A stretch of DNA of 64,000 nucleotides from Methanobrevibacter sp. Lineage in GTDB: Archaea; Methanobacteriota; Methanobacteria; Methanobacteriales; Methanobacteriaceae. The DNA lies in contig NZ_JAUNXR010000004.1 of the NCBI RefSeq assembly GCF_030539665.1, positions 101,088-165,087 of the forward strand, read 5' to 3'. A program made the position numbers and the translations under genes. The notes beneath the pieces were generated by a model. That model ran no database searches and had not been told where the DNA came from. It saw only the letters and a program-made list of their open reading frames with translations. Of this stretch, positions 1-64,000 are shown piece after piece. The first letter of the stretch is position 1; each line of letters begins with the position of its first letter.

Positions 1-331
1 ACAATGGATCTGAAAACACTTCATCAGTCACCGTTAACAGAGCATCAAGCCAAATTAGCATAGCTTGTGATAACGTGACTTACGGCAATAATGTAAGCGT
101 TGATGTTTCAGCTGTTGGTAATGGCAAAGGTCTTAACGGTACTGCAACTGTTACCATTGGTGGCGAGGACTATGATGTTGAGGTTGTTAACGGTTCAGGT
201 TCATTGGAGGTTCCTGAAGTCTTGCCTGCTGGAACTTACGATATTTCAGTAAGCTTCACTGAAAAGACAGGAAATTACAATGGATCTGAAAACACTTCAT
301 CAGTCACCGTTAACAGAGCATCAAGCCAAAT
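1..331 (+). repeat. direct repeat, 276-bp period, inside adhesin gene
   Basis: Bases 1-55 recur at 277-331 with no difference I could see by eye. The spacing of 276 bp equals 92 codons, one Ig-like repeat unit. This suggests recent unit duplication or gene conversion within the gene. Confidence 0.85.
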
Positions 332-1583
332 GACTGTAACCATGGACAATATCACAGCTAAGGACAACATTTCCGGTGAAGTAAGTCTTATTGGAAACGG
401 TGTCGGATTGAACGGTACCGTAACAGTCACCATTGACAATAAGGAGTATCAGGTTGAGGTTGTTGACGGAAAAGGAACAATTGACTTGCCTAATGACTTG
501 ACACCTGGCGAATACACAGCCAAAGTCGAGTTTGAAGGCAACGAAAACTACACAGGTTCTGAAATTGAATCATCATTCGATGTTGTAAAGAACATTGAAC
601 TGTCCGTAGATTCAATCAACATCACCTACGGTGACAACGAGGTTGTCACCATCAAGACCAATGTGGAAGTTCCAATCAACGTCACATTGACCCTGACCAA
701 GATAGGGGACTCCAGGTTCCTCTCCTCATCAGCTGCTCTAAAACCAGGCGAAAGCACAAGGGTAGAGCTTGAGGGATCCGTTGATTTAGGTCTTGGAATG
801 CTTGATGCAGGTCAGTACAGATTGACCGTAAGTCATGAAAATGATGATGACAGCATCGTAAACTCAACTGTTTTCACAGTAAGCAAGGCAAACACAACCG
901 ATGAGCTCAACATCGACAACGTCGTCTTCGGTGATGACATTACCGGTGACGTATTGATTACCGGAGCTCATGGTGAAGGTATCAATGGTACAGCTACCCT
1001 AACCGTTGCAGGCAAGGACTATGATGTGCCATTGACCAATGGTAAGGGATCATTTTCCATTCCTAACGACTTGCCTGCCGGTGATCACGCTCTTGCAGTA
1101 GCTTTCAATGGAAATAAAAACTACAATCCATCAATCAATCAAACTTCATTCAGCATTGACAAGGCAGAGCCTGAAATGAACGTTTCAACCAAGGTCAACG
1201 GTGATTCTATTGAAATAGATATCAAAATGCCGGAAACCGTAAACAAAAACGTAATAGTCAATGTGGACGGAGTCAATCATACTGTTGTTGTTGAAAACGG
1301 TATAGGAAAACTTACAATTCCTAACGTTTCAAGCGGAAAACACGATACTACTATCAGTTTCCCTGGAAACGAGAATTATACTGATAAACAGATAAGCTTA
1401 AACTTCACAGTACCGAAAAACGAAACAGATGATGGTGGCAATGGCGCTCAAATGGGTGACAATGCAGGAAAAACAGCTAATAAAATCGAAAGGAACTCAG
1501 TAGTCGAAAAAACAGGTAATCCAATATTGGCATTATTGCTGGTGTTAATGGCATTACCGATAAGAAGAATATTTAAAAAATAA
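1..1583 (+). CDS. adhesin-like surface protein, 5' end outside window
   Basis: The frame is open from the window edge, so the N-terminus is missing; the first internal GTG at 75 is not a credible start. The visible part is a string of roughly 90-residue Ig-like beta-sandwich repeats, each with an ITYGDN-like opening, an LNGT strand, a V-x-V-x-x-G turn, LPAGxY, and a GNxNY close. The C-terminus is Asn/Gly-rich, then a hydrophobic stretch (LALLLVLMALP) and basic RRIFKK, which reads as a membrane anchor with a cytosolic positive tail. The last repeats and the anchor closely parallel those of the next gene, so the two are paralogs. Adhesin-like proteins of this kind are abundant in Methanobrevibacter and are thought to mediate contact with other cells or host surfaces; that role is inferred here. 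Confidence 0.9.
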   Translation, partial: NGSENTSSVTVNRASSQISIACDNVTYGNNVSVDVSAVGNGKGLNGTATVTIGGEDYDVEVVNGSGSLEVPEVLPAGTYDISVSFTEKTGNYNGSENTSSVTVNRASSQMTVTMDNITAKDNISGEVSLIGNGVGLNGTVTVTIDNKEYQVEVVDGKGTIDLPNDLTPGEYTAKVEFEGNENYTGSEIESSFDVVKNIELSVDSINITYGDNEVVTIKTNVEVPINVTLTLTKIGDSRFLSSSAALKPGESTRVELEGSVDLGLGMLDAGQYRLTVSHENDDDSIVNSTVFTVSKANTTDELNIDNVVFGDDITGDVLITGAHGEGINGTATLTVAGKDYDVPLTNGKGSFSIPNDLPAGDHALAVAFNGNKNYNPSINQTSFSIDKAEPEMNVSTKVNGDSIEIDIKMPETVNKNVIVNVDGVNHTVVVENGIGKLTIPNVSSGKHDTTISFPGNENYTDKQISLNFTVPKNETDDGGNGAQMGDNAGKTANKIERNSVVEKTGNPILALLLVLMALPIRRIFKK

Positions 1584-1607
1584 TCTTCTTAATTCTCTTT
1601 TTTTTTT
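1563..1607 (+). terminator. hairpin plus T-tract after adhesin gene
   Basis: Arms AAGAAGA (1563-1569) and TCTTCTT (1584-1590) flank the TAA stop and are followed by a T run at about 1598-1607. This is a plausible transcription end; T-tracts alone can terminate in archaea, and the stem makes the call stronger. Confidence 0.6.
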
Positions 1608-1693
1608 AAAAATTGAACATTTTTAGTGATGTTTATTTAATCAGTTTCCATTTTGCAAATTTTTTCCTATTTATGCATGCATTTATAACAATG

Positions 1694-1701
1694 TTTATAT
1701 G
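1694..1701 (+). promoter_or_regulatory. TATA box candidate for adhesin gene at 1825
   Basis: TTTATATG at 1694-1701 resembles an archaeal TATA box. It implies a leader of about 100 nt before the ATG at 1825, which has GGAG just upstream. Confidence 0.4.
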
Positions 1702-1824
1702 CATTCAAATAAGATATATTTATGTTAACTATATTTTGGTTAACAATGGTTTTTATGAATTGGGTATGACATGATTAAGTTTTCATTTCATGCTTAGTTT
1801 TTTTTTTAATAAAGGAGAATATAA

Positions 1825-4800
1825 ATGAAACTGTATAGGTTAATTATTATTGGTTTATTAGTTTGTTTATGTTTTTCATCCGTTGTTAGTGCTGATGTAA
1901 ACGTCAATGGCACTGAAGGGGAATGGGGAAATCCCAGTGTTGATATTAACATTACAGGGAACGGCTCTTCAAATCCCGTAAATCCTCCCAAATCCACTCA
2001 TGATTTGCAGGTAGCTATTGACAATACTGAGGATGGTGGGATATTATATCTCAATAATAGCTATTACAGCGTCAATTCCACTATTTTAATCAGCAAAGCA
2101 ATTACAATTATAGGACATGAGGAAGGCGGAAGTGGATATGCTACCGTTGACGGTGGAAACAAGACCAACCTGTTCATTATTAATAATGAGATTACAGTAA
2201 CTTTTGAAAATGTAAACCTTATCAATGCAAAGCCGCCTAGAGACAATACTGAAGGTGCAGCCATCTATTCTTCAAATACCAAATCTGTATTGGTGGTGAC
2301 CAACTGTTCATTTGTAAATGACCATGTATCCCATGGTAACAGTGTAGGAGGTGCTATATCTACCAATGGTAAGCTCATACCATCCTATTGTACTTTCATA
2401 AATTGCAGTTCATGGCAGGGTGGAGCTATTGACATCAACTCAGCTAGCCATTACATGACTTTTACAAACTGTACATTTATAGGCTGTTATGCTTATAATG
2501 CTGGAGGGGCTATAGCTGGAAAATGGTATGCACTTGTAAACTGTACATTTATCAACAACACTGCTGACCATCTTTATGGTGGTGCAATCTATGCTTCAAC
2601 AGTACGTGGGTTGAACAACTGTACATTTATCAACAACCATGCTAACAGCTATGGTGGTGCTATCTATACTAATGACATTTACTACACCAACTACAATTCT
2701 GTATTTATTAATAATTCAGGATACAATGGTGGAGCAATATACGGTTACTATGCAAAGATAGATGGGTTAGTGAACTTTACATTCATCAACAATACTGCAA
2801 TAAATGGTGGTGCTTTTTACTTAAGGAATACCAATTATGTTCTTAATGAAAATTTCAACAACTGTACATTCATCAACAATACAGCTACCAATAGCGGTGG
2901 GGCTATAGGCGTTGACACTTCATCATCAGTTACATTCAAGTTCTACAATGCAACATTTGTAGGCAATACTGCAGGGGTAAATGGTGGAGCATTGAATTTG
3001 CCGGGAAATGTTTATGCAACTATAGACAATTCCGTTTTCTACAACAACACTGCAGAAAGCGGCTCCAACATTTATGGAACTTCAAAGGTAACTGCTGATG
3101 GCAATTGGTGGGGTAACAACACCGTAAACGGCGTTGAAGGTTTTGATGTTTCCAACTGGTTGATATTGGAGCTTTCAGAAGATAAGGACAGATTTACTTT
3201 ATCATTCAAAGTTAAAGACGAAAATGGCGAAACAGAATATGCTGAAGAATTGCCTGTAAGGGACTACAGCTTCTCTACAAACTTTGGAAGCTTTGACCCT
3301 GCAGAAGGATCCATCCAAAATGCAGCTACCAGCACCCTAACCACAGATATGGGTGGAGAATACCATATTGTAGGTACTGTTGACGGCCAATCCCTTTCAT
3401 TAACCATCGACGTCCCTGTTGTTGACTTAACTTCCAATTCACCTGTAAATCATGGTGAAGACATAGTCTTGAGCGCTACCGTAGCAGTCAACGGAAATCC
3501 TGTTTCAGGCCAGGTTGAATTTTACGATGGCAATGGAAATCTTATTGATACAACAAACCTCGATGCAGATGGAAAGGCTTCAACCGCATTGGAAAATTAT
3601 GCTGCAGGCAAATATTCCAACTACTATGCAAAATTCACTGGAAATGACGACTATCTTTCTTCAAGAAGCGACAAGGTCAATTTCACAATCAACAAGGCAG
3701 TTTCAGAATGTACAATCTCAATCGACAACATAACCTATGGAAATCAACTTGAGGTTAAGGTTACTGCTACAGTCAATGGCGAAGGTTATACTGGTGAAGT
3801 TGAAGTAGCTATTGGTGGTGAAAACTTTGTTGTGGACGTTACAGGAGGAACAGGTTCACTTGTTATTTCAGAAATCTTCGACGCTGACAATTACACAGCA
3901 ACCGTTGAGTTAGCTGGAGATGAGAATCTTACAGGTTCTGAAGCTACTGTTGAATTTTCTGTTTACAAGGCAACTAGTTCAGTTTCAATTGACGTTTTAG
4001 ACATTACCTTTGGAGAAAACGTCAAGGGAACAGTGGAAGTCTCAGACAACTTGAATGGTGAAGCAATTGTTGAAATCAATGGTAAAAAGTTCACTGTAAC
4101 CATCACCAATGGTGAAGGTGCATTTGACTTGGATATCAACTTGGCGGCAGGCCAATATGGTGCCAATGTCAATTTCACAGGTGACAAGAATCATTTGGAC
4201 TCTGCAGACGACACCACATTTGAAGTTGAAAAGGCTACTCCTGACTGTGAAATCTCCGTTAACAATATAACCTACGGAGATTCTATTGTAGTGGACGTGA
4301 AAGTTCTGGTCAACGGCGAAGGCTACACTGGCCAGGTTACTGTAACAGTCAATGGAAAGACCTTTGTTGTTGACATTGAGGATGGAAGAGGTTTTACAAC
4401 CATTTCAGAAATCTTCGACGCTGACAATTACACAGCGACAGTCAAGTTCACAGGAAACCAGAACTTGACAGATTCAGAAGCTTCAACCGAGTTTACAATA
4501 AACAAGGCTTCAAGTCAGGTTCACATTTCATTGGTTGATATGAAATACGGTGAAAATCTGACTGGTGAAGTTAATGTAGACGAAAACTTGGAAGGTAGTG
4601 TGGTTTTAAAAATAGAGGGCAAGGAATACAATGTTGATGTATCTAACGGTCATGGTGTTGTAAATATAAATACTAACTTGCCAAAAGGCCAGTATGCAGT
4701 AAATGCAATGTATCTTGGTGACCTGAACCACAACAGTTCAACAACTGCAGAAATCTTCAATATTGATCATGCTGATTCCAAAACTGTTTTAACACTTGAC

Positions 4801-7412
4801 AATATACTTATGGAGATAAAGTTAAAGGAACTATCGAAGTAACTGGATTTAATGACACAAAGCTTAATGGAAATGTGACAATCACTATTGATGATACAAT
4901 TTCATTTAATGTAAATGTTACTAATGGTGTGGGAACTTTCGATAAGGAAATCACTTTGGGTGCAGGAGCCCATACTGTTACTGCACAGTACCTTGGTGAG
5001 AGCAACCATTCACCTTCAGCCACTGAAGTGACTTTCAGCATTGAGAAGGCAGAAAGTAATATCGAAGCAGAAATCAATCCGATTACCTATGGCGAAAACA
5101 TCAAAGGTAATGTGACTCTTACAGGAGTCAATTCCGCTCCTTTGAACGGAAATGTCAACATCACAGTCGGTGGCAAGAACTATTCAGTTGAAGTTGTTGA
5201 CGGTGAAGCTACATTTGACTTGCCTAACGAATTGGAAGCAGGCGAAAACACAATCGTCTTCACATTTGACGGCAGCAATGATTATAATGCTTCAACCGAC
5301 ATAAAAACCGTAACTGTAGAGAAATCTGATGATGCTGTTGTTTCTGTTGACTTTGATGATATTGTTTATGGTAAGAATATTACTGGTGTTGTGACTCTTG
5401 TTGGTGTTAATTCCACTCCTTTGAATGGTACTGTCAACATTTCTGTCAATGGTAAGGACTATGAAATTAATGTTGTGGACGGTAAGGCTTCATTTGAATT
5501 GCCTAACGATTTGGATGCCGGAGACTATTCCGTAAATTCCACATTTGTTGGAGATAAGAATTACAAGCCTTCATCTGAAACACAGGAAGTATCTGTAGAG
5601 CAATCCGATGATGCTGTTGTTTCAGTTGACTTTGATGATGTTTCTTATGGTAAGAATATTACTGGTGTTGTGACTCTTGTTGGTGTTAATTCCACTCCTT
5701 TGAATGGTACTGTCAACATTTCTGTCAATGGTAAGGACTATGAAATTAATGTTGTGGACGGTAAGGCTTCATTTGAATTGCCTAACGATTTGGATGCCGG
5801 AGACTATTCCGTAAATTCCACATTTGTTGGAGATAAGAATTACAAGCCTTCATCTGAAACACAGGAAGTATCTGTAGAGCAATCCGATGATGCTGTTGTT
5901 TCAGTTGACTTTGATGATGTTTCTTATGGTAAGAATATTACTGGTGTTGTGACTCTTGTTGGTGTTAATTCCACTCCTTTGAATGGTACTGTCAACATTT
6001 CTGTCAATGGTAAGGACTATGAAATTAATGTTGTGGACGGTAAGGCTTCATTTGAATTGCCTAACGATTTGGATGCCGGAGACTATTCCGTAAATTCCAC
6101 ATTTGTTGGAGACAAGAACTACAAGCCTTCATCTGAAACCCAGTCAGTAAATGTTGAAAAGGCAGACAGCTCAATTGAAGTGAATGTCAGCGACGTGACC
6201 TATGGGGAAAGCGTTGAAGTGAATGTAACTGTAACAGGCGTCGGTTCAGCTCCTTTGAACGGAACAGTCAGTATAGCCATCAATGGCAAGACCTACGAAA
6301 TCGAAGTGACTGACGGCAAAGGCTCCCTAAGCATTTCAGACCTTTTGGGTGCGGGTGACTACACAATCACTTCAACTTTCGCTGGAGATAAGAACTACAA
6401 CCCAGCTGTTGCAGAATCTCAATTCAAGGTATTGCCTGTTGAGGTTGAGCTCAATCTGGATTCCATTGACATTGTATACGGTGACAATGAAGTAGTTACC
6501 ATCACAACCAATCTCGATATTCCAATCAACGTTACATTAAGCTTAAACAAGGTAAACTCAGGACTTTTAAGTGCAGGACTAAATCCTGGTGAAAAGATTA
6601 CTGTAGAAATAAACGGATCCTATGACTTGAATCTAGGCGTCTTGGATGCTGGAAATTACAGGGTAATAGCTTCCTATGCTGGAGATAGCCATGGGGATTA
6701 CAACAAGACCGTAAACTCCACAGTATTCACTGTAATCAAGGCAAATACCACCAATGAGCTCACCGTTAAGAATGTAACTTTCGGTGATACAATATCTGGT
6801 GAAATTTCAGTTACAGGTGCTCATGATGAAGGAGTTAATGGTAACGCTATTCTCACCATCAACGATAGGGAATTCCCAGTCAGCATTGTAAACGGTGAGG
6901 GCAAGTTTAACATAGACTACAAGCTATCTGCAGGAAACCATACTATGGGTGTTGCATTTGAAGGAAACAAGAACTATAACCCTTCAAGCAATGAAACCAA
7001 TTTCACAATAGAAAAGGCTGAATTGAAACCTGTCATCACAGCTACTCAGGATGGAAAATCTGTTGTTGTTGAAGTCAGACTTCCTAATGATGCGGACGAA
7101 ACCATCATGATCAACGTAAACGGCGTTGAATACTCTGTTGATGTTGTAGACGGATATGGAAAACTAATAATTTCTAATATTCCAATTGGAAATAATGAAT
7201 TTATCATTTCCCTACCTGGAAATGAAAATTACACAGATGAAATTATTAAAATGAACTTTACAATGGAAGAGACTAAAAATAATGGTGCTGTTGAAAACGG
7301 TACTGTTATGGCTGAAACACAAAGTAATAATGAACTTAAAACAGGTAATCCAATAGCATTGCTCTTGTTAGTGCTAATGGCATTACCAATCAGAAGAATA
7401 TTCAAAAGATAA
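1825..7412 (+). pseudogene. giant adhesin-like protein, split by a one-base frameshift near 4807
   Basis: This looks like one gene of about 1862 codons. The first part (1825-4842) starts with a signal peptide, then a right-handed beta-helix region (about residues 50-440) with repeated GGAI and FINN motifs as in polymorphic outer-membrane-type repeats, then Ig-like repeats. At 4798-4812 the expected D-N-I-T-Y-G-D loses one base: ACT is reduced to CT at 4807-4808, the frame moves, and translation stops at 4842. The other frame continues the same repeat without a break from 4809 to 7412 and ends in the LALLL-type membrane anchor with RRIFKR. Either it is a sequencing error, a real inactivation, or a phase-variable site. 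If real, the first product (1005 aa) lacks the anchor and would be secreted rather than tethered. The downstream part has no convincing start of its own. Confidence 0.85.
5328..6164 (+). repeat. three near-identical 279-bp tandem repeats (93 aa each)
   Basis: Copies begin at 5328, 5607 and 5886. The DNA is almost identical, unlike the other Ig-like units in the same gene, which are similar only at protein level. Each copy encodes one domain opening with SDDAVVSVDFDD and ending before the next VEQ/VEK linker. The third copy diverges from about 6110. Such identity points to recent expansion or homogenisation, so copy number may vary between strains. Confidence 0.95.
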
Positions 7413-7431
7413 TATTCTTCACTATTTTTTT
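7393..7431 (+). terminator. hairpin plus T-tract after adhesin gene
   Basis: Ten-base perfect arms GAAGAATATT (7393-7402) and AATATTCTTC (7411-7420) enclose eight bases containing the last codons, with the stop codon in the second arm, and a T run follows at 7424-7431. The first arm encodes the conserved RRIF tail of the protein, so coding and termination signals overlap. Confidence 0.7.
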
Positions 7432-7456
7432 TATTTTAGAAAAATCAATCATAATA

Positions 7457-7465
7457 TTTATATAG
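7457..7465 (+). promoter_or_regulatory. TATA box candidate for sulfhydrylase operon
   Basis: TTTATATAG at 7457-7465 in an AT-rich gap, about 125 nt upstream of the ATG at 7591. No obvious operator was seen. Confidence 0.45.
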
Positions 7466-7590
7466 TAATAATAACTATTGTTATATAACAGCAGTTATTT
7501 TTATTTCCCATATAAGATAAATATGCGTTAATACAATATAATTATTATAAAAATTATTTAATTATTGTATAAAATTTTGGTGTGATTTAA

Positions 7591-8892
7591 ATGAGTGATA
7601 AAAAAAATTACAAATTAGCAACATTGGGAGTACATGCAGGTCAAGAAGAACCTGATCCAGCAACAGGAGCACGTGCGGTTCCTATTTATTTAACTTCTTC
7701 TTATGTTTTTAAAGATAGTGAGGAAGCTGCAAGAAGATTTGCACTTGAAGAATTTGGTCAAATCTATTCCAGACTTACAAACCCAACCAATGATGCATTT
7801 GAAGCAAGAATCGCTGCAGTTGAAGGAGGAAATTCTGCAATTTCAACATCAAGTGGTTTGGCAGCTATTAGTTATGCAATATTGAACTTGACAGGTCCAG
7901 GTGATGAAATAGTATCTGCAGATAATCTTTATGGTGGAACTTACCAATTGTTTGATTATACATTAAGAGATTTAGGCAGAAATGTGGTATTTGTAGATTC
8001 ACAGGATTTACAGGCATTTGAAGATGCAATCACAGACAAAACCAAGGCAATTTATGTAGAATCAATTGGAAATCCAAAATTGGATGTTCCTGATTTCGAA
8101 AAGCTATCAAAAATTGCACATAAACACGATATTCCTCTAATAGTTGACAACACAATTGGAGTAGGTTTAGTAAAACCTTTGGAACATGGTGCAGACATCA
8201 TTGCAGCATCTGCAACAAAATACGTTGGAGGACACGGTACAGCAATTGGTGGATACATCGTAGACTCAGGTAAATTCAACTGGGGAAATGGAAAGTTCCC
8301 ACAATTTTCAGAACCTGACCCAAGTTACCACGGTCTCGTTTACTGGGATGCATTTGGGGATGTTCCTGGAATGGGAAACATCGCATTTACAATGAGGGCA
8401 AGAGCAATACTATTGCGTGATCTTGGAGCTACATTATCACCTGTACATGCATTCGCATTCCTACAAGGGCTTGAAACATTAGAGTTAAGAGTCAATAAAC
8501 ATTCCGAAAACGCATTGAAAGTGGCTGAATTCCTAGAAGCTCATCCAAAAGTCAAATGGGTAAGCTATCCGGGATTGAAATCCCATCCAACTTACGAAAT
8601 CAATCAGAAATACTTAAACGGAAAATCCGCAGGAATCTTAGGATTTGGAATTGAAGGTGGGGAGGAAGCGGGAAGAAAGTTCATAGACAACCTTGAATTG
8701 TTCTCACATCTTGCAAACATTGGAGATGCAAAAAGCCTTGCAATCCATCCAGCAAGTACAACTCACCAGCAATTGTCTCCAGAAGAGCAATTAGCTACTG
8801 GAGTAACACCTGACTTCATAAGATTGTCTATCGGTTTGGAAGATGCTGATGATATAATAGCTGACATAGAGCAAGCTTTAGACAAAATTTAG
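7591..8892 (+). CDS. metY: O-acetylhomoserine sulfhydrylase
   Basis: This is a PLP enzyme of the Cys/Met metabolism family, 433 aa, the usual length for O-acetylhomoserine sulfhydrylases, which are longer than cystathionine gamma-synthases. It should join sulfide to O-acetylhomoserine to make homocysteine. Seen: the start TLGVHAG, the SSGLAAI loop, YGGTY, the VDNT motif with its PLP-contacting Asp, and [11 protein letters not shown] with the PLP lysine at about residue 210. The ATG at 7591 follows GGTGATTT. It is followed after 8 bp by a cysteine desulfurase and then an iron-sulfur scaffold gene, so the three form a sulfur-assimilation operon. The substrate (acetyl versus succinyl or phospho ester) cannot be read from sequence alone. 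Confidence 0.9.
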
Positions 8893-8900
8893 GTGAAAAC

Positions 8901-10106
8901 ATGATATATATGGATAATTCAGCAACAACACCTACAAACGAGGAAGTTGTTAAAGAAATGCTTCCATATTTTACTGAAGAATTTGGAAACCCATCAACTA
9001 TTTATAAATTGGGTCAGGAATCTAAAGTGGCATTGGAGGAAGCTCGTAAAAGAGTGGCTGATGCTCTAAATGCAAAACCTGAAGAAATCATTTTCACAAG
9101 CGGAGGTTCAGAATCAGACAATATGGCAATAAAAGGCATTGCATTTAAAAATAAAGACAAGGGAAAACATATTATAACATCAAACATAGAACATCCTGCA
9201 GTTAAGAATACATTAGCCTTCCTTGAAGGTTTAGGATTTGAAGTAACTTATCTTCCGGTTTATGAAAATGGAATAGTAAAGGTAGAAGATGTGGAAAATG
9301 CAATTCGCGATGACACCATTCTAATTACAATAATGCATGGAAACAATGAGATCGGAACAATCCAGCCAATAGCAGAAATTGGAAAGATAGCCAATGAACA
9401 CGGAATCAAGTTCCACACTGATGCAGTTCAGACTTTCGGTAAAATTCCAGTTGACGTTGAAGAGTTGGGTGTAGACCTATTGTCAGTCTCATCACACAAG
9501 ATTTACGGTCCAAAGGGAGTAGGTGCATTGTACTTGAAGAAAGGAACCAGAATAGAACCTTTGATTCATGGTGGTGGACAGGAAAGGGGCTTAAGGTCAG
9601 GAACCGAAAACATTCCGGGAATTGTCGGATTCGGAAAGGCTGCAGAAATGGCAGCTGAAAATCTTGACGAAAACTATGAAAAGCTCATTACAATAAGGGA
9701 CGCAATAATTGATAAGGTATTGGAAGAGGTTCCGGAAAGCTACTTAAACGGAGACAGGTATGAAAGACTTCCTAACATTATCAACTTCCGCTTTTCAGCT
9801 ATTGAAGGGGAATCATTAATACTTCTATTGAGCGCAAAAGGAATCGATGCGTCAACAGGTTCAGCATGTTCCTCTAAGGACTTGCAGGCTTCACCTATAT
9901 TGCAGGCTTTAGGATTGCCTGTTGTAGACATCCACGGTTCATTGAGATTGTCCTTAGGTTTGGAAAATTCAATGGAAGATGTTGATACTGTTACTGAAGC
10001 AATTAAGGAAGTTGTAGCAAGATTAAGGGAAATGTCTCCTTTATGGAACACCGATGAAAAATATGATGACATGATGTGTGGAAGTCATGGAAAATGTAAG
10101 AAGTGA
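8901..10106 (+). CDS. nifS: cysteine desulfurase (NifS/IscS family)
   Basis: A PLP enzyme of 401 aa that takes sulfur from cysteine as a persulfide and passes it on for Fe-S clusters or other sulfur needs. Seen: the N-terminal YMDNSATT, the TSGGSESDN loop, the PLP lysine in SSHKIYGPKG (about K200), and the catalytic cysteine loop STGSACSS (about C323). The C-terminus carries an additional Cys-rich tail, MMCGSHGKC, not needed in the basic fold. ATG at 8901 follows GGTGAAAAC. Its place between the sulfhydrylase and the scaffold gene supports a role in Fe-S assembly. Many methanogens rely on other sulfur donors, so its presence is a notable lineage trait. Confidence 0.93.
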   Translation: MIYMDNSATTPTNEEVVKEMLPYFTEEFGNPSTIYKLGQESKVALEEARKRVADALNAKPEEIIFTSGGSESDNMAIKGIAFKNKDKGKHIITSNIEHPAVKNTLAFLEGLGFEVTYLPVYENGIVKVEDVENAIRDDTILITIMHGNNEIGTIQPIAEIGKIANEHGIKFHTDAVQTFGKIPVDVEELGVDLLSVSSHKIYGPKGVGALYLKKGTRIEPLIHGGGQERGLRSGTENIPGIVGFGKAAEMAAENLDENYEKLITIRDAIIDKVLEEVPESYLNGDRYERLPNIINFRFSAIEGESLILLLSAKGIDASTGSACSSKDLQASPILQALGLPVVDIHGSLRLSLGLENSMEDVDTVTEAIKEVVARLREMSPLWNTDEKYDDMMCGSHGKCKK

Positions 10107-10111
10107 TTAAG

Positions 10112-10486
10112 ATGATGTATAGTGATAAAGTAATGGATCATTTTGCAAATCCAAGAAATTCTGGTGAAATGGAGGATGCAGATGGTGTAGGAACCGTAGG
10201 AAACCCTACATGCGGTGACCTAATGACAATTTACATAAAAGTAAAAGATGATGTTATTGAAGATATTTCTTTCCAAACTTTCGGTTGCGGTGCAGCTATT
10301 GCAACCAGCAGTATGATTACCGAATTGGCAGTAGGCAAAACATTGGAAGAGGCATTAAAAATCACCCGTAATGATGTAGCAGAAGAGCTTGACGGCCTTC
10401 CTCCAGTAAAAATGCACTGTTCCAATTTAGCAGCAGACGCCCTCCAAGCAGCCATTGAAAATTATTATGAAACTCATGGTGAATAA
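10112..10486 (+). CDS. nifU: iron-sulfur cluster scaffold (NifU/IscU N-terminal type)
   Basis: A 124-aa scaffold of the IscU/NifU-N family on which NifS-derived sulfur and iron are assembled. Seen: YSDKVMDHFANPRN near the start, then the three conserved cysteine sites NPTCGD, FGCGAA and MHCSNLA. The length equals the stand-alone IscU-type domain; the C-terminal ferredoxin-like and Nfu domains of full NifU are absent. I use ATG at 10112, 5 bp after the nifS stop; ATG at 10115 is equally possible, and the upstream GTG at 10103 would overlap nifS. The nearness implies translational coupling with nifS. Confidence 0.92.
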   Translation: MMYSDKVMDHFANPRNSGEMEDADGVGTVGNPTCGDLMTIYIKVKDDVIEDISFQTFGCGAAIATSSMITELAVGKTLEEALKITRNDVAEELDGLPPVKMHCSNLAADALQAAIENYYETHGE

Positions 10487-10501
10487 TTAAACTACGATAA
10501 T

Positions 10502-10512
10502 TTTATATATAA
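10502..10512 (+). promoter_or_regulatory. TATA box candidate for superoxide reductase gene
   Basis: TTTATATATAA at 10502-10512 lies about 45 nt before the ATG at 10556, giving a short leader that carries the SD AGGAGAG at about 10542-10548. Confidence 0.55.
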
Positions 10513-10555
10513 TAAAATTTAATTATTAAAATGAAATAATTAGGAGAGTTTAAAA

Positions 10556-10945
10556 ATGACTGAAAGAGGACAAATTTATAAATGTAAAACTTGTGGAAAT
10601 GTTGTTGAAGTATTAGATAACGGTGTTGGCGAATTAGTTTGCTGTAATCAACCAATGACTTTATTAGATGCTCAAACCGAAGGTGACAAAGCTGCTAAAC
10701 ACGTTCCTGTTGTAGAAGTTGACGGAAGTGCAGTTTTTGTAAAAGTCGGTGAATTACAACACCCAATGGAAGAAGAACATTCTATCAGATTCATTGAATT
10801 AATCGTTGGTGACGAAAGATTAATTGAAGAATTAGAACCTGGTGAACTCCCAGAAGCTACTTTCATTGTAGATGAAAAAGTACTTGCAGAAAATGACATT
10901 GTTGTAAGAGAATACTGTAATTTACACGGTCTCTGGGAAAACTAA
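10556..10945 (+). CDS. dfx: desulfoferrodoxin (two-iron superoxide reductase)
   Basis: A 129-aa protein that reduces superoxide to hydrogen peroxide in the cytoplasm, without producing oxygen. Residues 1-36 are a desulforedoxin domain with four cysteines in CKTCG and VCCNQ. The rest is the superoxide-reductase domain: KHVPVVE, the HPMEEEHSI loop with histidine ligands, and the C-terminal REYCNLHGLW, which supplies the active-site Cys and His. It has its own TATA box, a good SD and a strong hairpin terminator, so it is probably a single-gene, well-expressed transcript. With FprA at 39633 it belongs to the oxygen defence of a strict anaerobe. Confidence 0.95.
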   Translation: MTERGQIYKCKTCGNVVEVLDNGVGELVCCNQPMTLLDAQTEGDKAAKHVPVVEVDGSAVFVKVGELQHPMEEEHSIRFIELIVGDERLIEELEPGELPEATFIVDEKVLAENDIVVREYCNLHGLWEN

Positions 10946-10979
10946 TTTAAGAATTTCATATTCTTAAATCTCTTTTTTT
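10946..10979 (+). terminator. hairpin plus T-tract after desulfoferrodoxin
   Basis: Perfect nine-base arms TTTAAGAAT (10946-10954) and ATTCTTAAA (10960-10968) with a five-base loop, then a C-broken T run to 10979, immediately past the stop codon. Confidence 0.75.
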
Positions 10980-11111
10980 ATTTTTCATTATTTTTTCTTT
11001 AATCCTAACTGTATTTTAAACAAATTTTTTATACTTCTTTCAATAGATATTAAACTATTATAGTGTATAGAATAATTTATTTTTATATTAATTTGATAGG
11101 AGTTATTTTTC

Positions 11112-13352
11112 ATGATGCAAGATTGTCCAAAATGTAAAGGAAAGGGTTCTGTCATTGTAGGATATAAAGAGTGCAGCAGTTGTGGCGGAACAGGATATGC
11201 AGATTCTTTTGAAATGGGAAATCATTTTAAAGGAGTGAACAGTAAAGCAGCGGCAAAATTTGATTTAGGAGCAGATCAGGATATTCCATGTGAAATATGT
11301 AATGGAAAAGGACAAATTGCAGTATATGAGGATTGCGATTACTGCAATGGAAAAGGAGAAATAAGTGTCTGTAAAAAATGTGGAAAACCGATTGATCCTA
11401 AATTTGAAATCTGTCGTGACTGCCATATGAAGATGCAGGAAGAAAAGGCAAGGAAAGAACAGCAAAAGACAGATGTTTATGTAATCGACCCATTATGTGA
11501 AATGAAGGATATCAATAAGGATTATCTCTACAAGGGTAAAATAACAAGAGTGGAAAAATATGGAGCATTTGTCACCTTAAATAACAATGTATGGGGTTTA
11601 ATGAGATGCAATACTTCAGGATATAAGGTTGGAGATGAAGTAATTACAAAAATAGTGGCAGTAAAACCAAGGGAACATAAGATAGACATGGCTCCTGCAG
11701 TTGTAAGCAACTATAACATTAAAAAATTAACTAAACAAATTCCAAGAACCAGAATCGAAGACCTTGAGGACGAAATGGGCAAGGTAGTTCGTATCGACGG
11801 TGAAGTGTTGCAAATTCAACAGACTTCAGGTCCGACAATATTCACAATCACTGATGAGACAGGAGTAACATGGGTGGCTGCTTTCGATCAGGCAGGAGTT
11901 AGGGCATACCCGGACATTGAAGTCGGAGATGCTGTAGAGGTTATTGGGGATGTCAATCAGCATGGCGGTAAAACACAGATTGAAAACCAATCTTTAACCA
12001 AATTGGATGGAGCTAAAAAGGAAAAGCTTTATCAAATTATAGAGGAAGCATTGAATAAGAGAGCAGAGCCTGAAGATGTTGATTTCCTTGTTAAAAGTGA
12101 TGTTCTAAACAGATTAAAGCCAAAAATGAGAGAGGCAGCTCAAAAAATAAGAAGGGCTATTTTGGATGGAAGATCAATTCTAGTAAGGCATCATGCAGAT
12201 GCAGACGGTATCTGTGCAGGAATAGCTATGGAAAAGGCAGTTATTCCATTAATTGAAAAGGTAAATCAAAGCAGCGATGCCCAATATTATTATTTCAAAC
12301 GTTCTCCAAGTAAAGCACCATTTTATGAGCTTGAAGATGTTGTAAAGGATTTGTCCTTTGCTTTGGAAGATCAGGAAAGGCATGGTCAAAAATTGCCGTT
12401 AATTGTACTTTTGGATAACGGTTCAACAGAAGAGGACATTACAGCATTGATGCAGGCAAAAATCTATGATATTGAAGTTGTTGTAATTGACCATCACTTC
12501 CCTGGAGAGCTTATAACAAAAGAAATAGAGGATGGGGAAATCGTTGGTGGAACTGTAGAAGTGGATGAATACGTTGACGTTCATGTAAATCCTTATCTTG
12601 TAGGTGGGGATTCCCAATTAACTGCAGGAGCGTTGGCCACTGAAGTTGCCCATATCATCAACCCTGAAATAAAAGATACAATCAAACATCTTCCAGCTAT
12701 TGCTGCATTGGGAGATCATGCAGATTCTGGAGAGGTTTATCAGTATTTGGAAATTGCGGCTGAAAAAGGATTTGATAAGGAGCATGCTGCAAAAGTAGCT
12801 GAATGTATTGATTTTGAAGCTTATTTCCTTAGATTTATGAATGGTAGGGGAATAATGGATACTATTGTAGGTATTGATAATGTTGATAAGCATGATAAGA
12901 TGATTGAAGCATTATATAAGGAATATCAGAAAAGAGTTGACACTCAACTTAAAGCAGCTCTTCCAAATATCGAAAAAACCCAATTTGACAATGGAATTTA
13001 CTTCAATTTAATGGATGTGGAGAAATTTGCACATAAATTCACATTCCCTGCTCCCGGTAAAACCTGTGGATTTGTCCACGATAAGGTTGTTAAGGAGTTG
13101 GGTGAAGATAAACCAATCATAACTCTTGGTCATGGTCCTGATTTTGGAGTTATTAGGGCGACTGATGCGGTTAACGAAATGTTTGGTTTTAGCGTTAACA
13201 CAATCGTATCAGAGTTAGCTGAAGACATTCCATCTGCAGGTATTGATGGTGGCGGTCATGAATGTGCAGGTTCAATCAAATATCTTGAAGGATTGGGAGA
13301 GGACGTTTTGGATGACTTTGTAGATAAAATAAAGAACATGCAAAAAGTTTAG
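11112..13352 (+). CDS. archaeal RecJ-like DHH phosphoesterase with DnaJ-type zinc finger
   Basis: A 746-aa protein of the archaea-specific RecJ-like nuclease group. Domain order: DnaJ-type cysteine-rich zinc finger (about 1-110, repeated CxxCxGxG such as CPKCKGKG, CSSCGGTG, CEICNGKG, CDYCNGKG); an S1-like OB fold (about 135-195); a second OB-type nucleic-acid-binding domain (about 215-295); and a DHH domain (from about 340) with HHADADGICAG, LLDNGST, VVIDHHFPGE and the C-terminal GGGHECAGS of the DHHA1 part. Expected role: 5' to 3' single-strand exonuclease or nanoRNase in DNA repair, replication or RNA turnover. Start is ATG at 11112 or 11115; AGGAG lies just upstream. The exact substrate cannot be told from sequence. 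Confidence 0.9.
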   Translation: MMQDCPKCKGKGSVIVGYKECSSCGGTGYADSFEMGNHFKGVNSKAAAKFDLGADQDIPCEICNGKGQIAVYEDCDYCNGKGEISVCKKCGKPIDPKFEICRDCHMKMQEEKARKEQQKTDVYVIDPLCEMKDINKDYLYKGKITRVEKYGAFVTLNNNVWGLMRCNTSGYKVGDEVITKIVAVKPREHKIDMAPAVVSNYNIKKLTKQIPRTRIEDLEDEMGKVVRIDGEVLQIQQTSGPTIFTITDETGVTWVAAFDQAGVRAYPDIEVGDAVEVIGDVNQHGGKTQIENQSLTKLDGAKKEKLYQIIEEALNKRAEPEDVDFLVKSDVLNRLKPKMREAAQKIRRAILDGRSILVRHHADADGICAGIAMEKAVIPLIEKVNQSSDAQYYYFKRSPSKAPFYELEDVVKDLSFALEDQERHGQKLPLIVLLDNGSTEEDITALMQAKIYDIEVVVIDHHFPGELITKEIEDGEIVGGTVEVDEYVDVHVNPYLVGGDSQLTAGALATEVAHIINPEIKDTIKHLPAIAALGDHADSGEVYQYLEIAAEKGFDKEHAAKVAECIDFEAYFLRFMNGRGIMDTIVGIDNVDKHDKMIEALYKEYQKRVDTQLKAALPNIEKTQFDNGIYFNLMDVEKFAHKFTFPAPGKTCGFVHDKVVKELGEDKPIITLGHGPDFGVIRATDAVNEMFGFSVNTIVSELAEDIPSAGIDGGGHECAGSIKYLEGLGEDVLDDFVDKIKNMQKV

Positions 13353-13361
13353 TTTGGTTTT

Positions 13362-14281
13362 ATGATTTATCAGCATTATTGTCCGAATTGCGGTCATGGA
13401 TTGTCCCTACAGATGAAGCATGTCCCAATTGTGGTGAGAAGACAGCATTTTCTCCTATCGATAGTGAGGATTTGCTTTTCAATCCTCCAATTCATGACAT
13501 CGGTTTCTTTAATTTTGACATAGATTTTTCCCCTTACATCAATAGGAACAACAGGAATTTCAATTATTATTTGTGTTCAAAGTGTGGATTTTTAAATGAA
13601 AAGGATCATGATTTCTGTTTCAACTGTGGTGAAAAGCATAAGAAAAGCAGATGGGGGAAATTTGTTGATAGATTCAAAAAGGATGATCCGATCGTTGGAA
13701 AGGTCACATGTGAAAGCTGCGGTGCTGCAAATTCTCCAGAAAACATTTACTGTGAGGATTGCGGTGAAAGGCTGATTCCCAATGCTGACGAAAAGGATGG
13801 TGAAAGTGAAAAGAATTACGTTAATTTTAATTTCACTTATGAAAATCCGGTGTTTTGCTTTTGTGGAGAGGAAAACGATATTGATTCTTCTTTCTGTATA
13901 AACTGCGGATTTCCCTTACACAAGTTCAACTATTCACCTAGCAACATAAAGATTCTCTGCACATGTTCAAAACCCAACGACATCAAAAATACCTTTTGTG
14001 AGGATTGTGGAATAAGTCTGGACGGGGAGAATGAGGTTTTGAAATGTGCCTGTGGGGCTTCAAATAAACTGAACGCAAAATTCTGCATTAACTGCAATGC
14101 TCCTTTAAATCCTCAAAGAACAATCAAAACAAGATATGTGTGTACATGCGGAGCCATTCTCGATTATAATTCCATTTTTTGTGAATTTTGCGGTAAGGAT
14201 ATTTCAAAGGCTATCAAAAAGGATAAATCCATTAAGAAAGCCAAGGACGGATTTAAAAACATCAAAAGGAAATTTTTATGA
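13362..14281 (+). pseudogene. multi-zinc-ribbon protein with a one-base frameshift near 13405
   Basis: From ATG at 13362 the frame reads MIYQHYCPNCGHGLS, a clear zinc-ribbon half, but is then lost; the next frame resumes with TDEACPNCGEKT and runs to 14281 (about 300 aa). One extra C in the CCC run at 13405-13407 would join them as GLSPTDEACPNCG, so a base seems to be missing. This may be a sequencing error or real damage; a TTG at 13379 is the only early start in the second frame. The body has about seven zinc-binding units. Two are CxxC-CxxC ribbons; the last four use CxC in the first half (CFCG, CTCS, CACG, CTCG) and CxxC in the second, which is unusual. No enzyme domain is visible. It overlaps the next gene by ATGA, implying coupling. 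Confidence 0.8.
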
Positions 14282-15246
14282 AAACTTGTCATATTTGCGG
14301 AACTGAAAACTTTGAAACCAACAATTATTGTGTTCATTGCGGCAATAGGATAACAAAGATAAACATATGTCCCTGCTGTGGAGAAATCAATGATGATATG
14401 GCCAAATTCTGTAAGTATTGTTCCTTTCAGTTAAATCCAATAGATATTGAAAGTTTTGATGATTTGTTTTCAGAATATAACACTCAATTGTTGGCAGATT
14501 ACAATTTAACTCCTCAAATGTATGTTGATATTCTCAATAGCGTTTTTGAAAAGCTAAAGTATACTAAAGTCAAGGGAAAAACCATCAAGGAGAAAATATT
14601 GAACTTGTGCGGGGTTTTTGCAAGATGCTATCCGAAATGTCGGGAAGGGGAATTGGGCCATAATTTCGGTAATGTGATTTTCTATGATGAGCGTTTGGAT
14701 GATTCTTCACAGATTTCTGCTCTGCTTCATGAATTGGCTCATTGCATACTGTTCAATTTGATTTCCAGTTTGTTATGTGAAATTTTCAATGTCAATCATT
14801 CTCCGTTCATTGACAGTTTCGTTTGGTTCTTCTTATCCAACGATGATATGCTGCTTTTGAACGAATATTGCGCCTCTACGGTTTCCGGCAGATTTGTTCC
14901 TTATGGATTTCAGGATTATGGAAGCTTTAAGGCAGAACTTAAAAGAAGAGAGATTGATGAACAGTCTTTGGAGAAAATCATTAAACTTTCAATAAATTTT
15001 TCCAATGAGATCTGTTCCAGATTGGATAATTATATTGATGAGGCTTTAAGAGAAGATATCAAGTTTCAATTTAAGCTGGATCAGAAAGCTGAAAATTCCA
15101 ATGCATTTGATTTTGAAATTCTTAGTGAATTTGATTTCAATGACAAAAACAAATTGCTTTTAGAATATTTACTAATGTATTTTGTTGCGGCAAGGTTGCC
15201 TGAATTCCGTGAGGAGCTATGTGATTGTCTTCAATTATTCGAATAA
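14278..15246 (+). CDS. zinc-ribbon protein with zincin-like HExxH motif
   Basis: A 322-aa protein I cannot name. Residues 1-50 hold two zinc-ribbon units (CHICG, CVHCG, CPCCG, CKYCS). The middle contains HELAH at 151-155, the HExxH zinc-protease signature, in a helix with hydrophobic flanks (SALLHELAHCILF). A candidate third ligand is the glutamate in LNEYCAS (about E196), which would make it gluzincin-like with spacing near 40. No signal peptide is seen; two hydrophobic stretches follow the motif (about 157-170 and 179-188), so membrane contact is possible. It is coupled by ATGA overlap to the multi-ribbon gene upstream. Proteolytic activity is inferred from the motif only. Confidence 0.75.
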   Translation: MKTCHICGTENFETNNYCVHCGNRITKINICPCCGEINDDMAKFCKYCSFQLNPIDIESFDDLFSEYNTQLLADYNLTPQMYVDILNSVFEKLKYTKVKGKTIKEKILNLCGVFARCYPKCREGELGHNFGNVIFYDERLDDSSQISALLHELAHCILFNLISSLLCEIFNVNHSPFIDSFVWFFLSNDDMLLLNEYCASTVSGRFVPYGFQDYGSFKAELKRREIDEQSLEKIIKLSINFSNEICSRLDNYIDEALREDIKFQFKLDQKAENSNAFDFEILSEFDFNDKNKLLLEYLLMYFVAARLPEFREELCDCLQLFE

Positions 15247-15292
15247 GTAAAATTAATAAAAAATAGTTAAGTGGGAAAACTAGAATTTAATT

Positions 15293-15577
15293 CTATTCTT
15301 CCTCATTTTCTTTTATATTTTCTAATACTTCTTTACCAGTATTAGTTAAACGGTATAATCTACCTTTTCTTGCTTCTTCATTGATACATTCAACGATTTC
15401 TTTTCCTTTTAGTTCGCTTAAAACTTTAGATATGTGGTTTGTTCTAATTCCACTATCTTTTGCAATATTGGTAGGTATCTTTACATTGTCACCAATGGAC
15501 TTTACAGTTTTTTCACGGTATTTAGAAATTTGAACGTATGAAGTTAATTTCAATAATTCATCTTCTTCTTTTGCCAT
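15293..15577 (-). CDS. winged-helix transcriptional regulator, small
   Basis: A 94-aa MarR/ArsR-like winged helix. Seen: a helical N-terminus (about 1-20), a helix-turn-helix with IPTNIAKDSGIRTNHISKVL (about 33-52) and a wing with KGRLYRLTNTGKEVL (about 66-82). There is no ligand or metal-binding motif. The start ATG at 15577 faces a long AT-rich region shared with the divergent gene at 15951. An inverted repeat at 15610-15640, close upstream, could be its own operator. The target is unknown. Confidence 0.8.
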   Translation of the reverse strand: MAKEEDELLKLTSYVQISKYREKTVKSIGDNVKIPTNIAKDSGIRTNHISKVLSELKGKEIVECINEEARKGRLYRLTNTGKEVLENIKENEEE

Positions 15578-15609
15578 AATATCCCTGTTTATTTATTATA
15601 AAATTTATT

Positions 15610-15640
15610 ATTATTGATAACTTAAAAAAGTTATAATAAT
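15610..15640. promoter_or_regulatory. inverted repeat upstream of the winged-helix gene
   Basis: ATAACTT (15617-15623) and AAGTTAT (15628-15634) flank AAAA, and the outer ATTATT (15610-15615) and AATAAT (15635-15640) extend it with one bulged base. The centre is about 48 bp upstream of the minus-strand start codon, where an autoregulatory operator would be expected. The AT-rich context weakens the call. Confidence 0.4.
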
Positions 15641-15950
15641 GTGTCTATATAGTAATATAAAGTAGTACTATTATATATATATTATGTTTTTTAGATTTAT
15701 TCTACATTAACAATAGAATAAATAATATATTTTATCTATTTTATAATATAAATATTGTTATTTTCTCTATTCTTTTTTTAAAAGATTTAATTTGTTATTA
15801 TATGATTGTTAAATGATTTTTGATATTTTTTCACTAATTGGGATTTGCTGAGGCTTCTTTTCATTTGTTTACCTATAAAAAATTTTATTAGTTTCGAAGT
15901 CAATATTAATAATATATTATTATTTTATATTTATATGATTATGTGATAAA
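15641..15950. other. AT-rich intergenic region
   Basis: No gene seen. It should contain the promoters of both flanking genes: TATATAG near 15646-15652 could serve the minus-strand regulator, and the TATTTATATG stretch around 15926-15937 may be the TATA element for the plus-strand gene at 15951, which would then have a very short leader. Confidence 0.4.
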
Positions 15951-16586
15951 ATGAAGTGTAGTAAATGTGGACATACAATTACAAAAGCCAATTCTAAGTT
16001 TTGTCCTAATTGTGGAAATAACATAGATAATACAAATCAAAAACCTGTTGAGGTTGAATCTAACAGTTCAAACAACAATCAGATGATTATTGCAGTTACC
16101 GTTGTCATAATTGCCATTATCATCGCCCTAACCGCTGCATACAGTGTAGGTGTTTTTGGACCTTCTTCTGAAAATAGCTACAGTTCAGATAAGCCTGATG
16201 TACAAGTTCAGGAGGAAGCGAAGGAAATACAAACTTCAGATGGTGGCGGTGTTGGCAGTCAAGATAATGAAAAAGGTGAGCAGTCTGGTGGAAGTTGGCA
16301 GCCTATCGGTTCATTTTCCGGTTCGGGCTCTGGTTCTAAAACAATCAGCGTCCCGGCAGGTCAGATCAGGATAGATCTATCTGCATATCCCATTAAAAAT
16401 TATGCAACTAATCATCTGTATGTTTCAGGATCTAACGGTAAAAGTGCAGGTGTGGATTGGGGTTCAAGGAGTGCGGTAGCTACTCGTTCCGATTCGCTTT
16501 CATTCACATCTTCCAGTTCAACAACCTTCACAATAGATTATTATGAAACCGTAAGTTGGAATGTTGAGGTTTACAAATATCAATAA
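15951..16586 (+). CDS. zinc-ribbon membrane protein with Ser/Gly-rich outer part
   Basis: A 211-aa protein of unknown function. Residues 1-25 form a cytosolic zinc ribbon (CSKCG, CPNCG). A single membrane helix follows at about 44-67 (MIIAVTVVIIAIIIALTAAY). The outer part is Gly/Ser-rich to about residue 130 and then appears as a small beta domain rich in Ser and Thr. The topology (ribbon inside, domain outside) is shared with the next gene, whose membrane helix and following VGVFG motif are clearly related, so these are tandem paralogs with different outer domains. ATG at 15951 follows GTGATAAA. Confidence 0.8.
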   Translation: MKCSKCGHTITKANSKFCPNCGNNIDNTNQKPVEVESNSSNNNQMIIAVTVVIIAIIIALTAAYSVGVFGPSSENSYSSDKPDVQVQEEAKEIQTSDGGGVGSQDNEKGEQSGGSWQPIGSFSGSGSGSKTISVPAGQIRIDLSAYPIKNYATNHLYVSGSNGKSAGVDWGSRSAVATRSDSLSFTSSSSTTFTIDYYETVSWNVEVYKYQ

Positions 16587-16602
16587 TTAAAGGTAATTTA
16601 AA

Positions 16603-17307
16603 ATGATTTGTCCAGAATGTGGTTTTGAAAATAAGAAAAATGCAAAATTTTGCAGTAAATGTGGTACAAAATTAAAAAATGAGGTTTCACGACCTGTAAA
16701 TTCTGTAAATTCTGATAGTGACGATAAATCAAAATTAATAATAGCCGTTACAATTGTTATTGTTGTAGCTATTGCATTATTTACTTGCTATAGTTTAGGA
16801 GTATTCGGTGGAGGGGAAACCTATGACAGTTCCTCTGCCGATGCTACAAAGGCAGAAGACAGCGGGGTTTCACAAGTATCATTATCAGCATTTCCAGTCT
16901 CTGAAGCTCCATTTTTAGCTAGTGAAATTTCTAAAACAGGTAGTGCAGATTCAGTCAACTTTAAAGGAGTAACATTAACCAAATCCCAGGTTGCATATAT
17001 TCTAACAAAATCCATTGCAATGATTGGCAGTGGAGATTCTCACGGAACTATAAATGTGGGAAGTTATTCCTATGCCGGCCATCCATCTGGAGCAGACAGA
17101 TCACAGTCAATTTCAAGTGCACAATACATTGACATGTGCAATCGTTTCTCCTCATGGATAGAAAGAAATCATCAGGTTCCAAATTACGTTGGAATCAATA
17201 CAGGAGGAGTTCCTGACATTTCTCCTACAAAAATGATTAACATTTGTATTAACATTTTGGTTCAATACAAAAATACCGGAAGTTTGCCTAGTTCTGTTTC
17301 TGTTTAA
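16603..17307 (+). CDS. zinc-ribbon membrane protein with pseudomurein-binding repeats
   Basis: A 234-aa protein. Residues 1-25 form a zinc ribbon (CPECG, CSKCG), a membrane helix lies at about 45-67, and the outer part from about 118 looks like pseudomurein-binding repeats: TLTKSQVAYILTKSI, then AQYIDMCNRFSSWI with QVPNYVGI, and PTKMINICINILVQY with LPSSVSV. Such repeats hold proteins to the methanogen cell wall. The combination would link a cytosolic metal-binding ribbon to the wall outside; whether it senses or only anchors is unknown. It starts at ATG 16603, 16 bp after its paralog, behind a weak AGGTAA. Confidence 0.75.
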   Translation: MICPECGFENKKNAKFCSKCGTKLKNEVSRPVNSVNSDSDDKSKLIIAVTIVIVVAIALFTCYSLGVFGGGETYDSSSADATKAEDSGVSQVSLSAFPVSEAPFLASEISKTGSADSVNFKGVTLTKSQVAYILTKSIAMIGSGDSHGTINVGSYSYAGHPSGADRSQSISSAQYIDMCNRFSSWIERNHQVPNYVGINTGGVPDISPTKMINICINILVQYKNTGSLPSSVSV

Positions 17308-17369
17308 ACTTCCTCTTTTTTTCTTTTTTTATACAGGTTTATATTTAATAAAAGCCAAAGAATATAATA

Positions 17370-18080
17370 ATGTTTTTTGATTTAAATGTTAAAGGTAGAG
17401 ATTTAGACTATAATATCGAGTTGGCAAACCACTCAAAAAGGTATGGCTGGACCCATATTAACTTTTCATATTCTCAGGATGACTTCAAAGAAGCTTTGGA
17501 AGTAAAGGAAGAGCTTCAAAATCACTTCGATAACGAGATTGCCATTGATTACACTTTGGAAATCAAAACTGATAATGTTAATGACATCGGAAAGGCAGTT
17601 AATAAGTACAGGAAAAAGTGCAATTGCATTTCCGTCGTTGGAGGGGATTTGAAAATAAACAGGGCATCCTGTGAGAATGTTAGGGTGGATGTTTTGTCAA
17701 GGCCCTACCTGAAAAGATACGATTCTGGCCTTAACCATGTTCTTGCCAAGGAAGCGGTAAAGAATAATGTGGCCATTGAATTGTGCTTTAAGGATATCTT
17801 AAGTAGTTATCTATCATACAGGTCCAAGATATTGTCTAACTTTAAGGATATATATGCTCTTCATCGTAAATTCGGATTTCCTTTAATTCTATCTTCAAGG
17901 GCAAAATCTATTTTTGATATAAAGTCCCCTAACGACATCAGGGCATTTTTCAAATCCACAGGATTGACAGATGAGGAATTCCTAAAGGCCATGAACAGCT
18001 CAGGGGAGATACTGGAATTTAATCGCAATCGCCATAACATGATTTTAAGGGGTGTTAGGAGGATTGACGATGAAGCTTAA
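17370..18080 (+). CDS. rnp3: RNase P protein component 3 (Rpp30)
   Basis: A 236-aa protein subunit of archaeal RNase P, which matures tRNA 5' ends; Rpp30 has a TIM-barrel fold. Seen: the N-terminal MFFDLNVKG, the GWTHINFSY strand, VVGGDLKINRASCEN, VDVLSRPYLKRYDSGLNH and ILSSRAKSIFDIKSPNDI, all typical of the family. It overlaps the Pop5 gene by 11 bp. In the cell Rpp30 and Pop5 form a subcomplex on the catalytic RNA, so the overlap fits co-translation of partners. The pair lies directly upstream of the proteasome-exosome operon. Confidence 0.93.
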   Translation: MFFDLNVKGRDLDYNIELANHSKRYGWTHINFSYSQDDFKEALEVKEELQNHFDNEIAIDYTLEIKTDNVNDIGKAVNKYRKKCNCISVVGGDLKINRASCENVRVDVLSRPYLKRYDSGLNHVLAKEAVKNNVAIELCFKDILSSYLSYRSKILSNFKDIYALHRKFGFPLILSSRAKSIFDIKSPNDIRAFFKSTGLTDEEFLKAMNSSGEILEFNRNRHNMILRGVRRIDDEA

Positions 18081-18432
18081 GGTATTGCCTCCTACTCTTA
18101 GAAAGAACAACCATTATCTTGTTGTTGACATATTCTCACAGGTGGAAATAGATAAGAATGATTTGGTAAACATAGTTTGGGACGGCTGCGTCAGATATTT
18201 CGGTGAATGTTATACTGCAAATTTCAATTTGTGGGTGATGAGATTTCAGGAAGTCAAATGTAATTCCGAACATTTCTGTTATCAGGCTGTCATTCGTTGC
18301 CAGAGAGGGTATGAGGAGGATTTAAGGGCTGCCTTAGCATGCGTCAACAAATTCAAATCTAAGAGAATTTCCATTCTGACCATGGGAATGTCCGGAACTA
18401 TCAAATCGGCTGTAGATAAGTATTTTCATTAA
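18070..18432 (+). CDS. rnp2: RNase P protein component 2 (Pop5)
   Basis: A 120-aa subunit of archaeal RNase P. Seen: MKLKVLPPTLRKNNHYLVVD at the start and the RRM-like core with the segment TANFNLWVMRF and the C-terminal ILTMGMSGTIKSAVDKYF. I use ATG at 18070 because GGAGG at 18058-18062 is 7 nt upstream; an earlier GTG at 18052 adds six unlikely residues. It is translationally coupled with Rpp30. Confidence 0.93.
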   Translation: MKLKVLPPTLRKNNHYLVVDIFSQVEIDKNDLVNIVWDGCVRYFGECYTANFNLWVMRFQEVKCNSEHFCYQAVIRCQRGYEEDLRAALACVNKFKSKRISILTMGMSGTIKSAVDKYFH

Positions 18433-18691
18433 TTTTAAATTGAACAATTAAAAAGTAACTTTTTGTTAGTTTAAAATAGAAAACTTTATTAATAGATAAG
18501 TATATAAATAGTTACTGAATTTATGGATATTGGAAGAAAAATATTTTAATTGGCTACAGTCACTTTAAAAAAATGTGGCGATTAAAATAAATTAAAGACC
18601 ATGTCATGGAGATATGGGTTAAATTTTTAACATTGTATTTTAAGCAGTAGACTTTAAATTTTATATAAAATATTAAAACGAGGTAAATTAT
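18433..18691. other. intergenic leader before the proteasome operon
   Basis: No gene seen. TATATAAA at 18501-18508 is a good TATA candidate, giving a leader of about 160 nt. A second TTTATATAAA at 18660-18669 is too close to the ATG unless transcripts are nearly leaderless, and the SD GAGGTA just before the start argues against that. A small palindrome (CCATG-T-CATGG) lies at about 18599-18609. Confidence 0.4.
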
Positions 18692-19462
18692 ATGCAACCT
18701 TTACAAAACGCTGGTTATGATAGGGCAATTACTGTATTTAGCCCAGATGGAAGACTTTTCCAAGTTGAATATGCGAGAGAAGCTGTAAAAAGAGGAACTA
18801 CTTCTGTTGGAATCAAATGTCCTGAAGGTGTAGTTTTAGCAGTAGATAAAAGAACTACCTCTCCGTTAGTTGAATCAAAATCAATTGAAAAATTATTTAA
18901 GATTGATGAACACATTGGATCAGCTACTTCTGGTCTTGTTGCAGATGCAAGAGCACTTGTAGAAAGAGCAAGAGTAGAAGCTCAAATTAATAAAATTACC
19001 TACTCTGAACCGATTAGTGTAGAAACATTATCTAAAAAATTATGTGATATGTTACAGTTATACACTCAAAATGGTGGTGTAAGGCCATTTGGTTCTGCAT
19101 TAATTATCGGTGGAATCTACAACGATAAATGCAGATTATTCGAAACAGATCCAAGTGGAGCATTAATCGAATATAAGGCAACAGCTATTGGTGCAGGAAG
19201 AAATCAGGTAATTGATATATTTGAAGACAATTACAAAGAAGACATGACTTTAGATGATGCTATTGAATTGGCTTTAACTGCGATTAATGAAGCAACTGAT
19301 CATGAAACCAGTTCCAGCAATGTAGAAATAGCTGTAATAACTAAAGAAAATCCGGCTTACACTAAACTTTCATCTGAAGACGTACAAAAATATATTGATG
19401 ATTTAGTAGCTAAAAAAGAAGCTGAAGAGAAAGCAAAAGCTGAAGAAGATAAAGAAGAATAA
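18692..19462 (+). CDS. psmA: proteasome subunit alpha
   Basis: A 256-aa alpha subunit of the archaeal 20S proteasome, forming the outer gated rings. Seen: the alpha-type N-terminus GYDRAITVFSPDGRLFQVEYA, which is the family signature and gate, the KRGTTSVGIK strand, VDKRTTSPLVE, and the GGVRPFGSALIIGG segment. The last 30 residues are a charged Lys/Glu tail. ATG at 18692 has GAGGTA upstream. It is first in an operon with SBDS and the three exosome genes, a layout conserved in many Euryarchaeota. Confidence 0.96.
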   Translation: MQPLQNAGYDRAITVFSPDGRLFQVEYAREAVKRGTTSVGIKCPEGVVLAVDKRTTSPLVESKSIEKLFKIDEHIGSATSGLVADARALVERARVEAQINKITYSEPISVETLSKKLCDMLQLYTQNGGVRPFGSALIIGGIYNDKCRLFETDPSGALIEYKATAIGAGRNQVIDIFEDNYKEDMTLDDAIELALTAINEATDHETSSSNVEIAVITKENPAYTKLSSEDVQKYIDDLVAKKEAEEKAKAEEDKEE

Positions 19463-19492
19463 TATTTAATTTGATTGTTAGGAGATAATTCA

Positions 19493-20194
19493 ATGGTTAA
19501 CGTAGATGAAGCAATTATTGCAAAATATGAATCGTATGGTGAACATTTTGAGATTTTAGTAGATGCAGATTTGGCTGCAGAATTTAGAAATCCTGATGGT
19601 AAAGATGTTGCCATTGAAGATCTTTTAGCAGTTGAAGAAGTTTTTAAAGACTCTAGGAAAGGAGATAAAGCTTCTGATGAAGCGATGAAAAAGATTTTTG
19701 AAACTACAGATCCATTGGAAGTTTCAAAAATCATCCTTGAAAAAGGTACAGTTCAATTAACTGCTGAACAAAAAAGAAAAATGCAGCAGGATAAAAGAAA
19801 ACTAGTTATTAATAAAATCGCTAGAGAGTCTATTAATCCTCAAACTGGACTTCCTCATCCGGCACAAAGAATTGAAAACGCTATGGATGAAGCAAAAGTT
19901 AAAATTGATCCTTTTGTAGCAGTAAATCAACAAGTTCAAACAGCTTTGAAAGCCATCAAACCATTAATTCCAATAAGATTTGAAAAAGTTAAAATAGCTG
20001 TTCGTCTTCCGGGATCTGCTGCAGGAAATGCATACAATACAATCCATCCGTTTGGCGAAATACTAAATGAAGAGTGGCAGCAAGATGGTTCATGGATAGC
20101 TATTGTTGAGATTCCAGGAGGTCTTCAAGACAAATTTATTGCTAAAATGGCAGGAATATCTGCTGGTGAAGCAGAAACTAAAGCTATCAAATAA
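19493..20194 (+). CDS. ribosome maturation protein SBDS (Sdo1 homolog)
   Basis: A 233-aa protein of the SBDS family, which in eukaryotes helps release the anti-association factor from the large ribosomal subunit. Seen: an N-terminal FYSH domain with [13 protein letters not shown] and [15 protein letters not shown], a central helical domain with [17 protein letters not shown], and a C-terminal ferredoxin-like domain with the [15 protein letters not shown] strand. ATG at 19493 follows TAGGAG with good spacing; a TTG at 19475 is less likely. It lies between psmA and rrp4. Confidence 0.94.
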
Positions 20195-20210
20195 TCTTTG
20201 AGGTTTTACA

Positions 20211-21275
20211 ATGATATATGTTGAAAATAAAGATTTGGTTATTCCTGGGCAAGTATTAGCTGATGATGATTATTACTCAGGAAGAGGCACTTTTAAGGAA
20301 AATGGCAAGGTATGTTCTTCATTGATGGGCCTTGTTTCTTTAAGAAATAAAAAAATTAGAGTAATTCCATTGAAAAGCAAATATGTTCCTAAAAAAGGGG
20401 ACGTTGTCATAGGTAAGATTGATGACGTTAAATTTTCAATGTGGGATGTAGATATTAACTCACCTTATTCAGGTATCCTTCCGGCATTTGAAGTATTTGG
20501 AAGAGAGAAAAAAGAATTAAACAAGGTTTTTGATGTAGGTGACATCCTCTTTTTAAGAGTAATTGATGTGGATGAAGTTAAAAAAGCAAAATTAGGATTA
20601 AAAGGAAGGGGAATGGGCAAATTCAAAGGAGGAATTCTTGTAGAAATTGCACCAACCAAAGTTCCTAGATTAATAGGTAAAAAAGGTTCCATGATCAACA
20701 TGATTAAAGATAAAACCGGTTGTAAAATTGTTGTTGGTCAAAACGGTCTTGTCTGGGTAAAGGGAGACGAGGACATGGAACAGCTTACCAAGAACATTAT
20801 TAACATTATTGAAAAAGAAGCTCATACTTCTGGTCTTACTAATAAAATTAAAAATAAATTGTACTTGGAAATCGATGGGGAACTTCCTGAGGAAGAAAAA
20901 GAAATCGATCCTAATGATTATGATGAAAACGGTTTGGAAAAACCTAAACTTCAGGATTTCAGAGAAGAATTAGAAGCTGAAGAAAAATTGGAAGCTGAAA
21001 AAGTGGAAGAAGAAGATAATGTTGAAGAATCTTCTGAAGAAATTGAAGAAGTAGAAGAAGATAATGATGAAGAGCCTTCTGAAGAAATTGAAGAAGTTGA
21101 AGAGGACGCATCTGAAGTCGATGAATTGCCTGAAGAAAACAAACCTAAAAAAGCATATAAGAAATTGGACTTTTATGAAAGATTAGAAGAGCTTAAAAGA
21201 AAAAATAGGTCAAAATCTATTTCTATTGGAAGTAAACCTAAAAATTCATTGATTTTAAATAATAAAGATTATTAA
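20211..21275 (+). CDS. rrp4: exosome RNA-binding subunit Rrp4 with acidic tail
   Basis: A 354-aa cap subunit of the archaeal exosome, which degrades and tails RNA 3' ends. Seen: an N-terminal domain with PGQVL and GRGTF (1-60), an S1 domain (about 61-130), and a KH domain with GKKG at 156-159. Residues 222-312 form a long, strongly acidic tail with [10 protein letters not shown] occurring twice, followed by a Lys-rich end. Family members usually stop soon after the KH domain, so the tail is an addition of about 120 residues. It could contact partners or keep RNA away; this is speculative. ATG at 20211 is 16 bp after SBDS, and its TAA overlaps the rrp41 start. Confidence 0.93.
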
Positions 21276-21982
21276 TGGGGATATTAGACATGTCAGAATT
21301 TATTAGAGAGGATGGAAGAAAATATAATGAATTACGTCCTATTAAAATAGAAGCTGGAGTTCTTGAACGTGCAGATGGTTCAGCATATTTGGAATTTGGT
21401 GGAAATAAAATATTAGTAGCTGTTTATGGGCCTAGAGAATCTTATATTAGAAGATTATTAGAACCAAATACTGGTGTAATTAGATGTAGGTACAATATGG
21501 CACCATTTTCAGTCGATGACAGAAAAAGACCGGGTCCTGATAGAAGATCTTCAGAAATATCAAAAATCACAGCTGAAGCTTTAAGACCTGCTTTAATGTT
21601 GGAAAATTATCCACGTTCAATGGTGGACATTTACATTGAAGTAATTGAGGCTGAAGGAGGTACCCGTTGTGCAGGTATTACCGCAGCTTCTGTAGCTTTA
21701 GTTGATGCAGGTATTCCAATGAAGGATATTGTAGTTGGATGTGCTGCTGGAAAGGTAAACGATGAGATTGTTCTTGATTTATCTGAAGTTGAAGATAAAG
21801 AGGGTCAGGCTGATGTTCCTGTAGCTATAATGCCAAGAACTGGTGAGGTTACTTTACTCCAAAGTGACGGTAATTTAACTGAAGAAGAATTTGATAAAGC
21901 TTTAAATTTAGCTATTGAAGGATGTATGGAAGTAAGTAAACTTCAAAAAGAAGCTTTAATGAAGAAATATTCCACAGAATGA
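21275..21982 (+). CDS. rrp41: exosome catalytic subunit Rrp41
   Basis: A 235-aa RNase PH-type subunit, the active one in the Rrp41-Rrp42 hexamer. Seen: [39 protein letters not shown], the RRSSEISK helix, and the [22 protein letters not shown] segment with the conserved acidic residues. TAATG overlap with rrp4 supports ATG at 21275; ATG at 21290 (MSEFIRE) is an alternative. Next gene is rrp42, 10 bp away. Confidence 0.95.
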
Positions 21983-21992
21983 GGTTTTTTTT

Positions 21993-22781
21993 ATGACTAA
22001 AATTACACCAGAAATTACCAAAGAAAGTATTATTAATCTTGTAAACAACAATAAACGTGAAGATGGCAGAGCGCTTGATGAATATAGGGACATTACTATT
22101 GAAACCAATGTAATCTCTAAAGCTGAAGGTTCTGCAAGAGTTAATCTTGGAGGTACTCAAGTCATAGCTGGAATCAAACCTCAAATTGGTGCACCTTTCC
22201 CGGATACTCCAAATTTAGGAGTTTTAATGACTAATTGTGAAATGTTGCCAATGGCTGATCCTACTTTTGAACCAGGTCCACCAAGCGAAGATTCAATCGA
22301 ACTTGCACGTGTTGCTGATAGAGGAATCCGTGAAAGTGAACTTGTAGATTTGGATAAGCTCTGTATTGAAGAAGGAAAGCACGTTTGGATGTTATTCATT
22401 GATTTACATATAATTGACAACTGTGGAAACCTCTTTGATGCTGCTGAACTAGCTATTATGGCTGCATTGAAATCAACCCAATTGCCTACCGCGACAGTTG
22501 TAGACGATGAGGTTGTTTTAGATAAGGAGAACACAATTCCTTTACCAATCAATAAAGAATTAGCTATGTGTACTTTCGTTAAGATTGGGGATAAATTGGT
22601 TTTAGATCCTACTTTAATTGAAGAGGAAATTTCAGAAGCTCGTTTAAACATTGGTGTTACTGAACAGGGCAATATCTGTTCAATGCAAAAAGGAGGATCC
22701 GAACCTTTAACCAAGGAAGAGATTCTTGAATGTGTTCATATTGCCGTTTCAAAAACTAAAGAATTAATAGAAAATCTTTAA
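21993..22781 (+). CDS. rrp42: exosome structural subunit Rrp42
   Basis: A 262-aa RNase PH-fold partner of Rrp41, without its own catalytic site but needed for the ring and for RNA binding. Seen: NNKREDGRALDEYRDI, NLGGTQVIAGIKPQIG, FEPGPPSEDSIELARVADRGIRES, and DLHIIDNCGNLFDAAELA. Start ATG at 21993 follows GAGG. Its end overlaps the convergent mobA gene by 4 bp, so the two transcripts meet tail to tail with almost no spacer. Confidence 0.95.
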   Translation: MTKITPEITKESIINLVNNNKREDGRALDEYRDITIETNVISKAEGSARVNLGGTQVIAGIKPQIGAPFPDTPNLGVLMTNCEMLPMADPTFEPGPPSEDSIELARVADRGIRESELVDLDKLCIEEGKHVWMLFIDLHIIDNCGNLFDAAELAIMAALKSTQLPTATVVDDEVVLDKENTIPLPINKELAMCTFVKIGDKLVLDPTLIEEEISEARLNIGVTEQGNICSMQKGGSEPLTKEEILECVHIAVSKTKELIENL

Positions 22782-23377
22782 ATGTCCTCTGGACGATTTA
22801 AGTTTCTAAATTCTTTTTTTAATAATTTTTTATTATCTATTTTTATAAATTTACAGTTCTTTTCTTTTAAAAGCCCTTTTATATGCAATATGTCTTTTTC
22901 TATTAGATTAGTTATTGTATCAATATTGTTTTTATTGTAGATTGAATGTAATGGTTCTGATGTTTTTATTTTATTCTCATCATCATTATATGGCACGATG
23001 CAATCATAGTCATTTGATATTTCATTAAAAAGAGTATTTACATGGTTTTTTGTGATGTATGGGCTGTCACATGGAAGCACCAATGCATAATCTGATGAAA
23101 TGTGTTTGAGGCCGGTTAGAATTCCTGATAATGGTCCCTTATCCTTTATTTCATCTTCTACAAATCTGATTTTATAGGAGAATTCATGTTTTTCAATAAA
23201 TTCTTTATATTTGATAATCCTATCTTCATTATTTAAAACAATTACTGCTTCATCTATTATGTTATTTAAAGTAGTAAGTATATGAATAATCATAGGTTTA
23301 CCATGAATATTCATAGAGCCTTTATCCTGACCCATTCTTCTACTCTGCCCTCCACATAAAAGTATACAAGATTTCAT
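22778..23377 (-). CDS. mobA: molybdenum cofactor guanylyltransferase-like protein
   Basis: A 199-aa nucleotidyltransferase of the MobA family, which attaches GMP to molybdopterin to give the dinucleotide form used by formate dehydrogenase and formylmethanofuran dehydrogenase. Seen: the N-terminal CILLCGGQSRRMGQDKGSM signature loop, VEDEIKDKGPLSGI, and ALVLPCDSPYI with the metal-binding Asp. I use ATG at 23377 (MKSC), directly after the upstream stop; a start at 23398 would overlap that gene. GTP versus CTP use cannot be settled from the sequence. Confidence 0.88.
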   Translation of the reverse strand: MKSCILLCGGQSRRMGQDKGSMNIHGKPMIIHILTTLNNIIDEAVIVLNNEDRIIKYKEFIEKHEFSYKIRFVEDEIKDKGPLSGILTGLKHISSDYALVLPCDSPYITKNHVNTLFNEISNDYDCIVPYNDDENKIKTSEPLHSIYNKNNIDTITNLIEKDILHIKGLLKEKNCKFIKIDNKKLLKKEFRNLNRPEDI

Positions 23378-23378
23378 T

Positions 23379-24137
23379 TTAATCAGTAATATAAACATTG
23401 GTTTCCGGATTGAAAGGATTGACCCTCATTGTCAGGGAACTCATATAAGGATAGTGGTTATTTAGGAACTGCAAATACTTTATCCATTCATAGGTCAATC
23501 TGCAGTAAACTCTGTCAATGTCTCCAATTATATGTTCAAAGTCTGCGGTTCCCACCTGGTCCAAATCTCTTCTAAGTTCAAGTTCATCATCCAAATGGAA
23601 CATTGCAAGCAAAAGGTTTGAAAAGCTGACCTTCTCGATGATGTTTGGATTCTCAAGGAGGTCTATTAGGAATGGACGCTTTCCCTTTAGAAGGTGCTGC
23701 AGGGTTCTTACGAATTGCTGAACTTCATTTTCCGGGATTTCTGGAGTGAAACTGACTCCGTTTGTTTTCAAATACTTGTATGCATGTTTGAAATCATCGT
23801 CATCCCATTTGTCAATGTTTTTTAGCTTTTTAATGATTTCTCCATTGTCGCTATTGACTCTGGATATCATTTCAAGAAGGTTGTTCCCGATTTCAGAGAA
23901 AAACACTCCTAAAATCATATCTAACTTGTCTAAAACTGCTTCTTTTTCTTTTTTCTCAATTATGCTTTCAATAACTAGCACAACAACCAATATGTCAATA
24001 GGTACAAATGCTGAATCGATCACTATGTAAAAGAATACCTTGTCAGGCTCGTTCAAAAAGAAAAATGCAAAACCATACAATAGGCATGAAACAATCAGAA
24101 GACCTATTCCAAATTTTATTTTCCAGTTAATTTTCAT
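23379..24137 (-). CDS. conserved membrane protein of unknown function
   Basis: A 252-aa protein. Two membrane helices near the N-terminus (about 9-28 and 36-58), separated by a short loop, are followed by a KEKEAVLDKLD region and a long, mostly helical cytosolic part rich in Leu and acidic residues, ending with a short NPFNPETNVYITD tail. I do not recognise the cytosolic domain and see no enzyme motif. It lies between cbiT and mobA in a minus-strand cluster with gaps of only 1-4 bp, so it is co-transcribed with cofactor genes, but that does not show its function. Confidence 0.8.
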   Translation of the reverse strand: MKINWKIKFGIGLLIVSCLLYGFAFFFLNEPDKVFFYIVIDSAFVPIDILVVVLVIESIIEKKEKEAVLDKLDMILGVFFSEIGNNLLEMISRVNSDNGEIIKKLKNIDKWDDDDFKHAYKYLKTNGVSFTPEIPENEVQQFVRTLQHLLKGKRPFLIDLLENPNIIEKVSFSNLLLAMFHLDDELELRRDLDQVGTADFEHIIGDIDRVYCRLTYEWIKYLQFLNNHYPYMSSLTMRVNPFNPETNVYITD

Positions 24138-24141
24138 TTTA

Positions 24142-24705
24142 TCATCTCTTTTTCGCGGTTATTACTGCAATAGGGTTTTCACTCATCATCATAATTCCAC
24201 GATCAAGAACTCTTCCTTTTGAGATGTTCACTTCCATTATTTGAGGATTGTAGCCCAATTCTTTTAGTTTGTTTATAGCTTCAACCTTTGTATCCACCAA
24301 TATGGCTGTTACTATTATTCTTCCCTTTGAATTTAGTCTGGAATCCAAAAGTTCAAGAATTTCCTCAAGTTTGCGGCCACTGCCTCCAACTATTGCAATG
24401 TCTATTCCATCAATGCTCTTCAAGGCATTTGCCCCATCATTGTTAATTAGGGTTACGTCCCCATCTATATTGAATTTCTTAAGGTTCTTTTTAGTAATCT
24501 TTATGGCTTCAGGATTGGTATCGATGGATATGACCCTCCCTGCACGCTGTGCAAATTCACATGTAAATCCTCCAGTTCCACATCCAACGTCTACAACAAC
24601 ATCATCGTTCTTAACATCGGATTTATAAAGAACGATAGCCCTTATGGCTTCTTTGCTAGGTCCTGGAACATCACAGGTTTTTATAAAATCAGAATCGTTT
24701 AACAT
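24142..24705 (-). CDS. cbiT: precorrin C15-methyltransferase / decarboxylase (CbiT)
   Basis: A 187-aa SAM-dependent methyltransferase of the CbiT type, acting in cobamide biosynthesis on the corrin ring at C15 with removal of a carboxyl group. Seen: GPSKEAIRAI near the start, motif I VVDVGCGTGGFTCEFA, VISIDTNPEAI, INNDGANAL, and the IDIAIVGGSG glycine-rich segment typical of CbiT. I choose ATG at 24705, which overlaps the ubiX stop as TAATG and has AAGGTGG before it; a GTG at 24714 is possible. Corrinoids are needed for the methyl transfer step of methanogenesis. Confidence 0.92.
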   Translation of the reverse strand: MLNDSDFIKTCDVPGPSKEAIRAIVLYKSDVKNDDVVVDVGCGTGGFTCEFAQRAGRVISIDTNPEAIKITKKNLKKFNIDGDVTLINNDGANALKSIDGIDIAIVGGSGRKLEEILELLDSRLNSKGRIIVTAILVDTKVEAINKLKELGYNPQIMEVNISKGRVLDRGIMMMSENPIAVITAKKR

Positions 24706-25253
24706 TATTTCCACCTTTTGTAGATATCATTTTCAATTTTTAGGCTGTCCAATATCTTTCCCACTATAAAATCAATTTGATTGTCCACTGTTTCGCTTTC
24801 GCTGTAAAATGCAGGCATCGCCGGAAGGATTATTGCTCCCTCTTTTGATAGACTTAGCATGTTTTCAATGTGGACTGTTCTGAGGGGTGTTTCACGAGGA
24901 ACAATAACTGTTCTTCTGCGTTCCTTTAAAGCCACATCAGCAACTCTTGTGATTGTATTGTCACTGTATCCATTGGCTATTGAGGATAGGCTTTTCATGG
25001 AGCATGGCACAACTACCAATCCATCAAATTTAAATGAACCGCTGTTTATTGAAGCGGTCAAATCATGAAACTCGTAATATTCATCTGCAAGGGATATTAT
25101 CTCTTCTAGGGGTTCATTTGTTTCATGTTCTATTACGGTTTTTCCAGCGTCACTTATTACGAGGCCGGTTCTTACATTTAATTCATTTAAAGCCTTTAGC
25201 AGTCTTATTCCATAGACCACTCCACTGGCTCCTGTTATACCTACAATTATCAT
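24705..25253 (-). CDS. ubiX: flavin prenyltransferase UbiX family
   Basis: A 182-aa flavoprotein that makes prenylated FMN, the cofactor of UbiD-type decarboxylases. Seen: the N-terminal IIVGITGASGVVYGIRLL flavin-binding loop, VVPCSMKSLSSIANGYSDN, and ERRRTVIVPRETPLRTVHIENML, which are the family signatures. No ubiD is present in this window. It is coupled by TAATG to cbiT. Start ATG at 25253; only 9 bp separate it from the upstream HD-domain gene. Confidence 0.94.
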   Translation of the reverse strand: MIIVGITGASGVVYGIRLLKALNELNVRTGLVISDAGKTVIEHETNEPLEEIISLADEYYEFHDLTASINSGSFKFDGLVVVPCSMKSLSSIANGYSDNTITRVADVALKERRRTVIVPRETPLRTVHIENMLSLSKEGAIILPAMPAFYSESETVDNQIDFIVGKILDSLKIENDIYKRWK

Positions 25254-25262
25254 TTTTATCTC

Positions 25263-26486
25263 CTAGAATAGTTTTAGTTGGTCATAATGTATTCCATGAT
25301 GCTTGTCCTTGTCGATTTCAGGCAAGTCAAGGAAATTGTTTATCTTGAACTTTTTGAATTTTTCCTTGTCCTCCTTAGGAACATATAAGCTGATATCTGG
25401 AATATTGAATCTGGCTTTACTTAAAGCACCTATAATGTTTGAAATCTCATTTAAGGGGTAGAGTTTTTTATCTACTGACACTTGGGTTTTCATTTCATCA
25501 AAACGTGGATATTCGGCTATATTGAGTATCACATAATCCTTATCTAAATTATAATATTCCGCAATTTCCTCTTCAGCTTTTCTAAGCTGATCTTGAGTAA
25601 TCTTGTAAATCTTTTCAGGATTCTTAAAATTTTCCAATCTCATTGTAAATGCTCTTTTAAAAAAGTTCCTGTTGTCCAGTCTTGTGATTATGTCCTTGAT
25701 AAAACCATCACTTTGTCTGCAGATACTGATGATGTCTGTATCGTCATATTTGTAGATTTCCTTCTCATTGATTGTGTTGTTGTCGATTAGCCTTTTTAGA
25801 ATTCTTCTAAACATGGAATTTACAATTCTTGTGGTGTGATGTTGATAAACACTAGGATACATAAAATATCTTGATACTAAAGCTCCTTCCGCTGCTTGAA
25901 CTCCTTTTAAATCTAATGTTAATGTTTTTTCAAGTTTAAGATTGGAAATCAATCGTTCATAATCGATTACTCCATATGCCACTCCTGTGTAATGGGAATC
26001 TCTCAGGAGATAGTCCATTCTATCGACATCCAGCTCACCTGAGACGATAGGGCCAAGGGATCCTTCCCCATTTATGATTTCTATTATTTTGTTGACATCA
26101 TATTTTTCTTCCAGAACGTCCCTAATGGAAGTATTTTTAATTACATATTTGGTAAGCTCCTCATGGGGAAAGGAAAGCACTCCTTCAGATACGTGTGAAA
26201 ATGGTCCATGTCCTAGATCATGTAATAATGCAGCCGTTTTTACAAGGCCAACGTCATCCTCTTCAAGTTCTAATTCTTCAGACAATCTTGAGGCAAGATA
26301 CATTGTGCCTATTGAATGTTCGAATCTTGTATGGTTTGCACCTGGAAATATTAAATTTATAAGTCCTAGTTGTTTTATTCTTCTTAAACGTTGAAATGAA
26401 GGTTGATCCATTAAATTTGTTTCAAATTCATTAAAGCTAATATCTCCATAAACACTATCCCTAATAAATTTCTTTTTTTCACCCAT
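25263..26486 (-). CDS. HD-domain phosphohydrolase (dNTPase-like)
   Basis: A 407-aa HD-superfamily metal-dependent phosphohydrolase, related to dNTP triphosphohydrolases. Seen: the N-terminal KKFIRDSVYGDISF, FQRLRRIKQLG, HTRFEHSIGTMYLA with the first metal-ligand His, ALLHDLGHGPFSHVSE with the HD pair, and ELDVDRMDYLLRDSHYTGV with the last Asp. I use ATG at 26486 (MGEKK); an in-frame GTG at 26498 is the alternative. It is probably the first gene of the minus-strand cluster with ubiX and cbiT. The true substrate is not determined. Confidence 0.88.
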   Translation of the reverse strand: MGEKKKFIRDSVYGDISFNEFETNLMDQPSFQRLRRIKQLGLINLIFPGANHTRFEHSIGTMYLASRLSEELELEEDDVGLVKTAALLHDLGHGPFSHVSEGVLSFPHEELTKYVIKNTSIRDVLEEKYDVNKIIEIINGEGSLGPIVSGELDVDRMDYLLRDSHYTGVAYGVIDYERLISNLKLEKTLTLDLKGVQAAEGALVSRYFMYPSVYQHHTTRIVNSMFRRILKRLIDNNTINEKEIYKYDDTDIISICRQSDGFIKDIITRLDNRNFFKRAFTMRLENFKNPEKIYKITQDQLRKAEEEIAEYYNLDKDYVILNIAEYPRFDEMKTQVSVDKKLYPLNEISNIIGALSKARFNIPDISLYVPKEDKEKFKKFKINNFLDLPEIDKDKHHGIHYDQLKLF

Positions 26487-26786
26487 TCTATCACACACTT
26501 TTTATTTGGCTAATTATTATTATATTATTTATCAATTAAGTGTTTTTATTAGTTATATTGAATATACTTTTCAATTGCTCTTACAAAATAGGAATTAAAA
26601 GGTTCATATAAAATTATTTTATAAAGTATTTAAATTATTAATTTATTTTTTAATACATATTAATTAATTTTATTTTAATTTTAATATTATCAATAAATTA
26701 TTTTATATTAAAACCGTAAGAATAATTTATTATAAAATTTATAAATTAGTATATTATTAGATTTATTTAGTATAATGGGCGATAGT
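26487..26786. other. AT-rich intergenic region between divergent genes
   Basis: No gene seen. It is very AT-rich with long A/T runs and contains the promoters of the HD gene (minus) and of the restriction-modification genes (plus). A TATATTATT stretch at about 26749-26757 is a weak TATA candidate for the methyltransferase gene. Confidence 0.35.
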
Positions 26787-27845
26787 ATGAAAGGAGCATC
26801 TATGTTTTCTAGTGCAGGAATTGCGGAAACTTATTTCAAGGAAGCGGGTATTGATATCTGTGTTGCTAATGAGTTAATTCCTAAACGTGCTAAATTTTAT
26901 CAGGAAATGTATCCTGATTCTAATATGATTGTTGGAGATATAAGAGAAAGAGAGATAAAAGATGAATTTATAGAATCTATTGATGATGATGTAAAATTTT
27001 TAATAGCAACACCCCCATGCCAAGGTTTAAGTACATTAGGTATGAATAAACATTTGGATCAAATGCAATCCGATCCTAGGAATTATTTGGTTTTTGATAT
27101 TTTGGATGTAATCGATAAGAAAGATTTTGATTATATTTTAATAGAGAATGTTTCTAGATTTTTGACAATGTATTTTCCATATAAAGATTCATTTTATAAA
27201 TTAGAAGAAATATTAAAAGATTTGTATTCTGATAAGTATAATGTTGAAGCAGAGTTATTAAATGCGAAAGATTATGGTATTCCTCAAAGTAGGCCAAGAG
27301 CTATTATTAAAATGTTTAAAAAGGGTAAAAAGTGGGATTGGCCTGAAACTCAGAGTGAAATAACTTTAAAAGAAGCTATTGGCGATTTGCCAAGTTTAGA
27401 ATCTGAAGAAATATCCTCATTAAAACATCATTATGCAAGAAAACATACAGAAAATCATATTAATTGGATGAAGCATACGCCAACAGGACATTCCGCTCAT
27501 GAAAATAAAGAACATTTTCCAGTTAAAAAAAATGGGGAAAAGGTAAAGGGATTTAAATCTACTTACAAAAGAATGAGGTGGGATGCACCAGCACCTGCAG
27601 TTACTATGAGAAGTGATGCAATATCTTCTCAAGAAAATGTTCATCCGGGTCGTAAGTTGTCGGATGGGACTTATTCTGATGCAAGAGTGTTAACTCTTCG
27701 AGAATTATTCATTGTTTCTTCTTTACCTGAGGACTGGAATATTCCAGAATGGACTACTGATACATTTATGAGACAAATAATTGGTGAGGGTGTTCCTCCA
27801 GAATTATCATATAAAATTGTTAAAGGAATTGATCAAAATGATTAA
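26787..27845 (+). CDS. C5-cytosine DNA methyltransferase, first of a tandem pair
   Basis: A 352-aa enzyme transferring methyl from SAM to C5 of cytosine in a DNA site. Seen: motif I MFSSAGIAETYF, motif IV TPPCQGLS with catalytic Cys at about residue 78, motif VI IENV, motif VIII PQSRPRAI, and motifs IX-X with RVLTLRELFIVSSLP and GEGVPPELSY. The target-recognition region is about residues 208-290. DNA for about residues 4-198 appears identical to that of the next gene, while the recognition region differs. I use ATG at 26787 by alignment with the second copy; ATG at 26775 is possible. Its end overlaps the next start by 8 bp. AT-rich base use, and the island-like set of three genes, suggest horizontal transfer. 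Confidence 0.93.
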   Translation: MKGASMFSSAGIAETYFKEAGIDICVANELIPKRAKFYQEMYPDSNMIVGDIREREIKDEFIESIDDDVKFLIATPPCQGLSTLGMNKHLDQMQSDPRNYLVFDILDVIDKKDFDYILIENVSRFLTMYFPYKDSFYKLEEILKDLYSDKYNVEAELLNAKDYGIPQSRPRAIIKMFKKGKKWDWPETQSEITLKEAIGDLPSLESEEISSLKHHYARKHTENHINWMKHTPTGHSAHENKEHFPVKKNGEKVKGFKSTYKRMRWDAPAPAVTMRSDAISSQENVHPGRKLSDGTYSDARVLTLRELFIVSSLPEDWNIPEWTTDTFMRQIIGEGVPPELSYKIVKGIDQND

Positions 27846-28436
27846 AGGTGCATCTATGTTTTCTAGTGCAGGAATTGCGGAAACTTATTTCAAGGAAGCG
27901 GGTATTGATATCTGTGTTGCTAATGAGTTAATTCCTAAACGTGCTAAATTTTATCAGGAAATGTATCCTGATTCTAATATGATTGTTGGAGATATAAGAG
28001 AAAGAGAGATAAAAGATGAATTTATAGAATCTATTGATGATGATGTAAAATTTTTAATAGCAACACCCCCATGCCAAGGTTTAAGTACATTAGGTATGAA
28101 TAAACATTTGGATCAAATGCAATCCGATCCTAGGAATTATTTGGTTTTTGATATTTTGGATGTAATCGATAAGAAAGATTTTGATTATATTTTAATAGAG
28201 AATGTTTCTAGATTTTTGACAATGTATTTTCCATATAAAGATTCATTTTATAAATTAGAAGAAATATTAAAAGATTTGTATTCTGATAAGTATAATGTTG
28301 AAGCAGAGTTATTAAATGCGAAAGATTATGGTATTCCTCAAAGTAGGCCAAGAGCTATTATTAAAATGTTTAAAAAGGGTAAAAAGTGGGATTGGCCTGA
28401 AACTCAGAGTGAAATAACTTTAAAAGAAGCTATTGG
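26796..28436 (+). repeat. 587-bp identical direct repeat in the two methyltransferase genes
   Basis: Bases 26796-27382 and 27850-28436 (offset 1054) appear identical by eye. They encode the N-terminal catalytic halves. Identity then breaks at the recognition regions and reappears in short blocks (for example around 27573-27597 and 27647-27682). This pattern indicates recent duplication followed by exchange of the recognition region, or ongoing gene conversion. Confidence 0.9.
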
Positions 28437-28908
28437 GGATTTGCCAAGTTTAGAATCTGGCGAGTCTTCTTCTTTAAAATTCCATAATGCTAAAACTCAC
28501 AACGAAAGGGAAATTGAAGCTATGAAACATACTCCTGAGGGATGTAGCGCAATTAAAAATGAGATTTATTATCCTAAAAAAAAGGATGGTAGTAGAATTA
28601 AGGGTTTTCATAATACTTACAAAAGAATGAGGTGGGATGCACCAGCACCCGCAAGAACTATGAACAATGGAAATATAGGTTCGCACAATAATGTTCATCC
28701 TGGTCGTAAGTTGTCGGATGGGACTTATTCTGATGCACGGGTGTTAACTCTTCGGGAATTATTCATTGTTTCTTCTTTACCAGAAGAATGGAATGTTCCT
28801 GAATGGGCTACTGATAATTTCATAAGACAAATGGTTGGTGAAGCAATTCCTCCGAAACTATCTTTCCAAATTGTTAATTTAATGGAAAAGGAGTTTAATA
28901 ATGATTGA
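27838..28908 (+). CDS. C5-cytosine DNA methyltransferase, second of a tandem pair
   Basis: A 356-aa enzyme with the same catalytic motifs as its neighbour (PPCQGLS with Cys at about 79, IENV, PQSRPRAI, GEAIPPKLSF). The recognition region (about 210-292) is different: it has NAKTHNEREIEAMKHTPEG and IYYPKKKDGSRIKGF in place of the neighbour's HYARKHTENHINWMKHT and HFPVKKNGEKVKGF. I use ATG at 27838, which overlaps the previous stop as ATGATTAA, with AAAGGA upstream; an earlier start at 27781 would run deep into the first gene. Two C5 enzymes with different recognition regions next to one nuclease is the arrangement used for asymmetric sites, where each enzyme modifies one strand. Confidence 0.93.
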   Translation: MIKGASMFSSAGIAETYFKEAGIDICVANELIPKRAKFYQEMYPDSNMIVGDIREREIKDEFIESIDDDVKFLIATPPCQGLSTLGMNKHLDQMQSDPRNYLVFDILDVIDKKDFDYILIENVSRFLTMYFPYKDSFYKLEEILKDLYSDKYNVEAELLNAKDYGIPQSRPRAIIKMFKKGKKWDWPETQSEITLKEAIGDLPSLESGESSSLKFHNAKTHNEREIEAMKHTPEGCSAIKNEIYYPKKKDGSRIKGFHNTYKRMRWDAPAPARTMNNGNIGSHNNVHPGRKLSDGTYSDARVLTLRELFIVSSLPEEWNVPEWATDNFIRQMVGEAIPPKLSFQIVNLMEKEFNND

Positions 28909-30376
28909 ATTAAATAGAACAAAAGAGAATAAATGGATATTGCAAAAAAATATTAGTTCTGGTAAATTATTTGAAACTTTTTTAGAAGCCATTGATTCTC
29001 AAAATAATTCTACAGATAAAAATAATTTAAAAGATTACTTATCCAAAAAAGATGTTTATAAAGGTAGAAGTGAGGAGGGAAGTTCAAATACTATGGGGGT
29101 ACGTTTAAGTCAAGCTTGCTTTTATATGTTTGGTTATAAGAAATTTAATAAATTTTTTCCTTCTCCAATGACAAAATTATTTTTGGGTTCTAATAATGAT
29201 ATAAAACATTCTGAGAATATGTTGGTGAATTTGTTTTCAATGCAATTCCCTAGTCCTTACAGTAATACTTCTTCAAATTTTGAGATATATATTGGAAGAT
29301 TATTTGTTCAATTGCTTTTAGATAAGCGATTAGATGAAAAACTTTATATTGATGAATGTATTTATTTTTTAATGTTTTTAGAGAACATTAATGAAGAATA
29401 TTATTCAGAGTTAGTTGATAGTATATTGGAATATAGAAGTTTAAGTTATGATGAAAAATGGAATCTTTTTAAAGAAGTTCCTAATTATAATGAAGTTTTT
29501 GCAAATGCAACTCATGAAATGAATTACTATTTTATAAAAATTTTTCGTGAATTCGGAGTTTTTGATGTAATAGGAGATGCGTCCCATAATGATGGAAAAA
29601 TTTTTGAATTTATTCATGGGAATTATAGTGCTATTCGTAAAGATGCTTATGCTCCTAGAAAAAAATATTCGGGTTATATTAAACTAAATGAAAATATTAA
29701 AAATCAAGCTATTATATTAATTAAGGAGAACCCATTATTTGAAAGAGTGTCTACGCAGGATACTTATTTGTCTAAAGATGAGTGGATAAGGGAATTATAT
29801 GAATTTGCTCCATTAAAATATATTGAAACCATAATGGAAAGAAACGATGATAATATTGAAGTCATTGAAAATATAAAGTCAATGGTATATCATTCTAAAT
29901 ACGGATCACGTGATGGAAAATCATTTGAAAATAGTTTATTGCCTATTTTTGAAATGTTTCGGGAGAATAGAAGTGTAACACTTATTAGTGGTTCTGGAGA
30001 TACTGATTTGTTATGTGTTATGGATAATAAAGATGATGAATTATACAAAATAAATGTTGATGCTAAAACTTCTAGAACATCAACTAATTCAATAACATCT
30101 ACACGTATTCGAGATCATCTAGATAAAAATGGTTCCGAATATTGTATTATTGTCTCTCCTAGATTTGCTAAGGGAGTTAAAAGGGATATAAAAGATTTTA
30201 ATATTGTGGTTGTTGAAGCTGAAACTTTAGCTCAATATTGTTTAAATTCATGTTTGTCATCAGAAGATAAATTGGCTGATTTTTCAATGATAAATGATTT
30301 AATCAAATCTAATATGGGGAATGATATTACTGTTCCTCTACAAGAGTTAATTGATAAAGAGTTTAATATGGCTTAA
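28901..30376 (+). CDS. candidate type II restriction endonuclease
   Basis: A 491-aa protein of no family I can name. Near the C-terminus is a PD-(D/E)xK-like core: LISGSGDTDLLCV (about 363-375), a hairpin with DNKDDELY, and YKINVDAKTSR, giving D-x(n)-D-x-K. Ahead of it lies SRDGKSFENSLLPIFEMF, a helix common before such cores, and YCIIVSPRF follows. The N-terminal 330 residues are mostly helical and could hold recognition functions. ATG at 28901 overlaps the second methyltransferase stop as ATGATTGA and has AAAGGAG with good spacing, so the nuclease is coupled to its protecting enzymes. The call rests on context and the motif. Confidence 0.75.
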   Translation: MIELNRTKENKWILQKNISSGKLFETFLEAIDSQNNSTDKNNLKDYLSKKDVYKGRSEEGSSNTMGVRLSQACFYMFGYKKFNKFFPSPMTKLFLGSNNDIKHSENMLVNLFSMQFPSPYSNTSSNFEIYIGRLFVQLLLDKRLDEKLYIDECIYFLMFLENINEEYYSELVDSILEYRSLSYDEKWNLFKEVPNYNEVFANATHEMNYYFIKIFREFGVFDVIGDASHNDGKIFEFIHGNYSAIRKDAYAPRKKYSGYIKLNENIKNQAIILIKENPLFERVSTQDTYLSKDEWIRELYEFAPLKYIETIMERNDDNIEVIENIKSMVYHSKYGSRDGKSFENSLLPIFEMFRENRSVTLISGSGDTDLLCVMDNKDDELYKINVDAKTSRTSTNSITSTRIRDHLDKNGSEYCIIVSPRFAKGVKRDIKDFNIVVVEAETLAQYCLNSCLSSEDKLADFSMINDLIKSNMGNDITVPLQELIDKEFNMA

Positions 30377-30574
30377 TATTTTTTAAAAATTTAGTTATAT
30401 TATTAAGTTTTATAACCTTTTTTATTTTTTTAATATTTTTTTTTATATATTTAATCATATTTTTTTCTTATTTTTATTCAATTGTTTAGATTTTTTTCAC
30501 TTGCACCTTATTTTGTTTATTCATAAAATTTTTAACAAAACATTTATATACTATACTAATTAATTATTATATAT
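30377..30574. other. AT-rich intergenic region, T-tracts then promoter of amtB
   Basis: No gene seen. T-rich stretches at about 30417-30445 could end the restriction-modification transcript. TTTATATAC at 30543-30551 is a good TATA box, placing the expected transcription start near 30573-30580, inside the palindrome listed next. Confidence 0.5.
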
Positions 30575-30597
30575 CGGAAGGCGGATACCGACTTCCG
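30575..30597. promoter_or_regulatory. palindrome at the amtB-glnK transcription start, NrpR-like operator
   Basis: Outer arms CGGAAG (30575-30580) and CTTCCG (30592-30597) and inner arms CGG (30582-30584) and CCG (30588-30590) around ATA form a near-perfect 23-bp palindrome, 24 bp past the TATA box. Methanogen NrpR binds GGAA-N6-TTCC or GGTA-N6-TACC sites in nitrogen genes. Here GGAA-N6-TACC (30577-30590) and GGAT-N6-TTCC (30583-30596) interlock, so this may be a composite site. The assignment is inferred from position, gene content and half-sites. Confidence 0.6.
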
Positions 30598-30679
30598 TAT
30601 GCCAGGAGATGATTTAGAAAGTTTAAAAAAATACCTTTCTATTTATTTATTATTACAAAATTTATGAGAAACGATTTAT

Positions 30680-31897
30680 ATGGATGTATTTAGCGCAGGT
30701 GACACAGCATGGGTGCTCATATGTACTATTTTAGTAATCATGATGAGCATTCCTGCTGTAGCCTTTTTCTATGGTGGATTAAGTAAAAGAAAAAACGTTT
30801 TAAACACAATGTTTTTAAGTTTTATTGCATTTGCAATATTTAGTGTAATTTGGGTAGTATTTGGTTATTCAGTGGCATTTGGCGAACCTTCCTTATGGGG
30901 ATTCATAGGTCAGCCAGGAGATTTCTTCTTGCAGTCAATGGGTATTAACGATTTGAGTGGTTCAATACCTACAATATTGTTTGTTGTATTCCAGCTTGCA
31001 TTTGCAGGTTTGACAGCAGCACTTGTTTCAGGTGGTCTTGTTGGAAGAATGAAAACAAAAGCATGGGTAATTTTCATTACTATTTGGGCTATTGTAGTTT
31101 ACCTCCCTATCGCTCATTGGGTATGGGGTGGAGGATGGTTAATGAACATGGGTGCTCTTGATTTTGCAGGAGGTACCGTTGTTCACATCAACTCAGGTAT
31201 TACAGCTCTTGCAGTAGCATTAGTTTTAGGTAAAAGAAAAGACATTTCATTGATTCCTCATAACTTAGGATATGCAGTTTTAGGTGCAGGTCTATTATGG
31301 GTAGGATGGATGGGATTCAACGGAGGATCCGGTCTTGGAGCTAATGGTCTTGCAGCAAACGCAATATTAGTATCAAACATTGCTGCAGCAATCGCATTAA
31401 TCGTATGGTGTATATTGGATACCATAATTGTAGGAAAACCAACAGTATTAGGTGCAATATCTGGTGGAGTTGCAGGTTTAGTAGCAATCACTCCGGCAGC
31501 AGGATTTGTAGATGTTCCAGGAGCATTAGTAATTGGTGCAGTAGCTCCATTCGTATCCTACTTTGCAATTTATTACTTAAAACCAAAACTTGGTTACGAC
31601 GATGCTTTGGATGTATTCGGAATTCACGGTATGTCTGGTATATGGGGAGCTATCGCAACAGGTATCTTTGCAGCACCAGCTATTAATGAAGCAGCAGGAT
31701 TATTATATGGAAATCCTGGTCAAGTATGGGTTCAAATAGTAAGTGTAGTAGCTACATTGGTATACTCATTCGTAATAAGTTATGTTCTTGCTAAAATCCT
31801 TGACAAAGCATTGGACGGTATTAGAGTTAAAGACAGTGAAGAAATCACTGGTTTGGATACCAATCTTCACGAAGAATCTGCATACAACTTTAACTAG
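30680..31897 (+). CDS. amtB: ammonium transporter Amt
   Basis: A 405-aa membrane channel for ammonium with eleven expected membrane helices. Seen: [21 protein letters not shown], the [14 protein letters not shown] segment, [13 protein letters not shown] (Amt family signature with the first pore His), [13 protein letters not shown] and [16 protein letters not shown] with the second pore His. ATG at 30680 lacks a clear SD; an in-frame TGA at 30665-30667 excludes an N-terminal extension. The PII gene follows 11 bp after the stop, the usual amtB-glnK pair for nitrogen scavenging. The upstream palindrome suggests nitrogen-dependent repression. Confidence 0.96.
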
Positions 31898-31908
31898 GGG
31901 TGTTAATT

Positions 31909-32247
31909 ATGAAAAGTGTAGTAGCAATTATCAGACAAGAAAAATATCCTGATGTAAAAAATGCCCTTACAGCAATTGGCTGTGAAGGTATGAACGTCTC
32001 TGAAGTAAAAGGAAGAGGAAGTCAAAAAGGTATTAAAGAATCCTACAGGGGATCCAGCTATTGTATTGATTTAATTCCAAAAACACGTATTGAAATAATT
32101 GTAAAGGACGAAGGTGTTGACACAATTGTAAATGCAATTATTGAAGGTGCAAAAACAGGAAACATTGGTGATGGTAAGATATTCATCTACCCAGTTGACA
32201 ATGTTATCAGAATAAGAACTGGTGAAGAAGGAGATGGTGCTGTCTAA
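31909..32247 (+). CDS. glnK: nitrogen regulatory protein PII
   Basis: A 112-aa PII signal protein that reads 2-oxoglutarate and adenylate levels and blocks AmtB when nitrogen is ample. Seen: VVAIIRQEKYPDVKNAL, the T-loop region with KGRGSQKGIKESYRGSSY, the PKTRIEIIVKDEGVD strand and the C-terminal GDGKIFIYPVDNVIRIRTGE signature. ATG at 31909 (MKSVV) has GGGGTG upstream; earlier TTG starts are less likely. It is co-transcribed with amtB. A long T-rich stretch follows at about 32262-32292. Confidence 0.95.
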   Translation: MKSVVAIIRQEKYPDVKNALTAIGCEGMNVSEVKGRGSQKGIKESYRGSSYCIDLIPKTRIEIIVKDEGVDTIVNAIIEGAKTGNIGDGKIFIYPVDNVIRIRTGEEGDGAV

Positions 32248-32292
32248 GCCCCATCCATATAACTCTTTTTTTTTTAAAAAATCTTTTTTTTC

Positions 32293-32910
32293 CTAATAAG
32301 ATTTTACAACTCCGTAGATATCTGATATATCTACCCATGTTGTAATTCCTTTTGTTTCATAAACAATTCCGTTTATTTCCTCATATTCGACTTTTTTATT
32401 GTCACTTACAAGATAAACCTGTTTTCCGTCTATTTGTCCAACTCTTTTTACTATGGTACCATATTCAGGACTTTCAGCTACAACAATATCATTTACGGAA
32501 ATGTCTTTGGTTTTTTCCACAATGATTGTTTGGCCATCTTGAAGCGTAGGAACCATTGATGTCCCTTCAACATTGAAGTTAACTGGTAGAACGTCATTGC
32601 CCAATTCGGAATTAATGTTTACATTGAGATTTTCAATTCCGTTTCTTAAACCTATTTCATGAATTCCTTCTTTTACAGTTGTCAGGTTACTATCAACATT
32701 ATTTAATTGGGTTGATACGTAATGACATATTTCCTCTTCCAATGCATCCTGATTAGGAACGGGAAAATTCATAGAACAGGAAACGGAATTGTTTTCAACA
32801 TAAACGTTGGCAGTAGGCTGACTAAAATCTTCAAGATAGACCAATCCGGCAATAGCTACAATAAAAATAATAAAAATAGTTAAGACAAAACTTTTTGAAA
32901 GTCTAGCCAT
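32293..32910 (-). CDS. S26/S24 signal-peptidase-like membrane protein
   Basis: A 205-aa protein with one N-terminal membrane helix (about 8-28) and a C-terminal signal-peptidase-like domain. Seen: VEGTSMVPTLQDGQTIIVEK with the candidate nucleophile Ser, and GTIVKRVG with the candidate general-base Lys. The middle region (about 35-115) is an acidic, Asn-rich insertion not typical of archaeal signal peptidase I, so a specialised substrate is possible. Start is ATG at 32910 or GTG at 32916. It lies 9 bp downstream of aroD on the same strand. Confidence 0.8.
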   Translation of the reverse strand: MARLSKSFVLTIFIIFIVAIAGLVYLEDFSQPTANVYVENNSVSCSMNFPVPNQDALEEEICHYVSTQLNNVDSNLTTVKEGIHEIGLRNGIENLNVNINSELGNDVLPVNFNVEGTSMVPTLQDGQTIIVEKTKDISVNDIVVAESPEYGTIVKRVGQIDGKQVYLVSDNKKVEYEEINGIVYETKGITTWVDISDIYGVVKSY

Positions 32911-32919
32911 ATTCACAAC

Positions 32920-33594
32920 CTATTGTTCAATCGGTAAATCCATATTCAATAATGCTTTCATTGTTTCAATATCGATTTGTCCAGGAGCAGTCACGTCAGT
33001 TCCTGCAGCAAAAGTAATCGGTGAATTGAATTTGGAAGCCATCACCCTTGTATAACTGCCCAATTCACTCATTGAAATGGCTATTGTATCTTTATAGTGA
33101 GATAGTATAGCCAGTATTTTCATGGTGTCTTCAAGATCGTTAGGCATGAAAGCTACTTTTGCAATATCTCCAATGCTTTTCTCTTTTTCCACGATATAGT
33201 ATATTTCATCAAGCTCTGGAGTCTTTTCAAAATCATGATAGGACACAATCAAGTCAGCATTGTAGTCTTTAAGTTCATTTATATACTTGTCATCGGTTTG
33301 CAATTCCACATCAACATATTCAACTAAATCTGCACATCCTTTTAAAATATCTATTCTTTCTTCTTCACTGCCCTTAAATGATCCACCTTCAGTACTTATC
33401 CTGTTGGTTACAATCATTGGGAAATTAATCTCATTGATTGTATTGGTAATGTCACTTAAAACAGGGTCTTTAAGCCCATCAACTCTAAACTCTAGAATAT
33501 CTGCGCCTTTTTTTATACAATCTTCAGCTATGGTTATAACCTTGTCTGTACTTTTTTGAAATATTGGTATTGCGATTTTAGTTTGAGAATACAT
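32920..33594 (-). CDS. aroD: 3-dehydroquinate dehydratase, type I
   Basis: A 224-aa class I dehydroquinase that removes water from 3-dehydroquinate in the shikimate pathway through a Schiff base. Seen: DILEFRVDGL, VTNRISTEGGSF, VSYHDFEKTP with the catalytic His, GDIAKVAFMP with the Schiff-base Lys, and ITFAAGTDVTAPGQI near the end. Start ATG at 33594 is preceded by GGGTG. Length matches archaeal homologs. Confidence 0.95.
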   Translation of the reverse strand: MYSQTKIAIPIFQKSTDKVITIAEDCIKKGADILEFRVDGLKDPVLSDITNTINEINFPMIVTNRISTEGGSFKGSEEERIDILKGCADLVEYVDVELQTDDKYINELKDYNADLIVSYHDFEKTPELDEIYYIVEKEKSIGDIAKVAFMPNDLEDTMKILAILSHYKDTIAISMSELGSYTRVMASKFNSPITFAAGTDVTAPGQIDIETMKALLNMDLPIEQ

Positions 33595-33800
33595 TTTTCA
33601 CCCTTAATATGTAATTTGACAATAATTATTTATTAATTTTTTTAAAATCAACAATAGATAAAAAATGTAAATTATATGATAATTATTTATTAATTTTAAA
33701 TAGTAGGGGATAAAAAATGTAACTTATATAATAAAGTTTTTATAAATACTAATATAATATAAATTGTAGATTTTGAATTGATATAATTATTTGGATAACT

Positions 33801-34622
33801 ATGAAAAAGATAAGTTTTGCAGAAATTAGTATTTTTATTGTTAACAGAATATTCAACTGGCGTTTTAGGATAGCTAGGTTAACAAAACAGTCTAAAATTA
33901 TGAATAAAATCATCAAAAAGCTTTTGTTTGAAGATGATGAAATTGTTTTTGTTCCTAACACAATTGAAGTTAACAAAAAAATAGAATCCTCAGGATCAGA
34001 ATTTTTACCTACTGGCGTTTTAAAAGAGGTTATTAAAAAAACAGACGATATAGTTATTATGGATAGTTGTCTTTGCAGATCATCTAGTGGCTGTGAAGAT
34101 TATCCTCAGGATCTTGGATGTATTTTCTTAGGGCCTACTACAAAAAAGATTCCAAGAGCAATATGTCATGAGGCAACTGTGGAAGAGGCTTTAGAACATG
34201 TTGATGAAGCGGATGCCGCTGGTTTAACTCACATGATTGGAAAAAATAAGATAGATTCAGTTTGGATGAATGTAGGGCCTCGTGATGGACTTCTTACAAT
34301 CTGTCATTGTTGTCCTTGCTGCTGCCTATGGAAAGTAATTCCTGATTTGAACGATGAAATAACCGATAAGATAGAGCCTTTGGAAGGAGTTTCAATTAAT
34401 TTTGATGAAGATAAGTGCATCAATTGTGGGGCTTGCTTAAAGGATACTTGCATGGCCGATGCCATATCTTTAAAGGATGGCAGGATTGTCATTGACAAGG
34501 ATTTGTGTGTCGGTTGCGGATTATGTGCTAATAAATGCAAACCTAAAGCAATCACAATCTCATTCACTGACGAGTCAGTTAAAAGCGTTGCTGATAGGAT
34601 GTACAGCTTGATTAAATATTAA
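33801..34622 (+). CDS. ferredoxin-domain protein with CHCCPCCC motif
   Basis: A 273-aa iron-sulfur protein. The N-terminal part (1-75) is basic and helical. The middle has MDSCLCRSSSGCEDYPQDLGC and, around residue 172, the striking CHCCPCCC run. The C-terminus (about 205-260) is a 2[4Fe-4S] ferredoxin with CINCGACLKDTC and CVGCGLCANKCKPKA; the first cluster site keeps three close cysteines plus one. The cysteine count suggests additional clusters beyond the ferredoxin pair. Relatives occur in strict anaerobes as uncharacterised 4Fe-4S proteins; the redox partner is unknown. Confidence 0.85.
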   Translation: MKKISFAEISIFIVNRIFNWRFRIARLTKQSKIMNKIIKKLLFEDDEIVFVPNTIEVNKKIESSGSEFLPTGVLKEVIKKTDDIVIMDSCLCRSSSGCEDYPQDLGCIFLGPTTKKIPRAICHEATVEEALEHVDEADAAGLTHMIGKNKIDSVWMNVGPRDGLLTICHCCPCCCLWKVIPDLNDEITDKIEPLEGVSINFDEDKCINCGACLKDTCMADAISLKDGRIVIDKDLCVGCGLCANKCKPKAITISFTDESVKSVADRMYSLIKY

Positions 34623-34803
34623 GCTCTTTTTTTCCAAGCTGTAACTCAATATTTTCACAGGTCAATAGATTTGAAAAAATGCTACAATTTATCAAAAAAG
34701 CCCATTTTTTTCTTAATATTTAAATAAATTGATGTATATAGTATATATTAATAAAATTTTAATAATTTTATATTTTTATAATTAAAAATTAAAGGGTGTT
34801 ATT

Positions 34804-35529
34804 TTGAAAATTACATCTATTGGTGCGGACATATCAAAAAACGACGTGTCATGCAGCAATTCTTTAGTAAAAAACATTGAAGCAGATATTTATAAGTTAA
34901 AAACATTAGGTGCTGTCGGTGCAGCTTTAACAAATGTCACTGGAGATGATGTTGTAATATCTGCATTTGTTGAAGATGATTTACTTGAAACTGTTAATGC
35001 CGGAATTGTTAATATATTAAAAGACAATGCAGAAAATTACGGTGACTTAAGTGGAATTTCTCAAGATCCAGATACTGCTGGGGAAGGAATTTCCTATGCT
35101 GAAGCAAATATTCGTGAAGATAGATATCCTGATGCAATCGTTTTGGGTTTTGATACTTATGGTGGTGAATCATTTGTAGGTAAGGCAGCCAATTCTGCAA
35201 TTAAAGCAGCCAGAAATATGGATGATGTGACTGATGTTTCAGATTTGATTGAAGAAAAATCTAGAAAAATACCTGGTGTAGGATATGTTTCTCCAGAAAC
35301 TGATGATCCGGTTATTGTTGCAACTATTGAAGACATAGAGTCAGTAGGTGTTGTTGCAGGTGCAATGATTGGTGCTGCACTTGGAAATAAGAATACATAT
35401 TTGGTTGAAAGAGGCAGTGTATGTAATGTACTTCCGGGAAGCGTTATTTTTTCAGCTACTGCTTTTATGAATGGAAATGTTATTGATTTAGCTGTTCCGT
35501 TCCAGAATAAAACAAGAATATTAAAATAA
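34804..35529 (+). CDS. conserved protein of unknown function upstream of sucD
   Basis: A 241-aa soluble protein that I cannot assign. It starts at a TTG (34804) behind AAAGGGTG. Sequence is alpha/beta in character with glycine-rich segments GAVGAALTNVTGDD, DAIVLGFDTYGGESFVGKAANSAIKAARN, VGVVAGAMIGAALGNKNTYLVERGSV and no cysteine cluster. It is followed within 12 bp by the succinyl-CoA synthetase alpha gene and then HMG-CoA reductase, so the three appear to be one operon. That suggests a link to CoA-dependent metabolism, but the sequence does not show one. Confidence 0.75.
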   Translation: MKITSIGADISKNDVSCSNSLVKNIEADIYKLKTLGAVGAALTNVTGDDVVISAFVEDDLLETVNAGIVNILKDNAENYGDLSGISQDPDTAGEGISYAEANIREDRYPDAIVLGFDTYGGESFVGKAANSAIKAARNMDDVTDVSDLIEEKSRKIPGVGYVSPETDDPVIVATIEDIESVGVVAGAMIGAALGNKNTYLVERGSVCNVLPGSVIFSATAFMNGNVIDLAVPFQNKTRILK

Positions 35530-35541
35530 GGAGTGAAGTTT

Positions 35542-36402
35542 ATGATTTTATTGGATAAGGATACTAAATGTTTAGTTCAAGGAATTACTGGTAAGCAAGG
35601 TTCATTCCATACTGAACAAATGTTGGATTATGATACAAATATCGTAGCAGGTGTAACTCCAGGAAAAGGTGGTCAATCCTTTATGGGAGTTCCTATTTTT
35701 AATTCAATCGAGGAAGTAAAAGAAGAAGTGGACGTTAACGCTTCTATCATATTTGTTCCTGCAAAATTTGCAAAGGATGCGGCTTTTGAATCAATTAGAA
35801 ATTTGGAATTGGTTGTTATTATTTCTGAACATATTCCTGTTCACGATTCTATGGAAATTATGAGTTATGCTGAAAAGATGGGTACTACAGTAATAGGGCC
35901 TAACACTCCTGGAATAATTTCACCAGGTATAGGCAAATTAGGAATCATGCCTACTCATATTTTTGAAAAAGGTAATGTTGGTGTTATTTCCAGAAGCGGA
36001 ACTTTAACCTATGAGGTAGCTAGTCAACTTACCCGTGCAGGCATTGGTCAAAGTACCTGTGTGGGAATCGGCGGGGATCCTGTTATCGGTACTAACTACA
36101 TCGATGTTCTTAAAAGATTCGAAAAAGATGATGAAACCGACGCAATAGTATTGATTGGTGAAATCGGTGGAAATGCAGAGGAAAAGGCTGCTGAATATAT
36201 CAAAAATAATATTTCAAAACCTGTGGTTTCATATATTGCAGGTATGACTGCACCACCAGGTAAAAGAATGGGTCATGCAGGTGCTATCATTCAAGGTAAT
36301 TCTGGAACAGCTAAAAGTAAAATCAATGCATTGTCTGAAGCTGGTGTAAAGGTAGCTACCATGCCATCAGAAATCAGCAAACTTGTCAGAGAATCAATCT
36401 AA
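35542..36402 (+). CDS. sucD: succinate-CoA ligase alpha subunit
   Basis: A 286-aa subunit that binds CoA and carries the phosphohistidine in succinyl-CoA synthesis, part of the incomplete reductive TCA route in methanogens. Seen: [51 protein letters not shown], and [18 protein letters not shown] with the phosphorylated His. I choose ATG at 35542 because AAGGAGTGA lies just upstream; GTG at 35533 overlaps that SD. The beta subunit gene is not in this window. Confidence 0.95.
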
Positions 36403-36411
36403 TGTGGAAAC

Positions 36412-37614
36412 ATGAATTCTGAAGAGATTATTAACAAACTGTTAAACAATGAGATGAGACTGTATGAAATTGAAAAACATGTCTCTGTAAAAGAAGCTAC
36501 CGATATTAGAAGAGCATTCATTGAACAATACAGTGATGTTAAATTAGACAATATTGGTAATTATAGTCTGGATATTGAAAAGGCATCTAAAAGGAATATT
36601 GAAAATCCAATCGGAGTGCTTCAAATTCCAATGGGAGTGGCAGGACCTTTAAAAATCAATGGTGAACACTGCAATCGTGAAGTGATGGTTCCGTTAGCTA
36701 CCTCAGAAGGAGCACTTGTGGCGTCAATAAATAGGGGAGCATCTACAATTACAGCATCTGGAGGAGCTAATGCTCGTGTTATTTCAGATGTCATGACCAG
36801 AGCTCCAGCCATTAAAACAGACAATGTAGCAGATGCCTTAAAAATAAAACAATGGTTCGAAAATAATTTCTCAAAATTAAAGGAAATAGCTGAATCAACA
36901 ACATCTCATGGAAAACTGATAAAGATAGACCCTATTCTAATAGTTGGAAACTATGTCTATCCTCGTTTTGTCTACTCAACCGGCGACAGCATGGGGATGA
37001 ATATGGTCACAATAGCCACCGAGAAAATATTGGATGAAATGACAAAGGAAACCAGTGCCATCCATATTGCATTAAGTGGTAACGTTTGTGTTGACAAGAA
37101 GGCAGCTGCAATAAACATTATTGAAGGAAGGGGAAAAACAGTAGTTGCAGATATCTTAATCCCGGAGGAAATAGTAAACAAAAAACTCAAAACAACCGCA
37201 GAAGGCATTGTTGAGGTTAACACAGTTAAAAACCTAATAGGATCTGCAGCTGCTGGAAGCATGGCGTTCAACGCCCATTATGCCAATATGGTTGCAGCAA
37301 TATTTTTAGCAACAGGTCAAGATGCGGCTCATGTTGTTGAAGGTTCCTTGGGAATCACAACAGCTGAAAATCGTGATGGGGATTTATATTTTTCAGTAAA
37401 CCTGCCAGACCTTCCAATAGCTACTGTAGGTGGAGGAACATCCATAGAAACAGCTAATGAAGGTTTGAACATTTTAGGTGTTGCAGGATCAAATAAGGCT
37501 TTGGAGCTTGCTGAAATTGTAGCAAGTACAGTTCTTGCAGGAGAATTGTCATTACTTGCAGCATTGTCAGCAGGACATCTTGCAAGAGCTCATCAGGAAT
37601 TGGGAAGGGGTTAA
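36412..37614 (+). CDS. hmgA: HMG-CoA reductase (NADPH), archaeal class I
   Basis: A 400-aa enzyme making mevalonate for archaeal isoprenoid lipids. Seen: NPIGVLQIPMGVAGPL, TSEGALVASINRG with the catalytic Glu, DSMGMNMVT, SGNVCVDKKAAAIN with the Lys, ATGQDAAHVVEGS with the Asp, TVGGGT, and the C-terminal SAGHLARAHQEL with the catalytic His. There is no membrane anchor, as expected for archaea. ATG at 36412 comes 9 bp after sucD. A small gene follows immediately. Confidence 0.96.
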   Translation: MNSEEIINKLLNNEMRLYEIEKHVSVKEATDIRRAFIEQYSDVKLDNIGNYSLDIEKASKRNIENPIGVLQIPMGVAGPLKINGEHCNREVMVPLATSEGALVASINRGASTITASGGANARVISDVMTRAPAIKTDNVADALKIKQWFENNFSKLKEIAESTTSHGKLIKIDPILIVGNYVYPRFVYSTGDSMGMNMVTIATEKILDEMTKETSAIHIALSGNVCVDKKAAAINIIEGRGKTVVADILIPEEIVNKKLKTTAEGIVEVNTVKNLIGSAAAGSMAFNAHYANMVAAIFLATGQDAAHVVEGSLGITTAENRDGDLYFSVNLPDLPIATVGGGTSIETANEGLNILGVAGSNKALELAEIVASTVLAGELSLLAALSAGHLARAHQELGRG

Positions 37615-37615
37615 T

Positions 37616-37828
37616 TTGTTTGAAGATGAATTTGATGAATTGCTATATCCGGAACTCACCCTTGAAACCGATGATATCTTGATGAATTTGACCATAAAAA
37701 AAGATTATTCATCATTTCAAAATGTTGAAGATAGAAAAAAAGAATTTATAAAAGATTTGGAGCTTTTTATTAAAGAATTCAATGAATCTCCAGAATCTCT
37801 TGAATTTTTCAGATATTATGACGATTAA
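37616..37828 (+). CDS. small acidic hypothetical protein
   Basis: A protein of about 70 aa read from TTG at 37616, one base after the hmgA stop, with GGAAGGGG upstream inside hmgA. It is acidic and helical (FEDEFDELL, then KKEFIKDLELFIKEF) with no known motif. A longer reading starting inside hmgA is unlikely. Likely co-translated with hmgA. Confidence 0.6.
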   Translation: MFEDEFDELLYPELTLETDDILMNLTIKKDYSSFQNVEDRKKEFIKDLELFIKEFNESPESLEFFRYYDD

Positions 37829-37844
37829 TATCTTCCTTTTAATT

Positions 37845-38480
37845 TTATTTTTTTGAATTCATTATTTTTAGCAGACTTTTCATATCCACTTTTGTTTCAA
37901 AGCAGCCTGTTGTTTTGAGCAATGCTCCTTGAGGATGAAAGTCAGACAAAAGCATCATTATCTGGTTCAAATCAGATTTGCAGGCAACTCCAATAACGGA
38001 CTTGAACTTCTTTTCCTTGGCTATTTTTTTAACGAAGCTTGAACCTGGCACGATATATATTTTATACCCTAATTCTATTCCTTTCTTTTGAATGGCTCCA
38101 ATGGAACATTTTCCGCATTCGGTACAAATGAGGCCGGTTTCCTGGAGCAAAGCTTCACAATCCCTATGTCTTAGGCAATGAGGTAGGAAAATTAAGGTTT
38201 CCTCTGCTGGAATTTCACTAAATTTTTCCTTGTTTACTCTATTTCTGGCTTCTATTCCTATTGTATCGACGATGGTTTCATCTTTTTTAAAGATTTTCAA
38301 TACCTTTTTTATGGGGGTGTACAGCAAATCAATTAGGAACACAATTGTCTTTGGAAAAATCAGTATGTTTTTTTTAAGAAGTATCAAACCTAAAATCAGC
38401 ACGATCGCTATTAGGATAGCTATTAGAATAAGCAGGCTAACCACAAGCTGTCCTAAGAACTGATAAAATGTTTCAATCAT
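37845..38480 (-). CDS. DUF116 membrane protein
   Basis: A 211-aa protein of the DUF116 family. One or two membrane helices occupy about residues 8-65, followed by a Cys-rich soluble domain: IFLPHCLRHRDCEALL, GLICTECGKCSIGAI, YIVPGSSFVKKIA, GVACKSDLNQIM, KTTGCFE. The cysteine pattern suggests a metal or Fe-S site. The biochemical role is unknown. It is downstream of another unknown minus-strand gene with an 8-bp gap. Confidence 0.85.
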   Translation of the reverse strand: MIETFYQFLGQLVVSLLILIAILIAIVLILGLILLKKNILIFPKTIVFLIDLLYTPIKKVLKIFKKDETIVDTIGIEARNRVNKEKFSEIPAEETLIFLPHCLRHRDCEALLQETGLICTECGKCSIGAIQKKGIELGYKIYIVPGSSFVKKIAKEKKFKSVIGVACKSDLNQIMMLLSDFHPQGALLKTTGCFETKVDMKSLLKIMNSKK

Positions 38481-38488
38481 AGAATAAC

Positions 38489-38935
38489 CTAAAATTTTTC
38501 AATGGTATATTTTGCATCCCTATTTAATTCAATTCCTGTGGATGTCTTTTTAATTTCCAAGTCATGAAGCTCATGGGTTGTGCATAAAACGGTTTGTTCC
38601 GGATGGGTTCCTGGAGTAATGTTGCAGTTAAGGTTAACAACATCCCCAACGGAAACGACGGTTGATAATCTTTTTGTAGAGGGGTGGTTTTTATTGAGGA
38701 TAACCAAAGGTGAATCTTCCTCTCTTGTCAGATAGGCCAGAGCACGTATTGATTTTTTATTGCCTTTTAAAGAAGAAACAGCTATTATGTCATCTTTTTC
38801 AAGAACCTGAACTATTTCTTCCTCTTGTGTAGCTATGAATTGCATTTTGTTTTCTTTAGCTACCTTTACAATACCAACAACGCCGATTTCTGATTCTAAA
38901 AAGAGAATCTCATCATCTTTTAAGTCAATCTTCAA
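38489..38935 (-). CDS. conserved hypothetical protein
   Basis: A 148-aa soluble protein, mostly beta in appearance. Seen: ILFLESEIGVVGIVKVA at the start, VLNKNHPSTKRLSTVVSVGDVVNLNCNITPGTHP is spread across residues 78-112 and looks like a conserved loop region, and TVLCTTHELHDLEIKK near the end. I do not recognise the family. It is flanked by a tiny zinc-ribbon gene upstream and the DUF116 gene downstream on the same strand. Confidence 0.7.
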   Translation of the reverse strand: MKIDLKDDEILFLESEIGVVGIVKVAKENKMQFIATQEEEIVQVLEKDDIIAVSSLKGNKKSIRALAYLTREEDSPLVILNKNHPSTKRLSTVVSVGDVVNLNCNITPGTHPEQTVLCTTHELHDLEIKKTSTGIELNRDAKYTIEKF

Positions 38936-38956
38936 TAAAATCCCTCATGATTGAAA

Positions 38957-39112
38957 CTATTCCTTGCACTCCACATTGTCACTTTGACATGAAGGGCATA
39001 TTACTCTTTTTCCAATACTTTTAAACTCGTTTCCACAAGCTAAACATCTATATCTTTTTGTCTTTAATTTTTTCAAATCAAAATCGCCCATTGGGCCTCC
39101 GGTAGAACACAT
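38957..39112 (-). CDS. tiny zinc-ribbon protein
   Basis: A 51-aa protein starting MCSTGGPMGD, with a basic linker and a zinc ribbon (YRCLACGNEF and ICPSCQSDNVEC). ATG at 39112 is preceded by GGTGATAA and the stop TAG is at 38957-38959. It sits 21 bp upstream of the next minus-strand gene, so it probably leads this small operon. Such short ribbons often bind RNA, DNA or partner proteins; the role here is unknown. Confidence 0.75.
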   Translation of the reverse strand: MCSTGGPMGDFDLKKLKTKRYRCLACGNEFKSIGKRVICPSCQSDNVECKE

Positions 39113-39185
39113 TTTATCACCTATACCTAATTTTTATAATTAATATTATAAAATTATTATTGTATTGGGCAATTCATACAAAAAC

Positions 39186-39194
39186 TTTATATAT
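39186..39194 (+). promoter_or_regulatory. strong TATA box for small protein at 39240
   Basis: TTTATATAT at 39186-39194 is followed after about 45 nt by the ATG, leaving a leader of about 20 nt that holds a perfect AGGAGG SD (39228-39233). Confidence 0.6.
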
Positions 39195-39239
39195 GAGAAC
39201 TTATTACTAATTACTATACATCTTTAGGAGGATGAAAAA

Positions 39240-39509
39240 ATGGTAAAATTTAGTGAAGATATTGAAAATCAAGTATTGGAAATCTTAAAAAAACACGAAT
39301 ATGCTGACAAATCAGAAGTATTAGATTACGATATTTTAGGCGATGAAGTTATTTTTGCTGTCAGTATTAACAATAGTGAAAAAATCCCAATCGATGATTT
39401 ACAAAAAATTGCAGAAATCATTGGTGGATGCTTCGAATACATTACTGTTGTAAACGAACAATACAGATTCTACTACACTTACAGTGATGATTGTGTTTGT
39501 GATATGTAA
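39240..39509 (+). CDS. small acidic protein, unknown function
   Basis: An 89-aa soluble protein. Seen: an N-terminal amphipathic helix (KFSEDIENQVLEILKK), a beta strand GDEVIFAVSI, a second helix IDDLQKIAEIIGG and a C-terminal strand followed by YSDDCVCDM with two cysteines. No known motif. The strong TATA box and perfect SD suggest high expression. It lies just upstream of fprA but has its own promoter and T-rich end, so co-transcription is not certain. Confidence 0.75.
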   Translation: MVKFSEDIENQVLEILKKHEYADKSEVLDYDILGDEVIFAVSINNSEKIPIDDLQKIAEIIGGCFEYITVVNEQYRFYYTYSDDCVCDM

Positions 39510-39632
39510 TTAAACATATCTTATTTTTTTATTTTTATTAATTATTATTCAAAACTATTTTTCTAAAATAACTATTTAAGTATTAAAATACATATTATTT
39601 ATTATTAATATTATTAATTTAGGTGTATTTAT

Positions 39633-40856
39633 ATGAAAGCAGATGCATTAAAAATTGCAGATGGTGTTTACTGGGTCGGTGTATTAGACTGGGATCTTAG
39701 AGACTACCATGGATATATATTAGATGGAACAACCTACAACTGTTATTTAGTTTTTGGTGAAGATAAAGTAGCTTTAATAGACAACGTTTACCCTGGTCAA
39801 GGTGCTCAATTATGGGGTAGAGTAAAAGATGCTTTTGAACAAGAAGGAAGAGAATTTAACATTGATGTAATCATTCAAAACCATATTGAAAATGACCACT
39901 CAGGAACTCTTGTTGAATTTGTTAAAAAATTCCCTGATGCAGAAGTCTACTGTTCAAACATGGCTGTAAACGGTTTAAAAAGTCATTTGCCATACTTAAA
40001 AGACTTTGATTTCAAAACCGTAAAAACAGGAGATCAAGTCGATTTAGGTGGAAAGACTTTAGCATTTGTTGAAGCTCCAATGCTTCACTGGCCGGACAGC
40101 ATGTTCACTATGATCATGGAAGATGGAATCTTATGTTCCAATGATGCATTTGGTCAACATATCTGTGTAAGCGAAAGATATGATTATGAAATCGATGAAG
40201 CAGTTTTAATGAGACACGCTCAAAAATTCTACGCTAATTTAATTACTCCATCTTCAATGATGTACAGAAACAAATTAAAAGAATTGGAAGACTTAGGATT
40301 ACTCGAGCAAGTTAAAATGATTGCTCCTTCTCACGGTCAAATCTTAACCGAACCTGGAAAGATTATTGAAAAATACAATGAATGGGCTAATGGAGAATGT
40401 AAAGATAAAGTAACATTTGTTTATGATACAATGCATCATTCAACTCCAAAAATGGCTCAGGCTATGGCAGAAGGACTCATGTCTGAAGGAATCGAAGTTA
40501 AAATGTACTACATCCATGAAGATGAAAGATGTAACGTTGTAACCGATATTTTAGATTCCAAAGCTGTTTGTTTCGGTTCTCCAACCATGATGAACAACCC
40601 TTATCCAAGTCTTGGAGACATTGTTTACTATTTAACAGCTCTTAACTTTAAAGCAACCGGATATACTAAAAAAGCAGTATGCTTCGGTTCCAAAGGTTGG
40701 GGTGGAGGAGCTAACAGAAAACTTGATGCTGATTTAACTGCAGCCGGTTTTGAAGTCCTCGAACAATATGATACTACTTACATTCCAACTGAAGAAGTTT
40801 TAGACCATTGCTATGAAATGGGTAAAAACTTAGCAAAAGAAATTAAAGACGAATAA
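39633..40856 (+). CDS. fprA: F420H2 oxidase (flavodiiron protein)
   Basis: A 407-aa flavodiiron enzyme that reduces oxygen to water with F420H2. The N-terminal beta-lactamase-like domain carries the di-iron ligands: HIENDHSG (H84, E86, D88, H89), MLHWPDSM (H152), NDAFGQH (D171) and SHGQI. The C-terminal flavodoxin domain (about 265-405) has VTFVYDTMHHSTPKMAQAM, the FMN loop, and FGSKGWGGGANRKLD. ATG at 39633 follows AGGTG. It complements the superoxide reductase of this window in oxygen protection. Confidence 0.95.
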   Translation: MKADALKIADGVYWVGVLDWDLRDYHGYILDGTTYNCYLVFGEDKVALIDNVYPGQGAQLWGRVKDAFEQEGREFNIDVIIQNHIENDHSGTLVEFVKKFPDAEVYCSNMAVNGLKSHLPYLKDFDFKTVKTGDQVDLGGKTLAFVEAPMLHWPDSMFTMIMEDGILCSNDAFGQHICVSERYDYEIDEAVLMRHAQKFYANLITPSSMMYRNKLKELEDLGLLEQVKMIAPSHGQILTEPGKIIEKYNEWANGECKDKVTFVYDTMHHSTPKMAQAMAEGLMSEGIEVKMYYIHEDERCNVVTDILDSKAVCFGSPTMMNNPYPSLGDIVYYLTALNFKATGYTKKAVCFGSKGWGGGANRKLDADLTAAGFEVLEQYDTTYIPTEEVLDHCYEMGKNLAKEIKDE

Positions 40857-40863
40857 TTCTTTT

Positions 40864-40898
40864 AAACTCATATTCTTATGAGTTTCTATTTTTTTTTA
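40864..40898 (+). terminator. hairpin plus T-tract after fprA
   Basis: Perfect nine-base arms AAACTCATA (40864-40872) and TATGAGTTT (40877-40885) with a TTCT loop, then a T run at about 40889-40898. Confidence 0.8.
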
Positions 40899-40917
40899 TT
40901 TTATTTTCCGTAACTTT

Positions 40918-40925
40918 TTTATATA
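40918..40925 (+). promoter_or_regulatory. TATA box for thermosome gene
   Basis: TTTATATA at 40918-40925 lies 53 nt before the ATG at 40979. The SD AAGGTGATA is directly before the start. Confidence 0.6.
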
Positions 40926-40978
40926 ACCTTAAACTCATTTATTATTGTTGAATAATTTAATTAATTTAAGGTGATATA

Positions 40979-42628
40979 ATGGCAAATCAACCAATATTCA
41001 TTTTACCACAAAGTACTGAAAGGTATTCTGGTAGGGATGCTTTAAGAATGAATATTACTGCTGCTAAAATTTTAGAAAATATTGTAAGAACAACCCTCGG
41101 TCCAAAAGGAATGGACAAAATGTTAGTTGACTCTATGGGGGACGTTACAGTAACTAATGATGGTGCAACCATTTTAAGAGAAATGGATATTGCACAACCT
41201 GCAGCTAGAATGCTTGTAGAAATTGCTAAAAAGCAAGAAGATATTGTTGGAGATGGAACTACTTCTGTTGTTGTAATTGCAGGAGAATTATTACAAAAAG
41301 CTCAAAACTTATTAGAGGATGGAATAGCTACTTCTGTTGTCGTTAGAGGATTTAGAAATGCTTCAGCAAAAGCACTTGAAATTTTAAATAACATTTCTGT
41401 TGACGCAAGAGACAAGGACACTCTTAAAAAGGTAGCTATGACTGCTATGACCGGTAAAGGTTCTGATTTTGCTAAGGAACACTTGGCTGACTTAGTTGTA
41501 GATGCTGCTTTAAGAATAGAGGAAGATGGAAAAGTGGATAAGGACAGCATCAACATCCAAAGGATATCTGGAGATTCTGTAGAAGATTCATTCTTAGCTG
41601 AAGGAATCATAATGGATAAAACTCCTGTTTCTAAAAACATGTCCAGAGATATTAAGGATGCTAAAGTTGCACTTATCAAATATCCTATTCAATTAAAAGA
41701 AATCACAACCGATGCTAAAATAGACATAACCAGTCCTGATCAATTTGAGGCTTTCTTAAATAATGAGGAAGAAATGATTAAGGATTTAGTGGATAAGGTT
41801 GTTGAATCCGGTGCTAATGTCTTATTCTGTCAAAAAGGAATTGACGACATGGCAGAACATTATTTAAATAAAGCTGGAATTGTAGCTTACAAACGTGTTA
41901 AAAAATCCGATATGGAAAGACTTAACAAGGCTACTGGAGCAAAAATCGTAACTGATATTGAAGACTTAACTCCTGAAGTTTTAGGTTCTGCAGGCCATAT
42001 TTATGTTGAAAAGATCTTTGATCATGAATTGACTTTCATTGAAGAATGTGGAAATCCAAAGGCTACTTCAATCGTATTGAGGGGAAGTACTCGTTATGTA
42101 ACTGAACAAATCAGCAGGGCATTAGATGATGCTTTAGGTGTAGTTGCAGCTACTATTGAAGACGGAAAAGTTCTTATTGGTGGAGGAGCTACTGAAATCG
42201 AACTTGTAAAACAATTAAGAGATTACGGTGATTCTGTAATGGGAAGGGAACAATTAGCTATTTTGGCTTATGCCGAAGCTTTGGAAATCATTCCAAGAAC
42301 CTTGATTGAAAATGCAGGTTTAGACACAATCAATCTTATTGCAGACTTAAAAGCTGCTCATGAAGAATCTCCAGCAATGGGAATCAATGTATTCACAGGA
42401 AAAATAGTTGATATGAAAGAGGAAGGAGTATTGGAACCTTTAAAAGTTAAAATACAAGCTCTTCAAGCATCCACAGAAGCTGCTGAAATGATTTTACGTA
42501 TTGATGATATGATTGCAGCTAAAAACGGATTAAATTCAACTGGTCCTGACGAATCAGGAAATGATAACAGTGGCATGCCACCAATGCCTCCAGCTCCTGG
42601 AATGGGTGGAATGCCTCCAATGATGTAA
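40979..42628 (+). CDS. ths: thermosome subunit (group II chaperonin)
   Basis: A 549-aa ATP-dependent chaperonin that encloses and folds proteins in a double ring. Seen: [42 protein letters not shown], the phosphate loop GDGTTS (91-96), GGGATEIEL and the C-terminal Pro/Gly/Met-rich tail [16 protein letters not shown]. Length is usual for archaea. It has its own TATA box and a hairpin terminator, fitting a well-expressed single gene. Confidence 0.96.
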
Positions 42629-42652
42629 GAATATTTTTTCTTACTTTTTTTT
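42625..42652 (+). terminator. hairpin plus T-tract after thermosome gene
   Basis: Arms GTAAGAA (42625-42631) and TTCTTAC (42638-42644) enclose the stop codon in the first arm; a T run follows at 42645-42652. Confidence 0.75.
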
Positions 42653-42726
42653 CTTTTTTTTTTATTTATTGTTTCTTTTTATAGTATTTCTTTTCTTATT
42701 TTAACGCTTTAAATGATTATTAGATA

Positions 42727-42736
42727 TTTATATATA
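42727..42736 (+). promoter_or_regulatory. TATA box for surface glycosidase-like protein 1
   Basis: TTTATATATA at 42727-42736, about 70 nt before the TTG start at 42808. Confidence 0.5.
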
Positions 42737-42807
42737 CATGATATGTATAAATATATTATTGTATTAATATTAAGTTATTAATTTCTAATTATTTTTGGAG
42801 AGATATT

Positions 42808-45800
42808 TTGAAAAGTAAATGGTTGTTGCTCCCGCTAATTGTTCTGGTTATTTTTTGTTCTGTTTCAGCAGTTAGTGCTATGGAGCATGATGTAAATTCG
42901 AGTTATGAGATTCAAAATCATAATTTGACTTCTGATTCTAATGTGGGTGACTCAGATGATCAATATGATTTTTTAACGGTCAAACCTGTGAATTTTGTGG
43001 CTCCAAGTATTGAGAAATATTATAAAAATGGTACAAGCTTTGATGCGATTTTAACAGATTATAAGGGCAATCCTATTTCAAAACAACCAGTAATTTTCAC
43101 TGTAAAGGGCGTTAGTTACGTAAAAATTACTAATAATGGTGGAATAGCTTCACTGCCTATTAATTTGGTTCAGGGAACATATTCAATAACTGCATTATAT
43201 AATGGAACTGAAAACTATAATTCTGCAGTTATTAATTCTAAAATTATAGTTTTACCTACAGTTATAGGAGAAGATCTGGTCAAGTACTATAAGAATGGTA
43301 CTCCTTATTCTGTTAAGGTTATTGACAGCAAAGGTAATCCTTTGGTTAATTCTAAGGTGGCTTTCACTATCAAAAGTAAAACTTATACTTTGTTAAGTGA
43401 TTCTGATGGTATTGCCACATTGCCTATCAATCTTGCGGTTGGGAATTATGAAATTGTTGCTAAAAATTTGGCAGATAACACTTATCGCAAGGACAGTATA
43501 ACCGTAATTCCTAATGTCATTGGTGGAAATCTGGTCAAGTACTATAAGAATGGTACTCCTTATTCTGTTAAGGTTATTGACAGCAAAGGTAATCCTTTGG
43601 TTAATTCTAAGGTGGCTTTCACTGTCAAAAGTAAAACTTATACTTTGTTAAGTGATTCTGATGGTATTGCAAGTCTGCCGATTAATTTAAATATTGGCAC
43701 TTATTCCATCATCTCTAAAAATTTAGCTGACAATACATTCCGTCAAGATACAATTTATGTTATTCCAAATATTGTAACTGCAGATCTTGTTAAAGGATAT
43801 GGTGATGACAAGAATTTTGAGGCTAAAATCATTGATAGCGAAGGCAATCCTGTTTCTGGTGCTAAAGTTCGTTTTACAGTAGCAAACAAGGATTATAACA
43901 GAATTACTAATTCTGAAGGTATCGCTTCATTGTATATTTCATTTAATCCTGGAACTTATAAAATAAAAACAACAAATTTGGACAATGGTCAATCATGCAA
44001 TAACAATTTGAAAATTTTATCAAGACCTGATTCAAATATCTCAGTTTTAAATACGGTTATTGATGACAATTCAGGCAATTCCCTTAAAATAGTTTTATCT
44101 AATGTTTTGGGAAACAAACTCCCTAACAGGAATGTTGTTTTGGTCGTGGATGGGAAATCTTATAATGCCGTATCTGACAATAAGGGTGTTGTTACTTTCA
44201 ATCCTAGATTAAATGCGGGTAATTATAGTGCTTTATATATTTACTTAGGAAATAACTACAATGGGGAAACATCTATTTATTCCAACATAACAGTTTTAAA
44301 AGGAAAAACAACAACTTTGGAGGTTTCAACTCCTATTGTTGTTAGGGGGGAATCATTGGATGTTATTGTAAATGATGTTGATGGCAATATTTTGCCAAAT
44401 GTCCACATATCATTTAATGTATTGAATAAAAATTATACGGTTATTTCTAATGAAGAAGGTATTGCTAGTTTACCTATTAATTTAAATCAAGGGGTTGTTC
44501 CTGTTTCATATGCTGTTGCTGAGCAGGGGTATAGTCCTGTAACAGGTTTGGTTAACGTAACTGTCGTATCCGATAATCCTAATGTTAAATTTGAAAATGA
44601 TGCCAACTGTTATATTAAAGGTCAGAAATTCAGCGCTAAGCTTTTAGTGGATAATGTTTATTTGGCAAATCAAGAAGTATCAATTTCAGTCAATAATAAA
44701 AATTATGATCTTGTCAGCAATGAAAAAGGAATTGTTTCTTTTGTAATCGATGAGGAACCAGGAACATATGATATAACTTGCACTTATGATGGAAATTCAA
44801 TATTGGATGCTGTAAAAACCACATTTTATATAATTGTATTGGATTCAATGGACACATCATTAAGATATGTTGGTGAAAAACAATTTTCAGTAGAGGATGG
44901 AGGCAATTTTTCTGTTAGATTAGTCGGTTCCAATAACATTCCAATCGGGAATCAAAATATTAGCTTTAAATTAAAAAGCATAAGTTACTATGGAACAACA
45001 GATGAAAATGGGATTGCTTCATTACCTATTCATTTAAGCAAAGGCAACTATGAAATTTTCTATAAGTTTGAAGGAAATGGTCAATTGTTAGGCAGTTCAG
45101 GATCTCAAAAATTCTCTGTGGAATCAAAATTTTATAAAAGAAATGGGTACATGTTTATATGGAGAGACGAGGATGCTGATTTCAAGGCTCTTGCAAAACA
45201 GGGAACTACTGATGTGTTTGTTCATTGCAAGAACATAATACAATATGGTGAGGAAAATGTTTTGAAATGGATTAGAAATGCTAATTCATATGGTATCAAT
45301 GTATATTTATGGGTGCCTATATTCCATAACAATGTACAATTTATTCCACCAATTAATGAGGATGGTACTCAAAATCGTGAGATTGTAAATCAGAGACTTA
45401 ATGAGGCCAAATATTATGCAACCCTTCCGGGATTAAGTGGAATTCTTATAGATTTCATCAGGTTCCCTGGAACTGCTCACTACTATCAGGATTCTGCCAG
45501 CATCATTAGTAATGTTGTAAAGGATTATGCAGACACAGTACGCAGTGCAAATCCTGATTTACTAATGCTGTCTACTATCATTCCTAGGGAAAGGAATACA
45601 GTATATGATCATGCTCAGGATATTCACGCTATAGCAAAGTGTGTTGATGTCATAGTTCCATTGATTTACAAATCAGCATTTACAGAAAAGGTATTATGGA
45701 TTTCAAATTTAGCCAAATGGTGTTATAATAATGCTGAAGGAACTCCACTATGGGTTGCTTTATTGGGTTATAAGGCCGATGCTATTCAAGAACCGATTTC

Positions 45801-45912
45801 TCTTTCAGAGATTAACAGGGATATTAAAATTACCTTAAAACAACACATTGATGGAATTCAAATATTTAGATGGGGTGCAACACCTCACCCTAACTTCAAT
45901 GAGCTTTATTAA
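42808..45912 (+). CDS. secreted Ig-repeat protein with C-terminal glycosidase-like domain (paralog 1)
   Basis: A 1034-aa protein. A signal peptide (about 1-24, ending AVSA) is followed by eight or so Ig-like repeats of about 85 residues, each with KYYKNGT, a GNPL turn, VKxKTYT and IATLPINL. From about residue 774 to the end lies a TIM-barrel-like domain: DADFKALAKQGTTDVFVH, GINVYLWVPIF, GILIDFIRFPG (Asp at about 882), DVIVPLIYKSAF and IQIFRWG. These resemble the GHL10/DUF4015 type of putative glycoside hydrolase. No membrane anchor or wall-binding repeat is present, so retention at the wall may rely on the stalk. TTG start with GGAGAG upstream. The substrate is unknown; pseudomurein glycan is one possibility. 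Confidence 0.85.
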   Translation: MKSKWLLLPLIVLVIFCSVSAVSAMEHDVNSSYEIQNHNLTSDSNVGDSDDQYDFLTVKPVNFVAPSIEKYYKNGTSFDAILTDYKGNPISKQPVIFTVKGVSYVKITNNGGIASLPINLVQGTYSITALYNGTENYNSAVINSKIIVLPTVIGEDLVKYYKNGTPYSVKVIDSKGNPLVNSKVAFTIKSKTYTLLSDSDGIATLPINLAVGNYEIVAKNLADNTYRKDSITVIPNVIGGNLVKYYKNGTPYSVKVIDSKGNPLVNSKVAFTVKSKTYTLLSDSDGIASLPINLNIGTYSIISKNLADNTFRQDTIYVIPNIVTADLVKGYGDDKNFEAKIIDSEGNPVSGAKVRFTVANKDYNRITNSEGIASLYISFNPGTYKIKTTNLDNGQSCNNNLKILSRPDSNISVLNTVIDDNSGNSLKIVLSNVLGNKLPNRNVVLVVDGKSYNAVSDNKGVVTFNPRLNAGNYSALYIYLGNNYNGETSIYSNITVLKGKTTTLEVSTPIVVRGESLDVIVNDVDGNILPNVHISFNVLNKNYTVISNEEGIASLPINLNQGVVPVSYAVAEQGYSPVTGLVNVTVVSDNPNVKFENDANCYIKGQKFSAKLLVDNVYLANQEVSISVNNKNYDLVSNEKGIVSFVIDEEPGTYDITCTYDGNSILDAVKTTFYIIVLDSMDTSLRYVGEKQFSVEDGGNFSVRLVGSNNIPIGNQNISFKLKSISYYGTTDENGIASLPIHLSKGNYEIFYKFEGNGQLLGSSGSQKFSVESKFYKRNGYMFIWRDEDADFKALAKQGTTDVFVHCKNIIQYGEENVLKWIRNANSYGINVYLWVPIFHNNVQFIPPINEDGTQNREIVNQRLNEAKYYATLPGLSGILIDFIRFPGTAHYYQDSASIISNVVKDYADTVRSANPDLLMLSTIIPRERNTVYDHAQDIHAIAKCVDVIVPLIYKSAFTEKVLWISNLAKWCYNNAEGTPLWVALLGYKADAIQEPISLSEINRDIKITLKQHIDGIQIFRWGATPHPNFNELY
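43276..43670 (+). repeat. two near-identical 140-bp repeat blocks, 255-bp period
   Basis: Bases 43276-43415 recur at 43531-43670 with one visible difference (an ATC to GTC codon change). The period equals 85 codons, one Ig-like unit. Confidence 0.85.
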
Positions 45913-45922
45913 TCATTGATAT

Positions 45923-45950
45923 GGTAAGAATATTTTTTCTTACCTTTTTT
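45923..45950 (+). terminator. hairpin plus T-tract after paralog 1
   Basis: Perfect eight-base arms GGTAAGAA (45923-45930) and TTCTTACC (45937-45944) with a six-base loop, then a T run from 45945. Confidence 0.8.
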
Positions 45951-46080
45951 CTTTTTTTAAAAATTTTTCACTAATCGTATATAGATTAATTATTTAAGTA
46001 CGTATTAACATAATTATAAGGTGTGAATATTTTTTTTTTATTCATATGTTCTATAAATTTTTATTGTGGAGAAGATATTT

Positions 46081-49000
46081 TTGAAAAAACAATTTTTATT
46101 CATTCTATTGATGGTGGGACTTATTTTTAGTTCAATTTCAGCCATTAATGCAATGGATAATGCAGATATTAATTCAAATAATGTTCTAACGGATGATGAT
46201 GTTATTATAGCTTCAAATTCTGATGATATTAGTGTAATTAATGCTAATGATGGATGTGTATCACTTGTGGCTCCGGATATTGTGAAATATTATAAAAACG
46301 ACACACACTGTGATGCAACATTAAACGACAAAAATGGTAATCCGCTTTCAAATCAAAGTTTAACTTTCACAGTCAAAGGCGTAAGCTATGTAAAAGTCAC
46401 TAATGAAAACGGGGTTGCTACATTGCCTATTAACTTAAGTCCGGGCAGTTATTTAATTTCCGTTTCATATTTTGGCGATTCATTATTTACAGTCGATTCA
46501 AATGTAGTGGTTTTGCCTACTGTTGTTGGTGGCGATCTTACCAAGTATTATAACAACGGTTCAGGATATTCAGTCAAGTTGGTTAATCCGGACGGCACTC
46601 CATTGGCCAATTCCAGGGTTGATATTACTGTTAAGGGCAAGACATATTCCAGAACCACCAATAGTGATGGGGTAGCTACCTTGCCGATTGGACTTAGTCA
46701 AGGCCAATATACTGTCAAGGCTCAAAACATGGCAGATAAAACATATAGGGAAGATACAATAACTGTTTTGCCTACTGTTGTTGGCGGGGACGTTAAGGGA
46801 TATTACAAAAATGTCCAGTATTATGTTACATTGGTAAAGAACGATGGCACTCCTTTAAGTTTCAGCAAGCTTTCATATAATATTGCTGGAAAGACTTATT
46901 CCTGGACTAGTGATAGTCAGGGAAAGGCTAAGTTAGTAATTAACCTTTCACCAGGTACTTATACAATAACAACAACCAATTTGGCAGACAAGACTTCCAG
47001 ACAGGATACTATAACTGTTTTGCCTACTATTATTGGTGGAGATGTTACTAAACGCTATAACAACGGTACAGGATATACAGTTAAATTAATAAGAGGAGAT
47101 GGCAGTCCATTAGCTAATTCCAAAGTTGCAATTACAGTTAAAGGAAAGACATACACTCAAACTACCAATAGTAACGGAGTGGCTACATTAGGAATTGGCC
47201 TTAGTCAGGGAACATATACTATCACTGCTCAAAACGTAGCGGACAAAACTTCAGTTTCAAACAAGATTGTAGTTTTACCGAATATTGAATGTGTTTCAGG
47301 TACTAAATACTATAAGAGCGGCAATCCATACACAGTAAAGTTGTATGCATTCAACGGCAAAACATTGGCAAATGCTAAAGTGCAATTTGTTGTTAATGGG
47401 AAAACATATACAAGTACTTCGGATAGTAATGGATTAGCCAAACTTAATCTCGGTACTTTTGGTAAAGGTACATATACCATAAAAGCAACCAATATGGCAG
47501 ATAAGACTTATATAACCACTACAGTTCAAGTATTGCCTAGTGTATCTGGTTCTAATGTGGATAAGCTATATTTGGATTATCAAAAACCATATGTTGTAAC
47601 TGTAGTTGATGATACAGGAAAACCATTGCAAGGTGCTCAACTTAAATGTACCATCTCGTCAAAGAATTATTATATAACAACAGATGCAAATGGTGTAGCT
47701 AAGTTGGAAATCAACCTTTATCCAGGTTCATACACTGTCAAAACAGTTTATATGAAAACTGGTGAATCATGTTCAAATTCTATCAAAGTTACTGGAAATG
47801 TTAGGACCAATATATATGATGTTACTACAAATATCAAAGAAAATTCAGGTAATACATTCCAAGTACGTTTAACCAACAATTTGAAACATGAGATAGCTAA
47901 AGTTCCGGTGATTATGGTAATCGATGGAAAATCTTATACTTCTTACACAAACAAGCAAGGTATTGCTAGTTTCAATCCAGATGTTGGCGTTGGAAACTAT
48001 GATGTGACTTATGTCTTTTTAGGTGACAATTATATGTTTGGAGCTTATAAAGACTCTAAAATCAGCATATTAAATGGAAAATTAGTTCAAATAGAAGTTA
48101 AAGATGATATTTTACATCAAGGAGATAACTTTGAAGTTACAGTTAAGGATACAAATGGAAAACCTTTAGCTAACCTTAGCGGATTCTTCACTGTGAAAGG
48201 CAATAACTATAATGTGTTGACTGATGATGATGGAGTAGCAAAATTGAAGATGAATCTCATTCCATCCAATGTTCTTGTTACATACACAGTAAATGAAAAT
48301 GGATACAGTTTTGTTAAACAATCTAGCTATGTAAAAATAATAGATTCAGATAAGGTCAAATTCAATAGCAATATTGTAAATTATGGAAAAGGTCAAAAAT
48401 TGCAAGTTAATCTTTTAATTGGAGACATTCCATTTTCAAACCAGCATGTAATTCTTAAAATAAATAATAAGGATTATGATGTAGTTACTGATAAGGACGG
48501 TATAGCTAGTTTGGAAATCAATTTGAATCCTGGAAAATATGATGTTATTTGTACATATGATGGTAATTCAAAAATACAGGGTGTTTCAAAAACAATTTCA
48601 ATTAACGTATTGAACAAAATGGAAACCAAGTTTGAATACCTTGGAAGCACAACATTGTATAAGGAAAATAAAAATAAGGGATGTACTGTAAAATTAACAG
48701 GATCAAATGGACTTCCTATTGCTGGTGAAACTGTTAAATTTACAATTAAAGGATCCGGCTTACCTGTTAGTTATAATAAAATTACAGACGAGAATGGGAT
48801 AGCTACACTGCCTATTAACTTAAATCAAGGTACCTATACCTTCAGTTATAGTTATGGGGGCAATTCTCAGTTCTCTGGAACTTCAGGATCTAAATCAGTT
48901 AAGATTGGAACTAAATTATATAATAGGAATAGTTATTATGTGATTTCCATTTCAGCTAACATGAATTTTGCAAACCTTAAAAAATTGGGAACTACCGATT

Positions 49001-49695
49001 TGTTCATCCATTCCTATAATATTGTCACATATGGTGAGCAGAAATTTATGGATTGGGTAAAAACCGTTAATTCCTATGGCATTTACGTGCACCTTTGGGT
49101 TTCAATCTATCAAAGTTCAGGACCTAACTATTCTCCTGTTTTGTCAAATGGACAACCTGATTATACCATCATTAATCAGGCTCTTGCAGAAGCCAAATAT
49201 TATTCAACTTTGGATGTGGATGGTATTTCTCTTGATTTTGTAAGATTCCCAAGCAATGCTTACAAATATTCCATAGCTACTTCACTTATCAATAATTTGG
49301 TAAAGGATTATTCCAATATTGTACGTAGCTATAATCCTGATTTGATACTATCATTTGCTTGCATCGCTAGAGCAGAAAAAACTGCATACTACTTTGGTCA
49401 GGATGTTCCTACAATTTCAAAATATGTTGATGTTGTTATTCCTTTAATTTATAAGTCAAGCTTTGTAGGAAATAAAAACGCCATAATTTATAATTATGCA
49501 AAATGGGCTCATGATCATAGTAGTGTTCCTATTTGGGCATCTTTATTAGGATATAGGGCAGATGCGCTTCAAATTCCGATACCATTGTCAGAACTTTACA
49601 GTGACTGTAGAATAGTTATCAGTGCAGGTGCTTCAGGCATATCTATTTATAAATGGGGGAAGTCATATTCTCCTAACTTTGGAACATTGTTTTAA
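46081..49695 (+). CDS. secreted Ig-repeat protein with C-terminal glycosidase-like domain (paralog 2)
   Basis: A 1204-aa paralog of the previous gene. Signal peptide at about 1-24 (ending INA before MDN), about ten Ig-like repeats with GGDLTKYYNNG and KGKTYSRTT style motifs, and the TIM-barrel-like domain from about 943: KKLGTTDLFIHSYN, GIYVHLWVSIYQ, DGISLDFVRFPS (Asp at about 1052), DVVIPLIYKSSF and ISIYKWG at the end. I use TTG at 46081, matching the TTG and spacing of its two paralogs, with GGAGAAG upstream; an in-frame GTG at 46066 would include the SD in the coding region. Function is inferred as for paralog 1. Confidence 0.85.
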   Translation: MKKQFLFILLMVGLIFSSISAINAMDNADINSNNVLTDDDVIIASNSDDISVINANDGCVSLVAPDIVKYYKNDTHCDATLNDKNGNPLSNQSLTFTVKGVSYVKVTNENGVATLPINLSPGSYLISVSYFGDSLFTVDSNVVVLPTVVGGDLTKYYNNGSGYSVKLVNPDGTPLANSRVDITVKGKTYSRTTNSDGVATLPIGLSQGQYTVKAQNMADKTYREDTITVLPTVVGGDVKGYYKNVQYYVTLVKNDGTPLSFSKLSYNIAGKTYSWTSDSQGKAKLVINLSPGTYTITTTNLADKTSRQDTITVLPTIIGGDVTKRYNNGTGYTVKLIRGDGSPLANSKVAITVKGKTYTQTTNSNGVATLGIGLSQGTYTITAQNVADKTSVSNKIVVLPNIECVSGTKYYKSGNPYTVKLYAFNGKTLANAKVQFVVNGKTYTSTSDSNGLAKLNLGTFGKGTYTIKATNMADKTYITTTVQVLPSVSGSNVDKLYLDYQKPYVVTVVDDTGKPLQGAQLKCTISSKNYYITTDANGVAKLEINLYPGSYTVKTVYMKTGESCSNSIKVTGNVRTNIYDVTTNIKENSGNTFQVRLTNNLKHEIAKVPVIMVIDGKSYTSYTNKQGIASFNPDVGVGNYDVTYVFLGDNYMFGAYKDSKISILNGKLVQIEVKDDILHQGDNFEVTVKDTNGKPLANLSGFFTVKGNNYNVLTDDDGVAKLKMNLIPSNVLVTYTVNENGYSFVKQSSYVKIIDSDKVKFNSNIVNYGKGQKLQVNLLIGDIPFSNQHVILKINNKDYDVVTDKDGIASLEINLNPGKYDVICTYDGNSKIQGVSKTISINVLNKMETKFEYLGSTTLYKENKNKGCTVKLTGSNGLPIAGETVKFTIKGSGLPVSYNKITDENGIATLPINLNQGTYTFSYSYGGNSQFSGTSGSKSVKIGTKLYNRNSYYVISISANMNFANLKKLGTTDLFIHSYNIVTYGEQKFMDWVKTVNSYGIYVHLWVSIYQSSGPNYSPVLSNGQPDYTIINQALAEAKYYSTLDVDGISLDFVRFPSNAYKYSIATSLINNLVKDYSNIVRSYNPDLILSFACIARAEKTAYYFGQDVPTISKYVDVVIPLIYKSSFVGNKNAIIYNYAKWAHDHSSVPIWASLLGYRADALQIPIPLSELYSDCRIVISAGASGISIYKWGKSYSPNFGTLF

Positions 49696-49707
49696 AATTT
49701 AAACATT

Positions 49708-49731
49708 ATGTAAAAATTCATTTTTTTACAT
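49708..49731 (+). terminator. hairpin terminator after paralog 2
   Basis: Arms ATGTAAAAA (49708-49716) and the matching TTTTTACAT (49723-49731) with a short loop lie shortly past the stop; more T-rich sequence follows. Confidence 0.65.
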
Positions 49732-50178
49732 CTTTCTTTTTTATGTTTTTGACTTATTCAATTGTTTTTGTAAATTTATGTTATTTTAATTAAAATTAGT
49801 TTTTTACTTCAATACTAATTGATATATTGTTATTTTTATTTTTATTAGAACTAATGTATGGATTTTTCTTTATAATCATTGTCATTATTGGTTTTTAGCT
49901 TATATAATGATTTATTGTTGAGTTTTATAAAATAATTGTTTTTATTATTTAATTTCTTTTATACTGATGTTAATTTACTTATTTTTTTATTATACTCAAA
50001 AACAATCTTTTATATTTATTTTTATCCGCAATACTATTCGTGTTTCTTTTTTAAAGACCACACAATCGATGCTATAAATAAATACATTTATATAATAACA
50101 TCACCCAAATTAATATTGTATGAATATTTTTAATGATATTCATAGTTGTTAAAATTTAAGTATAGGAGGCAAATAGTT
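49732..50178. other. AT-rich intergenic region before paralog 3
   Basis: No convincing gene. A 65-codon frame at 49936-50133 is very Phe/Tyr/Ile-rich and looks like a by-product of base composition. A TATA candidate TTTATATA is at 50087-50094, about 85 nt before the TTG start, and GGAGG at 50165-50169 is the SD. Confidence 0.5.
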
Positions 50179-53100
50179 TTGAAGAAACGTTTTTTATTCA
50201 TTTTATTAATAGTTGGAATAATGTTATGTTCATTTTCCGCAGTTAGTGCAATGGATAATAATGATTTAAATTCTACAGAATTTATTTCACATGATACAAA
50301 TGCTATAGATTTAGTTAGTGTATCAGATACTTCAGATGTTAACAACGAAAATAATGGGGATGTTGCTTTAAATGCAAATGACAATGCAAAAAGTTCCAGT
50401 TCTCAAGAGAGAAATAGGACCGTAACCCTTTCTGCTCCAGATTTAGATAAATATTATAAAAATGGAACAGATTTTGAGGCTATTTTAACTGATAGTGAGG
50501 GTAATCCAATTGAAAATCAGGATATTGTCATATGTATAAAAGGTGAAAAGTTCCCTAATGGCATATTTTATACAAAAACCACTAATGATTTAGGTAATGT
50601 TAAATTGCCAATTAATTTGCTTCAAGGGCAATATGCCATTACTGCAACCTACAAAGGTAATGAAATTTATGATTCTGCAGTAAGCGAAGCAAAAGTTAAT
50701 GTCATGCCTAACGTGATTGGTGGAGATCTTACTAAGTATTATAAAAATGGAACTCAATATTATGTTACATTGGTTGGTGGAGTTAATAGTGCTCCTTTAG
50801 CAAATGCTAAAGTTGCTATTACTGTAAAAGGTAAGACTTATACTTTCACTACTGATGAGTCAGGTGTAGCATGTTTACCTATTAACCTTAGTCCAGGATC
50901 TTATACCATTGTAGCTCAGAACCTAGTTGATAAGACTTCAAGGTCTGATATAGTTAAAGTATTACCTACCATGTCTACTGGTGATTTGACTAAAGTATAT
51001 TTAGACAATCATCACTTCAATGCAATTGTTGTAAAAGATGATGGTAGTCCATCTGTAGGAAGTAAGGTAAGTTTCACCATTAAAGGTAAGACTTATACTA
51101 TGACTACTGATGCAAATGGTATAGCTACTTTACCTATTAACCTTAGTCCTGGAACATATAGTATATCTACACGTAATCTACTTGATGGTGTTACTTATAC
51201 TAATACCGTTAAAGTATTAACTGGGGTAAAAACCAGTATTAAGGTAACTGATAGCACAATTGTTGAAAATGCTGGCAATACTGTTAATGCCACTTTATTC
51301 AATGAATTAGGTTATACAGTACCTAATATGGCAATTACTTTGGTTATAAATAATGCAAAATATACTGCTACTACCAATAGTGATGGTGTTGCAATTTTCA
51401 CTCCTACTGTTAGTGCAGGAAACTATAAAGTTACTTACAGCTTTGCTGCCACCGGTGCGTATAAGGCATCATCAGCAAACAGCGTTATTAATGTATTAAA
51501 TGGTAAGCAAGTAACTTTCGATGTTGATGAAACACTCATCCAAAAAGGATCTTCTTTCAATGTCCTAGTTAAGGATATGGAAGGTACTCCTGTATCAGAT
51601 GTTAATTTATACTTTACACTTAATGGTGTAAATTACAATTCAAAAACAAATGATGAAGGTATAGCTAGCATAGTCATTAACGAAAATCCAGGTATAGTAA
51701 TAATATCCTATGCAGTTAATGAAACTGGCTATTCAAACGCAAAGGGCAGTACTGAATTGATGGTTATTTCATCTAACAAGACTGCTTTATCAACAAACAC
51801 AACTTCAGTAATTAGAGACAACAATGAGAAATTTTACGTCAAACTTTCAGTGGATGACATTCCATTGGCAAATGAGAACATCGTAATATCAGTCAATGGG
51901 GCAAACTACAATGTCATTACAAACGCTGGGGGTTGGGCAAGTTTACCGATTAATTTGTTACCTGGTCAATACAACATGATTTGTACATTTGCAGGAAATT
52001 CCAAATTTGAAGGATCTTCCAAAACCTTTGTACTTGAAGTAAAAAACATCGATTCAAGCAATCTCGAGTATTTGGGTGGTGCTGAATATGTTAAGGGAAC
52101 CAAATCATTTGAGGTCATGTTAACCGATTCAAACAACAATCCTTTGACCAACATGCCTATTTTGATTACCGTCTCTTGCAAGTCATTCACCAAAACCTAT
52201 ACTATGTATACAGATGCTGACGGTATCGCTTCATTGCCTATCAACTTAAACAATGGAGAATACACAATCGGATACAAGTTCGAAGGAAATTCCAAACACG
52301 CTCCAGTACAAGGATCACAGGACATTCGTGTAATTCCTGCAGGTTCTTCCTACGGATTCGGATACTGGTTATTTGGAGCAGATATGGAGAAAGCTGATTT
52401 AGCAAGTCTTTCAAGTCAAGGAACTACTCAAATATTCCTTAATTCCTACGCATTTACCGTTCACGGAGAAAAAAAGGTAAGTGAATGGATTAAAAAAGCT
52501 AATTCACATGGAATTAAAGTACATATATGGATGGAAACATTCTATGACGGTGCATTTATATCACCACTTTTATCTGACGGTACACCAAATTATGCATATT
52601 TCAATCAAAAAATCAATGAAGCTAAATATTATGCAGGCGTATCTGGTGTAAGTGGTATTCATCTTGATTATATTAGATTCCCTGGAAATGCATACAAATA
52701 TACCAATGGGGTCTCAGCAATCAACGAATTTGTACAAATGTGTTGTAATGCTGTTCGTACAGTCAATCCAAATGTTATAATGTCTGCAGCTGTAATGCCT
52801 GAAAAATCAGCTAATGCATATTACTATGGTCAGGACATTGCCTTTATGGGAAAACATCTCGATGTTATCATTCCTATGATCTATAAAGGTAATTATGGAG
52901 CATCTACTGCTTGGATTACCAGCACAACCAAATGGTTTGTTGAAAATTCACAAGGAGCTCAAATCTGGTCAGGATTACAAGGATACAAATCCGATAGTAA
53001 TGTGGTTCCATTGTCAGCTTCAGAAATCACTGGTGATGCTAGTGCTGCGCTTAACGGTGGAGCTCAAGGTGCTATCGTATTCAGATGGGGAGTTACAAAC

Positions 53101-54714
53101 TTTGCAGATTTCAAATCTGCAAACAAAGCTCCAGTTCCTGATGTTCCAGTTGGAACTACATTCACCAAAGCTGAAATAGAACAAGGTGCAGCATCTTTGA
53201 AAAGCTATATAGAATCTAAAGGTGTTTTGCCGGAATCAATAAATATTGGAAATAAAGTATGTACCGTTCCACAGTTATTATACTTGATGGCACAGTACAC
53301 TGCAAATTATAATAGTCAGAATCAATTTACTGTAGTTAAAGTAGGCAATCCTGATACTTCAACTGGTGATGGGATGCGTAAGAAATTCATGAAAGCTGAT
53401 TTCGTCACCACTGCAAAAGATATTGTTGACTATGTCAATCAATATGAAAAAGCACCAAGTTTCATGTCTACTTCCATAGGTAAAATCAAGTATTCTGCAT
53501 TGGTATATTCATTTGCAAGAATTGTAAGCTTTACTGCAACAAATAAAGCTTTGCCTGCTTATGTTTATGTCACCAACATTGTGGACGACTATTCAATGAC
53601 TGTTGTAATGAAACCTTCAGTTTCAACCAAAAACTACAAATATATCAATTATGAAACTACTTGGTTGAGTTACTGTCCAAAATGTGGTTATTATGCAACT
53701 TTATTAAACAATCCAAAAGGCACTCCTGAAGGTGAAATTACCTGTGCTCAATGTGATTCCGATTACTGTGGAGTTACTGGTAAAAATAAGATTGCATCTT
53801 CTAATGTTTATTTAACAAAGCTTAGTGATAGTGTTCCTGCAGATCCGGCAGGTCCAGGTAATGTAGTTACATTTAATGATATTTTAGATGCAGCTATTCG
53901 TGTAAAAGGTTATTTAGAAGCAAATGGTGAAATGCCTTTGACAGTTAATGTAGGTGGAAATAAATTATCCACAGCACAATATTTATATTTAGTTTCAAAA
54001 GCTATTGCAAATACCGCTAACTCTAACTTTAGCGACATTGAAATTAAAGATGTTAATGATGCTGAAAATCCAAATGGAGATACCATCTCATCAACCTTAA
54101 ACAAAACCCAATATACAGATTTAGCAAACAGAGTTGCCAAATTCATTTTAGAATATGGACAAGCTCCTAATTATGCTAGTTCTGATGTTGGAAAAATATG
54201 TTACGATGAATTGGTTGATGCGTTCTCCAGAATCATGGCATTTTATTCAAATAACAATAAGGTAATGCCGTCCACTGTAGCTATTAAATGGGGAGGAAGC
54301 AGTTCCTCAACCATATCTGCATTGGCAGAATCATTGACTAAAGGTTTAACTTCAACCACTGCTAAAGCTACTGCGTTATTCAACTATGTAAGGGATTACA
54401 TTACTTATGAATATTATGAAAACACCAGAAAAGGTGCTGAAGGAACTTTAGTATCCAAAGGTGGTAACTGTTGTGATCAATCACAATTATTAGTGGCAAT
54501 GGCAAGATCTGTTGGTTTAACTGTCAGATTTGAACATGGTAAATGTTCATTCAGTTCAGGTTTATACACTGGACATGTATGGGTTCAATTCCAAATTGAT
54601 GGTAAATGGGTTAACGCTGATCCTACAAGTACAAGAAATTCACTTGGGGTCATTAACAACTGGAGAACCAGTAGTTACACTCATTTCGGATACTATGACG
54701 TTTTACCATTCTAA
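50179..54714 (+). CDS. secreted surface protein: Ig repeats, glycosidase-like domain, pseudomurein-binding repeats, transglutaminase/C71-like peptidase (paralog 3)
   Basis: A 1511-aa protein with four parts. Signal peptide at about 1-24; Ig-like repeats to about 715; a GHL10-like TIM-barrel domain at about 722-981 with GIHLDYIRFPG (Asp at about 830), DVIIPMIYKG and IVFRWG; then pseudomurein-binding repeats (about 992-1390) with LKSYIESKGVLPESINIG and RVKGYLEANGEMPLTVNVG style units, interrupted by a zinc-binding insert (YCPKCGYY, CAQCDSDYC) at about 1164-1200. The C-terminus has GGNCCDQSQ (Cys about 1431), TGHVWVQ (His about 1466) and NADPTS (Asp about 1481), a transglutaminase-type triad like that of pseudomurein endoisopeptidases (family C71). 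It probably binds and cuts the cell wall peptide; the glycosidase-like part might cut the glycan. TTG at 50179 follows GGAGG. Confidence 0.85.
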   Translation: MKKRFLFILLIVGIMLCSFSAVSAMDNNDLNSTEFISHDTNAIDLVSVSDTSDVNNENNGDVALNANDNAKSSSSQERNRTVTLSAPDLDKYYKNGTDFEAILTDSEGNPIENQDIVICIKGEKFPNGIFYTKTTNDLGNVKLPINLLQGQYAITATYKGNEIYDSAVSEAKVNVMPNVIGGDLTKYYKNGTQYYVTLVGGVNSAPLANAKVAITVKGKTYTFTTDESGVACLPINLSPGSYTIVAQNLVDKTSRSDIVKVLPTMSTGDLTKVYLDNHHFNAIVVKDDGSPSVGSKVSFTIKGKTYTMTTDANGIATLPINLSPGTYSISTRNLLDGVTYTNTVKVLTGVKTSIKVTDSTIVENAGNTVNATLFNELGYTVPNMAITLVINNAKYTATTNSDGVAIFTPTVSAGNYKVTYSFAATGAYKASSANSVINVLNGKQVTFDVDETLIQKGSSFNVLVKDMEGTPVSDVNLYFTLNGVNYNSKTNDEGIASIVINENPGIVIISYAVNETGYSNAKGSTELMVISSNKTALSTNTTSVIRDNNEKFYVKLSVDDIPLANENIVISVNGANYNVITNAGGWASLPINLLPGQYNMICTFAGNSKFEGSSKTFVLEVKNIDSSNLEYLGGAEYVKGTKSFEVMLTDSNNNPLTNMPILITVSCKSFTKTYTMYTDADGIASLPINLNNGEYTIGYKFEGNSKHAPVQGSQDIRVIPAGSSYGFGYWLFGADMEKADLASLSSQGTTQIFLNSYAFTVHGEKKVSEWIKKANSHGIKVHIWMETFYDGAFISPLLSDGTPNYAYFNQKINEAKYYAGVSGVSGIHLDYIRFPGNAYKYTNGVSAINEFVQMCCNAVRTVNPNVIMSAAVMPEKSANAYYYGQDIAFMGKHLDVIIPMIYKGNYGASTAWITSTTKWFVENSQGAQIWSGLQGYKSDSNVVPLSASEITGDASAALNGGAQGAIVFRWGVTNFADFKSANKAPVPDVPVGTTFTKAEIEQGAASLKSYIESKGVLPESINIGNKVCTVPQLLYLMAQYTANYNSQNQFTVVKVGNPDTSTGDGMRKKFMKADFVTTAKDIVDYVNQYEKAPSFMSTSIGKIKYSALVYSFARIVSFTATNKALPAYVYVTNIVDDYSMTVVMKPSVSTKNYKYINYETTWLSYCPKCGYYATLLNNPKGTPEGEITCAQCDSDYCGVTGKNKIASSNVYLTKLSDSVPADPAGPGNVVTFNDILDAAIRVKGYLEANGEMPLTVNVGGNKLSTAQYLYLVSKAIANTANSNFSDIEIKDVNDAENPNGDTISSTLNKTQYTDLANRVAKFILEYGQAPNYASSDVGKICYDELVDAFSRIMAFYSNNNKVMPSTVAIKWGGSSSSTISALAESLTKGLTSTTAKATALFNYVRDYITYEYYENTRKGAEGTLVSKGGNCCDQSQLLVAMARSVGLTVRFEHGKCSFSSGLYTGHVWVQFQIDGKWVNADPTSTRNSLGVINNWRTSSYTHFGYYDVLPF

Positions 54715-54715
54715 G

Positions 54716-54736
54716 AAAAATTAATTTTTTTCTTAC
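54716..54736 (+). terminator. A/T hairpin and T-tract after paralog 3
   Basis: AAGAAAAATT and AATTTTTTTCTT past the stop can pair; T-rich sequence continues to about 54756. The stem is all A-T apart from one pair, so it is weaker than the others. Confidence 0.5.
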
Positions 54737-54791
54737 TTCTTTTTTTTTTATTTTTTGCTTATTTTTTCAGAATTCTTACTTTATTATGAAA

Positions 54792-54828
54792 TTTAGGTTA
54801 GCCAAAAATATTTATATGCCTAAAGGCA
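54792..54828. promoter_or_regulatory. promoter with DtxR-like operators around the TATA box
   Basis: TTTAGGTTAGCC at 54792-54803 matches the left half of the DtxR/IdeR consensus. TTTATAT at 54811-54817 is the TATA box, and a perfect palindrome TGCCT-AA-AGGCA lies at 54817-54828, right after it. Both flank or overlap the promoter of the DtxR-family gene at 54853, so autoregulation by metal is plausible. Confidence 0.55.
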
Positions 54829-54852
54829 ATATTATATTGATTTGGTGGTAAG

Positions 54853-55554
54853 ATGTCAAGTGATAATATTAGTCAGAATATCGAAGAATATTTAGAAGTT
54901 CTTTATCGTAATGGAAGCAATAAAGAACAAGTTTCAACAACTACACTATCTAAAGAATTAAATATAGCTCCAGGTAGTGTAACACAGATGCTCAAAAAAT
55001 TGGAAAAATTAGACTATATTGAGTATGTTCCATATAAGGGAGCTTCTTTAACAGATGCTGGGATGAAAATAGCTCAAAAGATTACAAGAAAACATAGGAT
55101 TCTTGAAAAGTTTTTAACAGATATCCTTAAGATCAAGGATGAAAATGTCCATGAACAGGCTTGTGAAATGGAACACAGTTTATCCGATGAGGCTGAAAGG
55201 GCATTGTGTTTCATGTTAAACCAACCTGATTTATGTCCTGATGAAAAAATAATTCCTGCATGTAACTTTATGTTTGGCAATTGTAATGATTGCATTTCTG
55301 AAAAAGATTTTGATAATGTTGTTATTAGGGATAATAATCTTTTATCTTTGTCTGAAGTTAATTCCAATGCTGATGGAATAGTTCATTTCATACGTGGGAA
55401 TGAGGATTTGATTGATGAAATCAAAAGCGTTGGGATTGATATTGGAACTGAAATTGATTTTAATAAAAAGGATAATATTATCACTTTACTTGACGATGGG
55501 ACTTCAATAAGTCCTTCTAAGGACTTTTTAAACAATATTTTTATTAAAATCTAA
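54853..55554 (+). CDS. DtxR-family metal-dependent repressor
   Basis: A 233-aa regulator. Residues 1-65 form a winged helix with VSTTTLSKELNIAPGSVTQML and YIEYVPYKGASLTDAG; residues 66-140 form the metal-binding and dimerisation domain with ITRKHRILEKFL, VHEQACEMEHSLSDEAE; and from about 150 there is an SH3/FeoA-like C-terminal domain. The metal is Fe or Mn; the residues E, C, H in CEMEH fit site ligands. A CNFMFGNCNDC stretch adds three cysteines before the C-terminal domain, which is unusual. ATG at 54853 has GGTGGTAAG. The promoter holds matching palindromes. Confidence 0.92.
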   Translation: MSSDNISQNIEEYLEVLYRNGSNKEQVSTTTLSKELNIAPGSVTQMLKKLEKLDYIEYVPYKGASLTDAGMKIAQKITRKHRILEKFLTDILKIKDENVHEQACEMEHSLSDEAERALCFMLNQPDLCPDEKIIPACNFMFGNCNDCISEKDFDNVVIRDNNLLSLSEVNSNADGIVHFIRGNEDLIDEIKSVGIDIGTEIDFNKKDNIITLLDDGTSISPSKDFLNNIFIKI

Positions 55555-55629
55555 TTTTTTTTTTGACTAATGTTTATATATAAATTAAAACATAATCATA
55601 ATATTATTAAATATTTTTACGGTGTTTTA

Positions 55630-56145
55630 ATGCGTGGAAATTTATCTAATGACATTATTTCTATTAAGATTGAAGAGGGTAGTAAAAAACCAATAGCTTT
55701 GCATGAAAAGAGCCTTTTTGGTAAAATAGAGGCTGATACTTTACAACTTTCTTTGATTGAAGGTTGCTATTTATTGGAAAAGAATAGATTGAACATTTTT
55801 AAGGATGATGAAAAGCTTGATGTTGCATATTTTATTGATTTGCTTAAATCCAAAGACTTGTACAGCAAATATATAGTATATAGGGATTTGAAGGACAGAG
55901 GTTATGTTATCAAAACAGGATTTAAGTATGGCTCTGAGTTTCGTTTGTATGACCGTGGAAGGTCTCCAGGCAAAGGTCACTCAGATTATTTGGTAAAGGT
56001 TATTTTTGAAAATTATGATATTAATGCATTAGATTTTGCAAGCTATGTTCGTATTGCACACGGTGTCAATAAAAAATTGTTATTGGCAATCGTTGATGAG
56101 GATTTTGATATTACCTATTACAATGTGGAATGGACAAGGCCGTAA
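55630..56145 (+). CDS. endA: tRNA-splicing endonuclease
   Basis: A 171-aa homodimer- or homotetramer-type archaeal splicing endonuclease that cuts bulge-helix-bulge sites in pre-tRNA. Seen: an N-terminal domain of about 80 residues, then the catalytic domain with YVIKTGFKYGSEFRLYDRG (Tyr), GKGHSDYLVK (His) and HGVNKKLLLAIV (Lys). I use ATG at 55630 (MRGN) since GGTG lies just upstream; the longer frame from 55570 has a Lys/Asn/His-rich start of no family likeness. Confidence 0.94.
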   Translation: MRGNLSNDIISIKIEEGSKKPIALHEKSLFGKIEADTLQLSLIEGCYLLEKNRLNIFKDDEKLDVAYFIDLLKSKDLYSKYIVYRDLKDRGYVIKTGFKYGSEFRLYDRGRSPGKGHSDYLVKVIFENYDINALDFASYVRIAHGVNKKLLLAIVDEDFDITYYNVEWTRP

Positions 56146-56248
56146 TCTTATAATTATCTTTAATATTTTTATATAACTTTATTAAACTATAATGTTTAAT
56201 TTAGTTAATTTTTAATTTAATTGATTGAGTAGAAATAAGGTGAGTAAT

Positions 56249-57337
56249 TTGATTGATCCATGGGCATCATTTAGTGTGGATTATGACAAGTTAGTTAATC
56301 AATTTGGAATTCAAGTGATTTCAGACATGATTGGCGATATTGAAAATCCCGGAAGACTAATGAAAAGAGGAGTAATTTTTGGACATAGAGACTTTGATAT
56401 AATTAACAAAAAGATTAATGGCAATGAAGAATTTGCAGTTGTTACTGGTATGATGCCAAGTGGGCAAATGCATATTGGTCATAAGATGGTCGTTGATCAA
56501 TTGAAATGGTATCAGGATAAGGGAGCGATGTTGTCTTTGCCGATTGCAGACATGGAAGCATATGCAGCAAGAGACATGAGTTTTGAAAAGGCGAGGGAAA
56601 TAACCATTAATGAATATTTGACAAATTACATTGCTTTGGGCTTGGACTTAGAAAAAGATAATGTAAACATATATTTGCAATCTCAAAACGAGGATTTGCA
56701 TCGTCTTGCCTTTAAGGCTTCCAGAAAAACCAATTTCAATGAACTCAAGGCTATTTATGGTTTTACCCCTTCTACAAACATTGCTCATGTTCAGGCTCCA
56801 CTTTTGCAGGTAGCCGACATTTTACTTCCTCAGATTGAAGAATTTGGAGGCCCTAAAAAGGTAGTGGTTCCTGTTGGAATAGACCAGGACCCTCACATTA
56901 GATTGACAAGAGACATTGCACATAAACTTTCCGAAGAGTTAGGATTTATAGCTCCGGCTTCTACATACCACCGTTTCCTTACAGGTTTAAGTGGTGACAA
57001 AATGTCCAGCAGCAAGCCTTCCACTGCAATTTATCTTAACGAGGATTCTGAAACTGCCGCCAAAAAGGTTAAGACTGCTAAAACAGGTGGAAGAGAAAGT
57101 TTAAAAGAGCAGCAAGAACTTGGTGGGGAAGTTGACAAATGTGTTGTTTATGAAATGTTGGTATATCATTTGATAGACGATGACGCAGAGCTTGAGAAAA
57201 TCAGACAGGAATGTTTGGATGGAACATTGCGTTGCGGTGACTGTAAAGCTCATGCAAGCGAATTGATGGCTAAAATGTTTGATGATTTGTCAGATAAACA
57301 GGAAGAGGCTCGTGAAATAGCAGAAACTTTGATTTAG
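56249..57337 (+). CDS. trpS: tryptophanyl-tRNA synthetase
   Basis: A 362-aa class I synthetase, archaeal/eukaryal type. Seen: IDPWASFSVDYDKL at the start, MMPSGQMHIGHK with the HIGH motif, VVVPVGIDQDPHIRLTRDIA, and SGDKMSSSKPSTAI with KMSKS-type motif. I use TTG at 56249 because TAAGGTGA is well placed upstream; a TTG at 56225 precedes that SD. It ends directly before the SpoIIM-family gene without a gap. Confidence 0.95.
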   Translation: MIDPWASFSVDYDKLVNQFGIQVISDMIGDIENPGRLMKRGVIFGHRDFDIINKKINGNEEFAVVTGMMPSGQMHIGHKMVVDQLKWYQDKGAMLSLPIADMEAYAARDMSFEKAREITINEYLTNYIALGLDLEKDNVNIYLQSQNEDLHRLAFKASRKTNFNELKAIYGFTPSTNIAHVQAPLLQVADILLPQIEEFGGPKKVVVPVGIDQDPHIRLTRDIAHKLSEELGFIAPASTYHRFLTGLSGDKMSSSKPSTAIYLNEDSETAAKKVKTAKTGGRESLKEQQELGGEVDKCVVYEMLVYHLIDDDAELEKIRQECLDGTLRCGDCKAHASELMAKMFDDLSDKQEEAREIAETLI

Positions 57338-57988
57338 ATGAACATCAAACATGACGTAAGGGAGGCGTTTGCAGACAATAGATATATAATTCTGATATCT
57401 GCACTCATATTTCTAATAACCTTATTTGCAGGTTATTTCTTCCATTCCCTTCTTTCCAGCTATTTAAGTCCTGCTGTACAACAGCTTAGCGAAGGTGTTA
57501 AGAACGGCTCAATTCAGATAACGTTCCAGACCATTTTTCTAAACAATCTTTTAATAATATTAAGGTTGTTTGTCTTTGGGATAATATTCTGTTTTTCCTG
57601 TGTTGTTCTTGCCTACAATGGTTTGTTTTTGGGATATTTCATAGCAAATGCAGGGAATCTAGTTCCTACAATTCTGTTGATAGTCCCTCATGGAATATTT
57701 GAACTTCCTTCAATCGTTATAGCTAATGCTTCAGGTTTGATATTGCTGAAATATCTAATCAGGGTTTTCACTTTGAAAAATTGCCAATCCGAAAAGGAGG
57801 AGTTTGTAGTCAACGATTCAATAATAAATAAGCTTTGCAATAGTTTGATTAATAATAGCAAATACTTAAAACATTCTTTGATATTGCTTGCAATTTCAAT
57901 AGTCCTTATGGCAATTGCAGGTGTTATCGAGGTTTATGTTACAAGAAATTTAGCTTTCTTTTTGATAAATTTCTTTGGTTTAAAGTAA
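57338..57988 (+). CDS. SpoIIM / stage II sporulation protein M family membrane protein
   Basis: A 216-aa protein with about five membrane helices. Seen: DVREAFADNRYIILISALIF at the N-terminus, FVFGIIFCFSCVVLAYNGLFLGY in the middle, and the family hallmark VPHGIFELPSIVIANASGL. Family members are found in many bacteria and archaea without sporulation and have no settled role, possibly membrane remodelling. ATG follows the trpS stop at once, so it is co-translated. Confidence 0.88.
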   Translation: MNIKHDVREAFADNRYIILISALIFLITLFAGYFFHSLLSSYLSPAVQQLSEGVKNGSIQITFQTIFLNNLLIILRLFVFGIIFCFSCVVLAYNGLFLGYFIANAGNLVPTILLIVPHGIFELPSIVIANASGLILLKYLIRVFTLKNCQSEKEEFVVNDSIINKLCNSLINNSKYLKHSLILLAISIVLMAIAGVIEVYVTRNLAFFLINFFGLK

Positions 57989-58033
57989 ATTTTTTATATT
58001 TTTAATTTAATAAAGTAAATTTAAGTGATTTTT

Positions 58034-59236
58034 ATGATAAGATGTGTTGTATGTGGTGAAGAGTACGACGATGATGAAGTAATTTATACTTGTAAGAAAT
58101 GTGGTTCTGTTCTTGAACTTGCAAGTTTGGATGTTGATATAGATAAAAGCATATTTGAATGTAGAAAAGATACATTGTGGAAATATAAAGAGTTAATTCC
58201 TGTTAACAGCGATCATATCGTAACTCTTGGTGAAGGTGGAACCCCATTCTGTAAATGTGATAAGATCGGTGAGGAACTTGGCGTAGACTTGTATGTTAAG
58301 GTGGAAGGTTCCAACCCAACCGGAAGTTTTAAAGATCGTGGTATGACCGTAGGGGTTACAAAAGCTGTTGAATTAGGTGTGGACACAGTAGGTTGTGCTT
58401 CAACCGGAAATACTTCAGCATCACTTTCAGCTTATGCAGCACGTGCAGGTCTTCGTTGTATTGTATTTTTACCGTCAGGTAAGGTTGCTTTAGGAAAATT
58501 AGCACAAGCTATGTTCCATGGAGCGGAAGTTATTTCAATCGATGGTAATTTTGATGAAGCGTTGGAAGCAATGACTGCTTTAGCATTAGACAAATATCTT
58601 TATCTGTTAAATTCAATCAATCCATACAGATTGGAAGGTCAAAAAACAATAGGTTATGAAATCCTTCAGGATCTTGGATGGGAATCTCCAGATAGGATTA
58701 TTTTGCCTGTAGGTAATGCAGGAAACATTTCAGCTATCTGGAAAGGTGTTTCAGAATTCTATGACTTGGGCTTTGTAGATTCTAAACCTATGATGACTGG
58801 TATTCAGGCTGAAGGGGCATGTCCAATTACCAATGCGTTTAGAAAAGGAACTAAGGATGTTGTTCCGGTGGATGATCCTGAAACTATTGCAACTGCAATT
58901 CGTATAGGTGCTCCTGTAAGTTATATTAAGGCTATGAATGCGATTTACGATTCAAATGGTTATTCTGAAACCGTAACCGATGAGGAAATCCTTGATGCAC
59001 AAAAATATTTGGCTAGAAAGGAAGGTATTGGTGTTGAACCGGCTTCTGCAGCTTCAATTGCAGGTTTAAGAAAACTTAGAGAGGAAGGAGTAATTGACAA
59101 AGGAGAAAGGGTTGCTTGTGTAGTAACAGGTCATTTGTTGAAGGATCCGAACACTGCAATCGATGCTTGTACCAAACCTGTTGAGGTAAGTGCTGACATT
59201 GATGCATTGAAAAATCTTTTAACAAATAAAGAATAG
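58034..59236 (+). CDS. thrC: threonine synthase
   Basis: A 400-aa PLP enzyme converting O-phosphohomoserine to threonine. Seen: an N-terminal zinc ribbon (CVVCGEEYDD, CKKCGSV), LGEGGTPFCKC, GSNPTGSFKDRGMTVGV with the PLP lysine, STGNTSASLSAYAARAG, and LPVGNAGNISAIWKG. Ribbon-bearing forms are usual in archaea. I use ATG at 58034 (MIRC); an in-frame GTG at 58025 adds three residues. It ends in a strong hairpin terminator. Confidence 0.95.
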   Translation: MIRCVVCGEEYDDDEVIYTCKKCGSVLELASLDVDIDKSIFECRKDTLWKYKELIPVNSDHIVTLGEGGTPFCKCDKIGEELGVDLYVKVEGSNPTGSFKDRGMTVGVTKAVELGVDTVGCASTGNTSASLSAYAARAGLRCIVFLPSGKVALGKLAQAMFHGAEVISIDGNFDEALEAMTALALDKYLYLLNSINPYRLEGQKTIGYEILQDLGWESPDRIILPVGNAGNISAIWKGVSEFYDLGFVDSKPMMTGIQAEGACPITNAFRKGTKDVVPVDDPETIATAIRIGAPVSYIKAMNAIYDSNGYSETVTDEEILDAQKYLARKEGIGVEPASAASIAGLRKLREEGVIDKGERVACVVTGHLLKDPNTAIDACTKPVEVSADIDALKNLLTNKE

Positions 59237-59253
59237 GCCCCTATTCTTTTTTT
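59231..59253 (+). terminator. strong hairpin plus T-tract spanning the thrC stop
   Basis: Perfect seven-base arms GAATAGG (59231-59237) and CCTATTC (59240-59246) with a two-base loop, then T at 59247-59253. The first arm includes the TAG stop. It resembles a bacterial intrinsic terminator. Confidence 0.85.
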
Positions 59254-59394
59254 CTTTATTATATTTTCTTTATTTTTTAAAAACCATCATTTATTTTTTT
59301 TAGAATTGTTATATTTTTTAAATTCTTCAATTGTATTCAATTATAATTCTTATTCATTTGATTTTTTGAAATTAAGGAAAAATTAACCAATATA

Positions 59395-59405
59395 TTTATA
59401 TATAA
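59395..59405 (+). promoter_or_regulatory. TATA box for histone gene
   Basis: TTTATATATAA at 59395-59405, about 50 nt before the ATG at 59456; AGAGGTG serves as SD. Confidence 0.6.
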
Positions 59406-59455
59406 TAAAATAAACATTATTAATTACAAAAATTAATTATAAAGAGGTGTCAATT

Positions 59456-59656
59456 ATGGAATTACCAATCGCTCCAGTAGGAAGAATATTAAAAAATGCC
59501 GGTGCAGTAAGAGTAAGTGATGACGCAAAAATTGCATTAACCGAAGCAATAGAAGACTACGGAAATGAAGTATCTAAAAAAGCAGTAGGTTTTGCACGTC
59601 ATGCTGGTCGTAAAACCGTAAAAGCTGAAGATGTAAGATTAGCAACTAAAGCTTAA
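59456..59656 (+). CDS. hmf: archaeal histone
   Basis: A 66-aa histone-fold protein that wraps DNA as dimers and longer stacks. Seen: [23 protein letters not shown], the middle helix [34 protein letters not shown] spread over residues 25-58, and the end RLATKA. I use ATG at 59456, with AGAGGTG upstream; GTG at 59447 overlaps the SD. Single gene with its own promoter. Confidence 0.96.
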
Positions 59657-60076
59657 GCATTTTTTCTTGTGATTTAATATATTAGTAAAACATTTTAGTT
59701 TTACTTTTTTAAATCATTTTATCAACCGTTTTATTTTTGTAGAATTTTTAAGACTTATTTTTTTAAAAAAAGAATTTTTTAAGAGTAACATTTATAAAGT
59801 ATTAATGTTATACTTATAACTGTCTAGTTCTCTAGAATTATTTCATTAATTACTAAATTTTTATTTTTAGCTTTGCTGAAAAATATATAAAAATTCAGAA
59901 GTATTTGTATTGAAAGTTTAATCTCTCTTATTTTTTTAAAATGAGATTATATTTAGTGATATATGATTATATTCAAGAATTAGTATATTATTCAAAAATT
60001 GAATAATTATTCTGTAATTTAATAGTTAAAATAACTAGAAAATTACAAAATATTATGATTCAAAATGGATTATAAT
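59657..60076. other. long intergenic region and leader before the L7Ae operon
   Basis: No gene seen. T-tracts at about 59701-59710 and 59757-59766 may end histone transcription. A TATA candidate AATATATAAA lies at about 59881-59890, giving a leader of about 210 nt to the L7Ae start. A perfect hairpin sits at 59987-60007 (listed separately). Confidence 0.45.
59987..60007. repeat. perfect inverted repeat in the L7Ae leader
   Basis: ATTATTCAA (59987-59995) and TTGAATAAT (59999-60007) with an AAA spacer. It could be an operator or an RNA hairpin; there is no T-tract after it. Confidence 0.5.
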
Positions 60077-60082
60077 ATCTGC

Positions 60083-60104
60083 CGATGGATGGCAATGCCA
60101 GATG
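60083..60104 (+). promoter_or_regulatory. candidate kink-turn in the L7Ae leader
   Basis: A stem TGGC (60090-60093) and GCCA (60097-60100) closed by AAT is flanked on both sides by GA (60088-60089 and 60101-60102), and the 5' side has a three-base bulge ATG (60085-60087). This is the kink-turn layout: NC stem, tandem G.A pairs, three-base bulge. The outer C stem is weak (CG against TG). L7Ae binds kink-turns, and this element sits 4 bases from the SD of the L7Ae gene, so translational self-repression is a reasonable inference. Confidence 0.5.
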
Positions 60105-60122
60105 AAAAAGGAGGTATATATT

Positions 60123-60491
60123 ATGGCAGCAATTTATGTAAAATTTGAGACACCTGAAGAATTAGTTAACGAAGTCGAAGAAGCTTTAGAAACTGCAGCA
60201 AACACTGGAAAAGTAGCAAAAGGAACTAACGAAGTAACCAAACTCATCGAAAGAGGAGATGCAGAACTCGTTGTTATCGCAGAAGACGTACAACCTGAAG
60301 AAATCGTTGCACACATTCCTATTCTCGCTGATGAAAAAGAAATTCCTTACGTATACTTACCTACCAAAGAACAAGTTGGTGGAGCTGCAGGTTTAACTGT
60401 TGGTACTGCTTCTGCATGTATTGTAGATGCTGGGGACGCTAAAGGCGCAGTTGAAGAAATTGTAGAAAAAGTCGCTGAACTTAAAGATTAG
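60123..60491 (+). CDS. rpl7ae: ribosomal protein L7Ae
   Basis: A 122-aa protein of the large subunit that binds kink-turns; in archaea it also joins box C/D and H/ACA RNPs and RNase P. Seen: [60 protein letters not shown] at 60123 follows AAGGAGGT with good spacing; a frame from ATG 60102 would start inside the kink-turn and is rejected. First gene of a translation operon. Confidence 0.96.
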
Positions 60492-60515
60492 ATGTCTTAA
60501 GACATTTGTCTAATC
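60492..60515 (+). repeat. alternating palindromes between L7Ae and S28e genes
   Basis: ATGTCTTAAGACAT (60492-60505) is a perfect 14-bp palindrome directly after the L7Ae stop. The AGACA arm can pair instead with the TGTCT at 60507-60511, so two hairpins compete for it. It may be an RNA processing or translational coupling element. Confidence 0.5.
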
Positions 60516-60530
60516 AAATGGGTGATTTAA

Positions 60531-60737
60531 ATGGAAGAAGGTACTCCAGCAGAAGTCATTGAAGTTTTAAAAAGAACTGGTATGACTGGAGAGGTAATGC
60601 AAATCAAATGCAGAATCCTCGATGGAAGAGATAAGGGAAGAATTTTAACAAGAAACATTATGGGTCCTGTAAGAGAAGGCGACATTTTAATGTTACTTGA
60701 TACAATCAGAGAAGCTAAGGAAATTAAAACTCCTTAA
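60531..60737 (+). CDS. rps28e: ribosomal protein S28e
   Basis: A 68-aa small-subunit protein with an OB fold. Seen: [58 protein letters not shown] at 60531 follows GGGTGATTT. Second gene of the L7Ae operon, the conserved order in Euryarchaeota. Confidence 0.96.
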
Positions 60738-60760
60738 TCCTTATAAGAAGGTGTAAGAAC

Positions 60761-60922
60761 ATGAGAACTTGTTCATTCTGTAATAAAGAAATCGAAGACG
60801 GAACTGGAAAAATGTATGTAAAAAGAGATGGTTCTATTTATTTCTTTTGCAGCAGTAAATGTGAAAAAAACATGATCAAACTCGGAAGAGTTCCAAGAAA
60901 AGTTAAATGGGTTAAAGAATGA
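60761..60922 (+). CDS. rpl24e: ribosomal protein L24e
   Basis: A 53-aa large-subunit zinc protein. Seen: [20 protein letters not shown], then [11 protein letters not shown], with the four zinc cysteines at 4, 7, 30 and 34, and a basic end [13 protein letters not shown] at 60761 has AAGGTG upstream. Its TGA overlaps the ndk ATG by ATGA. Confidence 0.95.
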
Positions 60923-61371
60923 TTCAAAAAAGTTTTGTAATGATGAAACCAGACGCAGTTTCAAGACGTCTTATGGGTAAAATATTATCTCGTTTTGAAG
61001 AAAAAGGTCTTCAAATCATTGCTGTTAAATTAATGCAAATTGATGAAGAGTTAGCAAAAACTCATTATGGAGAACACGCTGATAAACCATTCTTTGAAGA
61101 TTTAGTTACTTATATTACTTCATCTCCATCATTAGCTATGGTAATCAAAGGTGAAGATGCTATTTCAACAATCAGAAAAATGGTTGGTGCAACTAATCCT
61201 TTAGAAGCAGATCTCGGTACTATTAGAGGAGATTTCGCTATGGATACTGGAAGAAATATTATTCATGCTTCTGATTCTCCAGACTCTGCTGAAAGAGAAA
61301 TTAATCTTTTCTTTAACGAAGATGAAATTTGCGATTACTCAATAGTTGATAATATTTGGATTTACGAATAA
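60919..61371 (+). CDS. ndk: nucleoside diphosphate kinase
   Basis: A 150-aa enzyme passing phosphate from ATP to other NDPs. Seen: [53 protein letters not shown] with the active His. ATG at 60919 overlaps the L24e stop, implying translational coupling. Its place in a ribosomal operon is conserved in Euryarchaeota. Confidence 0.96.
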
Positions 61372-61406
61372 ATTATTTAATTTAAAATTTTATTATTAAG
61401 GATAAC

Positions 61407-63197
61407 ATGAAAATCAGGTCACCAATCGTATCAGTATTAGGTCATGTAGACCATGGTAAAACTACATTGTTAGATTATATTAGAGGTAGTACTATTGCTG
61501 CAAAGGAAGCGGGAGGTATTACTCAGCATATTGGGGCTACAGAGATTCCTAATGATACTATTGAAGATATCTGTGGTAATTTCATATCAAAATTAGCTAT
61601 TAAAGATTTGATTCCTGGATTATTCTTTATTGATACTCCAGGACATGCCGCTTTTACCAGTTTAAGAAAACGTGGTGGGGCATTAGCTGATTTGGCAGTT
61701 TTAATTGTAGATATTAACGATGGTTTCAAACCACAAACATTTGAAGCTTTGAATATTCTTAAATTATATAAAACTCCTTTTATTGTTGTTGCAAATAAAA
61801 TTGACATGCTCTTTGGATGGGAAACTCATGAAGGAGCATCATTTAAAGAAACATTTGCACAACAAGCTCCAAGCGTCCAGCAAGATTTAGATACAAAAGT
61901 CTATGAGATTGTAGGACTTCTTCATAAAGAAGGATTCCAGTCAGAACGTTTTGACAGGGTTAGCAATTTCGCTTCTCAAATTTCCATTATTCCAATCAGT
62001 GCAAGAACTGGTGAGGGAGTCATTGAAGTTCTAGCTATGCTTTTGGGACTTGCTCAGGAATATTTAACTCAACAACTTGAGATTCATGAGGATGCTCCTG
62101 CTAAAGGAACAGTTTTAGAAGTTAAGGAAGAAACAGGTCTTGGAATGACTGTTGATGCTATTATCTATGATGGTATTTTAAAAACCAACGATGAAATAGC
62201 TTTAATGCTTTCCAACGATGAAGTCTTAACTACTAAGACAAGATCTATTTTAAGGCCATTGCCTTTAGAGGAAATGAGAGATTCTAAAAGAAAATTCAAA
62301 AAAGTGGATGAGGTTGTAGCTGCAGCGGGTATTAAAATAGCAGCTCCTAACTTAGATAATGTTGTATCTGGTTCTCCTCTTAGAGTTTTAAGTGATGATT
62401 GTGATGTTGAAAGCGAAATTTTAAAAGAGATTGAAGACATCACCATTGACACTGAAGATGAGGGAATTTTAGTTAAAGCTGATACTTTAGGTTCTCTTGA
62501 AGCTATTGTAAAATTACTTAAAGAGATGGATATTCCAATAAGATCTGCAGATATTGGAGATGTTAATCGTAGAGATATTATTAATTCTTCAATTGCTCTT
62601 AGTGAAAATGAAGCTTATGGTGCTATCATTGCATTTAACGTAGGCGTCCATCCTAATTCTGTAGAGGATTTAAACAATTCCGATGTTAAATTATTCTCAG
62701 GAGACGTAATCTATCAAATTATTGAAGATTATGAAGAATGGATTAAACAAAAAGAAGAAGCTAAGAAAAAATCTTTCTACAATGCAATTATCAAGCCTGC
62801 AAAATTCATGTCACTTCCAAAATTAGTTTTCCGTCAAAGCAAACCTGCTATTTTAGGTATTGAAGTATTGAGTGGAACCGTTAAACAAGGTCAAAAGGTC
62901 ATTAACAAAAACGGTGAAACTGTAGGTACCATTGCCAGTATGGAGGATAAAGGAGAGACTTTGCCTGATATATCCAGAGGACAAAGGGTAGCTATGGCAA
63001 TCAAAGATGCCATTGTTGGAAAACACTTTGAAGAGGGAGATGAATTATATATTGATATTCCTGAAAAGCATTATAAGTTCATTGAAAGGGAATTCAAAGA
63101 CAAGTTAACTGAAGACGAATATGAAACATTATATGAATTTTTAGAAATTAAAAGGAAAACAGAGCCTGATTGGGGAAGCTTTGGTCTTTTCGAATAA
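61407..63197 (+). CDS. infB: translation initiation factor aIF5B
   Basis: A 596-aa GTPase that promotes subunit joining. Seen: G1 [15 protein letters not shown] (residues 11-25), the IGATEIP switch region, G3 [12 protein letters not shown]4 VVANKIDM, then domains II-IV with [20 protein letters not shown] and the C-terminal tail. No intein is present, and length is usual. ATG at 61407 follows AAGGATAAC. Confidence 0.96.
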
Positions 63198-63233
63198 TAA
63201 AATTTTAGTGAAAAAATTAATGGAGGAAAAAGC

Positions 63234-63617
63234 ATGGTATACAAAGTTGTTGTATCTGATAAGGGCGAAAGTCATCAAATCGAAATCGAAGATGGTGTAG
63301 AAATTAACGGTTTAGTCATTGGCGATGAATTTGATGGTAAAGTAGTCGGATTAGATGGATACACTTTAAAAGTTACTGGCGGTAGTGACAAAAACGGGTT
63401 CACAATGAAAAAAGATGTACCAGGTACCAGAAGAATAAGAAGCTTATTAAGCAGTGGTGTCGGTTACAATCCTAAAAAAGCTGGTGTTAAAAGAAGAAAA
63501 ACAGTAAGAGGAAATACTATAGCTGATGATATTGTACAAGTTAATACTGTAGTTACTTCAGCTGGAAGCAAACCTATTGCTGAAATTCTCGGTTCTAATG
63601 ATGAAGAGGAAGAATAG
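63234..63617 (+). CDS. rps6e: ribosomal protein S6e
   Basis: A 127-aa small-subunit protein. Seen: VVSDKGESHQIEIED, IGDEFDGKVVGLDGYTLKVTGGSDKNGF, MKKDVPGTRRIRSLLSSGVGY and KKAGVKRRKTVRGNTI. ATG at 63234 has GGAGG upstream. The order aIF5B-S6e-aIF2gamma is conserved in Euryarchaeota. Confidence 0.96.
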   Translation: MVYKVVVSDKGESHQIEIEDGVEINGLVIGDEFDGKVVGLDGYTLKVTGGSDKNGFTMKKDVPGTRRIRSLLSSGVGYNPKKAGVKRRKTVRGNTIADDIVQVNTVVTSAGSKPIAEILGSNDEEEE

Positions 63618-63679
63618 ATTCCCTATTTTTTCTCATTTATTTTTAATGTTGAATTTAAATTTTTAAAAAGGTGGTATCT

Positions 63680-64000
63680 GTGAATGTACAGTCAGATGTA
63701 AACATAGGTTTAGTTGGTCATGTAGATCACGGTAAGACAACTCTTACTAAGGCGTTATCTGGAATATGGACTGATACTCACAGTGAAGAAACAAAAAGAG
63801 GTATTTCAATACGTTTAGGTTATGCGGATATTGAATTTAGAAAATGTCCTAACTGTGATGAACCTGAATGCTATACTACTTCTGAGACTTGTGAAAACTG
63901 TGGAACTGAAACCGAATTGGTTAAAAAAGTATCATTTGTAGACGCTCCAGGACACGAAACTCTTATGGCAACTATGTTATCTGGTGCTGCAATAATGGAT
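63680..64000 (+). CDS. eif2g: translation initiation factor aIF2 gamma, 3' end outside window
   Basis: The first 107 codons of aIF2 gamma, which with alpha and beta brings initiator tRNA to the ribosome. Seen: [20 protein letters not shown] (G1), [18 protein letters not shown], zinc knuckle cysteines CPNC and CENCG, and [17 protein letters not shown] (G3). Start GTG at 63680 with AAAGGTGG upstream. The gene runs off the window. Confidence 0.95.

Follow-up and report, generated by a model that had tools for sequence, protein, structure and literature searches.

Locus and domain architecture

The window, by which is meant the whole 64,000-nucleotide stretch of DNA that was analysed, encodes a protein combining a stalk, a TIM barrel, pseudomurein-binding repeats (PMBR) and a transglutaminase-fold domain (Table 1). 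The open frame is wider than the called gene, spanning 50146-54714, and the AGGAGG site suits the TTG start at 50179, so that the residue numbering of an earlier note on this DNA, which is kept here, equals the ORF numbering minus 11. The Ig-like stalk described in that note is borne out by Big_1, MG4 and Big_3_5 matches in Pfam, and its pseudomurein-binding repeats by PF09373, which scores above the cut-off with 101.8 bits over five stretches. A zinc insert had also been claimed, and here only part of the description holds: CxxC...CxxC is present at residues 1166-1197, but it is missing from all 14 aligned relatives and has pLDDT mostly below 50 in the predicted model, and is therefore not counted among the protein's defining features. 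The insert was also tried as a functional core and ruled out by its lack of conservation.

The only other barrels in this genome belong to two tandem paralogues directly upstream, which the earlier note did not mention. No PMBR and no transglutaminase domain were found in either by Pfam, and their barrels score under the cut-off of DUF4015 (PF13200). Judged by their residues alone, and with no activity data, both look inactive.

Table 1. Positions of the gene, its domains and key codons, and its paralogues, in window coordinates (residues in the numbering of the earlier note)
Feature	Position	Strand	Basis or remark
Tandem paralogue 1: has just stalk and barrel, with Arg in place of the catalytic Glu	42808..45912	+	
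Tandem paralogue 2: has just stalk and barrel, with Arg in place of the catalytic Glu	46066..49695	+	
Ribosome-binding site AGGAGG	50164..50169	+	Sequence
Gene: 1511-aa stalk-barrel-PMBR-transglutaminase protein	50179..54714	+	Start TTG
Hydrophobic N-terminal segment, signal-peptide-like (LKKRFLFILLIVGIMLCSFSAVSA)	50179..50250	+	Sequence only
Ig-like stalk repeats, Big_1 + MG4 + Big_3_5	50413..52320	+	Pfam
DUF4015/GHL10-type TIM barrel, predicted glycan-cleaving domain	52342..53115	+	PF13200, AF2, Foldseek
Asp codon, D830 (ORF D841), end of strand 4	52666..52668	+	Invariant
Glu codon, E875 (ORF E886), motif MPE after strand 5	52801..52803	+	Proposed second catalytic acid
Pseudomurein-binding repeats, first pair	53170..53535	+	Pfam PF09373
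CxxC...CxxC insert, possible zinc site, residues 1166-1197	53674..53769	+	Not conserved
Pseudomurein-binding repeats, second pair	53875..54246	+	Pfam PF09373
Transglutaminase-fold domain, PeiW/PeiP-like	54304..54711	+	PF01841 72.3 bits, PF12386 26.7 bits, PDB matches
Catalytic Cys codon, C1431	54469..54471	+	Sequence, homologue and PeiW alignment
Catalytic His codon, H1466	54574..54576	+	Sequence, homologue and PeiW alignment
Triad Asp codon, D1481	54619..54621	+	Sequence, homologue alignment

The barrel and the peptidase-like domain

The barrel had been likened to DUF4015 and GHL10, and in Pfam the match to DUF4015 (PF13200) is accepted, with 35.7 bits against a cut-off of 27, but that to GHL10 (PF02638) is not, its 14.8 bits lying under the cut-off of 27.9. 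Structure prediction, which the note had named as a check, gave a confident (beta/alpha)8 model (AF2 pLDDT 96.2, pTM 0.93), whose top PDB match in Foldseek is Cwp19, a GHL10 enzyme that cleaves wall glycan. Cwp19 of Clostridioides difficile has been reported as a GHL10 lytic transglycosylase (PMC6016235). Given this strong fold match despite the sub-cut-off score, the barrel is predicted from the model to work like a GHL10 enzyme, although it is not filed as one.

Acids conserved across homologues, the other feature looked for, were found where strands 4 and 5 end. D830 is kept in all 64 barrels aligned and in all 47 rows of a second barrel alignment, and E875 is present in 61 of the 64, the sole exceptions being the two tandem paralogues, of which one was counted twice. 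Together they satisfy the glycoside-hydrolase criterion of a conserved carboxylate pair at the C-terminal ends of barrel strands, with D830 on strand 4 and E875 following strand 5; the distance between them was not measured. Among 12 distant bacterial DUF4015 proteins, E875 occurs in just 2. The sequence of strand 4 is GIHLDYIRFPG, in which the position of the GH18 catalytic Glu is non-acidic, and a GH18 chitinase (DxxDxDxE, with Glu at strand 4) was rejected on the absence of this residue, although chitinase sequence matches exist.

The C-terminal domain had been assigned to the transglutaminase/C71 type with a C1431-H1466-D1481 triad. It scores 72.3 bits against Transglut_core (PF01841) and is accepted as Peptidase_C71 (PF12386) at 26.7 bits against a cut-off of 22, and its top PDB matches, by sequence and by fold alike, are PeiP and PeiW. 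The three residues are confirmed and are conserved across the fused homologues, and C1431 and H1466 align with the Cys and His of PeiW; the geometry of the triad was not measured from model coordinates.

Distribution in archaea, viruses and gut Bacteroidales

The barrel subfamily was found in 134 of 152 Methanobacteria genomes, representing 20 of 20 genera, while no barrel was detected in 5 of 91 high-quality genomes. Among other archaea, matches occur in 4 of 80 genomes, the best at 83 bits, with no close form. The transglutaminase domain is fused to the barrel at 30 of 60 sampled loci and adjacent in some others, and the fusion of barrel, PMBR and transglutaminase domain extends to the deepest Methanobacteria families, though many Methanobacteria barrels occur without PMBR and without a peptidase.

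The barrel has also been captured at least three times by methanogen viruses. Seven close relatives were found in IMG/VR, and on six of the seven viral contigs the barrel is fused to, or adjoins, a C39- or C71-like peptidase. Some viral barrels occur with PMBR and C39-like domains among tail genes and others with C71-like domains, and four of the proteins resemble PeiR plus an added barrel. In GenBank phages no barrel was found by tblastn, and PMBR/transglutaminase relatives there are confined to methanogen viruses.

A further setting is provided by seven gut Bacteroidales MAGs, which encode the barrel and PMBR-transglutaminase lipoproteins, and whose copies of both domains nest inside the methanogen trees. 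Their PMBR are at best sub-threshold in Pfam (21.7 against 24.9 bits), and this homology is based mainly on full-length alignment to the methanogen PMBR-transglutaminase region. The loci include amino-sugar uptake genes, together with SusC/D and GH20 where the contig extends, and one locus holds MurQ-like, NagK-like and NagP-like genes; they are put forward as a candidate pseudomurein-utilisation locus. Misbinning of archaeal contigs was ruled out because of the bacterial neighbour genes, the lipoprotein signals and a GC content of 0.46-0.55 against 0.34 in the window.

Proposed role and alternatives

The protein is probably a secreted, wall-bound pseudomurein lysin with two activities that belongs to the methanogen itself, although its catalysis, substrate, cleaved bond and physiological role are inferred. 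The stalk would carry the protein outward and the repeats would hold it on the sacculus, where the C-terminal Cys-His-Asp domain may open peptide cross-links in the manner of PeiW and PeiP, and the barrel may cut the glycan strand by means of D830 and E875. Its normal job would probably be to open the wall as the cell grows and its daughters separate. Methanogen viruses would then have taken the barrel into apparent lysins, and gut Bacteroidales would have taken barrel and peptidase to break up methanogen walls. Since both the viruses of methanogens and the gut bacteria acquired these parts, the pair has the look of machinery for dismantling the archaeal wall, with a hitherto missing sugar-cutting enzyme as one component.

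The earlier note had advanced a glycosidase-like barrel joined to a pseudomurein peptidase as a candidate glycan-cutting activity. This gains computational support from three independent lines, the restriction to pseudomurein-walled Methanobacteria, the viral capture beside or fused with peptidases and the transfer of both domains to amino-sugar uptake loci of Bacteroidales, with no activity shown. Nothing that the note had named as counter-evidence turned up in the analyses of barrel fold, barrel acids and C-terminal domain, the last judged by its PDB matches and conserved residues. What computation supplies here is the domains, fold, conserved residues, distribution, fusion and adjacency, and capture and transfer. 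Against the two-activity lysin stand the lack of activity data, the many glycans on which PDB relatives of the barrel act, the rarity of E875 among distant DUF4015 proteins, the Methanobacteria barrels without PMBR and peptidase together with the high-quality genomes in which none was detected, and the MurQ-like gene of the Bacteroidales loci, a better fit for murein sugar than for pseudomurein.

An unlikely, though still arguable, alternative is that the protein serves wall synthesis, its transglutaminase domain acting as a cross-linking transpeptidase and its barrel trimming or transferring glycan. An exported transglutaminase orthogroup has been proposed as the pseudomurein cross-linker in a pangenomic study (PMC11915815), and 145 of 152 Methanobacteria have transglutaminase domains; however, the domain studied here is nearest in sequence and fold to PeiW and PeiP, both of which are cutters, and the same or similar modules occur in viruses and Bacteroidales, neither of which makes pseudomurein. 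We give rather little credence to the suggestion that the barrel targets another glycan, such as the murein of neighbouring bacteria, sugars of surface glycoproteins or gut mucin, with the repeats merely anchoring it to the cell's own wall. Its PDB relatives do act on substrates that include murein, poly-GlcNAc, mannan and galactan, the MurQ-like, NagK-like and NagP-like genes lie within a Bacteroidales locus, and some barrels lack PMBR, yet the barrel is near-universal in the pseudomurein class with no close form in other archaea, and viral barrels are fused to PMBR and to peptidase domains of the pseudomurein-lysin type, fitting the methanogen host's own wall. That the barrel merely binds carbohydrate without any catalysis, with the peptidase alone active, is very hard to sustain, for although the two window paralogues that lost the Glu may be binding proteins, D830, E875, Q885, Y902, W784 and R833 are conserved in almost every other member, as well as in the copies from Bacteroidales and viruses.

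Returning to the two-activity lysin, a wider proposal could with equal ease prove right or wrong: that the barrel is the founding member of a new enzyme family which cleaves pseudomurein glycan and supplies the counterpart that the Pei peptidases have lacked. Methanogens would use it on their own walls, their viruses would have captured it for lysis, and gut Bacteroidales would have received it together with the peptidase, as a pseudomurein-utilisation locus for feeding on methanogen walls. Known pseudomurein lysins cut the peptide, and the literature searched yielded no paper on an enzyme for the pseudomurein glycan. Because talosaminuronic acid lacks a hydroxyl at C6, transglycosylation of this glycan could give a 1,6-anhydro product at GlcNAc alone. 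If true, a glycan-cutting partner would offer tools for opening methanogen cells, making protoplasts and studying wall growth and division, and would be relevant to limiting rumen methane, while bacteria that exploit methanogen walls through such a locus would represent a new trophic connection in the gut.

Comparison with known systems

PeiW and PeiP, the C71 enzymes of Methanothermobacter viruses, are like the window protein in that PMBR are followed by a transglutaminase-fold Cys-His-Asp domain, but they have neither barrel nor stalk. Transglut_core also gives the window domain a higher score than C71 does, and HMMER aligns the nearby Asp of PeiW to a different column from D1481, the Asp conserved in the fused family. 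DigH of E. coli is a GHL10 member. It has been described as a glycosyl hydrolase with denuded glycans as its substrate (PMC12288456), and resembles the proposed lysin in cutting peptide-free wall glycan and promoting daughter-cell separation (no sequence comparison was made), while differing in its murein substrate and single domain. Cwp19 shares with the window protein a secreted GHL10-type barrel with wall-binding repeats, but the two are only 12% identical, and Cwp19 acts on murein and has no peptidase domain. PeiR, from the M. ruminantium provirus phi-mru, combines PMBR with a C39 peptidase (PMC6189367), and so pairs wall-binding repeats with a cysteine peptidase as the window protein does, without, as described, a barrel. 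The adhesin-like proteins of M. smithii in Group III and 'others' have been treated as adhesins, with no wall-lytic pair proposed; like the window protein they carry Ig-like repeats, PMBR and a transglutaminase domain, and for one M. smithii adhesin-like protein the listing includes a putative glycosyl hydrolase domain (PMC11532034).

Domain architecture

Ig-like repeats, a barrel, pseudomurein-binding repeats (PMBR) and a transglutaminase-type domain had been read in one protein by the earlier note, and all of these were matched by Pfam in the product of the study gene, with PMBR in five stretches, Transglut_core at 72.3 bits and Peptidase_C71 at 26.7 bits (cut-off 22). In a profile search, the barrel domain matched DUF4015 at 35.7 bits against a cut-off of 27. 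Residues are numbered here as in the earlier note; ORF numbering equals that numbering plus 11.

Features of the study gene and of other genes in the window
Feature	Position	Strand	Remarks
Study gene	50179-54714	+	TTG start, 1511 aa
AGGAGG	50164-50169	+	Precedes the TTG start of the study gene
Tandem paralogue 1	42808-45912	+	Stalk and barrel only; directly upstream of the study gene
Tandem paralogue 2	46066-49695	+	Stalk and barrel only; directly upstream of the study gene
Small protein	16603-17307		N-terminal zinc-ribbon-like cysteines, one transmembrane-like segment, pseudomurein-binding repeat at 17098-17196
Methyltransferase-like genes	26775-30376		Two near-identical tandem DNA cytosine-methyltransferase-like genes, then a 491-aa gene; resembles a restriction-modification system
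Adhesin-like ORFs	1825-7412		Two successive Ig-repeat ORFs (first ends 4842, second starts 4875); could be a single frameshifted gene

The barrel domain

A model built from the window sequence and its relatives bears out the proposed fold, an eight-stranded alpha/beta barrel (mean pLDDT 96.2, pTM 0.93). Among solved structures it comes closest to C. difficile Cwp19 (E 1e-10), with GH164, PgaB, GH53 and GH191 next. Published work describes Cwp19 as a GHL10 lytic transglycosylase acting on the murein glycan (PMC6016235). Conserved acids are present across homologues, as would be expected of the glycosidase-like domain that had been suggested: 64/64 barrels have Asp830, located where strand 4 ends, and 61/64 have Glu875, after strand 5. 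Distant bacterial DUF4015 proteins also keep Asp830, together with Arg833, Gln885 and Tyr902, whereas just 2 of 12 have Glu875, so that the aspartate is a feature of the superfamily and the glutamate a mark of this clade. The three barrels without Glu875 are the two tandem paralogues, one of them entered twice, which with the study gene account for all three barrels in this genome. Because the adjacent conserved His is gone as well as the Glu, these paralogues are, judging by sequence, probably inactive binding or decoy forms.

The transglutaminase-fold domain

In sequence, this domain is closest to the PDB chains of PeiW (E 5e-6) and PeiP, and a fold search placed PeiP first, with PeiW among the top matches (pLDDT of the PMBR-transglutaminase model, 77.8). 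Both enzymes cut the Ala-epsilon-Lys bond (PMC4592898). Cys1431, His1466 and Asp1481 were confirmed at the positions previously assigned to them, and alignments indicate that all three are kept across the fused family. Equivalence of the Asp to the third residue of PeiW remains unproven, since it falls off PeiW's Asp in the HMMER alignment.

Occurrence in archaea

The barrel subfamily was found in 134/152 Methanobacteria genomes (86/91 of high quality) and in 20/20 genera; the transglutaminase profile was strong in 145/152 and weak elsewhere. Of 60 sampled barrel loci, a sample biased toward the best matches, 30 encode barrel, PMBR and transglutaminase domain in that order within a single ORF; in others (L069, L073) a PMBR-transglutaminase or transglutaminase gene adjoins the barrel gene. 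The fusion also occurs in the class's most distant families, f3 and f4. Among archaea of other phyla, only 4/80 genomes matched the barrel, with a top score of 83 bits for a protein of 2707 aa. One of these, G580, inferred to be probably Methanopyrus, has a diverged barrel with DDSFRYP and LLPEKPE and a GC of 0.60 near the locus. L183, a locus of a probable Methanopyrus genome, encodes a diverged barrel with a membrane-spanning-like C-terminus and keeps the motifs LPEKPE and FRYG.

Related loci in gut Bacteroidales

In a scan of GTDB genomes, full-length barrel matches of 183-270 bits came from seven loci of gut MAGs (L099-L105), other bacteria giving 77 bits or less. Each of the seven loci has a single PMBR-like/transglutaminase gene adjoining or near the barrel, in bacterial surroundings (lipoprotein signals, BACON domains, GC 0.46-0.55). 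Gene content varies among the Bacteroidales loci: Pfam confirmed SusD in L168 (genome G158) and L171 (G156), a SusC-like TonB plug in L168 and L164 (G154), and GH20 in L168, L171 and L101; a SusD-like lipoprotein was read by eye in L164. NCBIfam identified MurQ-like, NagK-like and NagP-like genes in L101 and a NagK-like gene in L100. No SusC/D or GH20 was seen in the stretches read of contigs L099, L100, L102 and L104. Like L099-L105, L164, L168, L171 and L172 are loci of gut Bacteroidales MAGs with barrel and PMBR-transglutaminase lipoproteins of methanogen origin, and it is the longer contigs that show SusC/D, GH20 and MurQ-, NagK- and NagP-like genes. In quick trees rooted on distant bacterial relatives, with SH-aLRT only, all ten barrels from Bacteroidales group as a single clade within Methanobacteriaceae (starred support 99-100); all seven transglutaminase domains also make up a single clade, which lies within Methanobacteria. 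The system is rare: 393 genomes of the order gave one weak match besides the centre. Most simply, the find can be read as a candidate locus for pseudomurein utilisation, derived from gut methanogens.

A MurQ-like/SIS-domain gene lies inside the locus (L101:604-1449, L168:7136-7957, L171:6998-7822). Pseudomurein has no lactyl ether and no MurNAc. For want of the lactyl ether this gene is unexplained; either the locus uses murein too or the enzyme has another role.

Viral homologues and proposed function

In the proposed mechanism, PMBR would anchor the protein, the cysteine domain would cut cross-links and the barrel would cut the glycan. The separate parts are already known, and one M. smithii adhesin-like protein has been listed with a "putative glycosyl hydrolase domain" (PMC11532034); in the literature searched, which included few subscription journals and no bioRxiv preprints, the pair has not been proposed as a wall lysin, and neither the viral versions nor the Bacteroidales locus was found. 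The transglutaminase orthogroup has instead been regarded as a cross-linking enzyme (PMC11915815), which remains possible for some paralogues but does not account for these domains in viruses and bacteria.

In 50,697 phage records, matches to the PMBR-transglutaminase part come from methanogen viruses only, and the barrel has no match. IMG/VR yielded seven methanogen-virus contigs (L174-L180) with a close barrel (276-318 bits), and a tree indicates at least three independent viral captures. Four (L175, L176, L177, L180) encode barrel-PMBR-cysteine peptidase proteins. C39 models, run on L175, L176 and L180 only, match their peptidase ends below cut-off; that of L177 is 84% identical to that of L175, and L176 also matches phage endolysin families. 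The C39-like domain at L175:5219-5728 matches PDB entry 22oc, "P210 WT" (E 1.6e-22). In L175 and L177, where ORFs were read by eye, the lysin-like gene follows large virion-like genes and precedes an integrase-like gene. In L179 the barrel is fused to a domain that weakly resembles C71 (PF12386, E 0.016), in L178 it adjoins a separate gene with an L179-type C-terminal sequence (by eye; no Pfam match), and L174 has PMBR and barrel only. Because viruses build no pseudomurein, viral carriage of barrel and peptidase parts favours degradation rather than building. PeiR, a known lysin, consists of PMBR and C39 (PMC6189367) without a barrel, as opposed to the viral barrel-PMBR-C39-like proteins described here.
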